This document shows, piece by piece, positions 1 through 64,000 of a stretch of 64,000 nt of DNA. The stretch comes from Solirubrobacteraceae bacterium (GTDB taxonomy: Bacteria; Actinomycetota; Thermoleophilia; Solirubrobacterales; Solirubrobacteraceae): assembly GCA_017882455.1 (NCBI GenBank), contig JADGPL010000007.1, positions 62,001-126,000 on the forward strand, written 5' to 3'. Below the pieces are notes generated by a model. The model saw only the letters and a list, made by a program, of their open reading frames with translations. It was not told the origin of the DNA and made no database searches. Position numbers and translations under genes: made by a program. Position 1 is the stretch's first letter. Each line of letters starts with the position of its first letter.

Positions 1-264
1 GTTGACGACCTCGTCACCATCGATCCGCAGGATCCAGTCGCCGCTGCACTGAGACGTGATGAAGGGAGCGCTCTGCTCGACGGAGTCCACGAACTCGAAG
101 CGCATCAGGCGGTCCGCAAGCTCGGCATAGCGGCCCAGGCGCTGAGGGTCCAAGCGCGAGTCCACCGCCACCACGATCTCGTCGGCGACGGGTCGCAGCT
201 GGCGGAGGATCGCCGCCACGCGTGCCCCGGGATCGCTGGTCAGGCAGCAGACCGAGAGCGTCAT
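1..264 (-). CDS. Glycosyltransferase family 2, N-terminal part (runs off left edge)
   Basis: Only the first 88 codons are in the window; the 3' part lies beyond base 1. The protein begins like a GT2 (GT-A fold) enzyme: a first beta strand with CCLTSDPG, a DEIVVAVD segment and the donor/metal-site region DWILRIDGDEVV. It is a close paralogue of the next gene upstream (261-1433), which starts almost identically, so the two are tandem duplicates. The ATG at 264-262 overlaps the TGA of that gene as ATGA, which argues for this start and for translational coupling. Transfer of a sugar from a nucleotide donor to a surface glycan is expected from the family; the specific sugar cannot be read. Confidence 0.8.
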   Translation of the reverse strand, partial: MTLSVCCLTSDPGARVAAILRQLRPVADEIVVAVDSRLDPQRLGRYAELADRLMRFEFVDSVEQSAPFITSQCSGDWILRIDGDEVVN

Positions 265-1433
265 CGCTGCGGAGCGTCGGGTTCCGTTACGAGCATCGCC
301 ACCGGCTCGGAGCGGCTCCCAAACCACCTGACGTCCTCGTGGACGAGGTCCGGCGCGAGCAGGTAGCGCCCAGCGGTCGCGGGCGCGGTCACGTTCATCT
401 CCACCAGGCAGGACTCACCCGGCGCCAGGGGGTGGGGAAGAGGAGTGCGGTGGCCCTCGCGCTCGAGCACCTCTCGATCCTGGCTCAGCCACTGGTAGGC
501 CAACCTGATGAGGGGACGCCGATCCATCGCCCCTGGCCACCACTCGGTTCCCTGGTTGCGCACGCACACGCGAAACGGCCGATGATCGTTGGCGAGCATC
601 CGGCGGTGGACATCGATCGGCTCGATCGTCGCCCGATACCCACGCTCGTCGAAATCTCGAGCGGCCCAGCGTGCTTGGACCTCGCCGCGAGTGAGGCGCT
701 CGGCGCGCGGGGCCGGTCCAGGCGCGGAGGGACCGCGCGGGCGTGACAGAACGGCGTCGATGGCGCCGCGGTCGCGGGAGTCGACGGTGGCGCGCCGGGC
801 GGCAGGGTGGAGCTCAGGCAGATAGTAGGTCGACAGGTAGGGGTCGGCCCCGGTCGCGCGAAGCGTCGCATCGACCATGCGGTAGCGCTCGACCTTGCGT
901 TCGCGCTCCTGGCGATCGGACAGGAGATGCGCCAGGTGGTAGAGGCCGCCGTCGAGGTAACGCGCCGGCACGGCTAGAGCAACGCTGCTGTGACAGAGGC
1001 CGGGAAACCACAGCCGGGCATCGTTGCGGACAAGTCGCCCCTGGAAGTCGGGGAACCACGGCCACTCATCCAACCAGTGGCCCGGTCCAGGATAGAGCCA
1101 CCGGCGCGCGATCCAGTACTGCAGGACGTCGCGCGCGCGTGTGAGCTCCGGAAGCTGCTCGAGCAGGTCCGCGCCCAGAACCTCGTCGTCGTCGACGCGC
1201 AGGATCCAGTCGGCTGAGCACTGCGAATGAAGCCAGGCTGCTGCAGGCTCCGGGAATGTGTCGAGCTCGATCTCGTAGAGGCGCTCGGTCACCGCGCCCA
1301 ACGGGGTGAGGTCGCGCTCGCCGCCCGACACGTCGACTGCGACCACGATCTCATCGGCGACATTCCGAAGCCCTGACAGGACAGCGGCTGCGCGACCCGG
1401 GTTGGCCGTCAGGCAGCAGATCGATAGGGCCAC
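261..1433 (-). CDS. Glycosyltransferase family 2 with C-terminal beta-sandwich domain
   Basis: 390 residues. The first ~220 form a GT2 catalytic domain: CCLTANPG at the start, DEIVVAVD, and DWILRVDDDEVLG as the metal/nucleotide-sugar site. The last ~130 residues form a separate beta-rich domain with NQGTEWWPG, PGESCLVEMNV and DLVHEDVRWFG; this resembles Ig-like modules found at the C-termini of surface-glycan GTs in this group and probably binds or positions the glycan. It has no membrane helices, so it should act in the cytoplasm. It is coupled by ATGA to its downstream paralogue (1-264) and divergent from the operon starting at 1602, with a 168-base gap between starts. Acceptor and donor are unknown. 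Confidence 0.85.
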   Translation of the reverse strand: MALSICCLTANPGRAAAVLSGLRNVADEIVVAVDVSGGERDLTPLGAVTERLYEIELDTFPEPAAAWLHSQCSADWILRVDDDEVLGADLLEQLPELTRARDVLQYWIARRWLYPGPGHWLDEWPWFPDFQGRLVRNDARLWFPGLCHSSVALAVPARYLDGGLYHLAHLLSDRQERERKVERYRMVDATLRATGADPYLSTYYLPELHPAARRATVDSRDRGAIDAVLSRPRGPSAPGPAPRAERLTRGEVQARWAARDFDERGYRATIEPIDVHRRMLANDHRPFRVCVRNQGTEWWPGAMDRRPLIRLAYQWLSQDREVLEREGHRTPLPHPLAPGESCLVEMNVTAPATAGRYLLAPDLVHEDVRWFGSRSEPVAMLVTEPDAPQR

Positions 1434-1601
1434 CGGTCACAGCGTACGGCCTCGCGGCAGGCCGTGCCCTCGAAGCCCTGCGGTCCGGTAAAGCGACTGC
1501 GATTGCCCCTACACTTATCGGCAGCTCTCGGCGGCGGGTGCGCAACTCGACGGCGGCCTGCGCGTTTGCAAACCATCCACATGCACGTCGAGAGTTAGTC
1601 C

Positions 1602-2357
1602 ATGAGACGCAATCTCGCCATCGTTCCAGCCTTCAACGAGGTCGACGCGATCGCCCCGACGGTCGCGGCGATCCACGAGGCGGCGCCGGATTTCGACGTG
1701 CTCGTCATCGATGACGGCTCGGTCGACGCCACAGCCGAGCGGGCATCGGCGACGGGGGCAACGGTGTTGCGGATGCCCTTTAACCTGGGGATCGGCGGCG
1801 CGATGCAGGGCGGCTACATGTACGCCCTGGAAAACGACTACGACGTGGCCGTGCAGGTCGACGGCGACGGCCAGCACGATCCACGCCACATCCACGACCT
1901 GCTCACCCGCCTGCACTCGGACGCCGAGCTGAACATGGTCACCGGCTCCCGCTTCCTGGACGCAGACGGCGAGGGTTACCGCTCCTCAACTGCCCGCCGC
2001 ATCGGAATCCGCGTCTTTGCGTCAGTCGTCTCGCTGATCACCCGCCAGCGCGTGACGGACCCGACCTCGGGCTTTCGCATGACCAACCGGCGTGGCATCG
2101 AGCTGTTCGCCAGGGACTATCCCCACGACTATCCCGAGGTCGAGGCGATCCTCCTGATGCACGCTTACCGATTGCGCAGCTGTGAGATACCGGTGCGTAT
2201 GCGTCCGCGTCAGACCGGCGAGTCGGCGATCTCCTCGAGCCAGTCCGTGTACTACATGGTCAAGGTGCTGCTGGCGGTGTTCGTCGGCCTCTTTCGCCGG
2301 CGCCCGACGGTCGAGCCGCCTGTGCACGCATCCTCGACAACGGAGCCGGCGCTGTGA
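1602..2357 (+). CDS. Polyprenyl-phosphate-type glycosyltransferase (DPM1/GtrB-like GT2)
   Basis: 251 residues. This is a GT2 enzyme of the dolichyl-phosphate mannose synthase type: PAFNE near the start, VIDDGS, and the DGDGQHDP signature at about residues 87-94. Family members move a sugar from a nucleotide onto polyprenyl phosphate, giving a lipid-linked donor for GT-C enzymes outside the membrane. There is no C-terminal membrane anchor, but the next gene encodes a small membrane protein of the DUF2304 family, a common partner of such GTs. The 3' end overlaps that gene as GTGA. First gene of a five-gene rightward operon; a GAGAG stretch lies about 8 bases before the ATG. Confidence 0.85.
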   Translation: MRRNLAIVPAFNEVDAIAPTVAAIHEAAPDFDVLVIDDGSVDATAERASATGATVLRMPFNLGIGGAMQGGYMYALENDYDVAVQVDGDGQHDPRHIHDLLTRLHSDAELNMVTGSRFLDADGEGYRSSTARRIGIRVFASVVSLITRQRVTDPTSGFRMTNRRGIELFARDYPHDYPEVEAILLMHAYRLRSCEIPVRMRPRQTGESAISSSQSVYYMVKVLLAVFVGLFRRRPTVEPPVHASSTTEPAL

Positions 2358-2830
2358 CGAAGGTGACGCTCCAGCGCGGCCTCGCGATCGCCGTCACGTT
2401 CGCGCTGCTGCTGCTCGTCTTCGAGCTCGTGCGCCGCAAGCGCCTCTCCGAGCGCTACGCGATCCTGTGGCTCGTCGCCGCGACGACGCTGTTCGTGCTC
2501 GCCGCCTGGAAGGGGCTGCTCACGACGCTCTCCAACGACGTCGGCATCTCCTACCCGCCGTCAGCCCTGTTCGCCGTGGCGATCGGGCTGATCGCGATGA
2601 TCCTGCTGCACTTCTCGCTCGTCGTCTCACGCCTGTCTGATCAGAACAAGATCCTGGCGCAGCGCCTGGCGCTGCTGCAGCAACGGGCTGACGCCGGCGA
2701 CGCGGGCGCGCTCGAGCGAAGATCGAACGCCCGAGCCGGCGATCCCGGCGAGGACCCCGGCGACGGTCGCGGCTCCCGGGAGCCCGACTCCAAGCTGCTC
2801 GCCGCCGAAGAGCTCTCAAGCAGACGCTGA
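2354..2830 (+). CDS. DUF2304 family small membrane protein
   Basis: 158 residues with a GTG start that overlaps the preceding stop as GTGA. Three hydrophobic segments occupy roughly residues 8-22, 37-52 and 70-95, separated by a basic loop (RRKRLSERYA), followed by a coiled-coil-like stretch (QNKILAQRLALLQQR) and a charged, low-complexity tail. This is the DUF2304 arrangement, found next to DPM1-like GT2 enzymes and thought to help hold or organise the GT at the membrane. The context fits: its partner GT2 lies immediately upstream. The tail (RSNARAGDPGEDPGDG) is longer and more disordered than in typical members. Confidence 0.8.
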   Translation: MTKVTLQRGLAIAVTFALLLLVFELVRRKRLSERYAILWLVAATTLFVLAAWKGLLTTLSNDVGISYPPSALFAVAIGLIAMILLHFSLVVSRLSDQNKILAQRLALLQQRADAGDAGALERRSNARAGDPGEDPGDGRGSREPDSKLLAAEELSSRR

Positions 2831-2835
2831 GCGCC

Positions 2836-3879
2836 TTGGCCGCGCAAGACTCCGACGCGATGACCGTGGTCGTCGTCACACACCAGTCCGCCCCGCATCT
2901 GCCGGGCCTGTTCTCCGCGCTGGAGGGGCAGCTGCGCGAAGGCGACGAGATGGTGATCGTCGACAACGACTCGAGCGACGGCGCGCCAGAGCTCGCACGC
3001 TCCCTGAGCGAGCGCACGACGGTGATCGAGACCGGCGAGAACCTCGGCTTCGCCGGCGGATGCGACATCGGCGCCGACGCCTGCGACACGCCGCTGCTGC
3101 TGTTCTTGAACCCCGACTCCCAGCCGGCCCCGGATTGCCTGGCGCTCCTGCGCGAGGCCGCCGTCGAGCATCCCGACTGGGGTGCATGGCAGGCCGCTGT
3201 GATGCTCGAGGACGGGCGCGTCAACACGAGCGGAGGGGTCGTCCACTACCTCGGCATCGGCTGGGCCGGCGATTGCGAGCAGCCGGCCTCGACGCTGCCG
3301 CTGCACGACCGCGAGATCGCCTTCCCGTCGGGCGCCGCGATGGTCGTCAGGCGCGATGCCTGGCTGGCGCTCGAGGGCCTGGACCGGGAGTACTTCATGT
3401 ATGGCGAGGACCTCGACCTCGGCCTGCGACTGTGGCTCAGCGGACGTCGGGTCGGGGTCGTGCCGGCTGCGCGCGTCACCCACAGCTACGAGTTCGACAA
3501 GGGTCCGGGGAAGTGGTTCTGGCTGGAGCGAAACCGCTGGCGCACGGTGCTCTCGGTCTACCCGGCGCCGGTGCTGGCGCTCCTCTCTCCGGCGCTGCTC
3601 GCGGCCGAGCTCGGCCTGCTCGTGATCGCCGCGCGCGAGGGCTGGCTGGGCCCCAAGCTGCGCGCCCAGGCGGCCGTCCTGCGCGGGCTTGCAGGGACCG
3701 TGAGGCGCAGGGGCAGGGTGCAGGGCGCGCGGATGATCGACTCCGCCGAGTTCGCGGGACATCTGACCTCCTCACTCGAGAGCCCCTACCTGGCCGGCGC
3801 GCGCACGCCCCTGCTGCGACTGCCGCAGGCCGGCTACTGGTGGCTCGTCCAGCGCGCGCTCTCGCTGCTGCCCGGCTGA
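2836..3879 (+). CDS. Glycosyltransferase family 2 (rhamnosyltransferase-like)
   Basis: 347 residues from a TTG start at 2836; an ATG at 2860 would give 339 residues and also keeps the fold intact. Motifs are VVTHQSAPHL, VDNDSSDG, ENLGFAGG and FLNPDSQP (DXD-like position), then MYGEDLDLGLRL, the acceptor-side signature of WbbL/rhamnosyltransferase-like GT2 enzymes. Cytoplasmic, adding a sugar to a lipid-linked glycan; rhamnose is only a guess from family resemblance. It sits 5 bases after the DUF2304 gene, and its TGA shares one base with the ATG of the following GT4. Confidence 0.83.
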   Translation: MAAQDSDAMTVVVVTHQSAPHLPGLFSALEGQLREGDEMVIVDNDSSDGAPELARSLSERTTVIETGENLGFAGGCDIGADACDTPLLLFLNPDSQPAPDCLALLREAAVEHPDWGAWQAAVMLEDGRVNTSGGVVHYLGIGWAGDCEQPASTLPLHDREIAFPSGAAMVVRRDAWLALEGLDREYFMYGEDLDLGLRLWLSGRRVGVVPAARVTHSYEFDKGPGKWFWLERNRWRTVLSVYPAPVLALLSPALLAAELGLLVIAAREGWLGPKLRAQAAVLRGLAGTVRRRGRVQGARMIDSAEFAGHLTSSLESPYLAGARTPLLRLPQAGYWWLVQRALSLLPG

Positions 3880-5060
3880 TGCGCGTCGGGCTCGACCTGC
3901 TGTACCTGATCCCCGGAGAGACCGGAGGACGAGAGGCCTACGCACGCGAACTGGTGCCCGCGATGCTCGAGCTCGCCCCTGAGCTCGAGCTCGTGGCGTT
4001 CGTCGGCCGCGACGCCGGGCCCGAGCTCGCCAGCGAGCTCGGCGAGAGCGTGCGCTCGATCGTCTTGCCGGTCTCTGCCAGGAGCCGGGCGCAGTGGGCG
4101 GCCGGAGAGCTGGCGCTGCTCTCGCTCGCGGCCGGCAGGGCGCGCGTGGAGCTGACGCACTCGATGGCCAACTTCGCGCCGCCCTGGGGCCGCTTCAGGC
4201 GCGTGGTGACGATCCACGACCTGCAGTACCGGGCGGTGCCGGAGCTGCTGTCCCCGCCCGCTCGCGCCGCCACGCACGGCTTGGTCTCACTCGCGGCCCA
4301 CCGCGCGGATCGGGTGATCGCCGTCTCGAACGCCGGGCGCGATGAGATCGTCTCCGGGCTGGGCATCGCGGGAGCGCGAATCGACGTCGTCCCCAACGGA
4401 GTCCGGCCGGCCCCGGCGCCCCCTGACACCAGCGGCGTGCGCGAGCGCCACGGCCTCGATACGGGCCGCCCGCTGCTGCTCGTCGTGGCCACCAACCTGC
4501 CCCACAAGAACCTCCCCGCCGCGATCGAGGCGCTCGCCCTGCTCGACGCCGCACGCCGCCCACAGCTCGTGCTCGCGGGGCACGGCACCGACGACGGGGA
4601 CCTGCAGGCGCTCGCGGCGAGTCGCGGGGTAGCGCGCGACACGCGCCTGCTCGGTGCGCTCTCGGCCGAGGAGCTCGAGTCGCTCTACGCGCTGGCCGAC
4701 GGGCTGCTGCTGCCGACGCTGCACGAGGGCTTCGGGCTGCCGGTGATCGAGGCGATGGCGCGGTCGATCCCCGTCGCCTGCTCGGACATCCCCGCCCTGC
4801 GCGAGGTCGCGGGCCCGGCGGCACTGTACTTCGATCCGCGCGTCCCCGCCCAGATCGCCGCGAGGATCGGCGAGCTGGTCGGCGATCGGGGGGCGGCCGA
4901 TCGCCTGCGCGAGCTCGGACGCGCCCAGGCCGCCACGTTCAGCTGGTCGGCCGCGGCCGCGGGGACGCTCGCGAGCTACCGGCTCGCTCTCGGAGATGAG
5001 ACCGGCACTCGCCCGCCCGCATACGGGGCGACCAGGACCGATCGGGCGAGCGCCCGGTAG
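3879..5060 (+). CDS. Glycosyltransferase family 4
   Basis: 393 residues, GT-B fold. The start is fixed by TGATG overlap with the preceding gene at 3877-3881 and by the typical opening GLDLLYLIPGETGG. The N-terminal Rossmann domain (about 1-170) carries TIHDLQY and RVIAVSNAGRDEI; the C-terminal donor domain has PHKNLP and the EX7E motif HEGFGLPVIEA (E283 and E291). Such retaining enzymes use GDP- or UDP-sugars (often mannose). The same N-terminal signature recurs in the GT4 at 44677-45816, a likely paralogue. The frame is open far upstream (to 3060) but there it only shadows the previous gene. Confidence 0.87.
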   Translation: MRVGLDLLYLIPGETGGREAYARELVPAMLELAPELELVAFVGRDAGPELASELGESVRSIVLPVSARSRAQWAAGELALLSLAAGRARVELTHSMANFAPPWGRFRRVVTIHDLQYRAVPELLSPPARAATHGLVSLAAHRADRVIAVSNAGRDEIVSGLGIAGARIDVVPNGVRPAPAPPDTSGVRERHGLDTGRPLLLVVATNLPHKNLPAAIEALALLDAARRPQLVLAGHGTDDGDLQALAASRGVARDTRLLGALSAEELESLYALADGLLLPTLHEGFGLPVIEAMARSIPVACSDIPALREVAGPAALYFDPRVPAQIAARIGELVGDRGAADRLRELGRAQAATFSWSAAAAGTLASYRLALGDETGTRPPAYGATRTDRASAR

Positions 5061-5069
5061 CGTAGACGG

Positions 5070-5732
5070 ATGCCATCAGCCAACACGCGAGCGATCGCCT
5101 CCCTCGGCATCGGCAGCCACGAACGTCTGCTGCACATCGCTGCTCGCAGCTTTCGCCCATACGCCGAGCGTCACGGATACGACCTGCACCTGCACACCGA
5201 GTCCGCCGATCTGTCGCGCCCTCCCCATTGGACCAAGCTGCGCGTCCTGCGCGAGCTGATCGAGCGTTACGAGACGGTCGTCTGGCTCGACTCCGACCTC
5301 GTGATCGTCGACGGTCGCGCCGACATTGCCCGCGAGCTCGAGACCGGCTACTTCCTCTACCTCGTAGAGCACGCCTACAACGACGAGCGCGTGCCGAACA
5401 CCGGCGTGATGGTGCTCCGCTCCGGCGAGACCGCCGCGCATTTCCTCGACGACGCCTGGGCGCTCGAGGAGCACCTGGAGCACGAGTGGGCAGAGCAGGG
5501 AGCGATCATGGAGCTGCTGGGCTACGACCTCGTGCGCAAGCGACCAGGGCTCCAGACCACCCAGTACCGTGCGCAGACGAAGCTGATCTCCCCACGCTGG
5601 AACTCCGTCTTCTTCGCGCCGGCCCGGCGCCCGCGAATACGCCACTTCGCGGCGTGGCCCGCGCGCACGCGCACGGCCGCGATGCTCGCCGCCACCGCCG
5701 AGGCGGAGGTGCGGCGAGCGGTTGGCTACTAG
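5070..5732 (+). CDS. GT34 (galactosyl transferase GMA12/MNN10)-like protein
   Basis: 220 residues. The features are those of the GMA12/MNN10 (GT34-like) fold: an N-terminal strand (ASLGIGSHERLL), YAERHGYDLHLH, HWTKLRVL, and the metal-binding WLDSDLVIVD. PNTGVMVLRSG is the usual mid-domain signature. No membrane segment, so it probably acts in the cytoplasm, unlike the Golgi members that define the family. It lies 9 bases after the GT4 gene and ends the rightward operon; 20 bases separate its TAG from the opposing flippase stop, with no clear terminator hairpin. Donor and acceptor unknown. Confidence 0.75.
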   Translation: MPSANTRAIASLGIGSHERLLHIAARSFRPYAERHGYDLHLHTESADLSRPPHWTKLRVLRELIERYETVVWLDSDLVIVDGRADIARELETGYFLYLVEHAYNDERVPNTGVMVLRSGETAAHFLDDAWALEEHLEHEWAEQGAIMELLGYDLVRKRPGLQTTQYRAQTKLISPRWNSVFFAPARRPRIRHFAAWPARTRTAAMLAATAEAEVRRAVGY

Positions 5733-5752
5733 GAGCCCACCCGCCACCGCCT

Positions 5753-7252
5753 CTACGCCCCGGATGGCTGCGCCTCGCTCAGCCGCTCCCGCCGCAGCAG
5801 CGCGTGCAGGATCTCCGGGGGGTAGGCGCGGGTGAGCGCGAGCAGGAGCAGGTAGACGACCGAACCGAGGGCCCATTGGACGATGCTGGGCAGCGGCAGC
5901 AGCAGCGTCAGTGCACCGGCGCCGCCGGCGAGGATCACCTTCGGCAGCAGCACGAGCGAGGGACGCATCGGCGCCCGACCGCGGGCGAGCGAGCGCCAGT
6001 AGGCGCCGGCGAGGACGAACTCGGTCGCGGCCGTGGCGATCGCCGCGCCCTTCGCGCCGAGGCTCGGCACGAGCACCGTCGAGAGCCCGATCGCCACCAC
6101 GAGCGCCAGCGCATTGGCCCGCAGCAGGCGGCCGTGTTCGCGCAGGGAGAGCAGGGTGAAGCCCCAGGTGGCGCCCAGGAAGGTCGCGATCAGCGAGAAG
6201 CCCTGCAGGCGCAGAACCGGGACAGCCGCCTTAAAGCCGGAGCCACCGAGCACTTCGATCACGAATGGCGCGGAGATCAGGAGACTGAGGGCGAGATATA
6301 CGCCGGCGATCATCGCCGTGTCCGTGACGCGATCGGTTCCGTAGCGCAGCCGATCGTGATCGTTGCGGCCGGCTCGCGCGAAGATCGGAAAGGCTGAGCC
6401 CGACATCAGGAAGGCTGTGCCCCCGAGCACTTCGACGACCTTGAACGCCGTCGAGTAGTACCCCGTCTGGGTCGCTCCGGAGATCGCCGAGACGGCGATC
6501 AGGGCGACGCGAAAGTAGAGGATCCCGACGGTGGTCGCCGCGCCGTAGGGGATCGATTCGCGAAGCATCCGCAGCCAGTAGGAGCGATCGAAGCGGGGAC
6601 GCATGACCAGCTGCCCGCGCAGGACGAGCATCGTCACCAGCAGCGCTGCGAGCGAGGAGACGGCGCTTATGTAGTAGAAGGGCAGCAGGCCGGCGCCGAT
6701 CAGGACCAGCAGGACTGTTCCACCCGCGACGACGACCGTGTTGACCAATTCGAAGAACGTGTAGCGGCCCCAACTGAGCGACGCCGTTAGCGCCAGCGCG
6801 TAGGTCTGCTGGGTGTTGAGCAGGATCAGGCCGAGCCCAGCGATCAGCACCCCCGCGAGGACCACGTCGGGGTAGCCCCCCGCGAGCATGAGCAGATAGG
6901 CGACGGCGAGACCCAGGAGGGTCGCCGCGGCGCGCAGGCCGATGAGGTTCGCGAGCAAACGGCGCCGACCGTGCCCGTCGGCGACCGCGTACTCTCGCGT
7001 GCCGACGCCGCTGAGCCCGAAATCCGTGATGCCTGCGACGATCATCACGACCGAGGAGGCGGTCACGAAGCGCCCGAAGTTCGCCGGGCCGAGATGCCGG
7101 GTCATGAGCGGCACGGCGGCGGTGACCAGCAGGATGTTCACGGCGTAGCCGAGACCGCGGATCACCCCCCCGCGGATGACCCGTGCACCGGCGTCCGCCC
7201 GGTCGAGCGGATCGACGGACGCCGGCTCGGGGCCGTTCACATCCGAGCTCAC
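5753..7252 (-). CDS. Polysaccharide flippase (Wzx/MATE-like, MviN superfamily)
   Basis: 499 residues with about 12-14 hydrophobic segments and few charges between them, typical of lipid-linked-oligosaccharide flippases. Key stretches are GGVIRGLGYAVNIL, GFGLSGVGTREYA-type loops and the repeated LRL/GFxL pattern of the polysaccharide-synthesis family. The GTG start at 7252 is chosen because it lies two bases after the TGA of the upstream GT2; the frame stays open further up but only over that gene. Its role is moving undecaprenyl-linked glycan units across the membrane. It is the last gene of a leftward operon with two GT2 paralogues. A second flippase lies at 50700-52223. Confidence 0.85.
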   Translation of the reverse strand: MSSDVNGPEPASVDPLDRADAGARVIRGGVIRGLGYAVNILLVTAAVPLMTRHLGPANFGRFVTASSVVMIVAGITDFGLSGVGTREYAVADGHGRRRLLANLIGLRAAATLLGLAVAYLLMLAGGYPDVVLAGVLIAGLGLILLNTQQTYALALTASLSWGRYTFFELVNTVVVAGGTVLLVLIGAGLLPFYYISAVSSLAALLVTMLVLRGQLVMRPRFDRSYWLRMLRESIPYGAATTVGILYFRVALIAVSAISGATQTGYYSTAFKVVEVLGGTAFLMSGSAFPIFARAGRNDHDRLRYGTDRVTDTAMIAGVYLALSLLISAPFVIEVLGGSGFKAAVPVLRLQGFSLIATFLGATWGFTLLSLREHGRLLRANALALVVAIGLSTVLVPSLGAKGAAIATAATEFVLAGAYWRSLARGRAPMRPSLVLLPKVILAGGAGALTLLLPLPSIVQWALGSVVYLLLLALTRAYPPEILHALLRRERLSEAQPSGA

Positions 7253-7254
7253 GG

Positions 7255-8136
7255 TCAGCTCCGACCGGTCACGCCGCTCGGGCGCGGCGGCTCCCGCGCT
7301 GCGTCGCGGTCCTCCTCGGCCCCGAGATAGAGGTATTTCGCGACGTAGAACTGCACCATGCTCGCGTACGACGCCTGCGCGAAGGCCATCCGAGCACGCT
7401 GGCGCAGCTGCGAGTGCTCGCGCCCGCGCACCATCCCTAGAATGAACAGCGCTGGCAGATAGGGGATGAACAGCAGCGGCGAGACCCTGTTCAGCATCCG
7501 GCGACGGGCAGGCCAGGAGACCGGCCCGTCCCAGTTGAAGCTGGGCAGATCGCCCAGCTCGCCGAGGAACTCGCGGGCGTTGATCCGTGCCCAGCGGCGC
7601 TGCTTGGTGAGCATCGTCCTCAGGGCATAGTTGTTGTAGACCGGTCTGTGCTCGAGCTGCAACATCGTGCGTCGCACGGGTGGGTCGACGCGCTCGACGG
7701 CGTGGATCATCCCCAGGACATGCACGTGCGAGCGCCGGAACAATGAGAGCTTGAAGGGTCCGCCATCGGTTATGTAGCGGGTGCCGTCCCACATCCTCCA
7801 GAGGACTTCATATCCGTTCACCTCGGGGTCGCGCACGAGCCTCGGCAACTCGGCGCGCAGCTCGTCCGACAGGAACTCGTCGGCATCCAGCGAGAGGATC
7901 CACTCGCAGCTCGCCTGCTCGTAGGCGAAGACGGTCGAGACCTCGGCGTGCCCGACGAGCGGGCGGACGAAGATCCTGCAGCGGTGGCGCTCGGCTATCT
8001 CCAGGGTGCGGTCCTCGCAGTCGCCGTCATGCACGAGCACGATCTCGTCGACCACGCCGTCCAGGCTCTGCAGGCAACGCTCGATCATTGCCTCCTCGTT
8101 GCGTACGACCAAGCACGCGGACACCGAGTCCTTCAC
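7255..8136 (-). CDS. Glycosyltransferase family 2 (paralogue of next gene)
   Basis: 293 residues. GT2 catalytic domain: CLVVRNEEAMI, DEIVLVHDG, and the metal site LSLDADEFLSD. Later LEHRPVYNNYALRTML and FYVAKYLYLG are shared almost word for word with the upstream gene (8133-8999), showing a tandem duplication followed by divergence. The start overlaps the previous stop as ATGA; the stop is two bases before the flippase GTG. A short hydrophobic stretch (PLLFIPYLPALFILGM) near residue 220 may sit on the membrane. Likely adds one sugar to the unit exported by the neighbouring flippase. Confidence 0.83.
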   Translation of the reverse strand: MKDSVSACLVVRNEEAMIERCLQSLDGVVDEIVLVHDGDCEDRTLEIAERHRCRIFVRPLVGHAEVSTVFAYEQASCEWILSLDADEFLSDELRAELPRLVRDPEVNGYEVLWRMWDGTRYITDGGPFKLSLFRRSHVHVLGMIHAVERVDPPVRRTMLQLEHRPVYNNYALRTMLTKQRRWARINAREFLGELGDLPSFNWDGPVSWPARRRMLNRVSPLLFIPYLPALFILGMVRGREHSQLRQRARMAFAQASYASMVQFYVAKYLYLGAEEDRDAAREPPRPSGVTGRS

Positions 8137-8999
8137 GCGTCGTCAGGGAAGCCCAGGTAGAGGTATTTCGCGACGTAGAACTGGTGCATCGCCGCGTAGA
8201 CCCCGTAGTTGAAGGCCATCGAGACGTTGCGCCGCGGCGTCAGCTCGTTGCGGTGGTTGTAGAGTTCGAGCGCGAACACGGCTGGGCCGTAGGCGAGGAG
8301 CAGCAGTGGCGAGAGGCGATTGAGCAGCTTGCGACGCGGCGGCCACTCGGTCTGCCCGTTCCAGTTGAAGGTGGGAAGCTCGCTGTAGGGGGACAGGTGC
8401 TCACGAGCGCCCACGCGCGCCCAGCGCCGCCACTTCGTCAACGTCGTCCTCAGCGTCCAGTTGTTGTACTCCGGCCGATGCTCGAGGTGATAGTCGACGT
8501 CCACCACGGGAGCGTCCACCTCGATCGTCAGATGCAGGTTGCCGACAGCGTGCAGGCACTCCCGCCGATAGAGCTGCAGCTTGTGCCAGCTCTTCTCCGG
8601 GCTGGAGACGTAGCGCTTGCCATCCCAGAACGGCCACAGGAAGCGATAGCCGTTGACGTCGGGGTCGCTGACCAGCTCGTGCAGGTGCTCGCGCAACCCC
8701 TCGGAGAGGAACTCGTCGGCATCGACGCCGAGAATCCACTCGCACCTGGACTGGGAGAAGGCGAACACCTTCGACGCGTCGGCATGACCGCGCAACGGGC
8801 GCACGAAGATCCTGCAGCCGAACTCCTCCGCGATCTCCAGCGTCCGATCTTCGCACTCGCCGTCGTGCACGAACACGATCTCATCGACGAGGTCGGCGAA
8901 GCTCGCCAGGCAACGCCCGATCAGTCGCTCCTCGTTGCGGGCGACGACACAGGCCGAGATCGTCGGATGCGTGTGCGTGGTGGGAGGCTCGGCGGACAT
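8133..8999 (-). CDS. Glycosyltransferase family 2 (paralogue of previous gene)
   Basis: 288 residues from ATG 8999; AAGGTGAG about nine bases upstream on the minus strand is a good ribosome site, so this start is preferred over a TTG at 9023. Motifs: CVVARNEERLI, DEIVFVHDGE, GVDADEFLSEG, LEHRPEYNNWTLRTTL, FYVAKYLYLG. Roughly half of the residues match the downstream paralogue at 7255-8136. It is first in the three-gene leftward operon that ends in a flippase. It is divergent from the gene at 9083, with 83 bases between starts. Confidence 0.83.
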   Translation of the reverse strand: MSAEPPTTHTHPTISACVVARNEERLIGRCLASFADLVDEIVFVHDGECEDRTLEIAEEFGCRIFVRPLRGHADASKVFAFSQSRCEWILGVDADEFLSEGLREHLHELVSDPDVNGYRFLWPFWDGKRYVSSPEKSWHKLQLYRRECLHAVGNLHLTIEVDAPVVDVDYHLEHRPEYNNWTLRTTLTKWRRWARVGAREHLSPYSELPTFNWNGQTEWPPRRKLLNRLSPLLLLAYGPAVFALELYNHRNELTPRRNVSMAFNYGVYAAMHQFYVAKYLYLGFPDDA

Positions 9000-9082
9000 C
9001 TTGTGGCGTCTCACCTTAGCCAAGCGGCCCCCTGCGCTGAGGTCGCGTCACACGGGAGGAGACCCGTTGCGATCATAGGGAT

Positions 9083-9943
9083 GTGAGCACAGGCTCCACA
9101 GACGCCGTCGATCTGATCGTCAACGTGTTCGAGCGCACCTACCGGCGCGCACTCGACCCCGCTGCGCTCCACGCCATGAGCGACGCTCAGCGGTTCCAGT
9201 TCGCCCGGCGGCTGGTCCTGATCAACAACGTCGACGACCCGGCCGACGCCGTAAGCCGCGCACAGAGCGCCGTCGACGCCGGAGCGATCGACGGGTTCGA
9301 GCTCGTGGCCGAGCACCTCGACCGTGCGCTGGGCATCGTCGGACTGAGCCGCGAGGATCTGCAGCCGCTGCTGCACTACAGCGACGGTCCGCTCGTCGCC
9401 GCGACCCTGCCCGGCAACCCCTGGATCCTCTATTGGGACCCCGAGGCGCGGCTCGCGGCCCCGGTCGACTGGGTGACACCGGCGCTGCGGCTGATGAGGG
9501 AGGACCGGCGACTGATGGTCGCCAACCCGAGCTGGGAGCTGCCTGGCGGCGAGGGCGCGCGCCCGGGCGTCGAGCGCGAGACCGCCGAGGTGCGCGAGGG
9601 GTTCGCGATCGGGCGCGGCTTCAGCGATCAGGTCTTCCTGGCCGCGCGCGCCGAGCTGGCCGCGCCGATCTACGGACAGCGGTGCATCGCCAGCATCACC
9701 TACCCGGCCGCCCACAAGGCTCGCGTGTTCGAGGCTCGCGTAGGGGCGCACATGCGCCACCACGACCGCTTGCGGGCGAGCTCGCTGGCGACGACGTACG
9801 TGACCGACGCAGTCGCCGGCGGCTCGTCGTATCCGCCGAGCGGACTCGTCGAGAGCGCTCGCTACGTACGCAACGCCCTGACGCTGCGCGCGCTCGCCCT
9901 CTCGCCCTGGCGCCCAGCGTGCCTGCGACAGACATGGCTCTAG
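9083..9943 (+). CDS. Protein of unknown function in glycan cluster (possible sugar-phosphate or glycosyl transferase)
   Basis: 286 residues from GTG 9083 (an ATG three bases before is followed at once by TGA and cannot be used). I do not recognise the family with confidence. Residues 1-85 are helical and acidic; the middle contains PLVAATLPGNPWILYWDPEA, a short DP dyad, and PSWELPGG; the C-terminal half contains GFSDQVFLAARAEL and THHDR-like basic segments. The order (nucleotide-like strand, aspartate dyad, FSDQ helix) could be a degenerate GT-A enzyme, in line with GTs on both sides, but this is inference. No signal peptide or membrane helices. Fifty-two bases separate it from the next GT2 on the same strand. 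Confidence 0.6.
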   Translation: MSTGSTDAVDLIVNVFERTYRRALDPAALHAMSDAQRFQFARRLVLINNVDDPADAVSRAQSAVDAGAIDGFELVAEHLDRALGIVGLSREDLQPLLHYSDGPLVAATLPGNPWILYWDPEARLAAPVDWVTPALRLMREDRRLMVANPSWELPGGEGARPGVERETAEVREGFAIGRGFSDQVFLAARAELAAPIYGQRCIASITYPAAHKARVFEARVGAHMRHHDRLRASSLATTYVTDAVAGGSSYPPSGLVESARYVRNALTLRALALSPWRPACLRQTWL

Positions 9944-9995
9944 AGATCGGGCGGCGTGGCGACGCCCGCAGGGTCCGCGACGTCATGATCGCCCG

Positions 9996-10928
9996 ATGAG
10001 CGCAAGCCCGCGCGTGAGCGTGATCATGGCCGTCCACAACGAGCAGAGCTTCCTGGCCGAGGCGGTCGAGAGCGTGCTCGCCCAGGACTTCACCGACTTC
10101 GAGCTGATCATCTCAGACGACGGCTCCAGCGACGAGACGCCCGCGATCGCGCGCGCGTTCGCCGAGCGCGAGCCCGAGCGGATCCGCTTCATCCGCGCTG
10201 AGCAGAACCAGGGCAAGCCGTTCGCGTTGAACCGCGCTCTACCGACCAGGCGCGGGGAGCTGATCGCGTGGCTCGACGGCGACGACGTGATGCTGCCTGG
10301 CAAGCTCGCACGCCAGGTGGCAGTCCTCGCCGGCGACCCGCAGGCCGCCGGGTGCTCGCACGACGCGGAGGTCTTCGACTCCGACAGCGGGCGCACGATC
10401 GGGAGCTTCTCCCAGATCCACAACGGCGCTCCGCTGCACAGCGGGGGCATCGAGCTGTGGTTCGACCCGACCTACCGGATGCTCCCCTCGGCGATGATGT
10501 TCCGCTCCTCGCTGTGCCCGCCCGGCGGCTTCGAGCAGTGCCTGACGTACACGAACGACTGGTTCTTCGACATCGAGGTCTTCCGTCACGGGCGCTGTGT
10601 TGCGCTCGAGGAGACGCTCGTGCGCTACCGCCGGCACGGCGACAACTTCACCACGCGCGCCGACCAATCGGGGGTCTCCTACGAGGAGGGGCTGATGACG
10701 ATGGCCCTGGTCGGCGCCCGCTACCCCGAGCTGCAGCGGCGCGCGCGCACCGTCAGCTGCGCCCTGATGCTCGGTCGAGCGCGCAGGGACCTCGCAGCGC
10801 ACGACTGGAGCGCCGCGAGGCACAACTGCTTCGGCGCGCTCGCCACGGGTGGCCCCAGCGGGACGGCCGGCGTTGCCGGCGCGGTGATGCGCGCGCGCCG
10901 CAGGCGCAGATCCGCGCGCAGCGGCTAA
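9996..10928 (+). CDS. Glycosyltransferase family 2
   Basis: 310 residues, classic GT2 (SpsA-like): SVIMAVHNEQSFL, ISDDGSSDETP, QNQGKPFALNRAL and AWLDGDDVMLPGKL as the DXD-bearing loop. NDWFFDIEVFRHGR is the typical acceptor-side signature and VRYRRHGDNFT closes the domain. The C-terminal ~70 residues are helical and basic. Its TAA at 10926-10928 overlaps the TAG of the opposing gene, the two sharing CTAA. Cytoplasmic sugar transfer to a growing glycan is the family role. Confidence 0.85.
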   Translation: MSASPRVSVIMAVHNEQSFLAEAVESVLAQDFTDFELIISDDGSSDETPAIARAFAEREPERIRFIRAEQNQGKPFALNRALPTRRGELIAWLDGDDVMLPGKLARQVAVLAGDPQAAGCSHDAEVFDSDSGRTIGSFSQIHNGAPLHSGGIELWFDPTYRMLPSAMMFRSSLCPPGGFEQCLTYTNDWFFDIEVFRHGRCVALEETLVRYRRHGDNFTTRADQSGVSYEEGLMTMALVGARYPELQRRARTVSCALMLGRARRDLAAHDWSAARHNCFGALATGGPSGTAGVAGAVMRARRRRRSARSG

Positions 10929-11914
10929 CGGGGCTCGGAGCGCAGGCCGAGACGCCCGCGCCTGGCGTCCGCGAAGCCGTCGCGCACCGCGGCCAGCGCC
11001 TCGCGGCGGTTCGCGCGCGCCAGCGCGTGCGCCGAGAACGCGCAGAGGATCGCCGCCCGCCTGAGCGCGGTGCCCGCGCGGCCGAGCGGGCGTCTGCGCT
11101 CGAGCACAGTGACGGTGTTGCGCACGCCGTAGTAGAGCGTGTGGGTCGAGCTCGCCTCACCGCCGGTCGAGGCCGAGACGCGGTGCCAGGCGCGAGCGTC
11201 GGGTGCGAGCACGACCTCGAATCCGGCCGAGCGCGCACGCAGCGCCCAGTCGACGTCCTCGACGTAGGCGAACAGCTCCTCGTCGAGCAGGCCGACCTGC
11301 TCGACGACCTCGCGTGAGATCGCCATCAGCGCACCGACCGCACGGCCGGTCGGGCGGATCTGCGCATAGCGCGGCCCGTCCGCGCGCCCATAGCCGCGCG
11401 GGCGCCCGGAGTAGCCGAGCAGCTCGCTCACCCGCTGCCCGGCGAACCAGATCGTCTGCGGACGGTCGGCGAAGAGGACCTTGCCCGCAAGTATCCCCGC
11501 CCGCGGCCGTGCTCGAGCGGCGCGCTCGAAGCCGTCGATCACGTCGGCCGCCACGGTCGCGTCGTTGTTGACGAGCATCATCCACCGTGCTCCCGACTCG
11601 AGCGCGTGCCGCAGGCCGAGGTTGTTCCCGCCCGCATAGCCGAGGTTCGCACCCGCCTCGATCAGCTCCACCTGCGGGAAGCGCTCGCGCACGGCCTGCT
11701 GGGAGCCGTCTGTCGAGCCGTTGTCGACGCACACCACACCGAGATCCGCGCGCTCGACGCGCATCAGCGACTCCAGACAGCTCAGCGTGTCCTCGCGACC
11801 GTTCCAGCTGAGGACGATCGCCCACCACGCCGGGCCTGCCTCGGAGCCCTCGACGGGAACGTGCGGCGGCACGAGGGCGGGCGTTTGGTCGGAGGTGCTC
11901 GAGGGGCGGGTCAT
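10925..11914 (-). CDS. Glycosyltransferase family 2 (rhamnosyltransferase/WbbL-like)
   Basis: 329 residues from ATG 11914; a start at 11950 would add 12 residues without homology. Motifs: IVLSWNGREDTL, CVDNGSTDGS, ANLGYAGGNNLG, LVNNDATV at the DXD position, and FAYVEDVDWALRA, the hallmark of WbbL/rhamnosyl transferase-like GT2 enzymes. Cytoplasmic. It is monocistronic, convergent with the GT2 at 9996-10928 (4-base overlap) and divergent from the membrane protein at 12043 with 128 bases between starts. Confidence 0.83.
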   Translation of the reverse strand: MTRPSSTSDQTPALVPPHVPVEGSEAGPAWWAIVLSWNGREDTLSCLESLMRVERADLGVVCVDNGSTDGSQQAVRERFPQVELIEAGANLGYAGGNNLGLRHALESGARWMMLVNNDATVAADVIDGFERAARARPRAGILAGKVLFADRPQTIWFAGQRVSELLGYSGRPRGYGRADGPRYAQIRPTGRAVGALMAISREVVEQVGLLDEELFAYVEDVDWALRARSAGFEVVLAPDARAWHRVSASTGGEASSTHTLYYGVRNTVTVLERRRPLGRAGTALRRAAILCAFSAHALARANRREALAAVRDGFADARRGRLGLRSEPR

Positions 11915-12042
11915 CGCCGCCCAACGGTAGCCATCGGCGCCCGCGGGCATCCCGGCGGCAGGCTGACGGCCGTGCCAGCGCGGCCGCGCCTGCGCCCGAT
12001 GCCGGGTCGATCGATAGGTTCTTGCCCGACGAGGATGGACTC

Positions 12043-14517
12043 ATGACCGGACCATTCATCTGCGGCGGCATCCTGTTCCCGCTCGTGCTGCTCGGGCTCA
12101 GCACGGGCTGCGGGCTGCTCGTACGCAGGCTCGGAGGCGGCTGGCTGCCGACGATCCTGATCGCGCCGGTCGGCTTCGCGTTCGTTGTCCTGGCGTGCGC
12201 GTTCGTGACCTACATCAGCGCGCTCGCGCCCGCTACGGGCTATTTCGTGCTCGCCTTCGCCCTGCTCGGCTTCGCCCTGGAGGCGCGCGACGGCGGCCTG
12301 CACCTGCCCCACGTCGACGGGATCCCCTGGGGGCTGCTCGCCGGGCTCGCGGCGCTCCTCGCCGTGGGCGCGCCCGTCCTGCTCACGGGAACCCCGACCT
12401 GGAGCGGGTTCTCGCGGATCGTCGACCTCGGCTTCCAGATGGACTTCTCCCAGTACCTCGCCGAAGCCGGCAGGGCTGCCGCGGGCAACGACTCCTCCTA
12501 CCACGCCAATGCCGAAAAGCTCGTCGGCATCGGCTATCCGGGCGGAGGCCAGGCGACGCTCGGAGCGATCGCCGCGCTGATCCGCACCAACCTCGCCTGG
12601 TGCTACCAGATGTATCACGCGTTCGCCGCCGCGATGGGCGCGATCGCGATCTACTCGCTGCTCGGCCGCATCAGCGCCAGCCGCCCCCTGCGGGCGCTCG
12701 GCGCGACGGTCGCGATCCAACCGAACGTGATGTACGCGTACGCGCTCGAGGGCGGCATCAAGGAGCTGACGACGGCGGCGATGCTGGTGACGACGGCCGC
12801 CGTCCTCGCCGAGCGACGCCCGGGCGAGGGGTCGCACCTCTCGGTGGTACCGGCCGCAGTCGGGATATCCGGCGCTGTCGCGGCCTTCAGCTTCGGGGTG
12901 GCGCCGTGGCTTGGCCTGATGCTGCTGGGACTGTTCGTCGTCTCGCTGACACAGCGCGGGCGCCTGCGGACGATCGTCAGCTGGGCGCTGCTGAGCGTGA
13001 TCGCGATCGTGATCTCGCTGCCCGGCATCCTCAGCGCCGCCAAACAGCTCGCCGGGATCGCCAGCAACGCGATCGGCGGCAGCGTCAACCTCGGGCTCGG
13101 GAACCTCTCGGCCCCCGTCCCCGACTGGTCGGCCGCCGGCGTGTGGCTGACGGGCGACCACCGGTTCCCGCTCGTGCACGTCGCGATGACCCACCGTCTC
13201 GACGTGCTCGTGATCGTCGTCGCGGTGGTGGGCATCCTCTTCGCGATCGTGCGCCGCCGCTGGACGCTCGCCCTGATCGGCGCCTCGGCCCCGATCGCCC
13301 TCTACTACTACATAGAACACAGCAGCGCCTGGATCCAGTTCAAGTCCTTCACGATCACGGGAGTCTTCGCACTGACGCTCGCCTTCGCGGGCGTCAGTGC
13401 GCTCGCCGGGAACAGGCGCCGCGTCGTCTCGCTGTTCGGCTGGCTGCTCGCCGCCGTGATCACAGGCGGCGTGCTCTATGGCAACGCGCTCACCTATCAC
13501 GACACGACGCTCGCCCCGGCCGCGCGCTACGAAGACCTTGCGCAGATCGACAAGCGCTACTCCGGACAGGGCCCGGCGCTGTATCCGGCGTTCGACGAGT
13601 ACGCCGAGTACTTCCTGCACGACATCCGGGGCAGCTCCAGCGTCGTCCCGACGAACGGCGAACTGCAGCTTAGGCCGAACGTCGAGACCCCCGGCGAGGT
13701 CGCGTTCTCGTTCAACCTCAACCAGTTCACGCTCCCCTACCTGCAGAAATTCAACCTGGTCGTCGAGCCGCGCGGACCGCTGGCGGTGCGCGCGCCGAGC
13801 AACTGGGACCTGGCCGAGCAGACCACCTACTTCAACGTCTGGCGGCGCGTACGACCCGCAGCCGACGTCATCTCCCACCTGCCGCTGTCGGGCCTGCCGC
13901 ACGAGCGTACGGCGGAATTCTGCGGCAACCTGGAAAAGAGCCTGCGCAAGGCGGGCGCCGGCGCCTCACTCGCCTACGCACCGGCTCCGGCCGTCGCCGA
14001 GGTACAGCCGGGCGAAGGGGTGCACCCCGACTACTGGAGGCCGGAGGGCGGCGAGCTCGTCGCCTACGGCGCGGGCAGCGACCACATCGCCTTCAAGCTG
14101 CCACGGGCCGCCAGCTACGACATGTGGATCGAAGGCTCGATCGGGCGTCCGATCAGGTTCAGCGTCGACGGACATACCGTAGGCACGGTCGCCTACGAAG
14201 AGCGCTATCCAGGCCAGTTCCTGCACATCGGCACGACGACGCTCGCGGCCGGCACGCACACGCTCGTGATCGAGCGCGGCGGCGGCAGCCTGCATCCCGG
14301 CAGCGGCGACGACGTCGATCCGGACACACGCGGGCTGGGGCCGATCCTGCTGCTCGCCCGCGACTCCCAGACCTACCAGGTCCGGACCGCCCCGGCCTCG
14401 GCCGCACACGCCGTCTGCTCAGCACCGGTGGGCTACGAATGGATCGAGATCGTCACGCCGGGCGCGGCGCCGGCGAACGCGATCTCCTCCCCCCAGCCTC
14501 CACAGGAACAGCCCTGA
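12043..14517 (+). CDS. Large GT-C-like membrane protein with extracytoplasmic C-terminal beta domain
   Basis: 824 residues from ATG 12043, preceded at a 6-base spacing by GAGGAT. About residues 1-480 hold a dozen or so hydrophobic helices; the loop after the third or fourth helix has DLGFQMDFSQYLAEA and GYPGGGQA, of the kind where GT-C enzymes carry acidic catalytic residues. From about 500 to the end it is soluble: FSFNLNQFTLPYLQKF, then around residues 660-800 a beta-sandwich-like region (FSVDGHTVGTVAY, TLAAGTHTLVIERGGG) similar to carbohydrate-binding modules. Likely an extracytoplasmic transferase using polyprenyl-phosphate sugar, perhaps that made by the DPM1-like enzyme at 1602. Exact family not recognised. 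Confidence 0.7.
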   Translation: MTGPFICGGILFPLVLLGLSTGCGLLVRRLGGGWLPTILIAPVGFAFVVLACAFVTYISALAPATGYFVLAFALLGFALEARDGGLHLPHVDGIPWGLLAGLAALLAVGAPVLLTGTPTWSGFSRIVDLGFQMDFSQYLAEAGRAAAGNDSSYHANAEKLVGIGYPGGGQATLGAIAALIRTNLAWCYQMYHAFAAAMGAIAIYSLLGRISASRPLRALGATVAIQPNVMYAYALEGGIKELTTAAMLVTTAAVLAERRPGEGSHLSVVPAAVGISGAVAAFSFGVAPWLGLMLLGLFVVSLTQRGRLRTIVSWALLSVIAIVISLPGILSAAKQLAGIASNAIGGSVNLGLGNLSAPVPDWSAAGVWLTGDHRFPLVHVAMTHRLDVLVIVVAVVGILFAIVRRRWTLALIGASAPIALYYYIEHSSAWIQFKSFTITGVFALTLAFAGVSALAGNRRRVVSLFGWLLAAVITGGVLYGNALTYHDTTLAPAARYEDLAQIDKRYSGQGPALYPAFDEYAEYFLHDIRGSSSVVPTNGELQLRPNVETPGEVAFSFNLNQFTLPYLQKFNLVVEPRGPLAVRAPSNWDLAEQTTYFNVWRRVRPAADVISHLPLSGLPHERTAEFCGNLEKSLRKAGAGASLAYAPAPAVAEVQPGEGVHPDYWRPEGGELVAYGAGSDHIAFKLPRAASYDMWIEGSIGRPIRFSVDGHTVGTVAYEERYPGQFLHIGTTTLAAGTHTLVIERGGGSLHPGSGDDVDPDTRGLGPILLLARDSQTYQVRTAPASAAHAVCSAPVGYEWIEIVTPGAAPANAISSPQPPQEQP

Positions 14518-14559
14518 GGCACGCTCCTGCGCCCCGCTCGGAGCCCGCCGCGCGAGCGC

Positions 14560-14862
14560 TCAACCCAGTCCTTCCAGGCGCTTGCGCATCGCGGCGCCGG
14601 TCGCCTCGGTCGAGAGCGTCCGCGCGATGTCCTGCGCCGCGCGAGCGCCGATCCGCGCGGCCTCCTCGGGATCGTCGTGGACCCGGCGCATCAGCTGTTC
14701 CGCGTGCTCGACGCTCGGCTCGGCCCACTCGCCGTCGGGCGGGTAGATCTCGTTCTCGGGACCCACGCGCCCGATCGCGTAGTCGACCAGGTAGCTGTTC
14801 TCCGCGTTCATGAAGTCCACGTTGCCCGAGTAGCCGGTCGCGATCGCCGGCTTGCCGGGGAC
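14560..14862 (-). pseudogene. Truncated glycosyltransferase family 4 (3' fragment)
   Basis: The ~100 codons match the last ~100 residues of the complete GT at 15918-18407: GKPAIATGYSGNVDFMN, ENSYLVDY, EIYPPDGEWAEPSVEHA and DIARTLSTEATGAAMR each have a near-identical counterpart there. Similarity stops at about 14862, where the donor-domain EX7E region should be, so this is the C-terminal stub of a former tandem paralogue. The two tails differ at roughly one base in five, so the duplication is not recent. The reading frame itself is intact and ends with TGA at 14562-14560. It faces the end of the membrane-protein gene, 42 bases away. Confidence 0.8.
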
Positions 14863-14879
14863 CCGATCATCGAGACGCG

Positions 14880-15062
14880 GTGAGCTTCCTGCGCCGGATC
14901 ACCCCCGGCGGTGGGGCGGCTGCGAACAACTTTGAGCGGCTCGCGGGCCTCAAGGACAAGGCTCACTACAGCTTCCTCAACGTGTCCGGTCAAGATCGCA
15001 CGGGCGCAATCCGCCGCACCGGCCAACTGGTCGACTTCGCCCGCGAAGTTCTGCAGCGCTAG
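14880..15062 (+). pseudogene. Gene fragment, C-terminal part of unknown small protein
   Basis: Sixty codons from GTG 14880. The segment NNFERLAGLKDKAHYSF followed by ALR-like IRRTGQLVDFA has the look of the C-terminal helices of HEPN-type or similar small proteins that often accompany mobile toxin-antitoxin genes, but I cannot name it. The frame remains open upstream through the truncated GT, so the original 5' end may have been lost at the same junction (14862-14880) that cut the GT. Its TAG shares CTAG with the vapC stop on the other strand, which suggests that the 3' end is genuine. May be non-functional. Confidence 0.4.
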
Positions 15063-15565
15063 GTCTGCAGCTCAGAGCGAGTCGCTGGCGGGGCGGTCAC
15101 GACAAGGGGCGTGGTGCCTGGATAGAGCTGTGCGATGAGGTCGCGTAGAACCTCGAAGTCGCGGAGGTTCTCCGTTGCGATCTCGCGACCGTGGGTCCAG
15201 GCACAGGCAGCGATCTGGATGTCCAGCACCCAGCCAGCGCGCTGCTCTGGCTTGACGCCCTTTCGCCGCGCCCCGGTGGGTGGTGTGGGATGCGTGGCGC
15301 GAAGCCGCCCGGCGACGATGGCCGCGGACCGGTCTAGCGACAGAATCTCGACCAGATCGCTCGCGACGAGTCGAACGAACCAGGCCAGCGCCGGCGCGAT
15401 CCGCGGCTTGCGGGTAGCTGTGGCCTGGACGCCGCGAACAACCTCCATCACCGTAGGCGCGGCGATGGCGACAGGAGCGCCCACATGGGCGCATTCGAGC
15501 ATATGTCGCTCCAGTGACCCGCCTGGGTAGAGCCGGGAGACGAGGGTCGTATCCCATGCCCCCAT
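15059..15565 (-). CDS. PIN-domain ribonuclease toxin (VapC-like)
   Basis: 168 residues from ATG 15565, which shares its A with the antitoxin TGA (TGATG); a TTG at 15568 would add one residue. PIN acidic residues are in place: WDTTLVSRL (D5), PTVMEVVRG (E41), VLDIQIAACA and ATENLRDFE near the end. PIN toxins cut RNA (often tRNA or rRNA) with Mg2+ and are held inactive by the cognate antitoxin. It follows the vapB-like gene directly. The pair sits between a truncated GT and a full GT, in DNA that appears less GC-biased than its flanks, which points to acquisition. Confidence 0.83.
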   Translation of the reverse strand: MGAWDTTLVSRLYPGGSLERHMLECAHVGAPVAIAAPTVMEVVRGVQATATRKPRIAPALAWFVRLVASDLVEILSLDRSAAIVAGRLRATHPTPPTGARRKGVKPEQRAGWVLDIQIAACAWTHGREIATENLRDFEVLRDLIAQLYPGTTPLVVTAPPATRSELQT

Positions 15566-15861
15566 CAAGGGTCGCGGCGGCCGGCGAGCATCGCGTCACG
15601 GAACTCATCCGCAGAGGGGAACGTCACTGCCTTGTCGAGGCTGACGTGCTCAACCGCCGCTCGGCGCTCGGATGCCAACGCGACGATCTGCTCGCGACGA
15701 TCGCGGGCTGAGGCTCCCTCCTCTGCCAGGCGCACGATCGCGTCGTTTGCCGTCGTGCCCAGCTCTCGCGCCAGTCGGTCGGCTGCATCCATGACCGAGT
15801 GGGGCACAGTGAGGGTGGTTCTGCGTCCTTCCCGGTGGGGTGCTCTACGTCGACGCTCCAT
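15565..15861 (-). CDS. Ribbon-helix-helix antitoxin (VapB-like)
   Basis: 98 residues. The basic start is followed by RRTTLTVPHSVMDAADRLA, the strand and first helix of a ribbon-helix-helix DNA-binding domain, then TTANDAIVRLAEEG. The C-terminal ~40 residues (VSLDKAVTFPSADEFRDAML) are the flexible toxin-binding tail. Expected to neutralise the downstream PIN toxin and to repress its own promoter, which should lie in the 56 bases between 15862 and the GT stop at 15918. The overlap with the toxin gene is typical of the type II arrangement. Confidence 0.8.
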   Translation of the reverse strand: MERRRRAPHREGRRTTLTVPHSVMDAADRLARELGTTANDAIVRLAEEGASARDRREQIVALASERRAAVEHVSLDKAVTFPSADEFRDAMLAGRRDP

Positions 15862-15917
15862 GGCAGCGCATCATAGCGCATCAAGTAATCGCTCGAGAGA
15901 TCCCGCAGCGCTGAACC

Positions 15918-18407
15918 TCATTTACCTCGAGCCGGTGTTCGAGCCTCCTCAGGCCCCCCCACGGACAGCTCCTCCAGCCGTGCGCGCATCGCCGCGCCCG
16001 TAGCCTCGGGCGAGAGCGCGCGGGCGATGTCCTCGCGCGCCCGCTCACCGATCCGCATGGCCTCATCGGGGTTCTCGTATACGCGGCGCATCAGCTCCGC
16101 GGCGTGCTCGACGCTCGGCTCGGCCCACTCCCCCTCGGGCGGATAGATCTCGCATTCCGGCCCAACCAGGCCCATCTCGTAGTCGACCAGATAGCTGTTC
16201 TCGCTGTTCATGAAGTCCACGTTCCCGGAGTAGCCGGTCCCGATGACGGGCTTGCCGATGGCCATCGCCTCGGCCATCGTCAAGCCGAAGCCCTCGGCGC
16301 GATGGAGCGAGACGTAGCAGTCGCCGGTCGCCATCAGTGCGCTCATCTCGTCGCCGCTGAGCGAGCGATCGACCACGTGGATGTCCGAGCGGCCGTACGC
16401 CGCCCACAACACCTGCTCCTCGTCAAGCGGCCTCAGCGGCCCGTTGATCGTCTTGATCAGCAGCTGGGGACCCTCGCCAGGCGCGAACGCCCGCTTGAAT
16501 GCCTCGATCAGCCCCACGGGGTTCTTGCGCTGGACGGTGCTCAGGTAGTCGAACACGAACAGGAACAGGAACCCCTCCGGAGCTCCCAGGCGCAGCGGGA
16601 CGGACGGCTGGGTTGGCGCCTGGACGGGTGGCGGAAGTGCGATGACCGGCACGGGGGACACCGCGCCGATGTTCTCGGCCATGAACCTCGAATAGACCCA
16701 GACCTCGTCGACGAGCGCGAACGCCCTCGTCCAACGCGGCGGAATGGTGTTCGTCTCCCAGCCCCAGATGCCGATGCGCGGCCCCTCGAAGTAGGCCTCG
16801 CCGAGACGCTCCACGAAGTCTGGGAGCTCATCCGCGTTGACCGCCACGATCTCGAAGCCGTGCCGACCGCCGTGGACGAGATCCTCGAAGTCGTGCCGTC
16901 CGTATTCCGCGGCGAGCTCGACCGGCAACGCCAGGTGGTGCAGCCCCACGGTCACGGTACTCACGGGCACGCCCGCGGCGTCGAGCGCCCGCGCGTATCC
17001 GCGCGCGGCCGCGCCGAGACCCAGCGTGTGGCCGAGATAGCCCGTCAGGCGCACCGTCGGGCCATCCGTGGACGCGGCGTCCCGGGCCGGCGCATCTGGA
17101 CGCGTCGGAGCAACCGCCGCGGAGACGAGCTCGGGTCCGCTTACCGGAGCGGATCTCGATCGACCGGCGCCTGGAGCTTCGCCGGACCGAGGCGGCATGA
17201 AGCGCTCGGGAATGCTCAGCTCGCTTCCTCCAAACGCCCAGCACCAGGCGACATACCCGGGGCCGTCCGCGCCGTCGAGGTCGGGGTAGGCGCGCAGCAC
17301 GTCGGGACGCTCGCGCGCCACTCGATGGAACACGTAGCGGTTGACGCCGTACGCGCCTCCCCGGGGAGCCGGGCCGTTGAGCCAGGTCAGGAACGCTCGA
17401 GTGCCCGCCTCGCTGAACAGATCCTCCACGCCCTCCCCCAGAGCGCGCGCCGTGGCGTACATCGCACGCAGGTGCTCGTCATAGAGGAGATCCTCCGTGA
17501 GGTGCCTGCCCACCTCGTCGCGACGGTCGAAATCTCGCCATCCGACCGCCAGCAGTTCCTCGGCGTAGCGTTCGCAGATCTCGTGCAGGACCGGCGCGCG
17601 GCTGACGCGTGCCCTGCTCGCTTGTGCGCTCAGACGATGGGGACGGGTTGGGTCGAATCCGGGGAGGTTGACGAAGCGAAGCGGCCAGCTTCCGTCGACC
17701 AGCGCCGCCTGCGCAGTGCCCTGCAGGACCCGTCGATCCAGGTTCCACATGCTGAGGTTGCAGCCGGGGTCGTCCAGAACGGCCGTAAAGAAGCGAGCTG
17801 GAGCCAGCTCGAGCAGGCGCGCGAGCCACGGACGATCCTCCGGTCGCGCGCCGGACTCGGGGGCGTCCAGCGCTCCGAACGTCCGCTCGACGTGCCCGGC
17901 CCACCACACCAGGAAGCCCTCGGCGCGCGCGGTGCCGTCAACCGCCACGACCGTCTCGTCGATGCGCCCCGCCCGTTCCATCTGCTCACGCGAGGGTTCG
18001 AGACCGTCGTTTGGCACGTCGGCTGTCATCCGCGGCACGAGCAGGACGCTGCGCGTCGCCAGCGAGGAGGCGATCGGCTCCAGGGCGCCCAGCACCCAGG
18101 CGGTGGCGGGGAGGTGCAACACGGGCGCGGAGAGCTTCTCGCTGTAGCGCCGCAGCAAGCGCGGGAGCAACAGCGCGCTCAGATCCTGGTGCTCGAAGCG
18201 AGCGAGCAGCGTCTCGATGTCGAGGTCGAGCTCCCGCGAGGCGGAGAGCACCCGCAGGGAGCCATCGCTGCCCTCCGCCGAGACGACGTCGTCGGCGGCG
18301 ATGAGCATCACCGACAGGGGCCAGTCGGGCTGGTGGCGTTGCAACGACCGCGCCAGGACTCGGGCCTGCGGCATGCTCGCCGCGGTCGCCAGCGTCAGAA
18401 CCTGCAT
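15918..18407 (-). CDS. Two-domain glycosyltransferase: N-terminal GT-A-like, C-terminal GT4
   Basis: 829 residues. Residues ~1-270 resemble a GT8/GT-A-like sugar transferase (VLTLATAASMPQARVLARSL at the start, DDPGCNLSMWNLDRR near 260). A helical middle (~280-410, with SIPERFMPP) and a poor linker follow. Residues ~440-829 form a GT4 domain: RLTGYLGHTLGLGAAARGY, GIWGWETNTIPP, EVWVYSRFM, and the EX7E-type motif HRAEGFGLTMAEA. The C-terminal ~100 residues are duplicated in the fragment at 14560-14862. Coupled with the methyltransferase gene upstream, one base apart. The 56 bases after the stop lead into the toxin-antitoxin pair. Dual-domain enzymes of this kind usually add two successive sugars. 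Confidence 0.82.
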   Translation of the reverse strand: MQVLTLATAASMPQARVLARSLQRHQPDWPLSVMLIAADDVVSAEGSDGSLRVLSASRELDLDIETLLARFEHQDLSALLLPRLLRRYSEKLSAPVLHLPATAWVLGALEPIASSLATRSVLLVPRMTADVPNDGLEPSREQMERAGRIDETVVAVDGTARAEGFLVWWAGHVERTFGALDAPESGARPEDRPWLARLLELAPARFFTAVLDDPGCNLSMWNLDRRVLQGTAQAALVDGSWPLRFVNLPGFDPTRPHRLSAQASRARVSRAPVLHEICERYAEELLAVGWRDFDRRDEVGRHLTEDLLYDEHLRAMYATARALGEGVEDLFSEAGTRAFLTWLNGPAPRGGAYGVNRYVFHRVARERPDVLRAYPDLDGADGPGYVAWCWAFGGSELSIPERFMPPRSGEAPGAGRSRSAPVSGPELVSAAVAPTRPDAPARDAASTDGPTVRLTGYLGHTLGLGAAARGYARALDAAGVPVSTVTVGLHHLALPVELAAEYGRHDFEDLVHGGRHGFEIVAVNADELPDFVERLGEAYFEGPRIGIWGWETNTIPPRWTRAFALVDEVWVYSRFMAENIGAVSPVPVIALPPPVQAPTQPSVPLRLGAPEGFLFLFVFDYLSTVQRKNPVGLIEAFKRAFAPGEGPQLLIKTINGPLRPLDEEQVLWAAYGRSDIHVVDRSLSGDEMSALMATGDCYVSLHRAEGFGLTMAEAMAIGKPVIGTGYSGNVDFMNSENSYLVDYEMGLVGPECEIYPPEGEWAEPSVEHAAELMRRVYENPDEAMRIGERAREDIARALSPEATGAAMRARLEELSVGGPEEARTPARGK

Positions 18408-18408
18408 G

Positions 18409-19458
18409 TCAGGCGCCGCTCCCGGCCGCCGGGGTGGCGGCGACCAGGGCGTAGGCGGGGGATACGAAGCGGGCGCGCTCGAAACTGTCGAAGCCGGGCG
18501 CGAATATGTAGGCCGACTCGAATCCCGCGATCGCGCTCAATGCCAGCGCGACCTCCGGGAAGATCGGGTGCTGATGGGTGAGATCGACCCAGAAGGTCTT
18601 CAGCGACGAGATGCGGTGAGGGTTGACCGTCTCGGCGATCATCAGGCCGCCGGGACGCAGCTTGTGGCGGGCGAGCTCGAACATGCGCTGGAGCGCGACA
18701 TGTGGCAGGTGCTCGATCAGCTGGGCGGAGAACACGCTCCCCACGGACCCGTCCTCCAAGCCTGCGAGATACCCGTTCGCGTCAGCCAGCGCCGCCTCGA
18801 GGCCGAGCGTCCGGCAGCGCTCGACCATCCCCGCGTCACTGTCCACTCCGCGGGCGTCGATGCCCTCGCCGGCCATCAGCGCGAGAAACTCCCCGCGCCC
18901 ACAGCCGACGTCGAGCACCGGCTGATGCTCACGGACGAGCGTCAGGTAGGGGCGCTGGGACTCCGCCACGCGGGCCGCGGGACCGCGGAAGAGCTCCTCG
19001 AAGTCCACGTAGCCGCTGTCCCCGCCTCGCAGCGCAGCGGAGGAGCGATATCCGAGCACCTCGCCCACCGGCGACTCCATGAGCTCGAACGGGCTGTCGG
19101 CCATGTAGGGCAGCGCGTTGAGCTCCGCCTCGACCAACCCGAGCTGACGACGAGTGGATGCCGTCACCGAGTCCACGTCCACGACGCCACGACGCAGCGA
19201 CTCGGCGGTCTGGACAAGCTCACACACGAACTCCTCCAGACGCGCGATCTGCTCACCGTGGCGCTCATCGACATGCTCGAGCGCGGCCTCCAGGTGGGCC
19301 AGCCTGCCGGCGCTCGCGATTCGACTCGAGCGACGACGCGCATAGCCCGGCGCCGCCCGCCACAGCGCCCTACGTGCGAGCGCTCTCGTCCACGAACGCA
19401 CGGGTGGCAGCGTTTGGGTAAGGCGGGTCACCGGTGTTCTCTGGTCGTCTGCGGTCAT
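18409..19458 (-). CDS. SAM-dependent methyltransferase, WbdD/O-antigen chain-terminator-like
   Basis: 349 residues from ATG 19458 (19482 is possible). Residues ~1-130 are basic then coiled-coil-like (LAHLEAALEHVDERHGEQIARL); a class I methyltransferase follows with VDFEELFRGP, LDVGCGRGEFL (SAM motif I), IDARGVDSDAGM, IEHLPHVALQRM, LRPGGLMIAETVNP and VDLTHQHPIFP. That sequence of motifs matches the methyltransferase domain of WbdD, which caps the non-reducing end of O-polysaccharide chains and sets their length; the kinase domain of WbdD is missing. Next to it lie a Wzt ATPase with a C-terminal glycan-binding domain and Wzm, the usual companions of a chain terminator. It shares a 93-base intergenic region with the divergent gene at 19552. 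Confidence 0.8.
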   Translation of the reverse strand: MTADDQRTPVTRLTQTLPPVRSWTRALARRALWRAAPGYARRRSSRIASAGRLAHLEAALEHVDERHGEQIARLEEFVCELVQTAESLRRGVVDVDSVTASTRRQLGLVEAELNALPYMADSPFELMESPVGEVLGYRSSAALRGGDSGYVDFEELFRGPAARVAESQRPYLTLVREHQPVLDVGCGRGEFLALMAGEGIDARGVDSDAGMVERCRTLGLEAALADANGYLAGLEDGSVGSVFSAQLIEHLPHVALQRMFELARHKLRPGGLMIAETVNPHRISSLKTFWVDLTHQHPIFPEVALALSAIAGFESAYIFAPGFDSFERARFVSPAYALVAATPAAGSGA

Positions 19459-19551
19459 CGGCGCGGGCTGGCGAGCACCCATTATCCCCCACCGATGTCG
19501 CGGGCCTCTGGGAGACTGCTCTACGCTGCCTGCTTGGCTGACCGGGATCCG

Positions 19552-21729
19552 ATGCGCGCGAACGAGTTGCCCCAGACGAGCCCATCCCCCGCGCGGGGAG
19601 ACGTCTGTGTGCTCGTCGCCGCGAGCTGCGAGCCGGAGCATCTGCGTCGCTGCATGGAGTCTGCGCGGATGCACACACAAAGCCAGATTCCGATCCTCAG
19701 CGTTTCGGCGACCGCGGCAGAGGTCAACCGCGCCTTCGAGCAGCTCGCGCCCGCCGATGTCGTGGTGCTGGACGAGTCGTGCCTCCTCACGCCCGGCTGG
19801 CTCGAGCGCCTGCGAGAGGCGGCCCGCGCCGACACCAATACGGCCACCGCGAGCGCCCTCGCAGACTCCGGCGGCGATCTGGCGTTGTCACCGGAGCCCG
19901 GCTCGAAGGAGGACCTTGCGCAGCTCACCGACAGGCTCGCCCGCCAAGGCCTGCGCCTGCGCCCGCGCCTCGGTCGGGCGGTGGGGCCATGTATATACGT
20001 GCGCCGGGAGGCGCTGGATCTCGTGGGCACGCTCGATGAGAAGCTCGATCTGCGCTGGGCGCTGGAGGTGGACTTCGCGCAATGCTGCCTGCTCTCGGGC
20101 CTCTCCCATGTCGCCGCCGACGACGTTCTCGTGCAACGGCTCCAGCCCGCAGCGGAGCTCGGGCAGCCACCGGCACCGCTACTCGAGCGCTACCCCTATC
20201 TGACGCTGCAGGCGGCGCCGACGCTCGCCGAGTCCAGCGTCCTGGCGCTGGCCCTGCAGGCGACGCGGGACCCTCGCGAACGCCTGTCGGTGACACTCGA
20301 CGCCCGCGCCCTCGACGGTGCGGTCATGGGGACACAGGTCCACATCCTCGGGCTGATTCTGGCGCTCGCGCGCACCGACGCGCTGAGGCTGCGGCTGTTG
20401 GTGCGCACGGAGCGGATCGACCGAGAGACCTTGGAGCTGCTGCGCAGCCTCCCCGCGACCGAGATCCTCCCTGCCGAAGAGCTCGATCCCGCGACGCCGC
20501 GAAGCGCCGTCTTCCACCGACCTCAACAGATGTTCTCGCCAGGCGACGTGGCGCTCGCCGTGGCCCTGGGCGAGCGGATCGTGATCAGCCAGCTCGACCT
20601 CATCGCCTATCGCAATCCGGGCTACTTCGGGGACGGCGAAGCGTGGGAGGACTACCGTCGCGCGAGCCGTCATGGTCTCTCGGCCGCCGAGCGGGTGGTC
20701 GTCTTCTCCGAGCACACCCGCCGGGAACTGCTCTCCGACGGACTCGTCGAGGATGCCCGCATCAGGATCGTGCCTCCCGGACTGGACCATCGCAGCCCAG
20801 GTGAGCAGCGTTGCCCGCAGGCGCTCGAGCTGCGCTCGCTCGACCCTGGCTTCCTACTTTGCCTCGGCACGGATTTCAGCCACAAGAACAGGCTCTTCGC
20901 GTTGCGCCTGCTCGGCGCGCTGCGCGATGAGCACGCCTGGTCTGGCGTCCTGGTGCTGGCCGGCACACATGTCCCGCGGGGATCCTCGGTGGAGCTCGAG
21001 CGTGCGTTCCTGCACGAGCGAGGAGATCTGCTCGAGGCCGTCATCGACCTGGGCCCGGTCAGCGAGGGGGAGAAGGCTTGGCTGATCGCCCGTGCGGGCG
21101 CGCTCGCGTACCCGTCGGTGTATGAGGGCTTCGGCCTCGTCCCGTTCGAGTCAGCCCTGAGCGGCATCCCCTGCGTGTTCGCGGCCCAGTCCTCCCTGGC
21201 CGAGGCCGCACCGGAGGGCACCGCGACGATCGTCCCCTGGGATCCGGTGGCAAGCGCCGTGGCTGCGCATGCCCTCCTCACAGACGCCACCGTGCGGGCG
21301 CAGCACGTGACAGCCCTGGCCGCGGCGGCCCGCGAGCTGACCTGGGAGCGCGCAGCGAGCTCGATGGTGGAGATCTATCGAGAGGCGGCGATGGCGCCGG
21401 TGCGCGATGGGGCCACCCTGAGCCGCGACGGGGTGCAGCGCGAACGCCGGCTGAGCGTCGAGCACAGGCTCGAAGCGGCCAGGCTCGTCTGGGAGCGCGA
21501 ACATGCTCAGCGCATGTACGACGAGCTCAATGCAGAGGTCGGAGTCGGGCTCAGCCTGATCGGGCCCCACGGAGCGTTGCCCGAGGCCCTCCAGCGGGCG
21601 CTGCTGGCGCTCAGCGCGCGGCCTGCGCTCAGCCGTCCGCTGTTCGGGCTCCTCGCCCGTCTGTTCCTCGCCTCGCGACGCATGGCGCGCTTGGCGCGGC
21701 GCGGTGGCGCCGAACACGCCGAGCGGTAG
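19552..21729 (+). CDS. Two-domain glycosyltransferase: degenerate GT2 plus GT4
   Basis: 725 residues from ATG 19552; an ATG at 19495 in frame would add 19 residues but leaves little promoter room. Residues ~15-240 follow the GT2 pattern weakly (CVLVAASCEPEHL, VVLDESCLLTPGWL, LRWALEVDFAQCCL). From ~265 a GT4 domain follows: LSVTLDARALDGAVMGTQ, VVFSEHTRRELL, TDFSHKNRLFAL, and YPSVYEGFGLVPFESAL with the EX7E glutamates. The C-terminal ~100 residues are helical. It begins the rightward operon with the ABC exporter, 41 bases before the wzt-like GTG, and may extend the polymer that exporter handles. Confidence 0.8.
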   Translation: MRANELPQTSPSPARGDVCVLVAASCEPEHLRRCMESARMHTQSQIPILSVSATAAEVNRAFEQLAPADVVVLDESCLLTPGWLERLREAARADTNTATASALADSGGDLALSPEPGSKEDLAQLTDRLARQGLRLRPRLGRAVGPCIYVRREALDLVGTLDEKLDLRWALEVDFAQCCLLSGLSHVAADDVLVQRLQPAAELGQPPAPLLERYPYLTLQAAPTLAESSVLALALQATRDPRERLSVTLDARALDGAVMGTQVHILGLILALARTDALRLRLLVRTERIDRETLELLRSLPATEILPAEELDPATPRSAVFHRPQQMFSPGDVALAVALGERIVISQLDLIAYRNPGYFGDGEAWEDYRRASRHGLSAAERVVVFSEHTRRELLSDGLVEDARIRIVPPGLDHRSPGEQRCPQALELRSLDPGFLLCLGTDFSHKNRLFALRLLGALRDEHAWSGVLVLAGTHVPRGSSVELERAFLHERGDLLEAVIDLGPVSEGEKAWLIARAGALAYPSVYEGFGLVPFESALSGIPCVFAAQSSLAEAAPEGTATIVPWDPVASAVAAHALLTDATVRAQHVTALAAAARELTWERAASSMVEIYREAAMAPVRDGATLSRDGVQRERRLSVEHRLEAARLVWEREHAQRMYDELNAEVGVGLSLIGPHGALPEALQRALLALSARPALSRPLFGLLARLFLASRRMARLARRGGAEHAER

Positions 21730-21770
21730 CGCCTCGGGCCAGAGCGCCGTCGCTATACCCTGCAGGGAAC

Positions 21771-23051
21771 GTGACCTCCGACGAGCAGAGATCCACCCAA
21801 GGACGCCCCGCCCTCGCCGCCCAGGCCGTTCACAAGCGCTTCAAGATTCCCGAGGAGCGCAGCCACACGCTCAAGGAGCGAGCGCTCCATCCGCTGCGAC
21901 GCTCGCGCCACGAGGAGCTGTACGCGCTCAAGGACATCTCCTTCGCGGTCCAGCCGGGCGAGTTCTTTGGGATCGTGGGGCGCAACGGCAGCGGCAAGAG
22001 CACGCTGCTGAAGTGCCTGGCCGGGATCTATCGCGCCGACGAGGGCCAGATCTGGTGCAACGGGCGCATGTCCACGTTCATCGAGCTGGGGGTCGGCTTC
22101 AACCCCGACCTCGCCGCCTACGACAACGTGGCGCTCAACGGGATCATGCTCGGGCTCTCCCCGCGCGAAGCCCGCGCCCGCTACCAGCGTGTGATCGAGT
22201 TCGCCGAGCTCGAGGAGTTCCAGGACCTCAAGCTCAAGAACTACTCCTCGGGCATGCACGTGCGCCTGGCCTTCTCCGTGGCAATCCAGGTCGATGCGGA
22301 CATCCTGCTGATCGACGAGGTGCTCGCGGTGGGCGACGCCGCCTTCCAGCAGAAGTGCTTCGACGTGTTCAACCGCATGCGCGAGGAAGGCCGCACGATC
22401 GTGTTCGTCACACACGACATGGGCGCGGTCACGCGCTTTTGCCACCGCGCAATGCTGCTCGAGCGCGGCGAGATGGTGGGCATCGGCGATCCCCGCGACG
22501 TGGCCGACCGCTATCTCGAGATCGCCTTCGGACGGGCGGCGGGCTACGAGGAGGCCAACGTGGGCAGCGCGCGGATGGGCGACGGGGCGGCGCGTGTGAG
22601 CGATGTGTGGCTGGGCGATGACCGCAACGAACGCCTGGCTGTGGCGCCGCAGTCGGAGCCGCTCACGCTCAAGGCCCTCGTCACCTTCAACGCCGACGTG
22701 CGCGACCCGGCCGTCAGCCTCACGCTGCTCAACGAGCACCGCCAGCCCGTCGTCGTTGCGACCACGGTGAAGGAGCAGGAGGAGACCGGCGGCTTCCGCG
22801 CGGGCGAACAGGCGGTCTTCGCCTTCTCCTTCCACAACATGCTCGCCCCCGGGCGCTACCACACCCTCCTCACGATCACCCATCGCGGCGAGGGGCTCGA
22901 CGTGATCGACCGCTTCGCCGGTGGACTGTCGTTCGTCGTCTCCGGCATGAGCAACAGCGGCGGCATGGTCGAGATTCCCGTGCAGACCGACGTGACGCGC
23001 TGGGGCGCCGCTCCCGCCGGCGAGGCTCAACCGGCTGGGCGACCGCGATGA
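21771..23051 (+). CDS. ABC transporter ATPase for polysaccharide export (Wzt/TagH-like)
   Basis: 426 residues from GTG 21771. The nucleotide-binding domain (about 25-260) has Walker A GRNGSGKST (residues 70-78), signature NYSSGMHVRLAFS, Walker B ILLIDEVLAVGD and the H-loop VTHDMGAV. From ~280 to 410 there is a beta-rich domain (AARVSDVWLGDD, LTLKALVTFNADV, FAFSFHNMLAPGRYHTLL) of the Wzt C-terminal type, which in O8/O9a-type systems binds the modified end of the finished polymer. It is coupled by ATGA to the permease gene. Function: ATP-driven export of lipid-linked polysaccharide together with the next gene product. Confidence 0.92.
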   Translation: MTSDEQRSTQGRPALAAQAVHKRFKIPEERSHTLKERALHPLRRSRHEELYALKDISFAVQPGEFFGIVGRNGSGKSTLLKCLAGIYRADEGQIWCNGRMSTFIELGVGFNPDLAAYDNVALNGIMLGLSPREARARYQRVIEFAELEEFQDLKLKNYSSGMHVRLAFSVAIQVDADILLIDEVLAVGDAAFQQKCFDVFNRMREEGRTIVFVTHDMGAVTRFCHRAMLLERGEMVGIGDPRDVADRYLEIAFGRAAGYEEANVGSARMGDGAARVSDVWLGDDRNERLAVAPQSEPLTLKALVTFNADVRDPAVSLTLLNEHRQPVVVATTVKEQEETGGFRAGEQAVFAFSFHNMLAPGRYHTLLTITHRGEGLDVIDRFAGGLSFVVSGMSNSGGMVEIPVQTDVTRWGAAPAGEAQPAGRPR

Positions 23052-24013
23052 GCGCACCCCTGGTCAGCGAACCGCTCGCCATCCCCACCGAGGGCCTCGG
23101 GGCGCCGATCCGCGGACCGCGCGCGCTGGATGACAGCTGGCAGCGCTTCTGGCACCTCACCTACAACATCGCCCGCAGCGAATTCAAGCTGAAGTTCTTC
23201 GGCTCGGCGCTCGGCTACGTCTGGCAGGTGATGCGCCCGCTGCTGCTGTTCGGCGTGCTGTACGTGTTCTTCGTCAAGATCTTCCACGTCGACAAGGCCA
23301 CGGGGGATGCGGCGAAATTCTACGGCGCCCAGCTGCTGGGCTCGATCGTGCTGTTCACGTTCTTCAACGAAGCCGCCACCGGCGCCGTGCGCAGCGTCGT
23401 CGACCGCGAGACGCTCGTGCGCAAGATCCAGTTCCCGCGTCTTGCGATCCCGATCTCGGTCGTCCTCCTCGCCGCCTTCAACCTCGGCCTGAACCTGGTC
23501 GTGGTCCTGATCTTCGCGGTCATCTCAGGCGTGCGACCGATGCTCAGCTGGCTCGAGCTGCCGCTGATCATCGCGATGGTGGCGCTCCTGGCGACCGGCG
23601 TCTCGATGCTGCTCTCGGCCCTGTTCGTGCGCTTCCGCGACATCCAGCCGATCTGGGAAGTCTTCGCCCAGATCCTCTTCTACTCATCGCCGGTGATCAT
23701 CCCGGTCGAAAAAGTTCGCGAAGCCCTGATCCACGGCCAGCGACACATCGTCACGGTCGCCGGCGTCAGGCACATCACCTTCAGACACGTCGAGCTCTAC
23801 CACTTCCTCTACCACCTCTACATGCTCAATCCGCTCGTCACCGTCTTCCAGCAGTTCCGCCACGCGATGGTCAACCACGCGACGCTCAGCGCCGGGCAGG
23901 CGCTCGGAAGCTGGGTGGCGCTGCTGGAGCCGCTCGCCCTCGTTGCGATCATCTTCGTCCTCGGCTTCTGGGTCTTCAACCGCGAAGCGCCGCACATCGC
24001 CGAGGATCTCTAG
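23048..24013 (+). CDS. ABC transporter permease for polysaccharide export (Wzm/TagG-like)
   Basis: 321 residues. After a 35-residue soluble start comes the typical ABC-2 amphipathic segment ARSEFKLKFFGSALGYVWQVMRPL and then six hydrophobic helices; the mid region FNEAATGAVRSVVDRETLVRKIQFPR is the conserved coupling loop of the polysaccharide ABC-2 permease family. The cytoplasmic part of the glycan enters through the dimer of this protein. It overlaps the ATPase gene by ATGA and is followed after five bases by the NeuD-like acyltransferase gene. The loop with GQRHIVTVAGVRHITFRHVELY, between helices five and six, is somewhat longer than usual. Confidence 0.9.
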   Translation: MSAPLVSEPLAIPTEGLGAPIRGPRALDDSWQRFWHLTYNIARSEFKLKFFGSALGYVWQVMRPLLLFGVLYVFFVKIFHVDKATGDAAKFYGAQLLGSIVLFTFFNEAATGAVRSVVDRETLVRKIQFPRLAIPISVVLLAAFNLGLNLVVVLIFAVISGVRPMLSWLELPLIIAMVALLATGVSMLLSALFVRFRDIQPIWEVFAQILFYSSPVIIPVEKVREALIHGQRHIVTVAGVRHITFRHVELYHFLYHLYMLNPLVTVFQQFRHAMVNHATLSAGQALGSWVALLEPLALVAIIFVLGFWVFNREAPHIAEDL

Positions 24014-24018
24014 GCGGA

Positions 24019-24681
24019 ATGGCCTCGTCGGAGCACTCGGCTCATCACGCCGCCACGCTTGAGCCCAGCCACGCTGCCGACCTGTATCTGGCCGGCAGCG
24101 GATCGTTTGCAGCCGAGGTCGCCGAGTGGGCCACCGGTGCGGGCTGGGACGTCCGTGGCCTGATCGAGTTACTAGACACCGAGAGGGTGGGGAGCTCGAC
24201 GGACGGATACGAGATCGTGGGAATCGAGCCACCGCAAGCCGGTGCACGCGCAGTCGTCGCCGCCGGCGGCTCGCGCCGCGCACACTGGTCGCAGATCGCG
24301 AGCCTCGGCTGGGAGACCGCCTCGGTCGTTCACCCGAGCGCCCACTTATCGCCGACGGCCGCGCTGGCCGCCGGGTGCATCGTGGCTCCTGCGGCCGTCA
24401 TCGGCGCACACACGGTCCTCCGGGAGCACACGCTCGTCTCACGCGGGGCGCTGATCGGACATCACTGCCGGATCGATGCCTTCGTGTCGTTGATGCCTGG
24501 GGCCAACATCGGTGGCCACGCCCACATCGGCGAGGGCGCAACCGTGGGGATGGGAGCCGTGGTGGTCAATGGAGCGGCCGTGGGACGGGGGGCCACCGTC
24601 GCCGCCGGAGCGGTCGTGCTCGGCGAGGTCCCGGACGGGGCGCGCGTGCAGGGAGTTCCCGCTCGCGCCTATCACGGGTGA
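24019..24681 (+). CDS. NeuD/PglD-like sugar O- or N-acyltransferase (left-handed beta helix)
   Basis: 220 residues. The N-terminal ~80 residues form a Rossmann-like sugar-nucleotide domain (DLYLAGSGSFAAEVAEW); the rest is a hexapeptide-repeat left-handed beta helix: ALAAGCIVAPAAVIGAHTVL, LIGHHCRIDAFVSLMPGANI, HIGEGATVGMGAVVVNGAAV, ending VQGVPARAYHG. This is the sialic-acid O-acetyltransferase NeuD / PglD family, which transfers acetyl from acetyl-CoA to a nucleotide sugar or glycan. Histidines in HHCRID are in the position of the catalytic base. It overlaps the next GT2 as GTGA. Confidence 0.85.
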   Translation: MASSEHSAHHAATLEPSHAADLYLAGSGSFAAEVAEWATGAGWDVRGLIELLDTERVGSSTDGYEIVGIEPPQAGARAVVAAGGSRRAHWSQIASLGWETASVVHPSAHLSPTAALAAGCIVAPAAVIGAHTVLREHTLVSRGALIGHHCRIDAFVSLMPGANIGGHAHIGEGATVGMGAVVVNGAAVGRGATVAAGAVVLGEVPDGARVQGVPARAYHG

Positions 24682-25664
24682 TCTCTCGTCGGCTGGGCCG
24701 CGCGCTGGATTGGCGCTTCGGCGGCGTGGTCGGCCGCCTGGATTCGCTCAGGGCCGACGCGGCCCGGCTGCAGGCCCAAATCGAGGAGTGCAACGAGCGC
24801 GTCGCCGGACTGGTCGCCTCCGTCGAGGCCCTGAGGCAGCAGACGGCGGCGCTCGCCCGGGGGACTGCCGCCGCGAGCGAGCAGGCCGGCGAGATCTGGG
24901 AGCAGCGGACTCAACCGCTCCTGCGGACGCTCGTCGACGAGGATGCGGCGAACCGCCGCCGGCTTTATGACCTGCGCGCGAGTCGTGGATACGAGGACCC
25001 CTTCCGCGACCCCGACCCGCTGGTCTCGATCGCCGTCGCAACGATGGGCAGGGCCCTCCTGTTCGACAGGGCGCTCCCGTCGCTGCTCGCCCAGACGCAT
25101 TCCAACCTGGAGGTGATCGTGGTCGGAGACGCCGTGGCTTCGGAGATCGGCGAGAGGCTTGCTGCGCTCGGCGATCCGCGAGTGCGGTTCGCGAACCTGA
25201 CCCAGCGCATCACCGCCCATGGGGATCCCCGCAGGCACTGGCTGGTGGGGAGCACGATGGCCCGCAACGAGGCAGCCCGCCTCGCGCGTGGGGGCTGGCT
25301 CGTGCATTTCGACGACGACGACCACCTGCGCCCGGACGCGATCGCCTCACTGCTCGAGCTGGCGCGCACCCGGCGCGTCGAGGTGGCCTATGGCGGAGTC
25401 GAAGAGCACCATCCGGACGGCTCGCAGAGGACTCTCAGCGGCTTTCCACCGCGCCTGGGCAGCTTCAGCTGGGCCGGGGCCCTGATCCACGGCGGACTGA
25501 GGTTCTTCGAGCGCGAGCTCGTGGCGGCCCACCTTGAGATCCCGGGCGACATGTACGCCCTTGAGCGCATGCTGCGCGCGGGCGTGCGCTTCGCAGCGCT
25601 CGAGGCTCTCGTCGTGCTCGACTACTACCCCTCGACGCTGTGGGAGCCGCCGGGGGACTCCTGA
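24678..25664 (+). CDS. Glycosyltransferase family 2 with N-terminal coiled coil
   Basis: 328 residues from GTG 24678, chosen for the GTGA overlap with the acyltransferase stop. The first ~100 residues are helical and heptad-like (LDSLRADAARLQAQIEECN, ASVEALRQQTAAL), a likely coiled coil for oligomerisation. A GT2 domain follows: SIAVATMGRALLFDRALPSL, LEVIVVGDA, TMARNEAARLARGGWLVHFDDDDHLRP with the DXD at about 213-216. GVEEHHPDG and the MYALERML helix close the fold. Last gene of the exporter operon. It converges on the GT2 at 25683-26846 with 18 bases between stops. Confidence 0.82.
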   Translation: MISRRLGRALDWRFGGVVGRLDSLRADAARLQAQIEECNERVAGLVASVEALRQQTAALARGTAAASEQAGEIWEQRTQPLLRTLVDEDAANRRRLYDLRASRGYEDPFRDPDPLVSIAVATMGRALLFDRALPSLLAQTHSNLEVIVVGDAVASEIGERLAALGDPRVRFANLTQRITAHGDPRRHWLVGSTMARNEAARLARGGWLVHFDDDDHLRPDAIASLLELARTRRVEVAYGGVEEHHPDGSQRTLSGFPPRLGSFSWAGALIHGGLRFFERELVAAHLEIPGDMYALERMLRAGVRFAALEALVVLDYYPSTLWEPPGDS

Positions 25665-25682
25665 GCCGCACTGTGCGCGCGC

Positions 25683-26846
25683 TCAGCGGCTGTCGAAGGC
25701 CGAGCTCGCCGCCGCCTCATCAGCGGCCGCGCTCGACACCGTGCGGACGTTCAGGCGGGAGAGGGGAAGGCGGGCCAGGAGCCGATGGGCGGTGTGGTGC
25801 AGCACATGCCTGCGCAGGTATCCCTGCGTGCGAGCGAAGGTCTCCTCCTGGGACAGGGCGCGTCCCAGCACGCGGCGCTGCAGCAGCTCGGACTCCGAGC
25901 GACAGAGCTCCTGCTCGCGAGCGGTCTTCTGCTCTGCATGGACGCGAAAGGCACCCAGGTAGCGCGGGAGGCGCACGATCCGCGCGCCGGCCTCCTGGAA
26001 GCGAAGCAGCAGGTCCCAGTCGATCGCAAAGCTGAGGCTCGTGTCGATCTGGGCGCCCGCCCGCTCCCACAGCGAGCGCCGCCAGAAAAGGGTCTCCTGT
26101 GGGATGAAGTCGATCACCGGGAGGACCTCGTCGTCGTGCGGCGGGAGCACCCAGCGTCCGATCTCGCGGTCGTGCTCGTCGATCAGCACGCGGTGGCCGT
26201 AGACGGCGTCGACGTCCGGGTGCGCGGCGAAGTAGCGGGCCACATAGGCGAGCGAGCCCGGCAGCAGCAGATCGTCGGAGTTCAGGTAGGCCATGATCTC
26301 TCCGCTCGTACGCCTGAACCCGCGGTTGATCGCATCCCCCTGGCCGCCGTCGGGCTCGCTGGCCCACGCGCTCAGGCGCCCATCGAAGCGCTCGAGCACG
26401 CTCACGGTCTCGTCGCTCGAGCCACCGTCCTGCACCACGTACTCCAGCCGCGGATAGTGCTGGCTGAGGACGCTGCGGATGGTGCGCTCGAGGTAGCGCC
26501 CCTGCTGGTAGGAGGGCGTGACGATCGATATGCGCGGAGCGCCGTCGGGGATGTCGGTGCGCAGATAGCTCATCGGCACCTGCAGCGCCACCGGCGGATG
26601 GTGTCGCAGCATCCCCAGGCGCGGAGCGCTCCACTGGCGCAGGGCCGTTGCGGGCGAGCGCCGGTGGCGTCGCTCGACGTCTTCGTCGAGCGCGTGCTTG
26701 ACGTCGCGCACGCGCTCGGCGACCGCCGCCAGCGAGACGGCGAGCTCCTGTGCCGCCTCGCCGTCGAGCTCCGCCACGGCAATCTCCAGCCGCGTGGCGC
26801 ACTCGTCGAGAATGCGCCCCAGGTTGGTCTGCTCATCGCTTCGCAT
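25683..26846 (-). CDS. Glycosyltransferase family 2 with N-terminal helical extension
   Basis: 387 residues from ATG 26846; the frame is open upstream across the divergent gene but is not coding there. Residues 1-100 are mostly helical and acidic/basic mixed (LDECATRLEIAVAELDGEAA). The GT2 domain (about 104-320) has ISIVTPSYQQGRYLERTI, VQDGGSSDETV, GQGDAINRGF and AYLNSDDLLLPGS, then IDWDLLLRFQEAG. This combination is the WcaA-like subfamily found in many exopolysaccharide clusters. It is monocistronic and shares a 93-base divergent region with the gene at 26940. The C-terminal tail is rich in alanine and serine. Confidence 0.84.
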   Translation of the reverse strand: MRSDEQTNLGRILDECATRLEIAVAELDGEAAQELAVSLAAVAERVRDVKHALDEDVERRHRRSPATALRQWSAPRLGMLRHHPPVALQVPMSYLRTDIPDGAPRISIVTPSYQQGRYLERTIRSVLSQHYPRLEYVVQDGGSSDETVSVLERFDGRLSAWASEPDGGQGDAINRGFRRTSGEIMAYLNSDDLLLPGSLAYVARYFAAHPDVDAVYGHRVLIDEHDREIGRWVLPPHDDEVLPVIDFIPQETLFWRRSLWERAGAQIDTSLSFAIDWDLLLRFQEAGARIVRLPRYLGAFRVHAEQKTAREQELCRSESELLQRRVLGRALSQEETFARTQGYLRRHVLHHTAHRLLARLPLSRLNVRTVSSAAADEAAASSAFDSR

Positions 26847-26939
26847 GCGCGCTTGATGGTATGGGCGCCCGGCTTCGATCGGCGGGCCCCGGCCCGGCCC
26901 CCATGGTTCAGCCTCGCTCTGGCCCATAACATTGCGGCG

Positions 26940-27905
26940 ATGGACCTGAGCGGCAAGCGAGTGCTCGTCACCGGCGGGACGGGATTCCTCGGGGCCCGCG
27001 TCTGCGAGCAGCTGCGCGAGCGCGGTGCCGAAGTCCTGGCGGCAGGGCGGGCTGACGGGGACCTCACCGACAGCCGCGCCGTGACGGCCCTGCTCGCCCG
27101 CGCCCGTGCCCAGGTCGTCATCCACCTGGCCGCGGAGGTCGGCGGCATCGGCGCCAACCAGGCAAACCCGGGACGCTTCTTCTACGCCAACATGGCGATG
27201 GGCCTGCACCTGATCGAGCAGTGCCGCCACAGCGAGATCGAGAAGTTCGTGCAGGTCGGAACGGTCTGCTCATACCCCCGCGAGACCCCCGTGCCGTTTC
27301 GCGAGCAATCGCTGTGGGACGGATATCCGGAGGAAACCAACGCGCCCTACGGGATCGCCAAGAAGGCGCTGCTGGTGATGCTGCAGGCCTACCGCGAGCA
27401 GTACGGCTTTCCGGGCATCTATCTCATGCCGGCCAACCTCTACGGACCGGGCGACAACTTCGCGATCGCCTCGAGCCACGTGATCCCCGCGCTCATCCGG
27501 CGCTTCGAGCAGGTCCGCCGGGAGAACGCGCGCGAGGTCACCTGCTGGGGCTCCGGCGAGGCTTCACGGGAGTTCCTCTACGTGGAGGACTGCGCACGGG
27601 CGGTCGTGCTCGCCACCGAGCACTACAGCGACGGCGAGCCGGTGAACGTGGGGGCCGGGCGCGAGATCAAGATCCGCGAGCTCGCCGCGCTGCTCGCCGA
27701 GCTGAGCGGGTTCTCGGGCGCCATCCGCTGGGACCCCAGCCGCCCCGACGGGCAGCCGCGCCGCTCGCTCGACACGAACGCGGCCTCGGAGCGCTTCGGA
27801 TTCCGTGCGAGCACGCCCCTCGAGGACGGGCTGCGTGCGACCGTCGAGTGGTTTCGCCGTGAGGCTTACAGCGAGGAGCCGATCGCAGAGCTGGCGCCGC
27901 GGTGA
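26940..27905 (+). CDS. fcl: GDP-L-fucose synthase-like NAD-dependent epimerase/reductase
   Basis: 321 residues from ATG 26940. Extended short-chain dehydrogenase: VLVTGGTGFLGARV binds the cofactor; VGGIGANQANPGRFFYANMAM and GTVCSYP are strongly conserved in GDP-4-keto-6-deoxymannose 3,5-epimerase/4-reductases; the active-site tyrosine and lysine are in APYGIAKKAL (YxxxK). The C-terminal SREFLYVEDCARA and INVGAG-type (VNVGAG) motifs also fit the Fcl family. The reaction gives GDP-L-fucose from GDP-4-keto-6-deoxymannose; no GDP-mannose dehydratase (gmd) is in the window, so that gene must lie elsewhere if the call is right. It overlaps the next GT2 as GTGA. Confidence 0.85.
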   Translation: MDLSGKRVLVTGGTGFLGARVCEQLRERGAEVLAAGRADGDLTDSRAVTALLARARAQVVIHLAAEVGGIGANQANPGRFFYANMAMGLHLIEQCRHSEIEKFVQVGTVCSYPRETPVPFREQSLWDGYPEETNAPYGIAKKALLVMLQAYREQYGFPGIYLMPANLYGPGDNFAIASSHVIPALIRRFEQVRRENAREVTCWGSGEASREFLYVEDCARAVVLATEHYSDGEPVNVGAGREIKIRELAALLAELSGFSGAIRWDPSRPDGQPRRSLDTNAASERFGFRASTPLEDGLRATVEWFRREAYSEEPIAELAPR

Positions 27906-29380
27906 GCACACCGCTGATCACCGTGCTCGTTCCGCTGATCGACGCGCGCGGCGATGCCGCCGAGCACATCAGCTCGTGGACGCGCGGGCAGTCGCTGGCA
28001 CGCGAGCGCTACCAGGTGATCGTCGCCGCCCCACCAGGCGAGGAGGAGATGCGCCGGCGGGTGAGCGAGATCCTCGGCGAGGGCGATGAGCTGATCGTCG
28101 TGCACGAGGAGGGCCTCAGCCTGTATGACGCGGCCGCCGCACAGGCGGAGGCCGACTGGCTGCTTCCCACCGAGAGCCACTGCCTCGGCGCGCGAGACTG
28201 CCTCGCGGAGATCGTCGCGGCGATCGAGCGCGATCCCGGGCTCGAGGCGATGACGCTGGAGCACGGTCACGTGACGAGCACGGCCGTGGACAGACAGTGC
28301 GCTCGCTGGTTCGGCGACGTGTACGACATTTGGCGCCAGCCGGGAGAGTGGAAGCGCCTCAATCTCGTCGGCTTCGCGATACGCCGCGAGCTCTATCTCG
28401 CCGAGGGCGGGCTCGACGGACGCTTCGGGCTGTTCTCCTCCTTCGTCCTCGGGGCGAGGCTCGACCGGCGCGGCGTGCCGATCCCCCACCTCGCCTCGGC
28501 GCGGGTGGACCACGTCCACACCCACGGAATCCGTGCGCACCACGACCACGCCGCCGAGCACGCCTATCGGGAGTGCGACGCGAGGACCGTCTTCGACACC
28601 GAGTTCTGCGAGCGCTACTTCGGCTACTCGCACACCTGGGGAAACGCCGCCCGCTTCCGCGCCGAGGTGGCGCGCCCGACGGCGCTGGCGCTCGCGCGCT
28701 CGCTGCTGCGGGGCGCGCGCCGGCACGAGCACGCGCTGGCGGACCTCGGCCGCGAGCTGCTCGGCTGGATCGGTCCCGCGCTCGGCGGCGTGCGCCCGCA
28801 CCTCGCCGCGCGCAAGCTGCGGTTTCTCGCCACGGAGCTCGCAGCGGACCGGCTGCCGCTCCCCGTCGAGGTCAAGTTCGAGCAGTTCATGCAGGCGCTG
28901 CACGAGATCAGCGAGCTAACGCAGCTGAGGTGGATCCGAGAGCACGCCGACCCCCGCCTGGCTGCGCTCTCCGAGAGCGGGCGCCGGACGATCGGGGAGC
29001 TCGAGGGGGTCCTCGTCGCAACCCACGGGCTGGAGAGCCACGAGGGCCAGGCGTTCCGCTGGACCGAGCCCGCCTGCTCGATGCAGATCCGCACACCGGA
29101 GCGCGGGGGCGAGCTGCGCGTACGGACCGGGGGGCTGCGCGGCGCACCGCTGGACTACGTACGCGACGTCTACGTCGGCGCCCGGCGCGTCGCCCGCGAT
29201 CGCCTGCGCGAAGAGGACGAGGGCACACTCGTCATCCCGCTGCCCCGGGCACCCGGCCGTCGGCGCGCAGTGCCGATCTCGGTCATTTGCGAGCCACTGC
29301 TGCCCGCCCGCGACGGGTCGCTCGACAGCCGCCGCCTGGGGCTGCCTGTCTTCTCACTCGAGCTGGCCGCAGTGGCCTGA
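27902..29380 (+). CDS. Atypical glycosyltransferase family 2 with C-terminal beta domain
   Basis: 492 residues from GTG 27902. The start (LITVLVPLIDARGDAAEHI) follows the GT2 pattern, but the position of the DXD motif reads LLPTESHCLG, without a second acidic residue. The middle part has ELYLAEGGLDGRFG, as expected for the acceptor region. Residues ~240-370 are helical; the last ~110 residues (FRWTEPACSMQIRTP, TLVIPLPRAPG, RLGLPVFSLEL) form a beta-rich domain also seen at the ends of other GTs of this group. Metal-independent catalysis or a structural role is possible. It lies between the epimerase gene and a GT4, four bases before the latter. Confidence 0.7.
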   Translation: MSTPLITVLVPLIDARGDAAEHISSWTRGQSLARERYQVIVAAPPGEEEMRRRVSEILGEGDELIVVHEEGLSLYDAAAAQAEADWLLPTESHCLGARDCLAEIVAAIERDPGLEAMTLEHGHVTSTAVDRQCARWFGDVYDIWRQPGEWKRLNLVGFAIRRELYLAEGGLDGRFGLFSSFVLGARLDRRGVPIPHLASARVDHVHTHGIRAHHDHAAEHAYRECDARTVFDTEFCERYFGYSHTWGNAARFRAEVARPTALALARSLLRGARRHEHALADLGRELLGWIGPALGGVRPHLAARKLRFLATELAADRLPLPVEVKFEQFMQALHEISELTQLRWIREHADPRLAALSESGRRTIGELEGVLVATHGLESHEGQAFRWTEPACSMQIRTPERGGELRVRTGGLRGAPLDYVRDVYVGARRVARDRLREEDEGTLVIPLPRAPGRRRAVPISVICEPLLPARDGSLDSRRLGLPVFSLELAAVA

Positions 29381-29384
29381 GCCC

Positions 29385-30770
29385 GTGCCGGACGCGTCGG
29401 GGACCGAAGCGCTCGCGCCCGCCTCCTCCGCACGGGCGAGCCCCGGGCGTCTGCGCAGAGTGCTGATCGTCAACACCGCCGATGCGGGCGGAGGCGCCGA
29501 GCGCCAGGCGATGGCGCTCCTCGACGGCCTGCAGTCGGCTGGGGTGGACACGCACCTGCTGGTCGGCGCGAAGCACACCGACCACGAGCGCGTGATCTCC
29601 ATGTACGCGAGCCCACACGTCGACTATCGCCCCTACCAGCCGCGTCTGCGACGGAGGCTGACGCGCGCACGATGGCTGCTCGACCGCCGGCTCGGACGAG
29701 AGGACTTCGAGCACCCGCTCACCCGTCATACGCTGGAGATGGCGGGCACGCCGCCTGAGCTGCTGCTCTGCCAGAACCTGCACGGCGGCTACTTCGACCT
29801 GCGCATGCTGCCGGCGCTCTCGCGGCAGGCTCCGCTCGTGCTCTCGCTCAACGACTCCTGGCTGTTCACCGGCCACTGCGCCTGCCCGCTGGAGTGCGGG
29901 CGCTGGCAGAGCGGCTGCGGAAGCTGCCCCGACCTGGAGATCCCGCCCGCCGTCAGCCGCGACGCCACCGCCGCCAACTGGCGGCGCAAGCGCGACATCC
30001 TGGCGCACACGCGGGTCTGGGCGCTGGCGCCCACGCGCTGGATGCTCGAGCGGGCCAGCCGGTCGCTGCTCGGCCCCGGACTGCAGGGCGGGCGCGTGGT
30101 GGCGCATGGAGTGGACGTGCAGACATTCTCGCCCGGCTCGCGCTCGGCTGCCCGACAGGCACTGGGCCTCGACCCAGACGCGAGGATCCTGCTCTACGTC
30201 GCCAATCTCGGCGCCGCCAACCCGACGAAGGACTTCGCCACCCTACGCCGCGCGCTCGAGCGCGCGGCCCGCGCCGAACCCCCAGGCGGCGACCCCGGAG
30301 CAGATGGGCGACTCGAGCTGCTCGTCGTCGGAGCCGAGCAGCCACAGGAGCAGATCGCCGAGAGCGTCACCGTCCGCCACCTGCCCCACTGTGCCTCGCG
30401 CGACCGCCTGGCCGAGCTCTATCGCGCCAGCGACCTCTACGTCCACAGCGCGCGCGAGGAGTCCTTCTCGCTGACGACCGCCGAGGCCCTCGCGTGCGGG
30501 ATCCCCGCGGTGGTCGCCGCCGGAGGCGGCGTGGGCGAAGTCGTGGAGCATGAGCGCACCGGCCTGCGGCTCGAGGCGGGCGACGATGGGGCACTCGCCG
30601 CGGCCCTGCTGGCCCTGCTCGCCGACCCCGAGCGCCGCCGGCGTATGGGCGTGGCGGCAGCCGAGTCTGCGCGAGCGCGCTTCGACTCCCGGCGCAGCGT
30701 CGCCGAGACGCTCGCCTGGTGCGAACAGGCGGCGGGCGAGTGGGCCGATGCCCGTCCCGGACACCCCTAG
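29385..30770 (+). CDS. Glycosyltransferase family 4 (WcaI/colanic-type with Cys-rich loop)
   Basis: 461 residues from GTG 29385. GT-B fold: VLIVNTADAGGGAERQAMALL at the start; TKDFATLRRALERA, and in the donor domain HSAREESFSLTTAEALACG with the EX7E pattern. Between the domains the protein has SLNDSWLFTGHCACPLECG, GCGSCPDLEIP: the Cys-rich loop HCxxxxxCxxWxxxCGxCP of a well-known GT4 subgroup in exopolysaccharide clusters, perhaps metal-binding or structural. It ends with TAG sharing CTAG with the opposing NRPS stop. The last gene of a three-gene operon with the fucose-synthase-like gene. Confidence 0.86.
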   Translation: MPDASGTEALAPASSARASPGRLRRVLIVNTADAGGGAERQAMALLDGLQSAGVDTHLLVGAKHTDHERVISMYASPHVDYRPYQPRLRRRLTRARWLLDRRLGREDFEHPLTRHTLEMAGTPPELLLCQNLHGGYFDLRMLPALSRQAPLVLSLNDSWLFTGHCACPLECGRWQSGCGSCPDLEIPPAVSRDATAANWRRKRDILAHTRVWALAPTRWMLERASRSLLGPGLQGGRVVAHGVDVQTFSPGSRSAARQALGLDPDARILLYVANLGAANPTKDFATLRRALERAARAEPPGGDPGADGRLELLVVGAEQPQEQIAESVTVRHLPHCASRDRLAELYRASDLYVHSAREESFSLTTAEALACGIPAVVAAGGGVGEVVEHERTGLRLEAGDDGALAAALLALLADPERRRRMGVAAAESARARFDSRRSVAETLAWCEQAAGEWADARPGHP

Positions 30771-33700
30771 CCTTCGCCGCTGCGCTCCACGAGCTCCCAC
30801 AGAGGACGATCGCGATCGCCGCAGAGCTCGGCCGCGAGGCGCCTGTATCGCCCTATGAACGCCGCCACGCGGGTCGGGTCATACACGTTGGCGTCGAAGT
30901 CGGTGCGGCACTCATCCTGCTCACGCAGGCGATCCACGAAGAAGCAGAAGCCCGAGGGCATGTAGTGCTCCATCGTGTGCGTCGGCGGGCCGAGCTCCAG
31001 GCCCGCGAAGCGCAGCGGCGGGCGGGCCTCTTTGAGCGCGAACACGGTCTCGATCCCCGGTGGGCTCTTGCCCTCACGGGCGAGCTCCTCCATCAGCGTC
31101 TCGTAGGGCAGATCGGCGTGGTCGTTGACGTCGAGCACCTCCGCGCGCACGAGCGCCAGCCAGCCGCCGACCGTCACCTCGCCCGGTACGGTCAGCCGCA
31201 CGGCCGCCAACTGCGTGAAGCAGCCGAACATCCCGAGCGTCTCGCTCTGGCGGCGGGTGGTGACATAGGTGCCGAAGATGAGCTCCCGCTCTCCCGTCTC
31301 GGCCGCGAGCAGCGCGGCGTAGAGGGCCATGCGCACCATGTAGTAGGTCGCCCCGGCCTCGCGCGCCAGTTCGGCCAGCCCATCCGTGACCGCCGGCTGC
31401 AGACCCCAATGGATCACGCCCTCGCGCGGGTGCACGCCCGAGACCGGCGCCGGGCGCCTGAACGGTGGGGCGGTCGCGCGCTCGGCCCGCACCTCGCGCC
31501 AGCGCGCCAGCAGCCTGCTGTGACGCGGCCCTCCGCTCCTCATGCGCTCGCGCTGCCAGGCGGCCACGTCCCCGTAGCTCAGGGGAAGCTCGTCCTCCAG
31601 CGGCGGCGGCTCGCCGCCGCTCAGCGCTCCGTAGACCTGCGCGAGCTCGTTCATGAACATGCTCCACGAGGGCCCGTCGCAGGTGATGTGGTGCACCACG
31701 CGCAGTAGCTGATGCTCGCGCTTGCCCAGCCGCACGAGCGCGAGGCGCAGCAGCGGTCCTCGTTCGAGGTCGAAGAGCGCGCGTGCGAGCTCACGCAGGA
31801 TCGCGGCCGCACGCGCGGGCGGGTCGGGGTCCCCGCTCACGTCCAGCAGCCTCATCTCGGTGGCCCGGGCAGGCTCGATCACCTGCAGGAGGCGGCCGTC
31901 GCGCTCGGCGAAGGTCGTGCGCAGCGCCGGGTGACGGCGGATGAGATGGTCGTAGCTCCTGCGCAGCGCATCGCCGTCGAGATCGCCGCGGATCGCCGCG
32001 GCGGCGGCGAGCACCCAGCGGCGGGCCTCCTCTGGCACCTGGCAGTGGCGCCATATGCGCTCCTGGGCGAACGACGCCGGCTGGGGCTCCCCGGGCGGAG
32101 ACCCACAGAGCGGCGGATCTGGGCCTCCGCTGGCCGTGGCGCGCAGGCGCGCCACGAGCCCGGCGAGCCCGGCGATCGTCGGCTGGCACGCGTATGCGCC
32201 CATCCCAACCTGGATCCCGAGCGCGCTGCCCATCCCGACCGCCACCTCAGCGGCGGCGAGCGAGTCCCCGCCGATCTCGAAGAAGTCCTGCTCGCGGCCG
32301 AAGCCCTCGCGCCCGAGCACCCGTGCCCATAGCGCGGCGATCAGCTCCTCGGTCTCACCCGTGGGCATCGCGCGCGGCCGCTCCTCCGGCGCAGCCGAGT
32401 CGGCCAGGACGCGCTCAGGGGAGCGCATCCTCCTCAGGCCGGCTCGATCGAGCTTCCCGTGCGGAGTCAGTGGGAGCTCGTCCAAGAGCACGAAGCGCAC
32501 CGGCACCGCGTGATCGGGGAGGCGCTCGCGCAGCGCACCGCGCAGCTCGGCCGTCGAGGGCACCCGCTCGACGGTCGGCGAGACGTAAGCGACCAGCCGG
32601 GTCTCGCCCTCCTTGGAGTCATCCGCAAGGACCGCCGCACCGCCCACACCGGCCAGCCCCCCGAGCGCCGTCTCGACCTCCGCCAGCGACACGCGGTTGC
32701 CCCGGATCTTCACCAGGTCATCGACGCGACCGAGCACCGTCAGCAGACCATCCGCGTCGCGATATCCGAGATCGCCCGTACGGAAGAGGGCGGCCCCCTC
32801 GCCGTCGCCGTCGCCTTCGCCGGCGCCGGCGCCGGCGAAGCGCTGCGCCGTGAGCTCCGCCTCGCCCCAGTAGCCGGGCGAGAGATGGCGAGATCGCACG
32901 AAGATCTCCCCCATCTCCCCCGGCGCCGGCTCCGAGCCGTCGGGCGCGCGAAGCAGGACCTCGATGCCCTGCGCCGGGCGTCCGGCGGGCAGGGGCCCCC
33001 GGCGGAGCTTTGCCTCGCGGCCGATGATGTGCTGGGTGATGGCGCCGGTCTCGGAGGAGGAGTAGGTGTTGGCAAAGGCGCAGTGGGCCGGGAAGCGCGC
33101 GCGCCAGGCCTCGTGATCGCTCGCCAGCGCGCGCTCGGATCCCAGCCGCACGAGGCGGATCGCCGGCAGTCCGGCGTCATCGAGTACCGACAGGAAGCGG
33201 CGAAACAGGGACGCCGAGGCGATCAGCACCGTCACCCCGGTCTCCCGCAGCCACTCCGCGAGCCCGTTCATCCCGCACTCGTGGACCGGGAAGGGGCAGA
33301 GTGCCGCGCCGTTGAGCAGCGTGGTCCATACCGTTCCCGCGCCCTGGCCTCCGCTGGGCGATGCCAGCAGCACGATCCTGTCGTCGGCGCGCAGGCCGAG
33401 CCCGTTGCTGTGGCGCAGCACGTTGTGCAGGACGTTGCGGTGACTCTGGGCCACCGCCACCGGGCTACCGGTCGAGCCGGAGGTGCACATCAGCACCGCG
33501 AGATCGTCCGCCGCGATCGCGATCACGGGCGCCTCGTGGGGAGAGGCGTCCGGACGCTCGTCCACCACGAGCATCGACGAGTCGGCAAAGCCCGCAGCCA
33601 GCGCCCGCTCGCGCTGAGGATCGTCGGCGAGCACGAGCGTCGGCGCGGTGTCCTCGCGCAGGCGCGCCAAGCGGCTGGGCGGGTCGCCCGGGTTGAGCAC

Positions 33701-33964
33701 GACGACGATCGCACCGGCCTTCAGCACGGCGAGCTGGGCCGCCATCAGCGGCGCGTCGTGACGCATCAGCAGCGCCACGCGCTCGCCGCCAGCGACCCCC
33801 GCGTCGAGCAGCGCCGCGGCCAGCCGGTTAGACGCCGCGTCGAGCTCGGCGTAGGTTGGCTGCCAGGCGGTGCCCGCGATCGCCGGTGCACTCGGACGAG
33901 CCGCCACCTGGGCCTCGAAACACGCTGGGATCGAGGCGACGGTGTCGGCGAGCTGCCAGCTCAT
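30767..33964 (-). CDS. Nonribosomal peptide synthetase, A-T-C domain order
   Basis: 1065 residues, start ATG 33964 overlapping the preceding stop as ATGA. Adenylation domain (about 10-510): CTSGSTGSPVAV at ~160 (the usual Lys of SGTTGxPKG is missing), TYSSSETGA, FRTGDLGY, GRVDDLVKIRGNRVSLAEVE, and the catalytic lysine in PHGKLDR near 503. In the A4 region the Asp that holds the amino group of amino acids appears as Gly (SGGQGAG), so a substrate without alpha-amine is possible. Carrier domain: FFEIGGDSLAA with Ser near 566. Condensation domain (about 635-1060): HHITCDG near 755, intact. No thioesterase. The terminal C domain may release the product onto an amine or hydroxyl. It is last in a seven-gene operon of glycosyltransferases and oxidoreductases. 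Confidence 0.9.
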   Translation of the reverse strand: MSWQLADTVASIPACFEAQVAARPSAPAIAGTAWQPTYAELDAASNRLAAALLDAGVAGGERVALLMRHDAPLMAAQLAVLKAGAIVVVLNPGDPPSRLARLREDTAPTLVLADDPQRERALAAGFADSSMLVVDERPDASPHEAPVIAIAADDLAVLMCTSGSTGSPVAVAQSHRNVLHNVLRHSNGLGLRADDRIVLLASPSGGQGAGTVWTTLLNGAALCPFPVHECGMNGLAEWLRETGVTVLIASASLFRRFLSVLDDAGLPAIRLVRLGSERALASDHEAWRARFPAHCAFANTYSSSETGAITQHIIGREAKLRRGPLPAGRPAQGIEVLLRAPDGSEPAPGEMGEIFVRSRHLSPGYWGEAELTAQRFAGAGAGEGDGDGEGAALFRTGDLGYRDADGLLTVLGRVDDLVKIRGNRVSLAEVETALGGLAGVGGAAVLADDSKEGETRLVAYVSPTVERVPSTAELRGALRERLPDHAVPVRFVLLDELPLTPHGKLDRAGLRRMRSPERVLADSAAPEERPRAMPTGETEELIAALWARVLGREGFGREQDFFEIGGDSLAAAEVAVGMGSALGIQVGMGAYACQPTIAGLAGLVARLRATASGGPDPPLCGSPPGEPQPASFAQERIWRHCQVPEEARRWVLAAAAAIRGDLDGDALRRSYDHLIRRHPALRTTFAERDGRLLQVIEPARATEMRLLDVSGDPDPPARAAAILRELARALFDLERGPLLRLALVRLGKREHQLLRVVHHITCDGPSWSMFMNELAQVYGALSGGEPPPLEDELPLSYGDVAAWQRERMRSGGPRHSRLLARWREVRAERATAPPFRRPAPVSGVHPREGVIHWGLQPAVTDGLAELAREAGATYYMVRMALYAALLAAETGERELIFGTYVTTRRQSETLGMFGCFTQLAAVRLTVPGEVTVGGWLALVRAEVLDVNDHADLPYETLMEELAREGKSPPGIETVFALKEARPPLRFAGLELGPPTHTMEHYMPSGFCFFVDRLREQDECRTDFDANVYDPTRVAAFIGRYRRLAAELCGDRDRPLWELVERSGEG
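32801..32837 (-). repeat. Short GC-rich hexamer-like repeats inside the NRPS adenylation domain
   Basis: Simple repeats of the gccgtc and gccggc type run for about 37 bases. They encode the linker AGAGEGDGDGEGA between the A6 and A7 motifs. The run is in frame and adds a flexible acidic loop absent from typical adenylation domains; slippage here would alter the linker length or the frame. Confidence 0.6.
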
Positions 33965-35862
33965 CCGTAGACGACCTGAGGCCGGGTGTAGAAGTCGCGG
34001 TCGAAGCTGCCGTGCTCCGGAGGGCCCACCGCGGAGCGCTTCCAGCCGCCGAAGGGCACGTCGACCTCGGCGTCGGCCGTCGAGCGCTCGAGCTTGAGGA
34101 TGCCCGCCTGCGCCTGCTCGAGGAAGCGCCTGACCACGGCGGGCGAGCGGCTGAAGAGCGATGCGACGAGCCCCTGCTCGACGCCGTTGAGCAGCTCGAT
34201 CGCGTGCTCCCAGCCGTCCGCGGGCTGCACCACGAGCAGCGGGCCGAAGGTCTCGCGCTGCACGAGCTCGTGGGCGGGGTCCTCGCAGCTGACGATCGTG
34301 GGCGGATGCCAGGCCGCATCGATGCCCGCGACGGTGGAGCGCCCGTGCGGCACGACACACCGCAGGCCCGAGCGGCCGAGCATCTCCACGAGGCGCTCGC
34401 GCTGCTCGAAGCCCAGCATCGGCCCGACGCTCGTCGCCGGATCGAGCGGATCGCCCCACGCGAGCGCGGCGGTCTCACGCGTGAGCAGCTCGAGCAGCGC
34501 CTCGTGGCGGGAGCGCTCGACGACCACTCGACGGTTGGCCGTGCAGCGCTGCCCGGCGAGCACGAAGGCGCCCTGGGCGATCTCCCGAGCGGCGTGCTCG
34601 AGGTCCGCCTCGCTCCACACCAGCGCGCCGTTGTTGCCCCCGAGCTCGGCCTGCAGCGGGATCCGCCGCGCCGCGCAGATCTCCTGGGCGGCGAAGCCGG
34701 CCAGCGAGGAGCCCGTCAGGGTGACGGCGTCGATGCCCGGCGCCGACATCGCCAGCCGGGACTCCAGGCGATCTCCGCGGACGAGCTCCAGAACGCCCTC
34801 CGGCAGGCCGGCCTCGGCGAGGATCTCGGCCTGGCGCAGCGCGAGCCGATGCGCCGCGGGCGCGGGCTTCCAGAGGACGCAGTTGCCGTATGCGAGCGCC
34901 GCGGCGATCTTGCCGAGCGGGATGTAGATGGGGTTGTTCCAGGGCGTCACCACGGCCACCACGCCGAGCGCGCGCCTGCGCAGCCTGACGCCCGCGGTCA
35001 GCTCCTCCTCGCATGTGGACAGACAGCGGGCGACGATCGCGCGAACCATCTGCGCGGCGCGCCGGACCTCGCTCTCGCCGTAGCGGACGGGCTTGCCGAT
35101 CTCCCCTGCCATCCCGCGGGCGAGGCTCTCGGCTTGGAGCTCGAGCAGGCCGGCCGCACGCTCGAGGATGCTCGCCCGCCGCTGCGCGCCCGCATCCCGC
35201 CAGCCCCCCGCCGCAGCGGCGCAGCGCAGCGCGGCGTCCTCGACGCGCGCACGGGCGCGCTCGTCGGTCTCGCCTCCCGCAGCACCCGTGAGGCCGTCGA
35301 GTGCCTGCGCCGTGGAGAGGAAGCGCACGTCACGATCCTGCAGGTAGCGCCACGTCGCGGCCGCGTGCACCGGATCATCGCTCGTCACCGCGTCGTCGAT
35401 CACCCAGACCTCGCGCAGCCGCTCGCGCGCGTGCGTGCCGAGCGCGGCCTCGCGCACGCAGGCGTGGAGGTGGACGCCTGCGATCGCCAGGCGCTCGACG
35501 CCCAGCTCCTCCAGCGCGCGGTCGAGATCGCCGCCCGCGAAGGCGTCGAAGCCGCTCTTGTGGACCACCACCTCGCCCGCCAGCGGCTCAAGCCCCGGCG
35601 CCGGACGATGGCCCTCGGTGCCGTCCTCGCAGCGCCACAGGTCGCGGCGCCGCCAGTGGCGCATCCGCCTGTCCTCCTCGCGCGCAACCGTCGTCCAGAC
35701 GTGGATCACGGGGCGCGCTTCGCGGCGAAAGCCCTCGAGCAGCGCGCGCGCCCGCGCCACGACGGCTCCCGCAGATGGCTCGAGGCCGCCAAGCTCGAGG
35801 TAGTCGCGCTGCAGGTCGACGAGCAGCAGCGCCGACACCGGCCGATCCCCGAGCCCGCTCAC
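33961..35862 (-). CDS. Bifunctional protein: isochorismatase-type cysteine hydrolase fused to aldehyde dehydrogenase
   Basis: 633 residues from GTG 35862, which overlaps the upstream TGA as GTGA. Residues ~1-175 are a cysteine hydrolase of the isochorismatase/nicotinamidase superfamily: LLVDLQRDY (Asp), VVHKSGFDAF (Lys) and the nucleophile in GVHLHACVREAA (Cys135), all present; true isochorismatases lack the Cys, so amide or related hydrolysis is more likely. Residues ~195-633 are an aldehyde dehydrogenase: VVTPWNNPIYIPLGK, LTGSSLAG, ELGGNN (Glu) and GQRCTANRR (Cys440). Both active sites look intact. I know of no common fusion of this sort. The gene is coupled on both sides, to the dehydrogenase gene upstream and the NRPS gene downstream. 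Confidence 0.85.
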   Translation of the reverse strand: MSGLGDRPVSALLLVDLQRDYLELGGLEPSAGAVVARARALLEGFRREARPVIHVWTTVAREEDRRMRHWRRRDLWRCEDGTEGHRPAPGLEPLAGEVVVHKSGFDAFAGGDLDRALEELGVERLAIAGVHLHACVREAALGTHARERLREVWVIDDAVTSDDPVHAAATWRYLQDRDVRFLSTAQALDGLTGAAGGETDERARARVEDAALRCAAAAGGWRDAGAQRRASILERAAGLLELQAESLARGMAGEIGKPVRYGESEVRRAAQMVRAIVARCLSTCEEELTAGVRLRRRALGVVAVVTPWNNPIYIPLGKIAAALAYGNCVLWKPAPAAHRLALRQAEILAEAGLPEGVLELVRGDRLESRLAMSAPGIDAVTLTGSSLAGFAAQEICAARRIPLQAELGGNNGALVWSEADLEHAAREIAQGAFVLAGQRCTANRRVVVERSRHEALLELLTRETAALAWGDPLDPATSVGPMLGFEQRERLVEMLGRSGLRCVVPHGRSTVAGIDAAWHPPTIVSCEDPAHELVQRETFGPLLVVQPADGWEHAIELLNGVEQGLVASLFSRSPAVVRRFLEQAQAGILKLERSTADAEVDVPFGGWKRSAVGPPEHGSFDRDFYTRPQVVYG

Positions 35863-37001
35863 GTCCGCTCGAGCATGCTGGCGAGCTCCCGCGCGGCGGC
35901 CGCCGCGATCGCCTCGGCCATCGCGGACGTCCCCACACACGGCTCGCCCTCGCGCGCCAGATCTGCGGTCAGCATCCCCTGCTCCCACGCTCGACGCACG
36001 CCCAGTTCGCACGCATGCGCCTCGCACTCGAGGCCGAGGCTCTCGCGCAGCGCGCTCGCCATCGTGAGGACGTGGCCGACCGGGTTTGCGCCGTCGCGCC
36101 CCGCCAGGTCGTGGGCCGAGCCGTGGTTGGTCTGGTAGACGCCCTCGCCGAGCACCGTGAAGTTGGCCGAGAAGGAGATGCCGCGCGAGCCGAGTAGAAC
36201 GGCCGCGAGGTCGCTGAGCACGTCCCCGAACAGGTTCGACGCGGCGATCACGTCGAATGTGGCGGGCCGCTCGATCAGCCTGTAGGCCATCAGGTCCACG
36301 TCGACGGCCGCGCAGCTCACGCCATAGCTTGCGGCGGCGTCCTGCGCGGCCTCGCGCCACAGCTTGCTGAACGCGCTCATGCCGCCCTCCTTGACGACTA
36401 CGGTCAGCTCTCCGCGGCGGGCACGCGCGAGCCGCGCCGCCGCGGCCGTGAAGCGGCGCACGTGCGACTCGCGATGGGCGAGCTCGTGGCGGACTTCGCG
36501 GTCCTGGCTGCCCAGCGGGCGCTCCTCGGAGGCCCCCTGGTAGGCGCCGCCGAGGTTCTCGCGCACGACGAGCAGATCCACGTCCGCGATCAGGGCGGGG
36601 CGCAGGGGCGATGCGCTGGCGAGCGCGTTGCGCGCGCGGATCGGGCTGATCTTCAGGAACAGCTCGAGGCGACGGCGAAGCTCATAGACGTAGCGTCCTC
36701 CTCCCGGGCCGTTGAGGACCGCCCCCCCGCGGGCGAGGATCTCAGAGCAGAAGTCGACCGCCCGCTGCGGCGTGGCGCTCCCGAGCGCCCGCTCGGCCTC
36801 CATCCCGATCGGCCCTAGGTACGTCTCAAGGCTGACCGCGTGACCTCCGGCCCCTTCGAGCGCCCGCAGCACGAGCAGCGCGGCCGCCGTCACCTCCGGC
36901 CCCACGCCCTCTCCGGGGATCACGCCGAGCAACGGTACGGGTCGGCGCGGCTCGATCGACGGAGCGAGCAGGCTCTCGCGCCAGCCAGCCGCCTCGCTCA
37001 C
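35859..37001 (-). CDS. Isocitrate/isopropylmalate dehydrogenase family protein
   Basis: 380 residues from GTG 37001 (GTGA overlap with the upstream stop). Motifs of the beta-decarboxylating dehydrogenases are in order: LGVIPGEGVGPEV, ETYLGPIG, the GPGGG loop, VVRENLGGAYQG, VVVKEGGMSAFSKLW (catalytic lysine), DLMAYRLI and NLFGDVLSDLAA (metal-binding aspartates) and HGSAHDLAGRDGANPVG. The enzymes oxidise and decarboxylate malate-like hydroxy acids with NAD(P). The substrate-recognition helix (RRRLELFLKISPIR) differs from leucine-pathway LeuB, so the substrate is probably another. In this operon it more likely feeds the NRPS or hydrolase-dehydrogenase fusion than leucine synthesis; no leuCD genes are nearby. 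Confidence 0.82.
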   Translation of the reverse strand: MSEAAGWRESLLAPSIEPRRPVPLLGVIPGEGVGPEVTAAALLVLRALEGAGGHAVSLETYLGPIGMEAERALGSATPQRAVDFCSEILARGGAVLNGPGGGRYVYELRRRLELFLKISPIRARNALASASPLRPALIADVDLLVVRENLGGAYQGASEERPLGSQDREVRHELAHRESHVRRFTAAAARLARARRGELTVVVKEGGMSAFSKLWREAAQDAAASYGVSCAAVDVDLMAYRLIERPATFDVIAASNLFGDVLSDLAAVLLGSRGISFSANFTVLGEGVYQTNHGSAHDLAGRDGANPVGHVLTMASALRESLGLECEAHACELGVRRAWEQGMLTADLAREGEPCVGTSAMAEAIAAAAARELASMLERT

Positions 37002-39013
37002 GCCGCCACCTCTCCCGCCACGGCCATCCGCGCCGCCCCGGCCACCCGCTCGAAGAAGGCCTCGAGCTCGTCGATCCGCCGCTCCCAGGCGTACTCCTGG
37101 GCCGTGGCGATCCCGGCCTCGCCAAGCCGTCCACGCAGCCCGGGATCGGCGAGCAGGCGCGCGAGGGCCTCGCTGACGGCCGCTGTCTCGGGCGCGGGCA
37201 TCAGGCAGTTGACCCCGTCCACGCAGAAGTCGCGGTTGCCGTGCGCGTCGGTGCACACGACCGCCGCGCCGGTCGCCATCGCCTCGAGCGGCGGCAGCGC
37301 GAAGCCCTCGTGGGTCGAGGTCTGCACGAACACGGTCGCCTCTGAGAACAGCGCTCCGACCTGCTCGTCGTCGGGAGACTCCACGTAGCGCATGCCCGCG
37401 CCTTCGGCCAGCTCGGGCTCGATCCCGAACAGGCACAGCTCGGGGCGGGGCTCCTCCAGCGCCCGCCACGCGGCCAGCGTCAGCGGCAGGTTCTTCAGGG
37501 GGTTGGAGCGTCCCAGCGCGAGCACCATGTCCTCGCGCCGGCGCACCTCGGGGCGCGGGCGGAAGGTCTCGAGGTCGATGCCCGGCGGGATCAGCTCGGC
37601 GTCGAGCCCGAGCTCGCGCAGGCGCTCGCGGTTCCACTCGGAGATCGTCATGTAGCGGAACTCGGGACGGTAGGAGTCGAGCACTTCGTGACGGGCGCGC
37701 TCGTGGTCGGGGTAGTAGGAGGTCTCGATGTCCTGGACGAAGTACACGGGGATGCCGCGCGGGATGCTCGCCCGCCACACGTGGACGGCGGTCATCCACC
37801 AGGTGGCCACCTTGATCGCATCGACCTCGGCGAGCGCGCGCGAGAGCTCGTGGTAGTCGGGGAAGCTCCTCACGGGGATTTCCTCGGCCAGGGGGAACCA
37901 CCGCGGGCGCTCGCCCAGCGTGTACAGCGAGACCTCGTGCCCGCGCGCGGCCAGCCGGTTGAGGTGCTCGAAGATGTCGCGGTGCCCGCCCCCGACGCCG
38001 GTGTCCTCGGTCACGTAGACGATGCGCATGCGCCCGTCCTCCCGGCGCACTGTGCGCGCATCGAAGAACTCCGACCAGCGCCCCCAGAAGAGCTCCTGGG
38101 AGGAGCGCTCGCGCTCGCCCAGATCGGTGCCGCGCGTGAGCGACTCGTGGTGGATGAGCTGGGCGGCGGGGAAGTAGATGACGCGCAGGCCGGCCTGCCA
38201 TGCGCGCAGGCACCAGTCGACGTCCTCGTAGGCCATCCCGTAGCGCTCGTCCAGCAGGCCCACCCGCTCGATCACCTCACGCCGCACATACATGCAGGCT
38301 CCGGTCACCGCCAGCGCCGGGCTGGTCTGGTCGGCCGGGCCCCAGCCGGCCGGCTTGAAGCGGTAGCGGTGGTCGAACCACTGCGGCTGGTCGCGGTTGC
38401 GGACCGTGCCGCCGAACTGGATGCGCCCGTCGGGGTACTGCAGCTGGGCGCCCACGATGCCGATGTCCTCGTGGCGGTGGGCCGCGTACTGCAGGCACTC
38501 GAGCCAGCTCGGCAGCGCCTCGGTGTCGGAGTTCAGCACGACCACGTCGCGGTCCTCGGCGGTGGCCAGCAGGCCGCGGTTGACGTTGGCGGCGAAGCCC
38601 GCGTTCTGCTCGCCCACGATCAGCTCGTCGATGCCCTCGATCCGCCTGAGCGCCGCCACGTGCTCGAGCCCGCTGGCGTCGTCGGCCACGATCACCCTGG
38701 CCATGCCCCTGGCCACGGTCTTGCGGATGCTGCGCACGAGCGTGCGCACGTGCTCGGCGTCGCGGTAGCTCGGAATCACGATGTCAACGGGGCGAGCGTG
38801 CTCGCGATACCACTGCACCGCGCGCCTGAGCTCCTGGTCGCGCGCGTGCGTGCGCAGGCGCAGGCGGCGCTGCAGCGGCGTGAAGCGCAGCGGGAAGGTG
38901 AGCGCGCGGAACAGGATCGTGCGCAGGCCGAAGTACCTGTAGGTCAGGTGGATGCGGCGTCTCAGGTTCGAGAACGCGCCCTGCGGGCGACCCTCGGTCG
39001 GGCTCTGGCTCAT
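36998..39013 (-). CDS. Dual glycosyltransferase: GT2 plus GT4
   Basis: 671 residues. The first ~70 residues are basic and helical. GT2 domain (about 74-320): VDIVIPSYRDAEHVRTL, VADDASGL, NAGFAANVNRGL, VLNSDTEALPSW and MAYEDVDWCLRAW. GT4 domain (about 330-671): MRIVYVTEDTGVGGGHRDIFEHL, YFVQDIETSYY, GRSNPLKNLPLT, and TSTHEGFALPPLEAMA with the EX7E glutamates. This arrangement, with VYFVQDIE, is common to actinobacterial surface-polysaccharide enzymes that add two sugars in turn. ATGA/GTGA overlaps link it to the genes on each side. Confidence 0.86.
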   Translation of the reverse strand: MSQSPTEGRPQGAFSNLRRRIHLTYRYFGLRTILFRALTFPLRFTPLQRRLRLRTHARDQELRRAVQWYREHARPVDIVIPSYRDAEHVRTLVRSIRKTVARGMARVIVADDASGLEHVAALRRIEGIDELIVGEQNAGFAANVNRGLLATAEDRDVVVLNSDTEALPSWLECLQYAAHRHEDIGIVGAQLQYPDGRIQFGGTVRNRDQPQWFDHRYRFKPAGWGPADQTSPALAVTGACMYVRREVIERVGLLDERYGMAYEDVDWCLRAWQAGLRVIYFPAAQLIHHESLTRGTDLGERERSSQELFWGRWSEFFDARTVRREDGRMRIVYVTEDTGVGGGHRDIFEHLNRLAARGHEVSLYTLGERPRWFPLAEEIPVRSFPDYHELSRALAEVDAIKVATWWMTAVHVWRASIPRGIPVYFVQDIETSYYPDHERARHEVLDSYRPEFRYMTISEWNRERLRELGLDAELIPPGIDLETFRPRPEVRRREDMVLALGRSNPLKNLPLTLAAWRALEEPRPELCLFGIEPELAEGAGMRYVESPDDEQVGALFSEATVFVQTSTHEGFALPPLEAMATGAAVVCTDAHGNRDFCVDGVNCLMPAPETAAVSEALARLLADPGLRGRLGEAGIATAQEYAWERRIDELEAFFERVAGAARMAVAGEVAA

Positions 39014-40026
39014 CGTGTGGAGGGTTCCTCGTCGATCGGTGTCGGCTCGCCGTCCAGCTCCAGGGGGGCGTAGCCCGCGCGACCCTCGAGCGAGAGCCTG
39101 CGCCGGGCGCCCGCCGGCAGCCGGTCGGCGCGGGAGCCGAGCAGCGCCCCCGCGGAGCGCAGCACATGATGGCGAGCGACCGCCGCGAGTGCCTGCGCGA
39201 GGCGCACGCCGCCGAGGGCTTCGCCGGCCAGCTGCGCCCGCGCGCCCGCCAGCTCGCCGCGCAGGCGTGCCAGCTGGGCCGCCGAGGAAAGCGACTCGCG
39301 CCAGCCGTAGACCTCGAGCAGCCCGCGCCACTCGTCGAAGCAGCGGCGCAGCTCCTCGCCCGCGGTGTACTCGTGGGAGTGCAGCACCGCGGCCCCCGGC
39401 AGGAACGCCTTGGCGTAGCCGGCGCGGAGCATGTCGAGCGCGAGCACCCTGTCCTCGGCGTAGGCCACCTCCCGGAAGGGCACCCGCCGCCAGGCCTCAC
39501 GGGCGATGCAGGCGTTGGCGTCGGTGAAGAAGCCGCGCCGGCCGATGAGCTCGATCGCCGGACATGAGCGCTCGCTCTCTCCCAGCCGCTCCAGCTGCGG
39601 TCCACCATCCAAGGACAGCGAGGCGAACCACCGCTCCAGTTCCAGGCGCACGGGCATGGAGGCCTCGGGGCGTGGCCGGTAGGGGCCGTAGACGAGCGCC
39701 ACCTCCTCGCCCAGATCGAAGCCGGACAGGAGGCTCGCGAGCCAGTCCGCGGCCGCCGGCTCGGCGTCCTGGGTCAGCAGCGCCACGTGCTCGCCGCTCG
39801 CGGCCTCCATCAGGAGGTTGCGCGTGCCACCGTGGGAGAAGCCCTCGGGCGCGATCTCGAGCACGCGCGCGCCGTGCTCGTGGGCGAGCTCGGGCGATCC
39901 GTCGCTGGAGCCCGAGTCGCACACCAGCAGCTCGTGCTCGACGGTCTGGGCGCGAAGCGCCGCCAGCACGCCCGCGAAGCGCTCGCCGCCGTTTCGCACG
40001 GGGATGGCGACGGTGACCTCAGGCAT
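39010..40026 (-). CDS. Glycosyltransferase family 2 (RfbF/rhamnosyltransferase-like)
   Basis: 338 residues from ATG 40026. GT2 motifs: VTVAIPVRNGGERFAGVLAAL, CDSGSSDGSP, GFSHGGTRNLLMEAASGEHVALLTQDAEP and AYAEDRVLALDMLRAG; the SHGGTRN and TQDA segments are typical for rhamnosyltransferases acting on rhamnose-containing surface glycans. The C-terminal ~100 residues are helical. The start lies 8 bases inside the end of the upstream membrane protein gene, and the stop overlaps the next ATG. The donor is not established. Confidence 0.84.
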   Translation of the reverse strand: MPEVTVAIPVRNGGERFAGVLAALRAQTVEHELLVCDSGSSDGSPELAHEHGARVLEIAPEGFSHGGTRNLLMEAASGEHVALLTQDAEPAAADWLASLLSGFDLGEEVALVYGPYRPRPEASMPVRLELERWFASLSLDGGPQLERLGESERSCPAIELIGRRGFFTDANACIAREAWRRVPFREVAYAEDRVLALDMLRAGYAKAFLPGAAVLHSHEYTAGEELRRCFDEWRGLLEVYGWRESLSSAAQLARLRGELAGARAQLAGEALGGVRLAQALAAVARHHVLRSAGALLGSRADRLPAGARRRLSLEGRAGYAPLELDGEPTPIDEEPSTR

Positions 40027-42208
40027 AGAAGAACGTCAGGGTCAGCAGTTGCGAGGCGTAGCTGAGGGCGATCATCGCCACCGCCAGCACGACCCCGGCC
40101 GTGAGCATCCAGCGGCGTCCGAAGGCGTGCAGCGCGCCCACCACGAGGATCGCGACCGGGCCGATCGCGGGGAAGGCGTAGCGACCGAATTCGGCGATCA
40201 GGACGCGTGGCGCGGTGGTGAAGTAGGCGGCCTCGAAGCCCATGATCACGGCCACGGGCATCGCCAGCAGCGCGAGCAGCTCGAGCCGGTGGCGACGCAC
40301 CCAGCCCCACTCGCGCCGTGCCGCCCACACCCCGAGCGGGACCGTGAGCACCATCGCGAGGAAGATCAGCACGTAGAGCTTGTGCGGGAAGAACACGTCA
40401 TACCAGCCGAAGGCAGCCCAGCCGCGTTCGACGAAGATCACGAAGAAGGGGTCCTTGAACAGCAGGAAGCCGGCGTGCGTGGGCAGTGGGAAGTAGCGCG
40501 TCATGAACGGGAGCCGGGGCAACAGCGCCTGCCACAGATAGGACAGGTAGGAGGGGAGGTGGTGAAGCGCTTCGCTGGCCGCGCTCGCGTTGGAGCTGAT
40601 CGCGCCGGAGCCGGTGGCGCTCGCGACCGGTTGAAAGAGGCTGAGCACCTGGCTCGAGAGCAGCGCGACCGCCACCGCGCCCACCGCCGCCCCGATCCAC
40701 GCGAGCAGGTCGGAGCGGCTGTGGTGGCGCCACAGGGTCGCTGCGAACACCAGCACGGCCACCGGATAGAGCGAGAGCCCGGTGCCCTTCACGATCGGCA
40801 GCGCCACCAGCACCGCACCGGTGAGCACCCCCCACGGGATCGTGATCCCGCGGCGGAGCATGCGGATCAGCAGGAGCTCGAGCGCCGCCGCGGCCGCGTT
40901 GACGCCGACGTCGTTGTTGACGATCCCCGAGATGAAGCCGTACATCGGCTCGTAGGCCACGAGCAGCGCCGCGAGCACCGCCAGCCACGGTCTCCCCGGC
41001 GCGAGCTCGCGCGCGAGCAGGTAGGTGAACATCGCCACGAGCGCGCCGATCAGCGCGGAGACGATGCGCATCAGGGTCAGCTGGGAGAACACGGAGCTCC
41101 CGCGCGTGAGCAGATAGGCGGGCGAGAGCGCCAGGTAGTAGAGGGGGCCGTGCGCGGCCGACGTGGTGTAGCCGCCGCCGTCGTCGCGGCGCGGCCGAGT
41201 GCTCGCCACCTCGTGGGAGTACTCGCGCTGCACGGAGGCCAGCCACGGCAGGCGCGTGTCGCCGACCTGATGGTCGGTGAAGAAGCCGGTGTGTTCCAGC
41301 GCCAGGTTCTCCGCTCCCGACCAGCGGGCCAGCGGCGAGCCCGGATCGTGGCTCGGCCCTTCGCCGCGTTCGACCAGCGACTGCACGTAGGCGAAGTGGT
41401 CGACCTCGTCGGGACCCTGGAAGACGGGCGTGATCAGAGCCCAGCAGCAGGCGTTGAGAGCGGCTATCGCGAACAGCCACGCCGCCATTCGCCGGCCGCC
41501 TCCAGCGACCGCCAGCGCGAGGCAGCGCAGGGCCAGCAGCGCGATCGCGGGCAGCACCGCAAACAGCAGCAGCGGGTAGGTCCAGGCGCCGACGATGCCC
41601 GCACGGAACAGTGCGGCGCGCGAGAAGATCGCGCCGGCTCGCTGGAGATAGCTCTTCTGGCTCCCCGCCGGCGGCAGGTACCAGACGGCGATGCGCGCGG
41701 CCAACAGCTTGCCGTCGAGGGTGGGCGGGAGGATCGGGGGCTTGGACAGCGGCGTGCCCCCCCAGTTCACCGGCCCATCTGAGCTCACGCAGGCCTTGGC
41801 GCGAGTGGGTGCTTCGCCGGGACGTATCTCTGGAATCGGAAAATCGGCGTTGCTGGGCTTGTCGGGCGCTCCCTGAAGCGGTGGCAGGCTGAGTCCGATC
41901 GTGCGCCCATGCGCGGTGAGCGTGAACCGCAGGGCCGAGCGCGTCGGCGTGTGGAAGATCGCGCTGAGGCGGATGAAGGCGGTGCCCGCGGGCGGCTGCA
42001 GGCCGGGGACGCACAGTTGCGTCCCGGTCGTCGTCCTCTCTTCGTAGCTGAGCGCCTCGACGCTGTTGGTGCCCGCGTAGTAGAAGCGCGGGCGCACGCA
42101 GTAGTAGGCGGTCACAGCCACCAGCGGGATCGCCGTCAGCGCGGCCGCCCGCCACACACGGCGATCGCCGGCGAACACCGCCGCCATCATCCGGCGGACA
42201 TGGCCCAC
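40019..42208 (-). CDS. DUF2142-like polytopic membrane protein (GT-C fold)
   Basis: 729 residues from GTG 42208 (an ATG at 42190 is also possible). It begins with a membrane helix (AALTAIPLVAVTAYYCV), then a ~150-residue extracytoplasmic region rich in beta structure (LSYEERTTTGTQLCVPG), and then about eleven further helices. FQGPDEVDHFAYVQ, after the third helix, is the hallmark of the DUF2142 family and resembles the acidic catalytic loop of GT-C glycosyltransferases. Such proteins probably transfer sugars from polyprenyl phosphate outside the membrane. The next gene encodes a DPM1-like GT2 that could make that donor, which supports the pairing. Confidence 0.8.
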   Translation of the reverse strand: MGHVRRMMAAVFAGDRRVWRAAALTAIPLVAVTAYYCVRPRFYYAGTNSVEALSYEERTTTGTQLCVPGLQPPAGTAFIRLSAIFHTPTRSALRFTLTAHGRTIGLSLPPLQGAPDKPSNADFPIPEIRPGEAPTRAKACVSSDGPVNWGGTPLSKPPILPPTLDGKLLAARIAVWYLPPAGSQKSYLQRAGAIFSRAALFRAGIVGAWTYPLLLFAVLPAIALLALRCLALAVAGGGRRMAAWLFAIAALNACCWALITPVFQGPDEVDHFAYVQSLVERGEGPSHDPGSPLARWSGAENLALEHTGFFTDHQVGDTRLPWLASVQREYSHEVASTRPRRDDGGGYTTSAAHGPLYYLALSPAYLLTRGSSVFSQLTLMRIVSALIGALVAMFTYLLARELAPGRPWLAVLAALLVAYEPMYGFISGIVNNDVGVNAAAAALELLLIRMLRRGITIPWGVLTGAVLVALPIVKGTGLSLYPVAVLVFAATLWRHHSRSDLLAWIGAAVGAVAVALLSSQVLSLFQPVASATGSGAISSNASAASEALHHLPSYLSYLWQALLPRLPFMTRYFPLPTHAGFLLFKDPFFVIFVERGWAAFGWYDVFFPHKLYVLIFLAMVLTVPLGVWAARREWGWVRRHRLELLALLAMPVAVIMGFEAAYFTTAPRVLIAEFGRYAFPAIGPVAILVVGALHAFGRRWMLTAGVVLAVAMIALSYASQLLTLTFFYA

Positions 42209-42209
42209 C

Positions 42210-43388
42210 TCAGCGGCGGCGCAGACCGAGAATCGACAGCAGGAAGGAGGAGAAGAAGATCTGGATGCCCACGATCATCAGCGACGCCGCCACCATCGCC
42301 AGGCGTTCGTCTGAGAGCGAGCCGAATCCGTGCGAGATCCACGTCACCACGATCACCACCGCCATCACCACCCCCACGAGCAGGAAGGCTCCGCCGAGCA
42401 GCAGCCCGTGCTCGAGGCGAAAGCGCGAGCGCATGCGGTCGAACCACGGATCCTTCTCGCCCATGAAGTAGGTGCCGTAGGCATGGGCGCACAGGCCGAG
42501 CGCCAGGATCTGGGTTCCGACGATCATCAGCAGCGAGCCGCCGATCAGCGTGTGCAGCCCCCAGTCGCGTCCGAAGAAGTTGACCCCGGCGCCCACCACC
42601 ACCACGATCAGGGTGCCAACCCCGGCTAGCGCGGCTCCCGGGACGATGAACAGGTGGTTGGGGCTGTGGACGAGCAGGAAGCGAAGATGCCGCCAACCGT
42701 CGCGGAAGCTCGAGAGCTTGCTCTCGCCGCCGCGCGGGTGGTATTCGATCGGGAACTCGGCGATCTTGAGGTTCTCCTTGGAGGCCCTGATGACCATCTC
42801 GGAGGCGAACTCCATCCCGGTCGTGCGCAGGTCCAGGCGGGGGAGGACCTCGCGCCGCAGCGCGCGCATGCCGCAGTGGGCGTCCTTGATGCCTGTCCTG
42901 AAGAAGAGGTTGAGCAGGCCCGTGAGGATCGGGTTGCCCACGTAGCGGTGAAGCCAAGGCATGGCACCGGGCTGGATGTTGTCCATGCGATCCCCGATCA
43001 CCATCTCCGCGCCCTCCTCGAGCGCCGCCACGAAGCGGGGGATGTCGTTGAAGTCGTAGGTCAGATCGGCGTCGGCCATCACGATGTAGCGACCGCTGGA
43101 GGCCGCGAAGCCGGCGAGGTAGGCGCTGCCGTAGCCGCGCCTGCGCTCCACGATCACGCGCGCGCCGGCCTGCTCGGCCAGCCGCGCCGAGTCGTCCTCT
43201 GAATCGTTGTCGGCGACGACCACCTCGCCGGCCACGCCCATCCGCTCGAGGGCTCCGAGCGCCGCGGTCACGCAGCGCTCGATGTTCTCGGCCTCGTTGA
43301 GGCAGGGGATCACGACCGACACCAGCGGTGCCTTCGCGCCCTGCGGCTCGAGCGCTTGAGGGGAGCTTGTATGGGCGAGTGTGCTCAT
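42210..43388 (-). CDS. Polyprenyl-phosphate glycosyltransferase with C-terminal membrane anchor (GtrB/DPM-like)
   Basis: 392 residues. GT2 domain (~22-260): VVIPCLNEAENIERCV, VADNDSEDDS, GYGSAYLAGF and VMADADLTYDF (DXD). The last ~140 residues hold four hydrophobic helices, with HGFG and MGEKDPWF in the loops, like GtrB/ArnC-type enzymes. The reaction is transfer of a hexose from a nucleotide to polyprenyl phosphate. First gene of the leftward operon that includes the NRPS. Its 5' region (43389-43513) is shared with the divergent GT4 gene. Confidence 0.86.
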   Translation of the reverse strand: MSTLAHTSSPQALEPQGAKAPLVSVVIPCLNEAENIERCVTAALGALERMGVAGEVVVADNDSEDDSARLAEQAGARVIVERRRGYGSAYLAGFAASSGRYIVMADADLTYDFNDIPRFVAALEEGAEMVIGDRMDNIQPGAMPWLHRYVGNPILTGLLNLFFRTGIKDAHCGMRALRREVLPRLDLRTTGMEFASEMVIRASKENLKIAEFPIEYHPRGGESKLSSFRDGWRHLRFLLVHSPNHLFIVPGAALAGVGTLIVVVVGAGVNFFGRDWGLHTLIGGSLLMIVGTQILALGLCAHAYGTYFMGEKDPWFDRMRSRFRLEHGLLLGGAFLLVGVVMAVVIVVTWISHGFGSLSDERLAMVAASLMIVGIQIFFSSFLLSILGLRRR

Positions 43389-43441
43389 CGGCTGAGACCC
43401 GGCGCGGCGTGCGGTTCCGCCAGGGGACGGAGGATCACCCG

Positions 43442-43449
43442 GTTATAAC
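43442..43449. promoter_or_regulatory. GTTATAAC palindrome, candidate bidirectional -10 region
   Basis: This perfect 8-base AT-rich palindrome stands out in otherwise GC-rich DNA. It lies 54 bases before the ATG of the leftward NRPS/GT operon (43388) and 65 bases before the ATG of the rightward GT4 (43514). Read on either strand it contains TATAAC, close to a sigma-70-type -10 hexamer. I see no convincing -35 partner, so it is only a candidate. Confidence 0.35.
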
Positions 43450-43513
43450 GCCCCGAAGGGCGGAAAGTGTCGTGCACGCGGGCGGCGCACCGGCGAGATG
43501 AGATGCTAGCGGT

Positions 43514-44695
43514 ATGCGCATCTGCGTCATCTATGACTGCCTCTACCCCTACACGGTCGGGGGCGGCGAGCGCTGGTATCGCAATCTCGCCGAGCGGCTC
43601 GCGGCGGACGGACACGAGGTCACCTATCTGACCCTGCGCCAGTGGAAGCGCGGGGAGCGCCTGGACCTCGATCCGCGCGTGCGGGTGGTGACGGCCGGGC
43701 CGCGCATGGCCCTGTACACGGCGAGCGGACGCCGGCGCATCCTGCCTCCGCTGGCGTTCGGCGTCGGCGTGCTCGCCCACCTGTTGCGCCACGGTCGCCG
43801 CTATGACGTCGTGCACTGCTGTGCCTTTCCGTACTTCTCGCTGCTGGCGGCGGCGCTGCTGCGGCCCGTGATGGGCTTCGGCCTGGTCGTGGACTGGTTC
43901 GAGGTGTGGAGCCGCTCCTACTGGCTCGACTACCTGGGCGGCCCCGGCGGACGAGTGGGAGCGCTCGTGCAGCACCTCTGCGCGCTCGTGCCCCAGCGCG
44001 CCTTCTGCTTCTCAGAGCTTCACGCCGCGCGCCTGCGCGAGGAGGGGCTGCGCGGGCCGGTGACGGTGTTGCGCGGGCTCTATCGCGGAGACACCGACCC
44101 CGCCACCCGCCCCGCTGCACCCCCCGAGTCCGAGGCGGAGCGCGGGGACGGGCCACTGGTGCTGTTCGCCGGACGCATGATCGCCGAGAAGCAGGCGCCG
44201 CTCGGGGTCGCGGCGATCGCGCTGGCCGCCCAGAGGGTCGAGGGCCTGCGCGGGGAGCTCCTCGGGGACGGGCCCGAGCGCGCCGCGGTCCAGCGGGCGA
44301 TCGTCGAGCACGGGCTCGGCGAGAGCGTGCGCGCTCCCGGCTTCGCCGATGGGGAGAGAGTCGACGCCGAGATGCGCCGCGCGATGTGCATGCTGCTGCC
44401 CTCACGCCGGGAGGGCTACGGAATGGTCGTGGTCGAGGCCTCCGCGCGCGGGACGCCGAGCGTGGTGGTGGCCGGGGAGGACAACGCGGCCACGGAGCTG
44501 ATCGAGGAGGGCGTCAACGGCACGATCGCCGAGCGCTCCGACGCACAGTCCGTGGCCGACGCGATCGTGCGTGTATACGCGGGCGGGCCCGCCCTGCGAG
44601 AGAGCACAGCGCGCTGGTTCGAGCAGAACGCCGAGCGCCTGTCCCTGGAGTCCTCGCTGGAGACGGTGCTGGAGAGCTACAGCGCGCGGGCATAG
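43514..44695 (+). CDS. Glycosyltransferase family 4
   Basis: 393 residues from ATG 43514. GT-B enzyme: RICVIYDCLYPYTVGGGERWYRNLAE at the start, with the glycine-rich loop; GRMIAEKQAPLGVAAIALA in the linker; and LPSRREGYGMVVVEASARG as the EX7E motif. VVDWFEVWSRSYW is typical for a small group of GT4s in polysaccharide clusters. It ends inside the opposing GT4 gene: the last 19 bases (44677-44695) overlap, tail to tail. No partner gene follows on the same strand. Confidence 0.86.
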   Translation: MRICVIYDCLYPYTVGGGERWYRNLAERLAADGHEVTYLTLRQWKRGERLDLDPRVRVVTAGPRMALYTASGRRRILPPLAFGVGVLAHLLRHGRRYDVVHCCAFPYFSLLAAALLRPVMGFGLVVDWFEVWSRSYWLDYLGGPGGRVGALVQHLCALVPQRAFCFSELHAARLREEGLRGPVTVLRGLYRGDTDPATRPAAPPESEAERGDGPLVLFAGRMIAEKQAPLGVAAIALAAQRVEGLRGELLGDGPERAAVQRAIVEHGLGESVRAPGFADGERVDAEMRRAMCMLLPSRREGYGMVVVEASARGTPSVVVAGEDNAATELIEEGVNGTIAERSDAQSVADAIVRVYAGGPALRESTARWFEQNAERLSLESSLETVLESYSARA

Positions 44696-45816
44696 CTCTC
44701 GAGCGTGAGTCGCGCGGTGCGCTCCCACGTGAACAGCTGAGCGCGGGCGCGGCCGAGCGCCCGCAGCCGCCCCTGCAGCTCCCTGTCCTTCAGGAGCCGT
44801 TCGAGCGCCGCCGCGATCTGGGACTGATCGCGCGGGTCGAACATGAGTGCCGCCTTGCCGGCGACCTCGGGCAGCGAGGAGGCGTCGGAGCAGGCGACGG
44901 GCACGCCGCGGGCCATGGCCTCGAGCACGGGCAGCCCGAAGCCCTCGTAGAGCGACGGGAACACGAAGGCCTCGGCGACCGCCCACAGGCCCTCGAGCTC
45001 CTCGCTCGAGACCCAGCCGCACAGGCGCACGTCCGCGGCCACGCCGGCCCGCTCGATGCGCGCGCGCAACTCGCTCTCGTGCCAGGTGGCGTATCCGGGG
45101 AGCACGAGCAGCGGGCGCTCTCCGGCGGGGATGCGGGCAAGCGCTCCGATCAGGGCGGCGATGTTCTTGTGCGGGCGCTTGGCGGAGAGGCTGAGCAGCA
45201 CGCGCCGCTCGCCGAGGTCGAAGCGCGAGCGCAGCTCACGCTCGCCCAGGGGCGCCGCGCGCTGCACGGCCCCCACGCCGAGCGGCACCACGTCGATGCG
45301 ATCGGAGGGGATGCCGAGGAGGCTCACGAGGTCGTCGCGGGTGCTGCCCGAGTCGGCGATCACCCGCTCGGAGCGACGGGCCGCGAGCGGCACGAGCACC
45401 CTCATGCCCTTCTCCCGGATCCCGGGGTGGGCCTCGGGAAAGTGCGCGTAGATGAGATCGTGGACGGTCGTCACGCGTGTGAACGGCCCCCACAGCGGCG
45501 CCGTGCTGGCCATGCTGTGAAGCAGCTGCACGCGCGCGCGAGCGGCCAGCGCCGGCAGCAGGCTCTGCTCGCCGAGCACCCACTGCACCCTGCTGCGTGC
45601 GTTGACCGGCACCGTCACCGCGGGGATCGTCTCCCCCCATGGGCCGTCGCCCGCCGCGGCCGCCTCGCGGTTGATGAAGGCCGTGAAGCGCATGCCCGCC
45701 GGCGCCGCCGCGAGCAGCGCCGGGATCAGCTCGCGCGCCACCACCTCCATGCCGCCCGTCTCGCCGGGAACGAGGAAGATCAGGTTCAGGCCGATATGAG
45801 GCTGAGGCGCGCCCAA
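44677..45816 (-). CDS. Glycosyltransferase family 4
   Basis: 379 residues from a TTG at 45816; no upstream ribosome site stands out on that strand, but no later start keeps the first beta strand (GLNLIFLVPGETGGMEVV). It closely parallels the GT4 at 3879-5060 (same opening, TTVHDLIYAHFP, KRPHKNIAALIGAL), so the two are probably paralogues. The donor domain has FPSLYEGFGLPVLEAMA with the EX7E residues. Mannose transfer from GDP-mannose is common in this branch, though not shown here. Its 3' end overlaps the opposing gene; its 5' end is divergent from the GT2 at 45902 with 85 bases between. Confidence 0.85.
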   Translation of the reverse strand: MGAPQPHIGLNLIFLVPGETGGMEVVARELIPALLAAAPAGMRFTAFINREAAAAGDGPWGETIPAVTVPVNARSRVQWVLGEQSLLPALAARARVQLLHSMASTAPLWGPFTRVTTVHDLIYAHFPEAHPGIREKGMRVLVPLAARRSERVIADSGSTRDDLVSLLGIPSDRIDVVPLGVGAVQRAAPLGERELRSRFDLGERRVLLSLSAKRPHKNIAALIGALARIPAGERPLLVLPGYATWHESELRARIERAGVAADVRLCGWVSSEELEGLWAVAEAFVFPSLYEGFGLPVLEAMARGVPVACSDASSLPEVAGKAALMFDPRDQSQIAAALERLLKDRELQGRLRALGRARAQLFTWERTARLTLESYARAL

Positions 45817-45901
45817 GGAGGCGAAAGGCTAGTGCCATCCGCAGAGGCACACGGCGCCCGGAGCCCTGAGGCGGCCATGGCGGCCAATACGATGGGGCGT
45901 C

Positions 45902-46858
45902 ATGCCTCCCTCGATCGACGTGGTGATCGTCGCCTACGGCCGGTACGAGCTCACCGACAGCTGCCTGCGCCACCTGCGCGGGCAGAGCGTCGAGCACCGC
46001 GTGATCGTCGTGGACAACGGCTCCACCGACGACACACGCGCGCGCCTCGCCTCCGAGTGGCCGGAGGTCCATGTGGAGAGCTTCGATCGCAACCGCGGCT
46101 TCGCCGAGGCGTGCAACCGCGGGGTCGCGGCCGGCTCGGGTGAGATCGTGGTGCTGCTCAACAACGACGTGGACGTGCGGCCGGACTTCCTCGAGCGGCT
46201 CGTGGCGCCGCTGGAGAGCGACCCCGCGATCGGCTCGGTGGCGGCGCTGATGCTGCAGCCGGGCGAGCGCTTCATCGACAGCGCCGGCCTCGTCGCCGAC
46301 GCGGTGCTGGCCTGCTTTCCGCGCCTGCAGGGACAGGAGGTCGGACTGGCCCGCTCGGAGCGGCCGGTTCTCTTGGGTCCGGCGGGGACGGCCGCGGCCT
46401 ACCGCCGCTCGGCCTGGGAGCAGGTCGGTGGCCTCGACGAGGCGATCTTCGCCTACATGGAGGACTTCGAGCTGGCCGTGCGGCTGCGGGCCGCCGGCTG
46501 GAAGACGATCCTGGCCAGCGACGCCGTGGGCGTGCACCTCGGCTCGGCCACCCATGGACACCGCTCGGCCTGGCAGCGCCGCCACGGCGGCTTCGGACGC
46601 GGCTACATGCTGCGCCGCTACGGCCTGCTGCGAGGGCACAGCGCTCCCCGGGCGCTCGCCACGGAGAGCGTGGTGGTGCTCGCGGACCTCCTCGTCTCCC
46701 GCGACCTCGCGGCCCTGCGCGGCCGAGTGTCCGGATGGCGGGCCGGTGGGAGCGCTCCGCGCCGAGCGCAGCCACCGCACGAGGCCGTGGACCGCTCGAT
46801 CGGCTTCCGCGACTCGCTGGCGATGAGGCGGGGGGTGTATGGTCGCCGTGCCGCCTGA
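45902..46858 (+). CDS. Glycosyltransferase family 2 (rhamnosyltransferase/WbbL-like)
   Basis: 318 residues. GT2 motifs: DVVIVAYGRYELTDSCL, VVDNGSTDDTR, RNRGFAEACNRG, LLNNDVDVRPDF and FAYMEDFELAVRLRAAGW. The tail is basic with VSGWRAGGSAPRRA. WbbL-like enzymes transfer rhamnose in other actinobacteria, but donor choice cannot be read here. The last 20 bases overlap the start of the next GT4, so both are likely co-translated. Confidence 0.85.
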   Translation: MPPSIDVVIVAYGRYELTDSCLRHLRGQSVEHRVIVVDNGSTDDTRARLASEWPEVHVESFDRNRGFAEACNRGVAAGSGEIVVLLNNDVDVRPDFLERLVAPLESDPAIGSVAALMLQPGERFIDSAGLVADAVLACFPRLQGQEVGLARSERPVLLGPAGTAAAYRRSAWEQVGGLDEAIFAYMEDFELAVRLRAAGWKTILASDAVGVHLGSATHGHRSAWQRRHGGFGRGYMLRRYGLLRGHSAPRALATESVVVLADLLVSRDLAALRGRVSGWRAGGSAPRRAQPPHEAVDRSIGFRDSLAMRRGVYGRRAA

Positions 46859-48224
46859 CCCCGGGACCGCCGCCGCGCGGCCTGACCCCAAGGCCGCCGG
46901 CTTGCCGCAGGGCGCGAGCGCCCGCCCGCGATTGCTGTTCATCTGCGCGGACCCCGTCGGCGAGCAGATGGCCGGGCTGGGGATCCGCTGCTGGGAGCTC
47001 GCGCGTGCGCTCAGTGCCCACGCCGCGGTCACGGTCGCTCACGGCGGCAGCGAGGAGGGAGAGCGCGAGGGCGTGCGCACGATCGCCTTCCGCCCGCACG
47101 CACCGGACGCGCTGAGGGAGCCGATCGCACGAGCGGACGTCGTGATCGCGCATCCGCAGTGGCCGCTCGTGGACCGCTGGCTGCGGCGCTCGACGGCGCG
47201 GGTGATCGTCGACCTCTACTGCCCCGAGACGCTCGAGACGCTCGAGCTGCTCGCGGGCGGGCGGGCGCTCGAGCGCCGCCAGCACACCGCCACGACGCTC
47301 GACCGGCTGCACGCGGCCCTGCGCACGGGGCACAACTTCATCTGCGCCAGCGAGACCCAGCGCGACCTGTGGCTGGGAGCGATGCTCGCGCTGCGGATGA
47401 TCGGCCCGGGGCTCTACGACCGCGATCCCAGCCTGCGTGAGGTCATCGACCTCGTCCCCTTCGGCCTGCCCGAGACCCCACCGGGGGCGGCCCCCGAGGC
47501 GGCCGGGCGGGGTCCACGCGAGGCGATTGCGGCGCTCGAGCCGGACAGCGAGATCGTGCTCTGGAACGGCGGCATCTGGAGCTGGCTGGACGCCGAGAGC
47601 GCGATCCGCGCCGCCGCCGCCCTGGCCGAGCGCAGGCCGAAGGCGCGGCTGGTGTTCATGGGCGTGGCCGCCGAGCATCCCGCGGGCGCCGCCGCGGCGG
47701 AGGCCGCTCGGCGCCTGGCGGGCGAGCTCGGCGTGCTCGACACGGTCGTCCACTTCCACGACTGGATCCCCTACGCCGAGCGCGGTGCATGGCTGACGCA
47801 GGCCGCGTGCGCGATCTCGGCGGCGGGCGAGCACCTGGAGACGCGCTTCGCCTACCGCACGCGCCTGCTCGACTGCTTCTGGGCGGGGCTGCCCGTGGTG
47901 TGCACGAGCGGCGACGATCTGGCCGAGCGCGTCGAGCGCGAGGAGCTGGGCGCGGTGGCAGCGCCCGGAGACGTCGAGGGTCTCGCAGCGGCGCTCGAGC
48001 GCGTGCTGGAGCGCGGACGCGAGCCCTACGCGCCGGCATTGCGGGCGGCCGCCGCGCGACAGACCTGGCCGCTGGTGGCCCAGCCGATCATCCGCTGGAT
48101 CTCCCAGCCCACGCCGCCCGACCGTCCTGGCGACGGACCCGAAGTCCTGCGCGCGCCGCTCGCGCAACGGCTGCGCGAAGGCGCGTACCTGGCGGGAGGA
48201 CGGGCGTTGCTGGCGCGGCGTTAG
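46839..48224 (+). CDS. Glycosyltransferase family 4
   Basis: 461 residues from ATG 46839, inside the end of the previous gene. GT-B architecture: LLFICADPVGEQMAGLGIRCWELA starts the N-terminal domain; VIVDLYCPETLETLEL, ASETQRDLWLGAM and DLVPFGLPETPP sit around the hinge; the donor domain begins with VLWNGGIWSWLDAESAIRAAA. The region after HDWIPYAERGAWL lacks a clean EGFG loop; AISAAGEHLETRFAYRTRLLD takes its place, a known variant in actinobacterial surface-glycan GTs. It ends eight bases before the vapC stop on the other strand. Confidence 0.83.
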   Translation: MVAVPPDPGTAAARPDPKAAGLPQGASARPRLLFICADPVGEQMAGLGIRCWELARALSAHAAVTVAHGGSEEGEREGVRTIAFRPHAPDALREPIARADVVIAHPQWPLVDRWLRRSTARVIVDLYCPETLETLELLAGGRALERRQHTATTLDRLHAALRTGHNFICASETQRDLWLGAMLALRMIGPGLYDRDPSLREVIDLVPFGLPETPPGAAPEAAGRGPREAIAALEPDSEIVLWNGGIWSWLDAESAIRAAAALAERRPKARLVFMGVAAEHPAGAAAAEAARRLAGELGVLDTVVHFHDWIPYAERGAWLTQAACAISAAGEHLETRFAYRTRLLDCFWAGLPVVCTSGDDLAERVEREELGAVAAPGDVEGLAAALERVLERGREPYAPALRAAAARQTWPLVAQPIIRWISQPTPPDRPGDGPEVLRAPLAQRLREGAYLAGGRALLARR

Positions 48225-48231
48225 ACGGCCG

Positions 48232-48648
48232 TCAGGCATCCGCAGGCAGCAGGCGAAGAGGCTTCCCGCCTGCTTGAAGAACGCGGAAGTGCCGCTCGTC
48301 GAGGGTGAGGACGTCTCGCACTCTGTGGCGCTCGGCAAGAACCACGATCGATGCGTCGGCGAGACTGATCCCAAGGTCGGCGTGGCGCTTGACGATCGTC
48401 AGCGCTCGGCCAACATCGGCGCCTGTCATCGGCTCGAGCACATAGGCGCCGCGTTGCACCTCTTCAAGGAGGCTGGCACGGGCCGCCTCTCCGACGCGTG
48501 TAGCGAGGAGATAGTCCAGCTCTGCCAGAACAAACGGCGAGATCAGCATCGGGGGCCGTGCGGCCTGAAGGCTCGCGGTGGCCTCCCCATGCGCACGCTG
48601 CCCTGCGTCGATGGCCGCGAGCAGGCCGCTTGTATCGAGCAGGATCAC
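48232..48648 (-). CDS. vapC: PIN-domain ribonuclease toxin (VapC)
   Basis: 138 residues, a standard VapC: MILLDTSGLLAAID (D5), SPFVLAELDYLLATRVG (E43), GISLADASIVVLAERH (D98) and LTLDERHFRVL (D117) supply the four metal-binding acids. It should cleave RNA when released from its antitoxin. No separate vapB gene is visible: its ATG overlaps the TGA of the GT2 gene upstream (ATGA, 48645-48648), and the C-terminal tail of that GT2 looks like an antitoxin tail (see the next entry). Base composition across this gene looks less GC-rich than in the neighbouring GTs, in keeping with recent arrival. Confidence 0.88.
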   Translation of the reverse strand: MILLDTSGLLAAIDAGQRAHGEATASLQAARPPMLISPFVLAELDYLLATRVGEAARASLLEEVQRGAYVLEPMTGADVGRALTIVKRHADLGISLADASIVVLAERHRVRDVLTLDERHFRVLQAGGKPLRLLPADA

Positions 48649-49715
48649 TCGCCGAAGCCGCTGGCAAGCTCCTCATCCACCCGTTCCGCGAGAGTCGCAT
48701 CACCGCTGTCGAACAGTGGCAGCCGTGGCCCAGGCGCGATCGCCGGCGGCTTCCTGCCGAGCACCAGAGCCATCCCGCCAGCTCTGACCGCCCGCCACGC
48801 GCTCGCCTCCTCGGGGCGCGAGCGGCCGAACAGCACGATCCGCGGCAGGCTCACGGCGATCGCGGCGAGACCGAGCAGGACACGCTGAGCCCACGTGAAG
48901 TGGGCGTCGGCGTAGTGGAGGATCCCGTGGTGGATCGAGCGGATGCGCTGGCTCTTTCCCCAGCGGCCGAACGTCCCGCCGCCGAGGTGGCGGAAGACGG
49001 CCTGAGGTACGTAGAGGATCTGCCCGCGCGAGCGCAGGCGCAGCAGCAGGTCCGAGTCCTCGAACCAGAACCAGAAGCGCTCGTCGAAGCCGCCCACGGC
49101 CTCCAGGGCGCCGCGCGTGACCATCAGCGCCGCAGCCGCCGGCTGGGCCTCCACCGTGCTCACGTGCTCTTCGTCGATGTGCGCGCCGTGGTAGCGGCGG
49201 GTGACTGGGTTGCCCGGCCACAGCTCCTCGATCCCGAACAGGATCACCAGGAAGTTGGCCAGCGTGGGGAACGGCCTGGGGCGATAACCGCTCTGGGTCT
49301 CGAGCGTGTCCGGGTCGACCAGGCGACCGCCCGCGGCCACCGCGTCCGGGTGCTCGCGCAGGGCGTCGATCAGCCCCTCGATCGCACCTGGAACCACGAG
49401 GATGTCGGAGTTGAGCAGCAGGACGTAGGGAGCCCTTCCGAGCGCCAGGCCGCGGTTGTTGGCCGCGGCGAACCCGTGCGGCGAGTCGAGCGGGACGACC
49501 GTGGTGCGCCCGGCGAGCTCCTCGCGGCCCGCTCCCGCCTCCGGGTCGAAGGCGTTGTCGACGACCACGATCTGGGCCACAGCAGGGACCGCCAGCTCGG
49601 CCACGCACGCAAGCGTCATCTCGGCCATGTCCGCAGAGACGATCACGACGTCCACGAGCCCCTCGCCGCTCGCCCCCGTGCTCGCCTCCGCGACAGGTAG
49701 CTTGTCCGCTTCCAT
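48645..49715 (-). CDS. Glycosyltransferase family 2 with a possible antitoxin-like C-terminal tail
   Basis: 356 residues from ATG 49715. Residues ~20-280 are GT2 of the rhamnosyltransferase kind: VDVVIVSADMAEMTLACV, VVDNAFDPEAG, HGFAAANNRGLALG, LLLNSDILVV and FWFWFEDSDLLLRLRS. A helical region follows, then the last ~25 residues, PLFDSGDATLAERVDEELA and GFGE, which do not resemble a GT end; their acidic, amphipathic pattern recalls the toxin-binding tails of VapB-type antitoxins. The stop overlaps the vapC start. The tail may be the remains of an antitoxin whose N-terminal DNA-binding half was replaced by the GT, or a coincidence. Its start shares CATG with the divergent GT2 at 49714. Confidence 0.8.
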   Translation of the reverse strand: MEADKLPVAEASTGASGEGLVDVVIVSADMAEMTLACVAELAVPAVAQIVVVDNAFDPEAGAGREELAGRTTVVPLDSPHGFAAANNRGLALGRAPYVLLLNSDILVVPGAIEGLIDALREHPDAVAAGGRLVDPDTLETQSGYRPRPFPTLANFLVILFGIEELWPGNPVTRRYHGAHIDEEHVSTVEAQPAAAALMVTRGALEAVGGFDERFWFWFEDSDLLLRLRSRGQILYVPQAVFRHLGGGTFGRWGKSQRIRSIHHGILHYADAHFTWAQRVLLGLAAIAVSLPRIVLFGRSRPEEASAWRAVRAGGMALVLGRKPPAIAPGPRLPLFDSGDATLAERVDEELASGFGE

Positions 49716-50703
49716 GAGCGCATCATTGCCGAGCAGAGCCGAGGGGGCGGTCCCACAACTCACGGTCGCCGTGCTGAGCTACGACGGGCGCCACCTGCTC
49801 GAGGTGATCCTGCCGTCGCTCGCGGGCCAGCGCTTCAGGGACTTCGAGGTGGTGGTGGTGGACAACGGCTCGCGCGACGACACGGTCTCGTGGCTGGGCG
49901 AGAGCTGGCCGCAGGCGCAGGTCATCTCGCTGCCCGAGAACGTGGGCGTGACGGCGGCGCTGAACGTGTGCGCACACGCGGGGCAGGGCGAGCTGGTGGC
50001 GCTGTTCAACAACGACATGGAGCTCGAGCCCGACTGCCTGGGAGAGCTCGTGGCCGCGCTCGAGGAGCACCCGGAGGCCGGCTGGGCGGCGGCCAAGCTC
50101 AGGGACTTCGAGCAGCGCGAGCTGCTCGACGGGGCCGGCGACGTGTTCACATGGGCCGCCACCGGTGGACGGCGCGGGCATGGGGAACGCGACCGCGGCC
50201 AGTACGACACGCCCGGGGAGATCTTCGGCGCCTGCGGCGGGGCGGCGCTCTACCGCCGCAGCGTGCTGCGCCTGGTGGGCGACTTCGACGAGGACTTCTT
50301 CGCCTTCTACGAGGACGTCGACTGGAACCTGCGCGCGCAGCTGGCCGGCTTTAGCTGCCGCTACGTGCCCACCGCGGTGGCCTACCACATGGGCAGCGCC
50401 ACGATCGGGCGCGGCCTGTCGGACTTCACGCGCTACCACCTGTGGCGCAACACGCTGTGGATCATCGCCAAGGACCTTCCCGCCGCAGCGCTGGTGCGCC
50501 ACGCCCCGCGGCTCGCGCTCGGCCAGCTCGTCAACCTGGCGGTGGCGCTGCGCGATCGCAAGCTGGAGATCTGGCTGCGCGCGTGGCGCGACGCTCTCGC
50601 CGGGCTGCCACAGGTGCTGCGAAAGCGCCGCCGGGTGCAGGAGCGCAGGCGCGTGACGCTGGCTGCGCTCGAGGCCGTGGTGGGGCCCGACCGCGGCCCC
50701 TAG
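49714..50703 (+). CDS. Glycosyltransferase family 2 (rhamnosyltransferase/WbbL-like)
   Basis: 329 residues from ATG 49714; a TTG at 49726 would move the start away from the divergent gene. Motifs: LTVAVLSYDGRHLLEVIL, VVDNGSRDDTVSWL, ENVGVTAALNVCA, LFNNDMELEPDCL and FAFYEDVDWNLRAQLAG. YHMGSATIGRGLSDF is common in this GT2 branch. The C-terminal helices are strongly basic (LRKRRRVQERRRV), possibly membrane-associating. It converges on the flippase gene with a 4-base CTAG overlap. Confidence 0.85.
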   Translation: MSASLPSRAEGAVPQLTVAVLSYDGRHLLEVILPSLAGQRFRDFEVVVVDNGSRDDTVSWLGESWPQAQVISLPENVGVTAALNVCAHAGQGELVALFNNDMELEPDCLGELVAALEEHPEAGWAAAKLRDFEQRELLDGAGDVFTWAATGGRRGHGERDRGQYDTPGEIFGACGGAALYRRSVLRLVGDFDEDFFAFYEDVDWNLRAQLAGFSCRYVPTAVAYHMGSATIGRGLSDFTRYHLWRNTLWIIAKDLPAAALVRHAPRLALGQLVNLAVALRDRKLEIWLRAWRDALAGLPQVLRKRRRVQERRRVTLAALEAVVGPDRGP

Positions 50704-52223
50704 CGCCTGAGCGGGCGCGCCCAGCCGGCGATCACCTCGCGCACCTCGGGGGGAAAGCGCCCGAGCAGCCTGAGCGCGGCGAAGTAGACGGCGCTCGCTG
50801 CCGCCACGCCGATCAGCGGGTGCACGGGCAGCGCGAGTCCCAAGGCGACAGCCGCCCCGCCCGCCAGCGCCACCACGGCGATCGTGCTGAGCCGAAGCCG
50901 CACCCCGGGAGCGGCACGAGCGAGCATCACCGCCTGGCCGATCGCCAGTCCCGTCTCCGCCACGAGCGCCGCCAGCGCAGCACCGCGCGCCCCCAGCGAC
51001 GGCGCGAGCGACAGCGTGAGCACGGCAGAGATCGCCAGCGCGAGCAGGTTCGCGTAGAGCACCTCGCGGTAGCGACGGCGCATCAACAGGGGATAGCCGC
51101 ACGCCACCGCCACGAAGCTCGCGATCAGGGCAGGGCCCTGGATGCGCAGCACGGCGATCGACGGGTCGGCGCGGCCGCCCGCGATCACGTGGATGGCGAA
51201 CGCGGCGCCGACCTCCAGGCACAGCACCAGCCACGTTCCCGCGAACAGCGCCAGCTCGAAGATACGCGCGCTGGCGAAGTTGAAACGCGCCGAGTCCTCG
51301 CGCTCGGCGCGCGCCAGGATCGGGAAGGCCGCGCTGATGACCAGCACGGGAATGGCCACGAGCACTTCGGTGATGCGAAACGAGGTCGCGAAGTACCCGG
51401 TCTGCCTGGCGCTCGAGATCAGCGACATCAGCACCAGGGCAACGCGGAAGTAGACGATGCTCACCGCCGCTATCACCGCCCACGGGACCGTCTCGCGCAG
51501 CAGCCGCCACCAGCGCGCCGCATGGAAGGACGGTCGCAGCGAGGTGTAGCGCAGCACCAGCGGGATCGTGACCAGCAGCGATACAGCCGAGGCCGGGACC
51601 GCCACGGCGAGCAGCGCGAGCAGGTGCGCGCCGGCGAGCGCGAGCGCCACGAGCAGCCCCACGTTGACCACCTGGCGCAGCATTTCCACGGCCGAGACCC
51701 AGCCGAAGCGCAACTGCGCCTGCAGGGTCGTGGAGAGCGTGCTCTGCAGCAGCTGGAGCACGAGCCCCGCTCCCGCCAGGGCGGTTCCCGCGACCATCGT
51801 CGCGCCATACCCGGCGAGCGCCGCGAAGGCCACGGCGAGGGCAACCCCCACGACGGTCAGGATCAGGCGAATCCCGATCGCCGAGGCCATCATCTCGCGT
51901 CTGCGCTCCTCGCCCAGCGTGGCGAATTCGCGCAGCACGATGCTGTTCAGGCCGCCCTCGGTGAAGCCGCTGACGATCGTCACGAGGGCCACCACGGTCG
52001 TGTAGCGGCCGAAGTTCGACACGCCCAGATGTTCGATCAGCACTCGGGCGGAGACCAGCGAGAGCAGGATCCCCAACACGTAGGAGCCTGTTCGCAGGAC
52101 GCTTCCCCGCAGGGCCGCACCGCCGGCCTCCTGCGTGTCGAGCAGATCCCTCGCCTCGTGAACCGATTCGCCGGGCGCCTGTGGCTCCGGCATCGCCGGC
52201 ACGTCCGACTCGACCGGATTCAT
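50700..52223 (-). CDS. Polysaccharide flippase (Wzx/MATE-like)
   Basis: 507 residues with 12-14 hydrophobic helices from about residue 40 on. [28 protein letters not shown] is the standard N-terminal signature of the family; [14 protein letters not shown] fits the first cytoplasmic loop. This protein should flip the undecaprenyl-linked unit containing the CDP-derived sugar made by the upstream genes. It ends the leftward operon and overlaps the acetyltransferase gene by ATGA. It is similar in general plan to the flippase at 5753-7252 but not a close copy. Confidence 0.86.
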
Positions 52224-52879
52224 CCCGGCAGGTGCCCGCGGATGAACAGGTCGATGTCATCGCAGCAAAGCTGGGGCACGCCGGCTTCGATCGCGTCCAT
52301 CGGCCACTCCCACCAGGCGATCTCGAGCAGCGCCTCGATCTGCTGGTCGCTGAAGCGCCTGCGCACCTCGCGCGCGGGCACACCCGCCACGACCGCGTAG
52401 GGGCGCACATCGCGCGTGACCACCGAGTAGGCGCCGATGACGGCTCCATCCCCGATCTTCACCCCAGAGCGCACGCGCGCACCACGCCCGATCCAGACGT
52501 CGTTGCCGATCTCGATGTCGCCGCGGCTCCGCGGGTGGCCGTCCTCATAGGCTCCGGGCAGATCCAGGTAGGCACGGAACGGGAACGTGGAGACCCAGTC
52601 GAGACGGTGATCGCCCCCGTCCATCAGGATCACATCCGGGCCGATCGAACAGAAGGCCCCCACACGCACGTGGGCGCTGTCGCCGGGGAACGTGGCCACG
52701 AGCGGATCGCCATAGCTGCAGCGCCCCATGCTCAGGCGCTCGCTCGAGTACAGGTGCTCCTCCACGGCACGCTCGGCAAGGCGCCCGCGGCGCTCGCCAA
52801 GGCGCTCCAGCAACGCGTCCACAGGTTTCCCGAGCAGGTCACGCAAGCCGCCCAACGGGCGCCCGCGGCGAGCGCTCAC
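52220..52879 (-). CDS. Hexapeptide-repeat acetyltransferase (CatB-like)
   Basis: 219 residues from GTG 52879, set by the GTGA overlap with the upstream reductase gene. After ~55 helical residues comes the left-handed beta helix: [31 protein letters not shown] (the GGDHR histidine is the likely base), [39 protein letters not shown] and [16 protein letters not shown]. The family acetylates sugars or antibiotics from acetyl-CoA. In this operon it probably O-acetylates the deoxysugar before flipping. Confidence 0.86.
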
Positions 52880-53787
52880 GAGGTCCGCTCCCGCCACCAG
52901 GCAACCGTGCGCGCGACCCCCTCGCTCAGCTCGACGCCCGCGGCGAAGCCGATCTCGCGCTGCAGGCGCCCGATGTCGGCCACGAGCTCGGGAGGCTCCC
53001 CCTCCCGTGACGCCAGCCCTCCCCATCGCACGAGCTCAGGGCGCCCGACCGCCTCGGCGGCCAGCGAGATCAGCTCACGGATATGGGTGGGCTGCCCGGA
53101 GGCCACGTTCACGGCGCCCTGCACAGGGCTGTCGAGGAGCGCCACGAATGCCCGTGCCACGTCCTCCACGTACATCAGGTCGCGCACCTGGGCGCCCTCG
53201 GGCGCCGGAGTCGGCTCGCCGGCGAGCAGCGAGAGGATCACGCTTCCCAGCAGCCGCGCGGCGTCTTCGCCGGGCCCGTAGGGCGTGAAGATGCGTCCCC
53301 ACGCCAGCTCGATCCCGGCTTTCGCCGCGAAGCTCTCGGCCAGGCGGCGCGTCGCGTCCTTGGCCACGCCGTAGAGCGTCGCCGGCGCGAGCGGCGCCGT
53401 TGCCTCGCTGTAGCGATCGAGCGACCACTCGTACTCGGCGCACGTCCCCGCCATCACCGCCCGCCGGCCACCGGCCGCCACGAAGGAGCGCAGCAGTCGC
53501 AGCGTGGCCTCCACCCACACCACGTTCTCTGAAGCCTGCCAGTAGCGGCCGTGCTCCACATACCAGGCCATGTGCAGCAGGCCCTCCGGCTCGACCTCGC
53601 GCATCAGCCTCGCCGCCGCCGTGGGGTCGGTCAGGTCGGCGGCGTGCCACAGGACCCCCGAGCCCGGCGAGTCGTGCCGGGGCTCGCTGCGCGCAACCGC
53701 GTGGACCTCGTGGCCTGCCTCGGCCAGCGCCTCCAGCGCCCGCGATCCGAGAAAGCCGCTCGCGCCGGTGAGCAGCACGCGGCTCAC
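52876..53787 (-). CDS. NAD-dependent epimerase/dehydratase (NDP-4-keto-hexose reductase-like)
   Basis: 303 residues. Extended [21 protein letters not shown] at the N-terminus, [24 protein letters not shown] (YxxxK), and [17 protein letters not shown] with VNVASGQP in the C-terminal half. It is a good candidate for the last step, reducing the 4-keto group of the CDP-6-deoxy sugar, as RmlD-like or StrL-like enzymes do in related pathways. ATGA overlaps link it to the 3,5-epimerase gene upstream. The stereochemistry of the product is unknown. Confidence 0.83.
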
Positions 53788-54320
53788 GGCGCGTAGTCGG
53801 GATAGGAGGTGTCACGCTCGGAGATGACCCGCCCACCGGGCGCCTCGGGCCAGGCGATCGCGAAGGCCGGATCGTCCCAGCGCACCCCGCGTGCGGCCTC
53901 GGGCACGTAGGGGCTGCCCATCTGGTAGAGGACCTCGCAGTCCTCGCTGAGGGTCTGGAAGCCGTGGGCGAGCCCCGCCGGGATGTACAGGGCGAGCCGG
54001 TTCTCGGCGCTCAGCTCCACGCCGTGCCAGGCGCGATGGGTGGGCGAGTCGCCGCGCAGGTCCACGGCCACGTCGAAGATCGCGCCGCGCACGCAGCGCA
54101 CGAGCTTTGACTCCCCGTGAGGCTCGGCCTGGTAGTGCATCCCCCGCAACGTGTCCCGGCGGGCGTTGAAGGAGGCGTTGCACTGCACCACCGCCGGGTT
54201 CAGGCCGCGGGCCTCGAACTCCCGATCGTCGAAGGTGCGGGCGAACCAGCCGCGCTGGTCGCCGAGGAGGTCGAGCTCTATGACCCACACGCCGGGCAGC
54301 GGCGTCTGGATGAAGCGCAT
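53784..54320 (-). CDS. dTDP/CDP-4-keto-6-deoxyhexose 3,5-epimerase family (RmlC-like)
   Basis: 178 residues, full length for the RmlC cupin family. LLGDQRGWFARTFD, NASFNARRDTLRGMHYQ (the catalytic histidine in RGMHYQ), VRCVRGAIFDVAVDLR and IPAGLAHGFQTLSEDCEVLYQMG follow the usual order; the tyrosine of the active site is in VLYQ. It epimerises C3 and/or C5 of a 4-keto-6-deoxy sugar nucleotide. Next to a CDP-glucose pathway it should act on the CDP sugar, after the C-methyltransferase. Thirty-one bases separate it from the methyltransferase stop upstream. Confidence 0.85.
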   Translation of the reverse strand: MRFIQTPLPGVWVIELDLLGDQRGWFARTFDDREFEARGLNPAVVQCNASFNARRDTLRGMHYQAEPHGESKLVRCVRGAIFDVAVDLRGDSPTHRAWHGVELSAENRLALYIPAGLAHGFQTLSEDCEVLYQMGSPYVPEAARGVRWDDPAFAIAWPEAPGGRVISERDTSYPDYAP

Positions 54321-54351
54321 CAGCCGAGTCCGGGGTGGGTGGCGAGGAGAC

Positions 54352-55584
54352 TCACGAGATGAGCGTCAGCTCCGGCGTGCGCGCGGCAAAGCGCCCGCCC
54401 CACTCGCGGATGAACCCGAGCTGCTGCACGATCTCGTCCTTGAGGTTCCACGGCAGGATCAGCACCACGTCGGGGCGCTCCTCGCGGATCGCGTCAGGGG
54501 AGCGGATCGGGATGTGGCTCCCCGGCAGGAAGTGACCCTGCTTGTGGGGGTTGAGGTCGCAGGTGTAGTCGATGAAGTCCCGCCCCACGCCGCAGTAGTT
54601 GAGCAGCGTGTTGCCCTTCGCCGGCGCGCCGTAGCCGGCCACCGAGAGGCCCTGCTCCTTGAGGTCGATCAGGAAGCCCAGGATCTGGCGCTTGTCGCGC
54701 TCCACGCGCCGGCCGTAGCCGAGGTAGGTGTCGAGGCGCTCGTAGCCCGCCGCCCGCTCGCGCTCGCGCAGCTCGCGCGCCGCGCCCGTTTCCGGCTTCT
54801 CGGGATCCTCGGCGTGGGCGCCGTAGATGCGCAGCGAGCCGCCGTGGGTGGGGAGCTCCTCGACGTCGAACAGACGCAGCCCGTGGGCTTCGAACACGCG
54901 GCTGACCGTGAGAAAGGAGAAGTAGGAGAAGTGCTCGTGGTAGATGGTGTCCCACTGGTTCTCCTCGATCAGGCGCATCAGGTGGGGGAACTCCATCGTG
55001 ATCACCCCGCCCGGCGCCAGCAGGATCTTCATGCCGGCCACGAAGTCGTTGAGGTCGGGCACGTGCGCGAGCACGTTGTTGCCGAGCAGCAGGTCCGCCG
55101 CGGACTCCCCGGCCAGCGAGCGTGCGGTCTCCTGCCCGAAGAACTCCACGAGCGTGGGAATTCCCTTCTGCAGGGCCACCTTGGCGACGTTGGCCGCCGG
55201 CTCTATCCCGAGCACAGGGATCTGGCGCTCGTGGAAGAACTGCAGCAGGTAGCCGTCGTTGGAGGCGATCTCCACCACGTGGCTCGACTCGTCGAGGGCG
55301 AGGCGCTCCACCATCTGCTCGGAGTAGCGGCGGCTGTGCTCGATCCAGCTGGAGGAGTAGGACGAGAAGTAGGCGTAGTCGGAGAAGATCGCCTCGGGCG
55401 TCTCGAACTCCTCGAGCTGCACCAGGAAGCACTCGCCGCACACGAGCGCCCGCAGCGGAAAGAAGGGCTCCATGCTGTTGGCGGCCTCGGGCGGCAGATA
55501 GGAGTTGGCGAGCGGCGACATGCCGAGGTCCGCGAAGACGGCCTCGACCGGGGCGCCACAGAATCGGCAGGTGGTCTGGGTCAT
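54352..55584 (-). CDS. NDP-4-keto-6-deoxyhexose C-methyltransferase (TylC3/NovU-type)
   Basis: 410 residues from ATG 55584 (ATGA overlap with rfbG). The N-terminal zinc-binding module has cysteines 6, 9, 49 and 52 (CRFCG and CGEC). The SAM domain has HVVEIASNDGYLLQFF; GNNVLAHVPDLNDFV, MEFPHL, TIYHEHFSYFS and the C-terminal SVAGYGAPAKGNTLLN are hallmarks of the family that adds a methyl group to C3 (or C5) of 4-keto-deoxysugar nucleotides in macrolide and aminocoumarin pathways. Expected product here: a CDP-linked 3-C-methyl-4-keto-6-deoxyhexose, i.e. a branched sugar. No 3-dehydrase (rfbH) is present, so 3-deoxygenation is not expected. Confidence 0.88.
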   Translation of the reverse strand: MTQTTCRFCGAPVEAVFADLGMSPLANSYLPPEAANSMEPFFPLRALVCGECFLVQLEEFETPEAIFSDYAYFSSYSSSWIEHSRRYSEQMVERLALDESSHVVEIASNDGYLLQFFHERQIPVLGIEPAANVAKVALQKGIPTLVEFFGQETARSLAGESAADLLLGNNVLAHVPDLNDFVAGMKILLAPGGVITMEFPHLMRLIEENQWDTIYHEHFSYFSFLTVSRVFEAHGLRLFDVEELPTHGGSLRIYGAHAEDPEKPETGAARELRERERAAGYERLDTYLGYGRRVERDKRQILGFLIDLKEQGLSVAGYGAPAKGNTLLNYCGVGRDFIDYTCDLNPHKQGHFLPGSHIPIRSPDAIREERPDVVLILPWNLKDEIVQQLGFIREWGGRFAARTPELTLIS

Positions 55585-56705
55585 GAAGAGGGGGCAGCGT
55601 ATTGAAAGGACTCGATCTGCCCGCGCGTCACCGCCCCCATGTCCTCGCCGCCCGCGAGCGCGCCGTACCACTCCACGATGCTCCGCAGGGCGTCCTCGAG
55701 CGAGACCAGGGGCTGCCAGCCCAGCTGTCCGCGGGCACGGGAGGAGTCGAGCTTGAGATAGCGCGCCTCGTGGGGATGCGGCCCCTCGTCGAGCGTCCAG
55801 CGCAGCTCCGACGGCCACAGCTCGGCCAGGCGCTCCACGATCGCGCCCACCGGCATCGCGTCCTCGTCGCTCGGTCCGAAGTTCCAGCCGCCAGCGTTCT
55901 CGGGGCCACCCCACAGCGCCTGCGCGAGCACGAGATAGCCGCTGAGCGGGTTGAGCACGTGCTGCCAGGGGCGCAGCGAGTTGGGGTTGCGCACGCGCAC
56001 CTCCTCGCCGGCCAGCGCCGCGCGCATGATGTCGGGCACCAGGCGATCCTCTCCCCAGTCGCCGCCGCCGATCACGTTGCCGGCGCGGGCCGAGGCGAGG
56101 CGCACGCCGTCCGGATCGGAGAAGAAGGATCGACGGAAGGCCGCCGTGATCAGCTCGGCGCAGCCCTTGGAGCTCGAGTAGGGATCGTGACCGCCCATCG
56201 CCTCCTCCTCGCGATAGCCCCACTCCCACTCGCGATTCTCATAGCACTTGTCCGAGGTCACGTTCACCACCGCCCGCACCTCACCGGGGCTCACGCGAAC
56301 GGCCTCGAGCACGTTGACCGTGCCCATCACATTGGTCTCGTAGGTCTCGACCGGCTCGGCGAACGAGCGGCGCACGAGCGACTGGGCGGCCATGTGGATG
56401 ACCACCTCGGGGTCGGCCTCGGCCAGCGCCCCTGTCACGGCCCGCAGGTCGCGCACGTCGCCCTCGATCGAGCGCATCCCGCGGGCGACGTCCGCGAGCT
56501 CGTACAGCGAGGGATCGGTGGGCACGCCGTTGGAGTAGCCCGTGACCTCGGCCCCCAGCGACTGCAGCCACAAGGACAGCCAGGCGCCCTTGAAGCCGGT
56601 GTGGCCCGTCAGCAGCACGCGCCTGCCGTGCCAGAAGGACGGGGCGACGGCCGCGCCACCGGGCGCCGAGCTCGCGCTCGCGCTCGCGTCCGCGGGGGTG
56701 CTCAC
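55581..56705 (-). CDS. rfbG: CDP-glucose 4,6-dehydratase
   Basis: 374 residues from GTG 56705, four bases after the rfbF stop. After ~25 low-complexity residues: RVLLTGHTGFKGAWLSLWLQ (NAD site), MAAQSLVRRSF, NVTSDKCYENREW, and HDPYSSSKGCAELI with the YxxxK pair. SARAGNVIGGGDWGEDRLVPD and RPWQHVLNPLSGYLVLAQ are diagnostic of RfbG. The reaction turns CDP-D-glucose into CDP-4-keto-6-deoxy-D-glucose. Together with the next gene it defines a CDP-sugar route rather than a dTDP one. The alanine/serine-rich start is unusual and probably disordered. Confidence 0.93.
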   Translation of the reverse strand: MSTPADASASASSAPGGAAVAPSFWHGRRVLLTGHTGFKGAWLSLWLQSLGAEVTGYSNGVPTDPSLYELADVARGMRSIEGDVRDLRAVTGALAEADPEVVIHMAAQSLVRRSFAEPVETYETNVMGTVNVLEAVRVSPGEVRAVVNVTSDKCYENREWEWGYREEEAMGGHDPYSSSKGCAELITAAFRRSFFSDPDGVRLASARAGNVIGGGDWGEDRLVPDIMRAALAGEEVRVRNPNSLRPWQHVLNPLSGYLVLAQALWGGPENAGGWNFGPSDEDAMPVGAIVERLAELWPSELRWTLDEGPHPHEARYLKLDSSRARGQLGWQPLVSLEDALRSIVEWYGALAGGEDMGAVTRGQIESFQYAAPSS

Positions 56706-56709
56706 GGCG

Positions 56710-57480
56710 TCACTCCCATGTCCGCCACGGCGCCTGTCCGGACTGCCACAGCTGCTCGAGGTGGTTGCGGTCGCGCAGCGTGTCCATCGCCTGCCAGAAG
56801 CCGTCGTGGCGGTAACAGGAGAGCTGACCCTCGCGCGCCAGCGCCCGCATCGGCTCCTGCTCCCATACGGTGGCGTCGTCCCGCAGATAGCCGGCGACGC
56901 CCGGCGAGAGCACGAAGAAGCCACCGTTCGTCCAGCCGCCGTCGCCGCGCGGCTTCTCCTCGAACTCGCGCACCCTGGTGCCGTCCACGTCGAGGGCGCC
57001 GAAGCGCCCGGGTGGCTGCACGGCGGTGACCGTGGCCGTCGCGCCCTGCTCGCGGTGAAAGGCCAGCAGCGCGCTCACGTCCACATCGGCCACTCCGTCG
57101 CCATAGGTGAAGCAGAAGTCCTCGTCCTCCAGATAGGGCAGCACGCGCCGCAGGCGCCCGCCGGTCATCGTCCCCTCGCCCGTGTCCACGAGCGTGACCC
57201 GCCAGGGCTCGGTCTCGGAGCGGTGGACCTCCATGTCGCCGCTGACGAGATCGAAGGTGACGTCGCACGTGTGCAGGTAGTAGTTGGCGAAGTACTCCTT
57301 GATCAGATAGCCCTTGTAGCCGAGGCAGACGATGAACTCCTCGATGCCGTGGGCCGCATAGATCTTCATGATGTGCCACAGGATCGGCTTGCCGCCGATC
57401 TCCACCATCGGCTTGGGGCGCACCGCGGTCTCCTCGCTGAGTCGCGAGCCGAAGCCGCCGGCAAGGATCACCGCCTTCAC
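56710..57480 (-). CDS. rfbF: Glucose-1-phosphate cytidylyltransferase
   Basis: 256 residues, the normal length, from GTG 57480 ([14 protein letters not shown] begins the fold). The nucleotidyltransferase signature is followed by [35 protein letters not shown], and [10 protein letters not shown] and [17 protein letters not shown], all as in RfbF. It makes CDP-glucose from CTP and glucose 1-phosphate. First gene of the leftward CDP-sugar operon (rfbF, rfbG, C-methyltransferase, epimerase, reductase, acetyltransferase, flippase). Its 5' region carries three tandem 22-base repeats (57514-57579). Confidence 0.94.
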
Positions 57481-57513
57481 AGCTGCGCAGGGTAGTGGAC
57501 GCTGCCCCGGGCA

Positions 57514-57579
57514 CTCAGCCCACATGCCCCGGGTGCTCAGCGCACATGCCCCGGGTGCTCAGCGCACATGCCCCGGGGG
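57514..57579. repeat. Three tandem 22-base repeats between the arylsulfotransferase and rfbF genes
   Basis: Copies start at 57514, 57536 and 57558. The unit runs from ctcag through cacatg to ccccggg; copies one and two differ by one base, and copy three by its last bases. A ten-base partial fourth copy (57582-57591) runs across the stop codon of the arylsulfotransferase-like gene, and a partial copy is visible near 57501-57513. Each has the core CCCGGG flanked by GCAC and GTGC. They lie 34-100 bases upstream of the rfbF start; the 22-base period would place sites on one face of the helix, as in an operator array, but a simple duplication is also possible. Confidence 0.85.
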
Positions 57580-57582
57580 GCC

Positions 57583-59373
57583 TCAGCGCACGGGCGAGCT
57601 GCCGAGCACCTGACCGGAGGCGCCGATGGCCTGCACGGCGAAGTAGCGGTCTGAGCTCTGCACCGTGATCGTCGTCTCGAAGCCGGCCGCAGGAGCGGTT
57701 GCGATCGGCTGCAGGCCCGTCGGGCGCGAGCCGGCGATCACCCGCCAGGAGCTCACGCTCGTGGCCCCGTTCCAGCTCGCATAGATGGTCGCCTGGCCGC
57801 CCCTGGCGCTGACCGCCACGCTGGGCGGGGCAGCGGGAGTGGCGCTCCAGGGGAAGCGGTAGGCGCGATAGGACTGCCCCGGAGCGGGGAGGTGCCCGTC
57901 GAAGAGCATCTGCCCGGTGGGGCTGAATTCGCTGAAGTAGGGATCTTCGCCCCAGCCCACGAACGAGTTGCCATTGCCCAGGACCTCGTCGTCTCCCTGG
58001 CTGCCCGCCAGCAGGCCCGGGGTGCGCACGTAGCGCGAGACGAGCGTCACCTGCCTGTGGGCCCAGTCGATCCGCTCGCGGATCACGCGCGTCTGCGAGT
58101 GCGCCTTGGGCACTCCGCCGTTGTCGAAGATCGTGAGCGTGTGGTCGGGCTGCCAGCGGACGTCGTGCTGATAGGCCGTGCCCGTGCCGGCGCCCATCTT
58201 GAAGCTGGAGCGCTTGCCGCCCAGGCGCCAGACGACAGCGCCGGTTACGTGGTTGATCTCATAGGCCGTCCAGGTGTTGCGCGCAGACACGATGAGGTTG
58301 CCATCCCCCCAGGGGTCGAGGGAGATGGAGTTGAGGTGGAAGAAGTCCCAGGGCGTGCCCGCCGAGGAGGGTCCCTGCGAGTAAGAGTCGCTCAGTTCCA
58401 CGTGGCCGTAGGCGTGCCACTCGAACATCACGAGGCCCGTCGGGATGTCGATCTCCTGCAGCAGCCCGTCCTGCAGCGTCCCGTCGCGCGCGCCTCCCAC
58501 CGAGGAGAGGTCTGCGTCCACGAGCGAGTAGGCCGTGATGAAGGCCGAGCCCTGGGGAGTGATCTGGAGGTCGTGCAGGTCGGCCTGGTAGCCGTTGCCC
58601 GCAGGCACGGCCGCGACGTGCTGATAGGCGGTGTTGTAGATCTCATCCGTGCCGAGGCCAACACCGAGGTTTCCTGGGACGTGACCTTGCCACCACACCA
58701 GCACCGCCTGGCCCTGGTAGCTCTCGACCTGGAGGTTAGTCGCGACTTCACCGGTGTTGAGCGGCAGGTACCAGACGAGGCCGCCCTGCCCGTTGATGAT
58801 CATCGGCCCCGACTGGCCGAGGCCGTGGGTAGGGGTGAGGAAGATGTCGCCTGCGCTCGCAGCCGGCGAGCTCGTCGTTATGGTGATCGTCGGAGGGTGA
58901 AGCGTCGGCTGCGAGGCGAAGCTCTGCACGGTGCCCGCCTTCGCCGGAGCCGGCGCGCCCGCTGCAGGCGGCCTGTAGCCGGAGAGGCGCGCAACATAGA
59001 AAGTGGTGCTCACGCGCTGGGTGTGGCCCCGCGCGCCTACCGTGGCCGCGGCCACGACCCGCTCGCCCTGGGCGAACGGGTGCGTGGGCACAAAGCTCGC
59101 TCCCGAGGCGCTCACGTAGCCCTCGAGACGCCCGGGGTGCGAACCTGTTCTGGAGCCCACCACGGACACGCCCGAGATCTCATTCGAGGGCACTCCCAGG
59201 AAGCTGATCTGCGTGTACGGGGACGCGTCCGGCGTGCCATTGAGCGGAGACACCGCCACCGCCAGCACACCGGCAGCGGAGGCGGGCACCAGCGCGATCC
59301 CCAGCAGCAGCGCTGACGCTCCAAGCCAGGCGCGGGCTCCCGCCCTCAATACTGCCGCGCTGATCCTCCGCAT
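57583..59373 (-). CDS. Secreted arylsulfotransferase (ASST)-like protein with C-terminal beta domain
   Basis: 596 residues from ATG 59373. Signal peptide: RRISAAVLRAGARAWLG then a hydrophobic run ending ASAAG. Residues ~30-130 are an Ig-like module. From ~150 to 500 there is a six-bladed propeller of the arylsulfotransferase type: DIFLTP and GPMIINGQGGLVWYLPL, DLHDLQITPQG, DFFHLNSISLDPWGDGNLIVSARNTW, HDVRWQPDHTLTIFDNGG and DEVLGNGNSFVGWGEDPYFSEF. The last ~90 residues resemble a fibronectin-type fold. PAPS-independent sulfuryl transfer between phenols is known for the family, though many such actinobacterial proteins lack proven activity. It lies between the CDP-sugar operon and a divergent secreted-protein gene; about 100 bases separate it from rfbF. 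Confidence 0.8.
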   Translation of the reverse strand: MRRISAAVLRAGARAWLGASALLLGIALVPASAAGVLAVAVSPLNGTPDASPYTQISFLGVPSNEISGVSVVGSRTGSHPGRLEGYVSASGASFVPTHPFAQGERVVAAATVGARGHTQRVSTTFYVARLSGYRPPAAGAPAPAKAGTVQSFASQPTLHPPTITITTSSPAASAGDIFLTPTHGLGQSGPMIINGQGGLVWYLPLNTGEVATNLQVESYQGQAVLVWWQGHVPGNLGVGLGTDEIYNTAYQHVAAVPAGNGYQADLHDLQITPQGSAFITAYSLVDADLSSVGGARDGTLQDGLLQEIDIPTGLVMFEWHAYGHVELSDSYSQGPSSAGTPWDFFHLNSISLDPWGDGNLIVSARNTWTAYEINHVTGAVVWRLGGKRSSFKMGAGTGTAYQHDVRWQPDHTLTIFDNGGVPKAHSQTRVIRERIDWAHRQVTLVSRYVRTPGLLAGSQGDDEVLGNGNSFVGWGEDPYFSEFSPTGQMLFDGHLPAPGQSYRAYRFPWSATPAAPPSVAVSARGGQATIYASWNGATSVSSWRVIAGSRPTGLQPIATAPAAGFETTITVQSSDRYFAVQAIGASGQVLGSSPVR

Positions 59374-59737
59374 CCTCCGCCTCTCCCCTTGGTCCTGGAA
59401 GTCCACCTCCTCGTGCAGCGCGGCGAGGGCACCTACAAATACGCCGCCATCCCGCTAACACCCTCTACCCCGACGGGTAGCGTGGCGACTCCCAGGCCCA
59501 CCTAAGAATCGGTTTCAACAAACGTAGGGTCATGCTTCGCCGGAAGGTCGGACCGCGAACTAGGCGGTGAGGCACGGTAGCCGACGATGGTACTTCGACC
59601 GTCCGGTCGCGCGTCCAGGGATCTGCCCCGCCGGGCAGCCGCAACTCCGCGGCGCCCAAGCTGCTCGGTCATGCTTCCACATGCCGCTAGTAGCGACCGA
59701 CTGACCCGACCTTCAAGCATCAGGAATAATACGAGCG
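59374..59737. other. 364-base intergenic region between two divergent secreted-protein genes
   Basis: No gene is seen. The stretch holds two short perfect inverted repeats: CTACCC-CGAC-GGGTAG at 59465-59480 (92-107 bases before the leftward arylsulfotransferase start) and CGACCG-TC-CGGTCG at 59596-59609. Composition is less GC-biased near 59505-59525 and 59720-59735. A strong purine-rich ribosome site (AGGAAT, 59722) precedes the rightward gene at 59738. Promoters for both genes should lie here; I cannot place them with confidence. The inverted repeats may be operators. Confidence 0.5.
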
Positions 59738-60739
59738 ATGCGAGGCTCGTGCACGAGAACGGCAGTCTGGGCGGCCACCGTCGCCGTGGGGGTCATGTCG
59801 TGCGCGGTGAACGCCGCGACGGCGGCAGCTCCAACGACGATCGCTCCATTGCAAGGGGAAACGACTATCGAGGCATACGGCGACGTGGCGGCGTGGAGCG
59901 ACTACGACGCAGCCGCCCGGTCGTGGCACATGGTCGTACGCCGCGCCGGACAGATCTCCACCCCGCCGCTCCCCACATCCAAGAAGGCGATCCAGGTGGA
60001 CGTCGGCCCCGGCCCGACCGGCGCGCCGATGCTCGCCTACGCCGCCTGCGCCAGCAGCTGCCACGTCGTGGTCGCGAACGTCGATGGCAGCCATCCCCAA
60101 ACCGTCCCCGGCAGCCGGGGCGCATCCCATCCAACGATCTGGGGGGACCGGGTGGCGTGGGTAAGCGGCGCGGCGCGGATCATGACCAGCCGCCCGAACG
60201 GCAGCAAGCGCAGCATGCTGGGCGGCCTGCCGCGTCGCCTGTGCCTCGGAGTGTCGACGCCCCATTCGCAGGCGGCCTGTCAATACCCGGCGTACCCCAG
60301 CGTCGAAGCGCTGCAGCTGCAAGGCCGACGCCTCGCGCTCATCGATTCCTTCGGCGCACACGAAGGCCCCACCGAGGTGCGGATAGAGGCGGTCACCGGC
60401 GGTCCGGCACGGCTCGTCGCCCGGATGACCGTCGGCCAGAGCGCCAGGACCTGGCTCGGGCCGTCGTGGCTCGACGGGAAGCTCTACTTCTACATGCAGA
60501 GCCTGGGCGCCGGTACCGCCGCGTGGGCCTTCGACCCGGCCCACAACACCTACATGAAGGCACCCGCCCTCGAATGGCTGAGCGGATTCTCGATGATCAA
60601 CAGCCGGCAGGCCATCGTGGCGACCGGACCCGGCGCCGGTGCCGAATGCGGGGAAGCGGGAGCCGACCCGTGCCTGGTGCAACTGAGCCGGCGGTTCGCC
60701 TTCAAGCCGTCCAAGCCGCTCCTGGCCACCCCCGACTAG
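59738..60739 (+). CDS. Secreted protein of unknown function, probable beta-propeller (TolB-like)
   Basis: 333 residues from ATG 59738, with AGGAAT about 11 bases upstream. Signal peptide: RGSCTRTAVWAATVAVGVMSCAVNAATAA with an Ala-rich cleavage region. The mature part has repeated strand patterns of the type AYGDVAAWSDYD, HVVVANVDGSHPQ, TIWGDRVAWVSG and LDGKLYFYMQ, like the blades of TolB-type propellers. Pairs of cysteines (CASSC; CLGVS...AC; CGEAGADPC) suggest disulfides outside the cell. It is not closely related to the arylsulfotransferase-like protein that it faces. TAG overlaps the opposing toxin gene as CTAG. Confidence 0.7.
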   Translation: MRGSCTRTAVWAATVAVGVMSCAVNAATAAAPTTIAPLQGETTIEAYGDVAAWSDYDAAARSWHMVVRRAGQISTPPLPTSKKAIQVDVGPGPTGAPMLAYAACASSCHVVVANVDGSHPQTVPGSRGASHPTIWGDRVAWVSGAARIMTSRPNGSKRSMLGGLPRRLCLGVSTPHSQAACQYPAYPSVEALQLQGRRLALIDSFGAHEGPTEVRIEAVTGGPARLVARMTVGQSARTWLGPSWLDGKLYFYMQSLGAGTAAWAFDPAHNTYMKAPALEWLSGFSMINSRQAIVATGPGAGAECGEAGADPCLVQLSRRFAFKPSKPLLATPD

Positions 60740-60951
60740 CGGCGATACCCGCTACCACGTGACCGGACGGCGAGAACGTCGATCACCCGTTCGGCATCCC
60801 TACGGTCGAAGATCACTCGCCACTCGCCGACGCGCAGTCGCCACAGGCGCTCAGGACCGCGCAGCAGCTTGACATCTCCCTCGGGCAGCGCGCCGATCGC
60901 CGTGCTGATCCGCTCGCGGTCTCGCCGGCCCAGCCGTCGCAGTGACTTCAA
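60736..60951 (-). CDS. RelE/ParE-family toxin, N-terminus shortened or frameshifted
   Basis: 71 residues from TTG 60951. LKSLRRLGRRDRERISTAI, VKLLRGPERLWRLRVGEWRVIF and DVLAVRSRGSGYRR follow the RelE/ParE fold (helix, then three to four strands) and the basic residues and C-terminal tyrosine of RelE-type ribonucleases are in place. The first beta strand is missing: the codons before 60951 (reading RIDIRPAA) fit the family, but a TGA in this frame at 60978-60976 blocks an upstream start. An ATG at 60979, nine bases after the antitoxin stop with a GGGCGG purine stretch before it, is in another frame, so a one-base change near 60965 would restore a normal toxin. Confidence 0.7.
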   Translation of the reverse strand: MKSLRRLGRRDRERISTAIGALPEGDVKLLRGPERLWRLRVGEWRVIFDRRDAERVIDVLAVRSRGSGYRR

Positions 60952-60988
60952 CGCAGCCGGGCGGATGTCGATCCGTCATCCGCCCGGA

Positions 60989-61216
60989 TCAGCCAGCGCT
61001 CAGCTCCGCCTCGGCCTCAGACCAAGGGACGCCGGGTTCACCCCGCGCCTGCCGGATGGCCTGTAGGTCCTCCTCACTGAGCTCCTCGTCGTCATACGGT
61101 GCCGCGTCGAGCTTGGCGATGACCGGGTCCTGGGCACGGCGAAGCAGGATCGCGGCGGCTGGCAGCGACTCGTCGGGCAGTGCATCGACCAGCTCGTGTA
61201 GCTCGGTCTTGGTCAT
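60989..61216 (-). CDS. RelB-like/DUF2281-type antitoxin
   Basis: 75 residues. A helical N-terminus (TKTELHELVDALPDESLPAAAILL) is followed by an acidic, partly disordered tail (YDDEELSEEDLQAIRQA), as in small antitoxins coded directly before RelE/ParE-type toxins. The N-terminal half probably dimerises and the tail wraps the toxin. The 3' end is nine bases before the ATG that would start a full-length toxin. Upstream, 61217-61411 (195 bases) has no gene and should contain the promoter. Confidence 0.72.
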   Translation of the reverse strand: MTKTELHELVDALPDESLPAAAILLRRAQDPVIAKLDAAPYDDEELSEEDLQAIRQARGEPGVPWSEAEAELSAG

Positions 61217-61411
61217 GCCAGAAAACCGTAGCAGCGGCTTGCGTGGATCAACGCGATGAGCGATCTATGCAGCGCGGCGACCCAGTTCGGCGCAGCCGAG
61301 CCGTCGTCGCCTACCTGCCACTCGTCGGGCAGCTCAGCATGGGAACAGCTCGCCCTCGATCGACCGCAGGCCTCGATCCTCGATCACGTTGGCGCTGCCT
61401 CGCGGGCGACA

Positions 61412-63130
61412 TCACCGCTCGATGACCGTAACCGGCCTTGATGCGCCGGCAGCGAACGGATAGTCGGACTCCGGTTCCGAGCGGGCGCGGAACTGGTAGG
61501 TGGCCGGCCCGGGGAACTTGAAGCGGTAGCTGGCATGAAAGCGGCCGCGAGCATTGGTGCGCACCACCTCGAACTCGATCCACGCGCTGCCCGGCGAGCG
61601 GGCCTCGAGCACCAGCTGCTTGCCCTCCGCCGGCACCGGCCCGCCGCGCAGGCGCCCCCGGAAGAAGATGCTGCGCCCAACGCTCGCCGTCCGCGGCGTG
61701 ACCGCCAGGGCGATGCTCGCCCGCACCTTCAACGTCAGCGTGCCCGTCGCAGCCGGCACCGTGTCCCCGGCGTGAGCGCTGTAGGCAAAGCGCAGCGTGC
61801 TCGACGGGATCCCGCGTGGGAGGCGCACCGTGAAGCGCCCTTCCGCATCCGTGAGCGGGCTCGTCATCGCCACCCCCCTCGCTCCCGTCGACGAGGGCGT
61901 GGCGAGCAGATCGATCCGGGCCCCGCCGATCGGCGCTCCGCTCGCCGCCGTCAGGCGCCCCGTGATCGTGTGGACCTGACCGAAGGAGCTCGTCAGGGCC
62001 GCTCTGGCCGTGCTCTTCCAGCGGATCGCCAGATGGGCGTTCGCCGAGGCGTTCCTGCCGTTCGGAGCGCCCGGGGGCGGCGGGTTGTAGACCGTGACCG
62101 CGCGATCCAGCACCGTGGCCCCGTTGCCCGCCGCGTCAATCACGCTCACCACCAGATGGTGGGCGCCGTTGGCGATCCTCGTGGTGTCCAGGCCCACGTC
62201 CGCGCTCACAGACCCCGGGCACGGCTGCACATACAGGAACGCCGGGCTGCCGTCGCTCGTCTGGCCCACATCCCTGCAGCGTCCCGAGTTGTCGTTCACC
62301 ACCGTGCGCTGGACCACATTGCCATCAACGCCGAACACCGCCTCATACACCCCCGAGCCGGGGTCGCTCGCGGTGAACATCACGTCGCTCGTCCCGCCCA
62401 CCGTTGGCGCGCTCGCCAGTTCCCCGCCCACGTTTCCCGCGCTCGGGCCAGCCGTCTGTTCCAGGGTGAGGTCCGCCGCGTAGAGATACACGACCGCTGC
62501 GTAGTGGTTGGGGTCGCCGAAGCCATCCGCGCATTCCTGTCCCGGCAACGCCGGGCCGCACGCCACTAGGGAAGAGATGCGGGCTCCCAGGTCCGCAGTG
62601 GGCACCGTCACGCGGTTGGTGGCAGACATGGGCTGGCTGGTGTCACCCTGCGCTCGACATTCCTTCACGTACAGGCATTCGTCGAAGACCGATTTGTTTG
62701 TTGCTCCGGTGAGTGCGAACTCATAGAAAGCCTGTTCCGTTTGGGTGCCGTGCACGTACCCTGCACGCCAAAGAGTTGCGCCCGCAAGCTCAGCGAACTT
62801 AGGCACTTCAAACGCCCAAGTGGCCCGGTCAACAGCCTCCAGGTGTGGCTCCTGTTCGCCGATCGAGGCAACAAGTGCTCCGCCCGATGGACACGTGTCG
62901 TCAGCGTGGACATCTATTGCGCTTTCGGGAGCCAATGACCCGCTCCACCCATCCACCGGTGCGCTTTCGCCTGCCGGCGTTCGGCACGAGTACACGTGGT
63001 AGCTGCCCGCCTGCGCCCCGGAGGGCATCGCAGCCACGGTCAGCGCCGCGAGCGCGACCAAACGCGCCGCACGCACGGCCCGCCTCGATATCCCTTTCCG
63101 CACCGACTCCATGACCCTATGTCGCTCCAT
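61412..63130 (-). CDS. Secreted multi-domain protein, Ig-like and fibronectin-like repeats
   Basis: 572 residues from ATG 63130 (an ATG at 63112 is also possible). Signal peptide: SVRKGISRRAVRAARLVALAALTVAAMPSGAQAG, cut after an Ala-X-Ala. SYHVYSCRTPAGESAPVDGWSG is the opening seen in a group of secreted proteins common in Thermoleophilia. Domain order: a beta-sandwich (about 45-240), a domain with GVDGNVVQRTVVND and GAHHLVVSVIDAAGNG (Ig-like, 270-370) and two to three further modules (SFGQVHTITGRL, GRFTVRLPRGIP, SIFFRGRLRGG). Cysteines are paired in places. Cell-wall or extracellular; function not known. A 131-base gap separates it from the P450 stop. Confidence 0.72.
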   Translation of the reverse strand: MERHRVMESVRKGISRRAVRAARLVALAALTVAAMPSGAQAGSYHVYSCRTPAGESAPVDGWSGSLAPESAIDVHADDTCPSGGALVASIGEQEPHLEAVDRATWAFEVPKFAELAGATLWRAGYVHGTQTEQAFYEFALTGATNKSVFDECLYVKECRAQGDTSQPMSATNRVTVPTADLGARISSLVACGPALPGQECADGFGDPNHYAAVVYLYAADLTLEQTAGPSAGNVGGELASAPTVGGTSDVMFTASDPGSGVYEAVFGVDGNVVQRTVVNDNSGRCRDVGQTSDGSPAFLYVQPCPGSVSADVGLDTTRIANGAHHLVVSVIDAAGNGATVLDRAVTVYNPPPPGAPNGRNASANAHLAIRWKSTARAALTSSFGQVHTITGRLTAASGAPIGGARIDLLATPSSTGARGVAMTSPLTDAEGRFTVRLPRGIPSSTLRFAYSAHAGDTVPAATGTLTLKVRASIALAVTPRTASVGRSIFFRGRLRGGPVPAEGKQLVLEARSPGSAWIEFEVVRTNARGRFHASYRFKFPGPATYQFRARSEPESDYPFAAGASRPVTVIER

Positions 63131-63261
63131 GACCGCTCGAGACCCCCCTCGAGATTGTTCCAGATCGTGGGCATTCGCAATGCTGGAAGCTGTCGTGACC
63201 GGCGCCGGTCGCGCTCGAGGAGGAGCGCGCCAACTCGTCTCCCCGAAAAGGAAGCGCCGGG

Positions 63262-64000
63262 CTACAGGGAGAACTTGATCGGGAGCTCGGCCAGGCCGTA
63301 GATCCCGGACACGCTCTCGAACACCGGCTCGCCGTCCAGCTCCAGGTCCGGCATGCGCCGGGCCATGAACTCCAGGCCCTCCTGCAGCTCCGTGCGGGCC
63401 AGGTTCGCCCCCAGGCAGTAGTGCACGCCCGCGCCGAACGTCAGCGGGCGCGCCCGCCCGCGGTCGGCCGTGATGTCGAAGCGCTCCGGGCCGCCCTCGC
63501 CGGCCGCCTCCGCCTCCAGGTCGCGGTTGCCCGTGAACGCGCACACCATCACGATCGTCCCCTCCGGGAAGCTCACGTCGCGGTAGACCACATCCTCGGT
63601 CAGGATCCTTGCCGTGAAGGGCGTGATCGGCTCATACCGCAGCGCCTCCTCCACCGCCCGCTCCGCCAGCCCCGGATCCTCCACCAGCAGCCTCCACTGC
63701 TCCGGGTGTTCCCCCAGCAGCCTCACCGCGTGGGCCAGCTGGCTCTGGCTCGTGTCCACCCCGCCCACCAGCACGTTGAACACCAGGTTGATGCACTCCA
63801 CATCCGAGAGCTTCTCCCCGGCCTCTTCAGCCTCGATCAGCTTCGAGATCAGGTCGTCAGCCGGGCTCTCCCTGCGCGCCCGCACCAGCTCCTGGGCGTA
63901 CTCGTAGAACTCCCCCACCGCCCGCTCGATCCCCTCGAGCTCGCTCGCCATGCTCGTCGCGTCGAACTGCCTCTGGATCCAGTTCGACCAGTGGTGCAGG
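63262..64000 (-). CDS. Cytochrome P450, C-terminal part (runs off right edge)
   Basis: About 246 codons are present; the 5' part lies beyond 64000. P450 motifs in order: an I-helix GGVDTSQSQLAHAV (oxygen-binding threonine), the ExxR pair in VEEALRYEP, PEGTIVMVCAFTGNRD, and the heme loop LTFGAGVHYCLGANLARTELQ with the axial cysteine. Length and motif spacing are normal for a bacterial class I P450. Substrate unknown. It is not clearly linked to the glycan locus; other redox partners are not in view. Confidence 0.9.
   Translation of the reverse strand, partial: LHHWSNWIQRQFDATSMASELEGIERAVGEFYEYAQELVRARRESPADDLISKLIEAEEAGEKLSDVECINLVFNVLVGGVDTSQSQLAHAVRLLGEHPEQWRLLVEDPGLAERAVEEALRYEPITPFTARILTEDVVYRDVSFPEGTIVMVCAFTGNRDLEAEAAGEGGPERFDITADRGRARPLTFGAGVHYCLGANLARTELQEGLEFMARRMPDLELDGEPVFESVSGIYGLAELPIKFSL

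Follow-up and report, generated by a model that had tools for sequence, protein, structure and literature searches.

The 64,000-nucleotide stretch of a Solirubrobacteraceae genome that we analysed (the window) raises the question of what an NRPS is doing in a run of glycosyltransferase genes, and whether it takes part in making the glycan. The run consists of seven ORFs, all on the minus strand, that span 30767–43388 (ORFs of the window and Pfam). It opens with a DPM/AglJ-like polyprenyl-phosphate GT2 (42210–43388; Pfam and synteny), whose top NCBIfam match, TIGR04182, falls below that family's cut-off at 170.6 bits. This is followed by a membrane protein (40019–42208; synteny), by a GT2 glycosyltransferase that belongs to a conserved operon (39010–40026; Pfam and synteny), and by a dual GT2-GT4 glycosyltransferase (36998–39013; Pfam and family genomes), which is the last gene of that operon. 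Pfam confirms the GT2 and GT4 domains in the glycosyltransferase genes. The remaining three genes, which we call the cassette or the trio, encode an IPMDH-like beta-decarboxylating dehydrogenase (35859–37001, 380 aa, GTG start; Iso_dh 214.5), a fusion of a cysteine amidohydrolase of the isochorismatase fold to an aldehyde dehydrogenase, or ALDH (33961–35838, 625 aa, GTG start; Isochorismatase 108, Aldedh 335), and an A-T-C NRPS (30767–33964, 1065 aa; AMP-binding 198.6 bits, AMP-binding_C 44, PP-binding 38.7, Condensation 203.3). In addition to Pfam, we used a tree, residues and a predicted model for the dehydrogenase, residues and a model for the fusion, and motifs and an alignment for the NRPS.

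An earlier note had described seven tightly packed leftward genes with ATGA and GTGA overlaps, and we found all of the ORFs, coordinates and overlaps as claimed. Four of the six junctions overlap by 4–8 bp (40019/40026, 39010/39013, 36998/37001 with GTGA, and 33961/33964 with ATGA), and the remaining two are gaps of 1 bp and 20 bp. Because the genes overlap, the run is probably cotranscribed. A scan for terminator-like and sigma-70-like sites found none within the run, although such a scan says little for a high-GC actinobacterium. The domains behind the note's gene labels hold up with Pfam, and "hydrolase" can be refined to a cysteine amidohydrolase domain, but we had to drop the label "DUF2142" for the membrane protein, which matches no Pfam family, even at E<=5, and no NCBIfam family. 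It has about 11 hydrophobic, TM-like segments and is possibly a polytopic, GT-C-like protein.

The run joins two units. One is a GT operon conserved in the family, the other a rare cassette of three genes. Of 146 family genomes, 23 have the GT2-GT4 gene, with identities of 83% and 81% in two species of the same genus. The order of the GT genes is kept in eight of the nine relatives examined (L138 is the exception), and the gene once labelled DUF2142 is unmatched in the more distant of these nine. In relatives, 10–30 bp separate the end of the GT operon from a convergent Wzm-Wzt exporter; the stops of GT2-GT4 and Wzm nearly meet, with Wzt next to Wzm, in G022 and G018 (closest) and in G527, which is from another genus. 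The window has a Wzt-Wzm type polysaccharide ABC exporter on the plus strand (21771–24013; Pfam, adjoining the GT operon in relatives), but here GT2-GT4 and Wzm stand 13 kb apart. The locus resembles other Wzm/Wzt-exported polysaccharide loci in its GT operon beside an ABC exporter, a pairing conserved within the family; it differs from them in carrying a 12.95-kb insert with the NRPS cassette between the two. The same slot holds a methyltransferase in one relative (L133) and further GTs in another (L139); both are present in L138, whose arrangement is different. Since its contents differ among relatives, we regard the slot as a variable site of the polysaccharide locus. Elsewhere in the window, sugar-nucleotide genes at 52876–57525 (an epimerase, an rmlC-like epimerase, a C-methyltransferase with Methyltransf_13/14 and a nucleotidyltransferase) suggest a branched or C-methylated deoxysugar, and a gene for an arylsulfotransferase-family (ASST) protein adjoins them (57583–59406).

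The insert (24057–36997) was not found at this site in relatives. It has eight genes: two GT2 (24126–25664 and 25683–26570), an NAD epimerase (about 26950–27905), a 492-aa protein with no Pfam match and a weak GT2 hint at E 0.035 (27902–29380), a GT4 (29385–30770) and the trio. None of the insert genes scanned matched a transposase family. A repeat search found a 12-bp direct repeat, TCACGCCGCCAC, with two copies in the window, one at each end of the insert. The right copy (36998–37009) covers the final codons of GT2-GT4 and its stop (V-A-A-stop when the opposite strand is read), and the left copy (24045–24056) is 31 bp past the Wzm stop, where relatives have the GT2-GT4 stop. Shuffled sequences hold 0.04 copies of the 12-mer per window, and 10 of 200000 random control trials brought a second copy of a 12-mer to within 100 bp of an unrelated point. 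We read the block as an insertion with a 12-bp duplication or micro-homology. The GTG start of the IPMDH-like gene lies inside the repeat, which is thus the source of the GTGA overlap with GT2-GT4.

We found no hydrolase-ALDH fusion in the other genomes of the family that were searched (146 in all). From this absence and the separation of Wzm from GT2-GT4, we concluded that an insertion brought the trio to the GT operon; loss of the trio in every other family genome would be far less economical. In its codon usage the trio falls within the range of the host, so recent acquisition is not arguable from composition, and we dropped composition as a sign of foreign origin. The earlier note had assigned the trio to the glycan pathway and had named gene order in related genomes as a check. 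That assignment loses its footing here: the linkage to GTs is peculiar to the window genome, where the insertion made it, and the trio is absent from the other family genomes searched, even those with the same GT operon. The link of the trio to glycan genes is real in the window genome, but recent and not general.

Could the NRPS be a glycan acylation module all the same, its C domain transferring an acid to the exported polysaccharide, at an amino sugar or a hydroxyl? The GTGA overlap would couple translation of the cassette to that of GT2-GT4, and the insert brings five further glycan genes and sits between the GT operon and the Wzm-Wzt exporter. The methyltransferase or extra GTs that relatives have in the slot also speak for such a role, as does the host-like codon usage. 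Carrier-bound acids N-acylate a surface sugar in Vibrio cholerae O1, where the sugar is perosamine, and this may serve as a precedent by analogy. Against it stands the absence of the trio from all other family genomes searched, and more weight comes from the cassettes of other genomes.

The core of the cassette is found in 13 genomes from at least three phyla (Thermoleophilia, Verrucomicrobiota and Planctomycetota). A class-wide scan gave one further full hydrolase-ALDH fusion, in G429 (52%), where the order matches the window: IPMDH-like gene, hydrolase-ALDH fusion, then an A domain. Five loci turned up when we scanned 84,980 species genomes with a two-sequence IPMDH alignment, using motifs peculiar to the cassette IPMDH; they are from Thermoleophilia, Verrucomicrobia, Planctomycetota/Phycisphaeraceae and an unplaced bacterium. 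Seven more came from scanning Planctomycetota (6 of 294) and Verrucomicrobiota (3 of 388), and the plasmids searched held ordinary LeuB relatives only. The IPMDH-like gene adjoins the hydrolase-ALDH gene across the cassette loci, in L144 divergently and one gene apart. In L095 and L153 the ALDH stands alone, so the hydrolase domain is not essential everywhere; L141 is cut within the hydrolase. An NRPS is adjacent in 7 of the 10 loci with long enough flanks (contig ends limit the view in L094, L098 and L141), and its layout varies: A-T-C in L095, A-T-TE in L097 and L153, A-T-C-TE in L144, and A-T with an unmatched tail in L152. Because the same ordered trio occurs in distant phyla, we consider the IPMDH-like enzyme, the hydrolase-ALDH fusion and the NRPS to be one functional unit. 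The trio is apparently a rare, mobile cassette. We found no description of it, or of the gene combination, in the open-access papers searched; it is real, conserved and new in those sources.

The only other Thermoleophilia cassette (L063/L096; JADLHW010000164, Thermoleophilia SJ49) is on a 4.2-kb contig and is nearly sibling-close to a Phycisphaeraceae sequence from the same project (branches 0.12 and 0.14). That contig may be misbinned. Misbinning is excluded for the window cassette by its position inside the GT locus of its genus. A PhyH-like Fe(II)/2-oxoglutarate dioxygenase occurs with the cassette in several Planctomycetota and Verrucomicrobiota (L140:11454–12443, L144:7504–8490, L152:11224–12237, L153 about 9287–9613, and contig 585 of G924); we rejected it as part of the core here because it is absent from the window genome. 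What looked like a triple IPMDH-hydrolase-ALDH fusion in L142 came from the choice of ORFs, as the frames differ, and was dropped. L143 has a second, distant isocitrate/isopropylmalate dehydrogenase gene (12019–13635), 3 kb from its cassette.

No NRPS adjoins the dehydrogenase pair in three loci (L140, L142 and L143), and the pair may therefore have a product of its own. Taken further, these loci would favor a catabolic or anaplerotic pair with which the NRPS is loosely associated. We think that this is very improbable, given that an A-domain enzyme is adjacent in most of the loci that could be evaluated and is always of the type that lacks Asp235 (see below).

Among the neighbours scanned at the other loci there was no GT beside the cassette. 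The genes found there are unrelated to glycans (complex I genes, a MoxR ATPase, kinases, peptidases, a desaturase and similar), so the linkage of the NRPS to glycan genes does not recur at any other cassette locus examined. The A-T-C form also occurs in L095 without GTs, TE replaces C elsewhere, and a full-text literature search for NRPS in polysaccharide loci returned nothing relevant. With these points against it, we judge glycan acylation rather unlikely as the role of the NRPS. The cassette may help to decorate the surface sugar of this bacterium, but its place in an insertion, and its presence in distant bacteria with no sugar genes next to it, keep this no more than a possibility.

The stand-alone cassettes of Verrucomicrobiota and Planctomycetota fit with a free small metabolite (a signal, a siderophore or a furanone-like oxo-acid product) that is unrelated to the polysaccharide, in which case co-transcription with the GT genes would be accidental. 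The TE-terminated enzymes of L097 and L153 and the C-TE ending in L144 point the same way, and the A-T-TE enzymes are the model for a free product derived from an oxo acid. However, the window enzyme has a terminal C domain and no TE and would need an acceptor, and we found no transporter or regulator accompanying the cassette. We regard this explanation as somewhat unlikely.

What would the cassette make? The 13 cassette dehydrogenases form a single clade with 100/100 support, apart from 16 LeuB-like sequences. They share with LeuB (PF00180; TIGR00169) the fold, the catalytic Arg/Tyr/Lys/Asp set, the NAD-site Asp (12 of 13) and the HGxAxD motif, and the predicted model of the window enzyme matches the IPMDH fold (Z 41.0, 2.3 Å rmsd, 33% identity to 6xxy). 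They differ in their separate clade and in a rebuilt substrate pocket, and the window enzyme scores well below the leuB cut-off (194 vs 353 bits for TIGR00169). The equivalents of catalytic Arg94, Arg132, Tyr139, Lys185, Asp217, Asp241 and Asp245 are kept in all 13. LeuB Arg104 is lost in every one, with Ser, Val, Thr or Asn instead, and Leu90-Leu91 is always Val-Tyr (Val105-Tyr106). Asn102 has become Lys117, and a new Arg (Arg103) precedes the specificity helix. The residues that are invariant in the 13 and differ from the references are R103, V105, Y106, K117, G207, R273 and Q290-T291. Judged by their sequences, the cassette enzymes are a new subfamily with catalysis residues intact and the substrate pocket rebuilt, and we infer that they oxidatively decarboxylate a malate-type acid bearing a polar or charged substituent.

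In the fusion, the Asp-Lys-Cys triad of the hydrolase and the Glu and Cys of the ALDH are conserved wherever the respective domain is present. The hydrolase model has its top match, at Z 22.4, to the maleamate amidohydrolase NicF (3uao; 2.6 Å rmsd, 179 aligned), and its nearest structures are maleamate amidohydrolase, RutB and biuret hydrolase. Fold scores alone cannot tell amidohydrolases (Z 22) and VibB-type isochorismatases (Z 20.5) apart, but the Cys can. Isochorismatases of the EntB/PhzD type have Gly in place of the nucleophilic Cys; the fusion has Cys at this position (GVHLHACVR), which speaks against that identity. Since the triad is kept, the domain is a predicted cysteine amidohydrolase and should cleave an amide. 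It is like NicF, RutB and biuret hydrolase in its isochorismatase fold and triad, and unlike them in being fused to an aldehyde dehydrogenase, with 18–27% identity.

The NRPS has AMP-binding, PP-binding and Condensation domains in A-T-C order, with the GGDSL motif of the T domain and the HHxxxDG motif of the C domain intact (HHxxxDG is absent from the C domain of L144). The whole genome has only one other Condensation locus, a weak one at 33.5 bits. Compared with NRPS single modules of the A-T-C or A-T-TE type, the cassette enzymes have the same domain order and T-domain Ser, and the window enzyme has HHxxxDG; they differ in having no Asp235, no partner modules and a terminal domain that varies (C, TE or both). 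At the position of GrsA Asp235 the window A domain has Gly, and all seven cassette A domains have Gly or Ala. In the five aligned A domains, the Pro of YGPTE is replaced by Ser or Met, a Pro (A5) that is also missing in many acyl-CoA ligases. Asp235 holds the alpha-amino group of the substrate (reviews; PMC11355689, PMC11253843). Ala or Gly is found at 235 in A domains for alpha-hydroxy acids, and an alpha-keto-acid A domain lacks both Asp235 and the A5 Pro (PMC11253843). McyG activates Phe without Asp235 (PMC11253843), and the absence of this residue excludes only the usual alpha-amino-acid mode. StsA and EnSynA1, A domains for alpha-keto and alpha-hydroxy acids, are similar in having a small or hydrophobic residue for Asp235 and no A5 Pro, and differ in that the window enzyme has no ketoreductase domain (PMC11253843). 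With Gly or Ala in place of Asp235, the cassette A domains probably load a non-amino acid, and an oxo or hydroxy acid from the dehydrogenase would fit.

On balance, we lean slightly towards a cassette that makes, activates and transfers an unusual short oxo- or hydroxy-acid and that was captured here by a polysaccharide locus. The IPMDH-like enzyme would oxidise and decarboxylate a malate-type acid other than isopropylmalate, and the amidohydrolase-ALDH fusion would free an amide and oxidise an aldehyde of that compound or its precursor. The acid so made, which is most likely a 2-oxo or 2-hydroxy acid, would then be adenylated by the A domain and carried on the T domain until the C domain (TE in other genomes) passed it to an amine or alcohol. 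The order of these steps is not fixed by the data. The 12.95-kb insert would have brought the cassette to its place behind the conserved GT operon and beside the exporter, and the cassette is probably co-expressed with that operon. The earlier proposal that the trio makes the acid that the NRPS loads survives in part: the unit is conserved in distant phyla and Asp235 is missing, and we grade the supply of the acid as plausible. The fuller claim of an undescribed minimal-NRPS family that acts on a non-amino acid and was captured by a polysaccharide locus here, with the C domain acylating the glycan, seems to us distinctly unlikely.

If our preferred reading of a captured acid cassette is true, the trio would represent a rare family of gene clusters, spread over Thermoleophilia, Verrucomicrobiota and Planctomycetota, that makes an uncharacterised acid, and its dehydrogenase would be a new, directly assayable specificity in the IPMDH/ICDH family. 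The locus would also show clearly how a polysaccharide operon can take up a metabolite cassette, and it would make glycan decoration by an NRPS testable.
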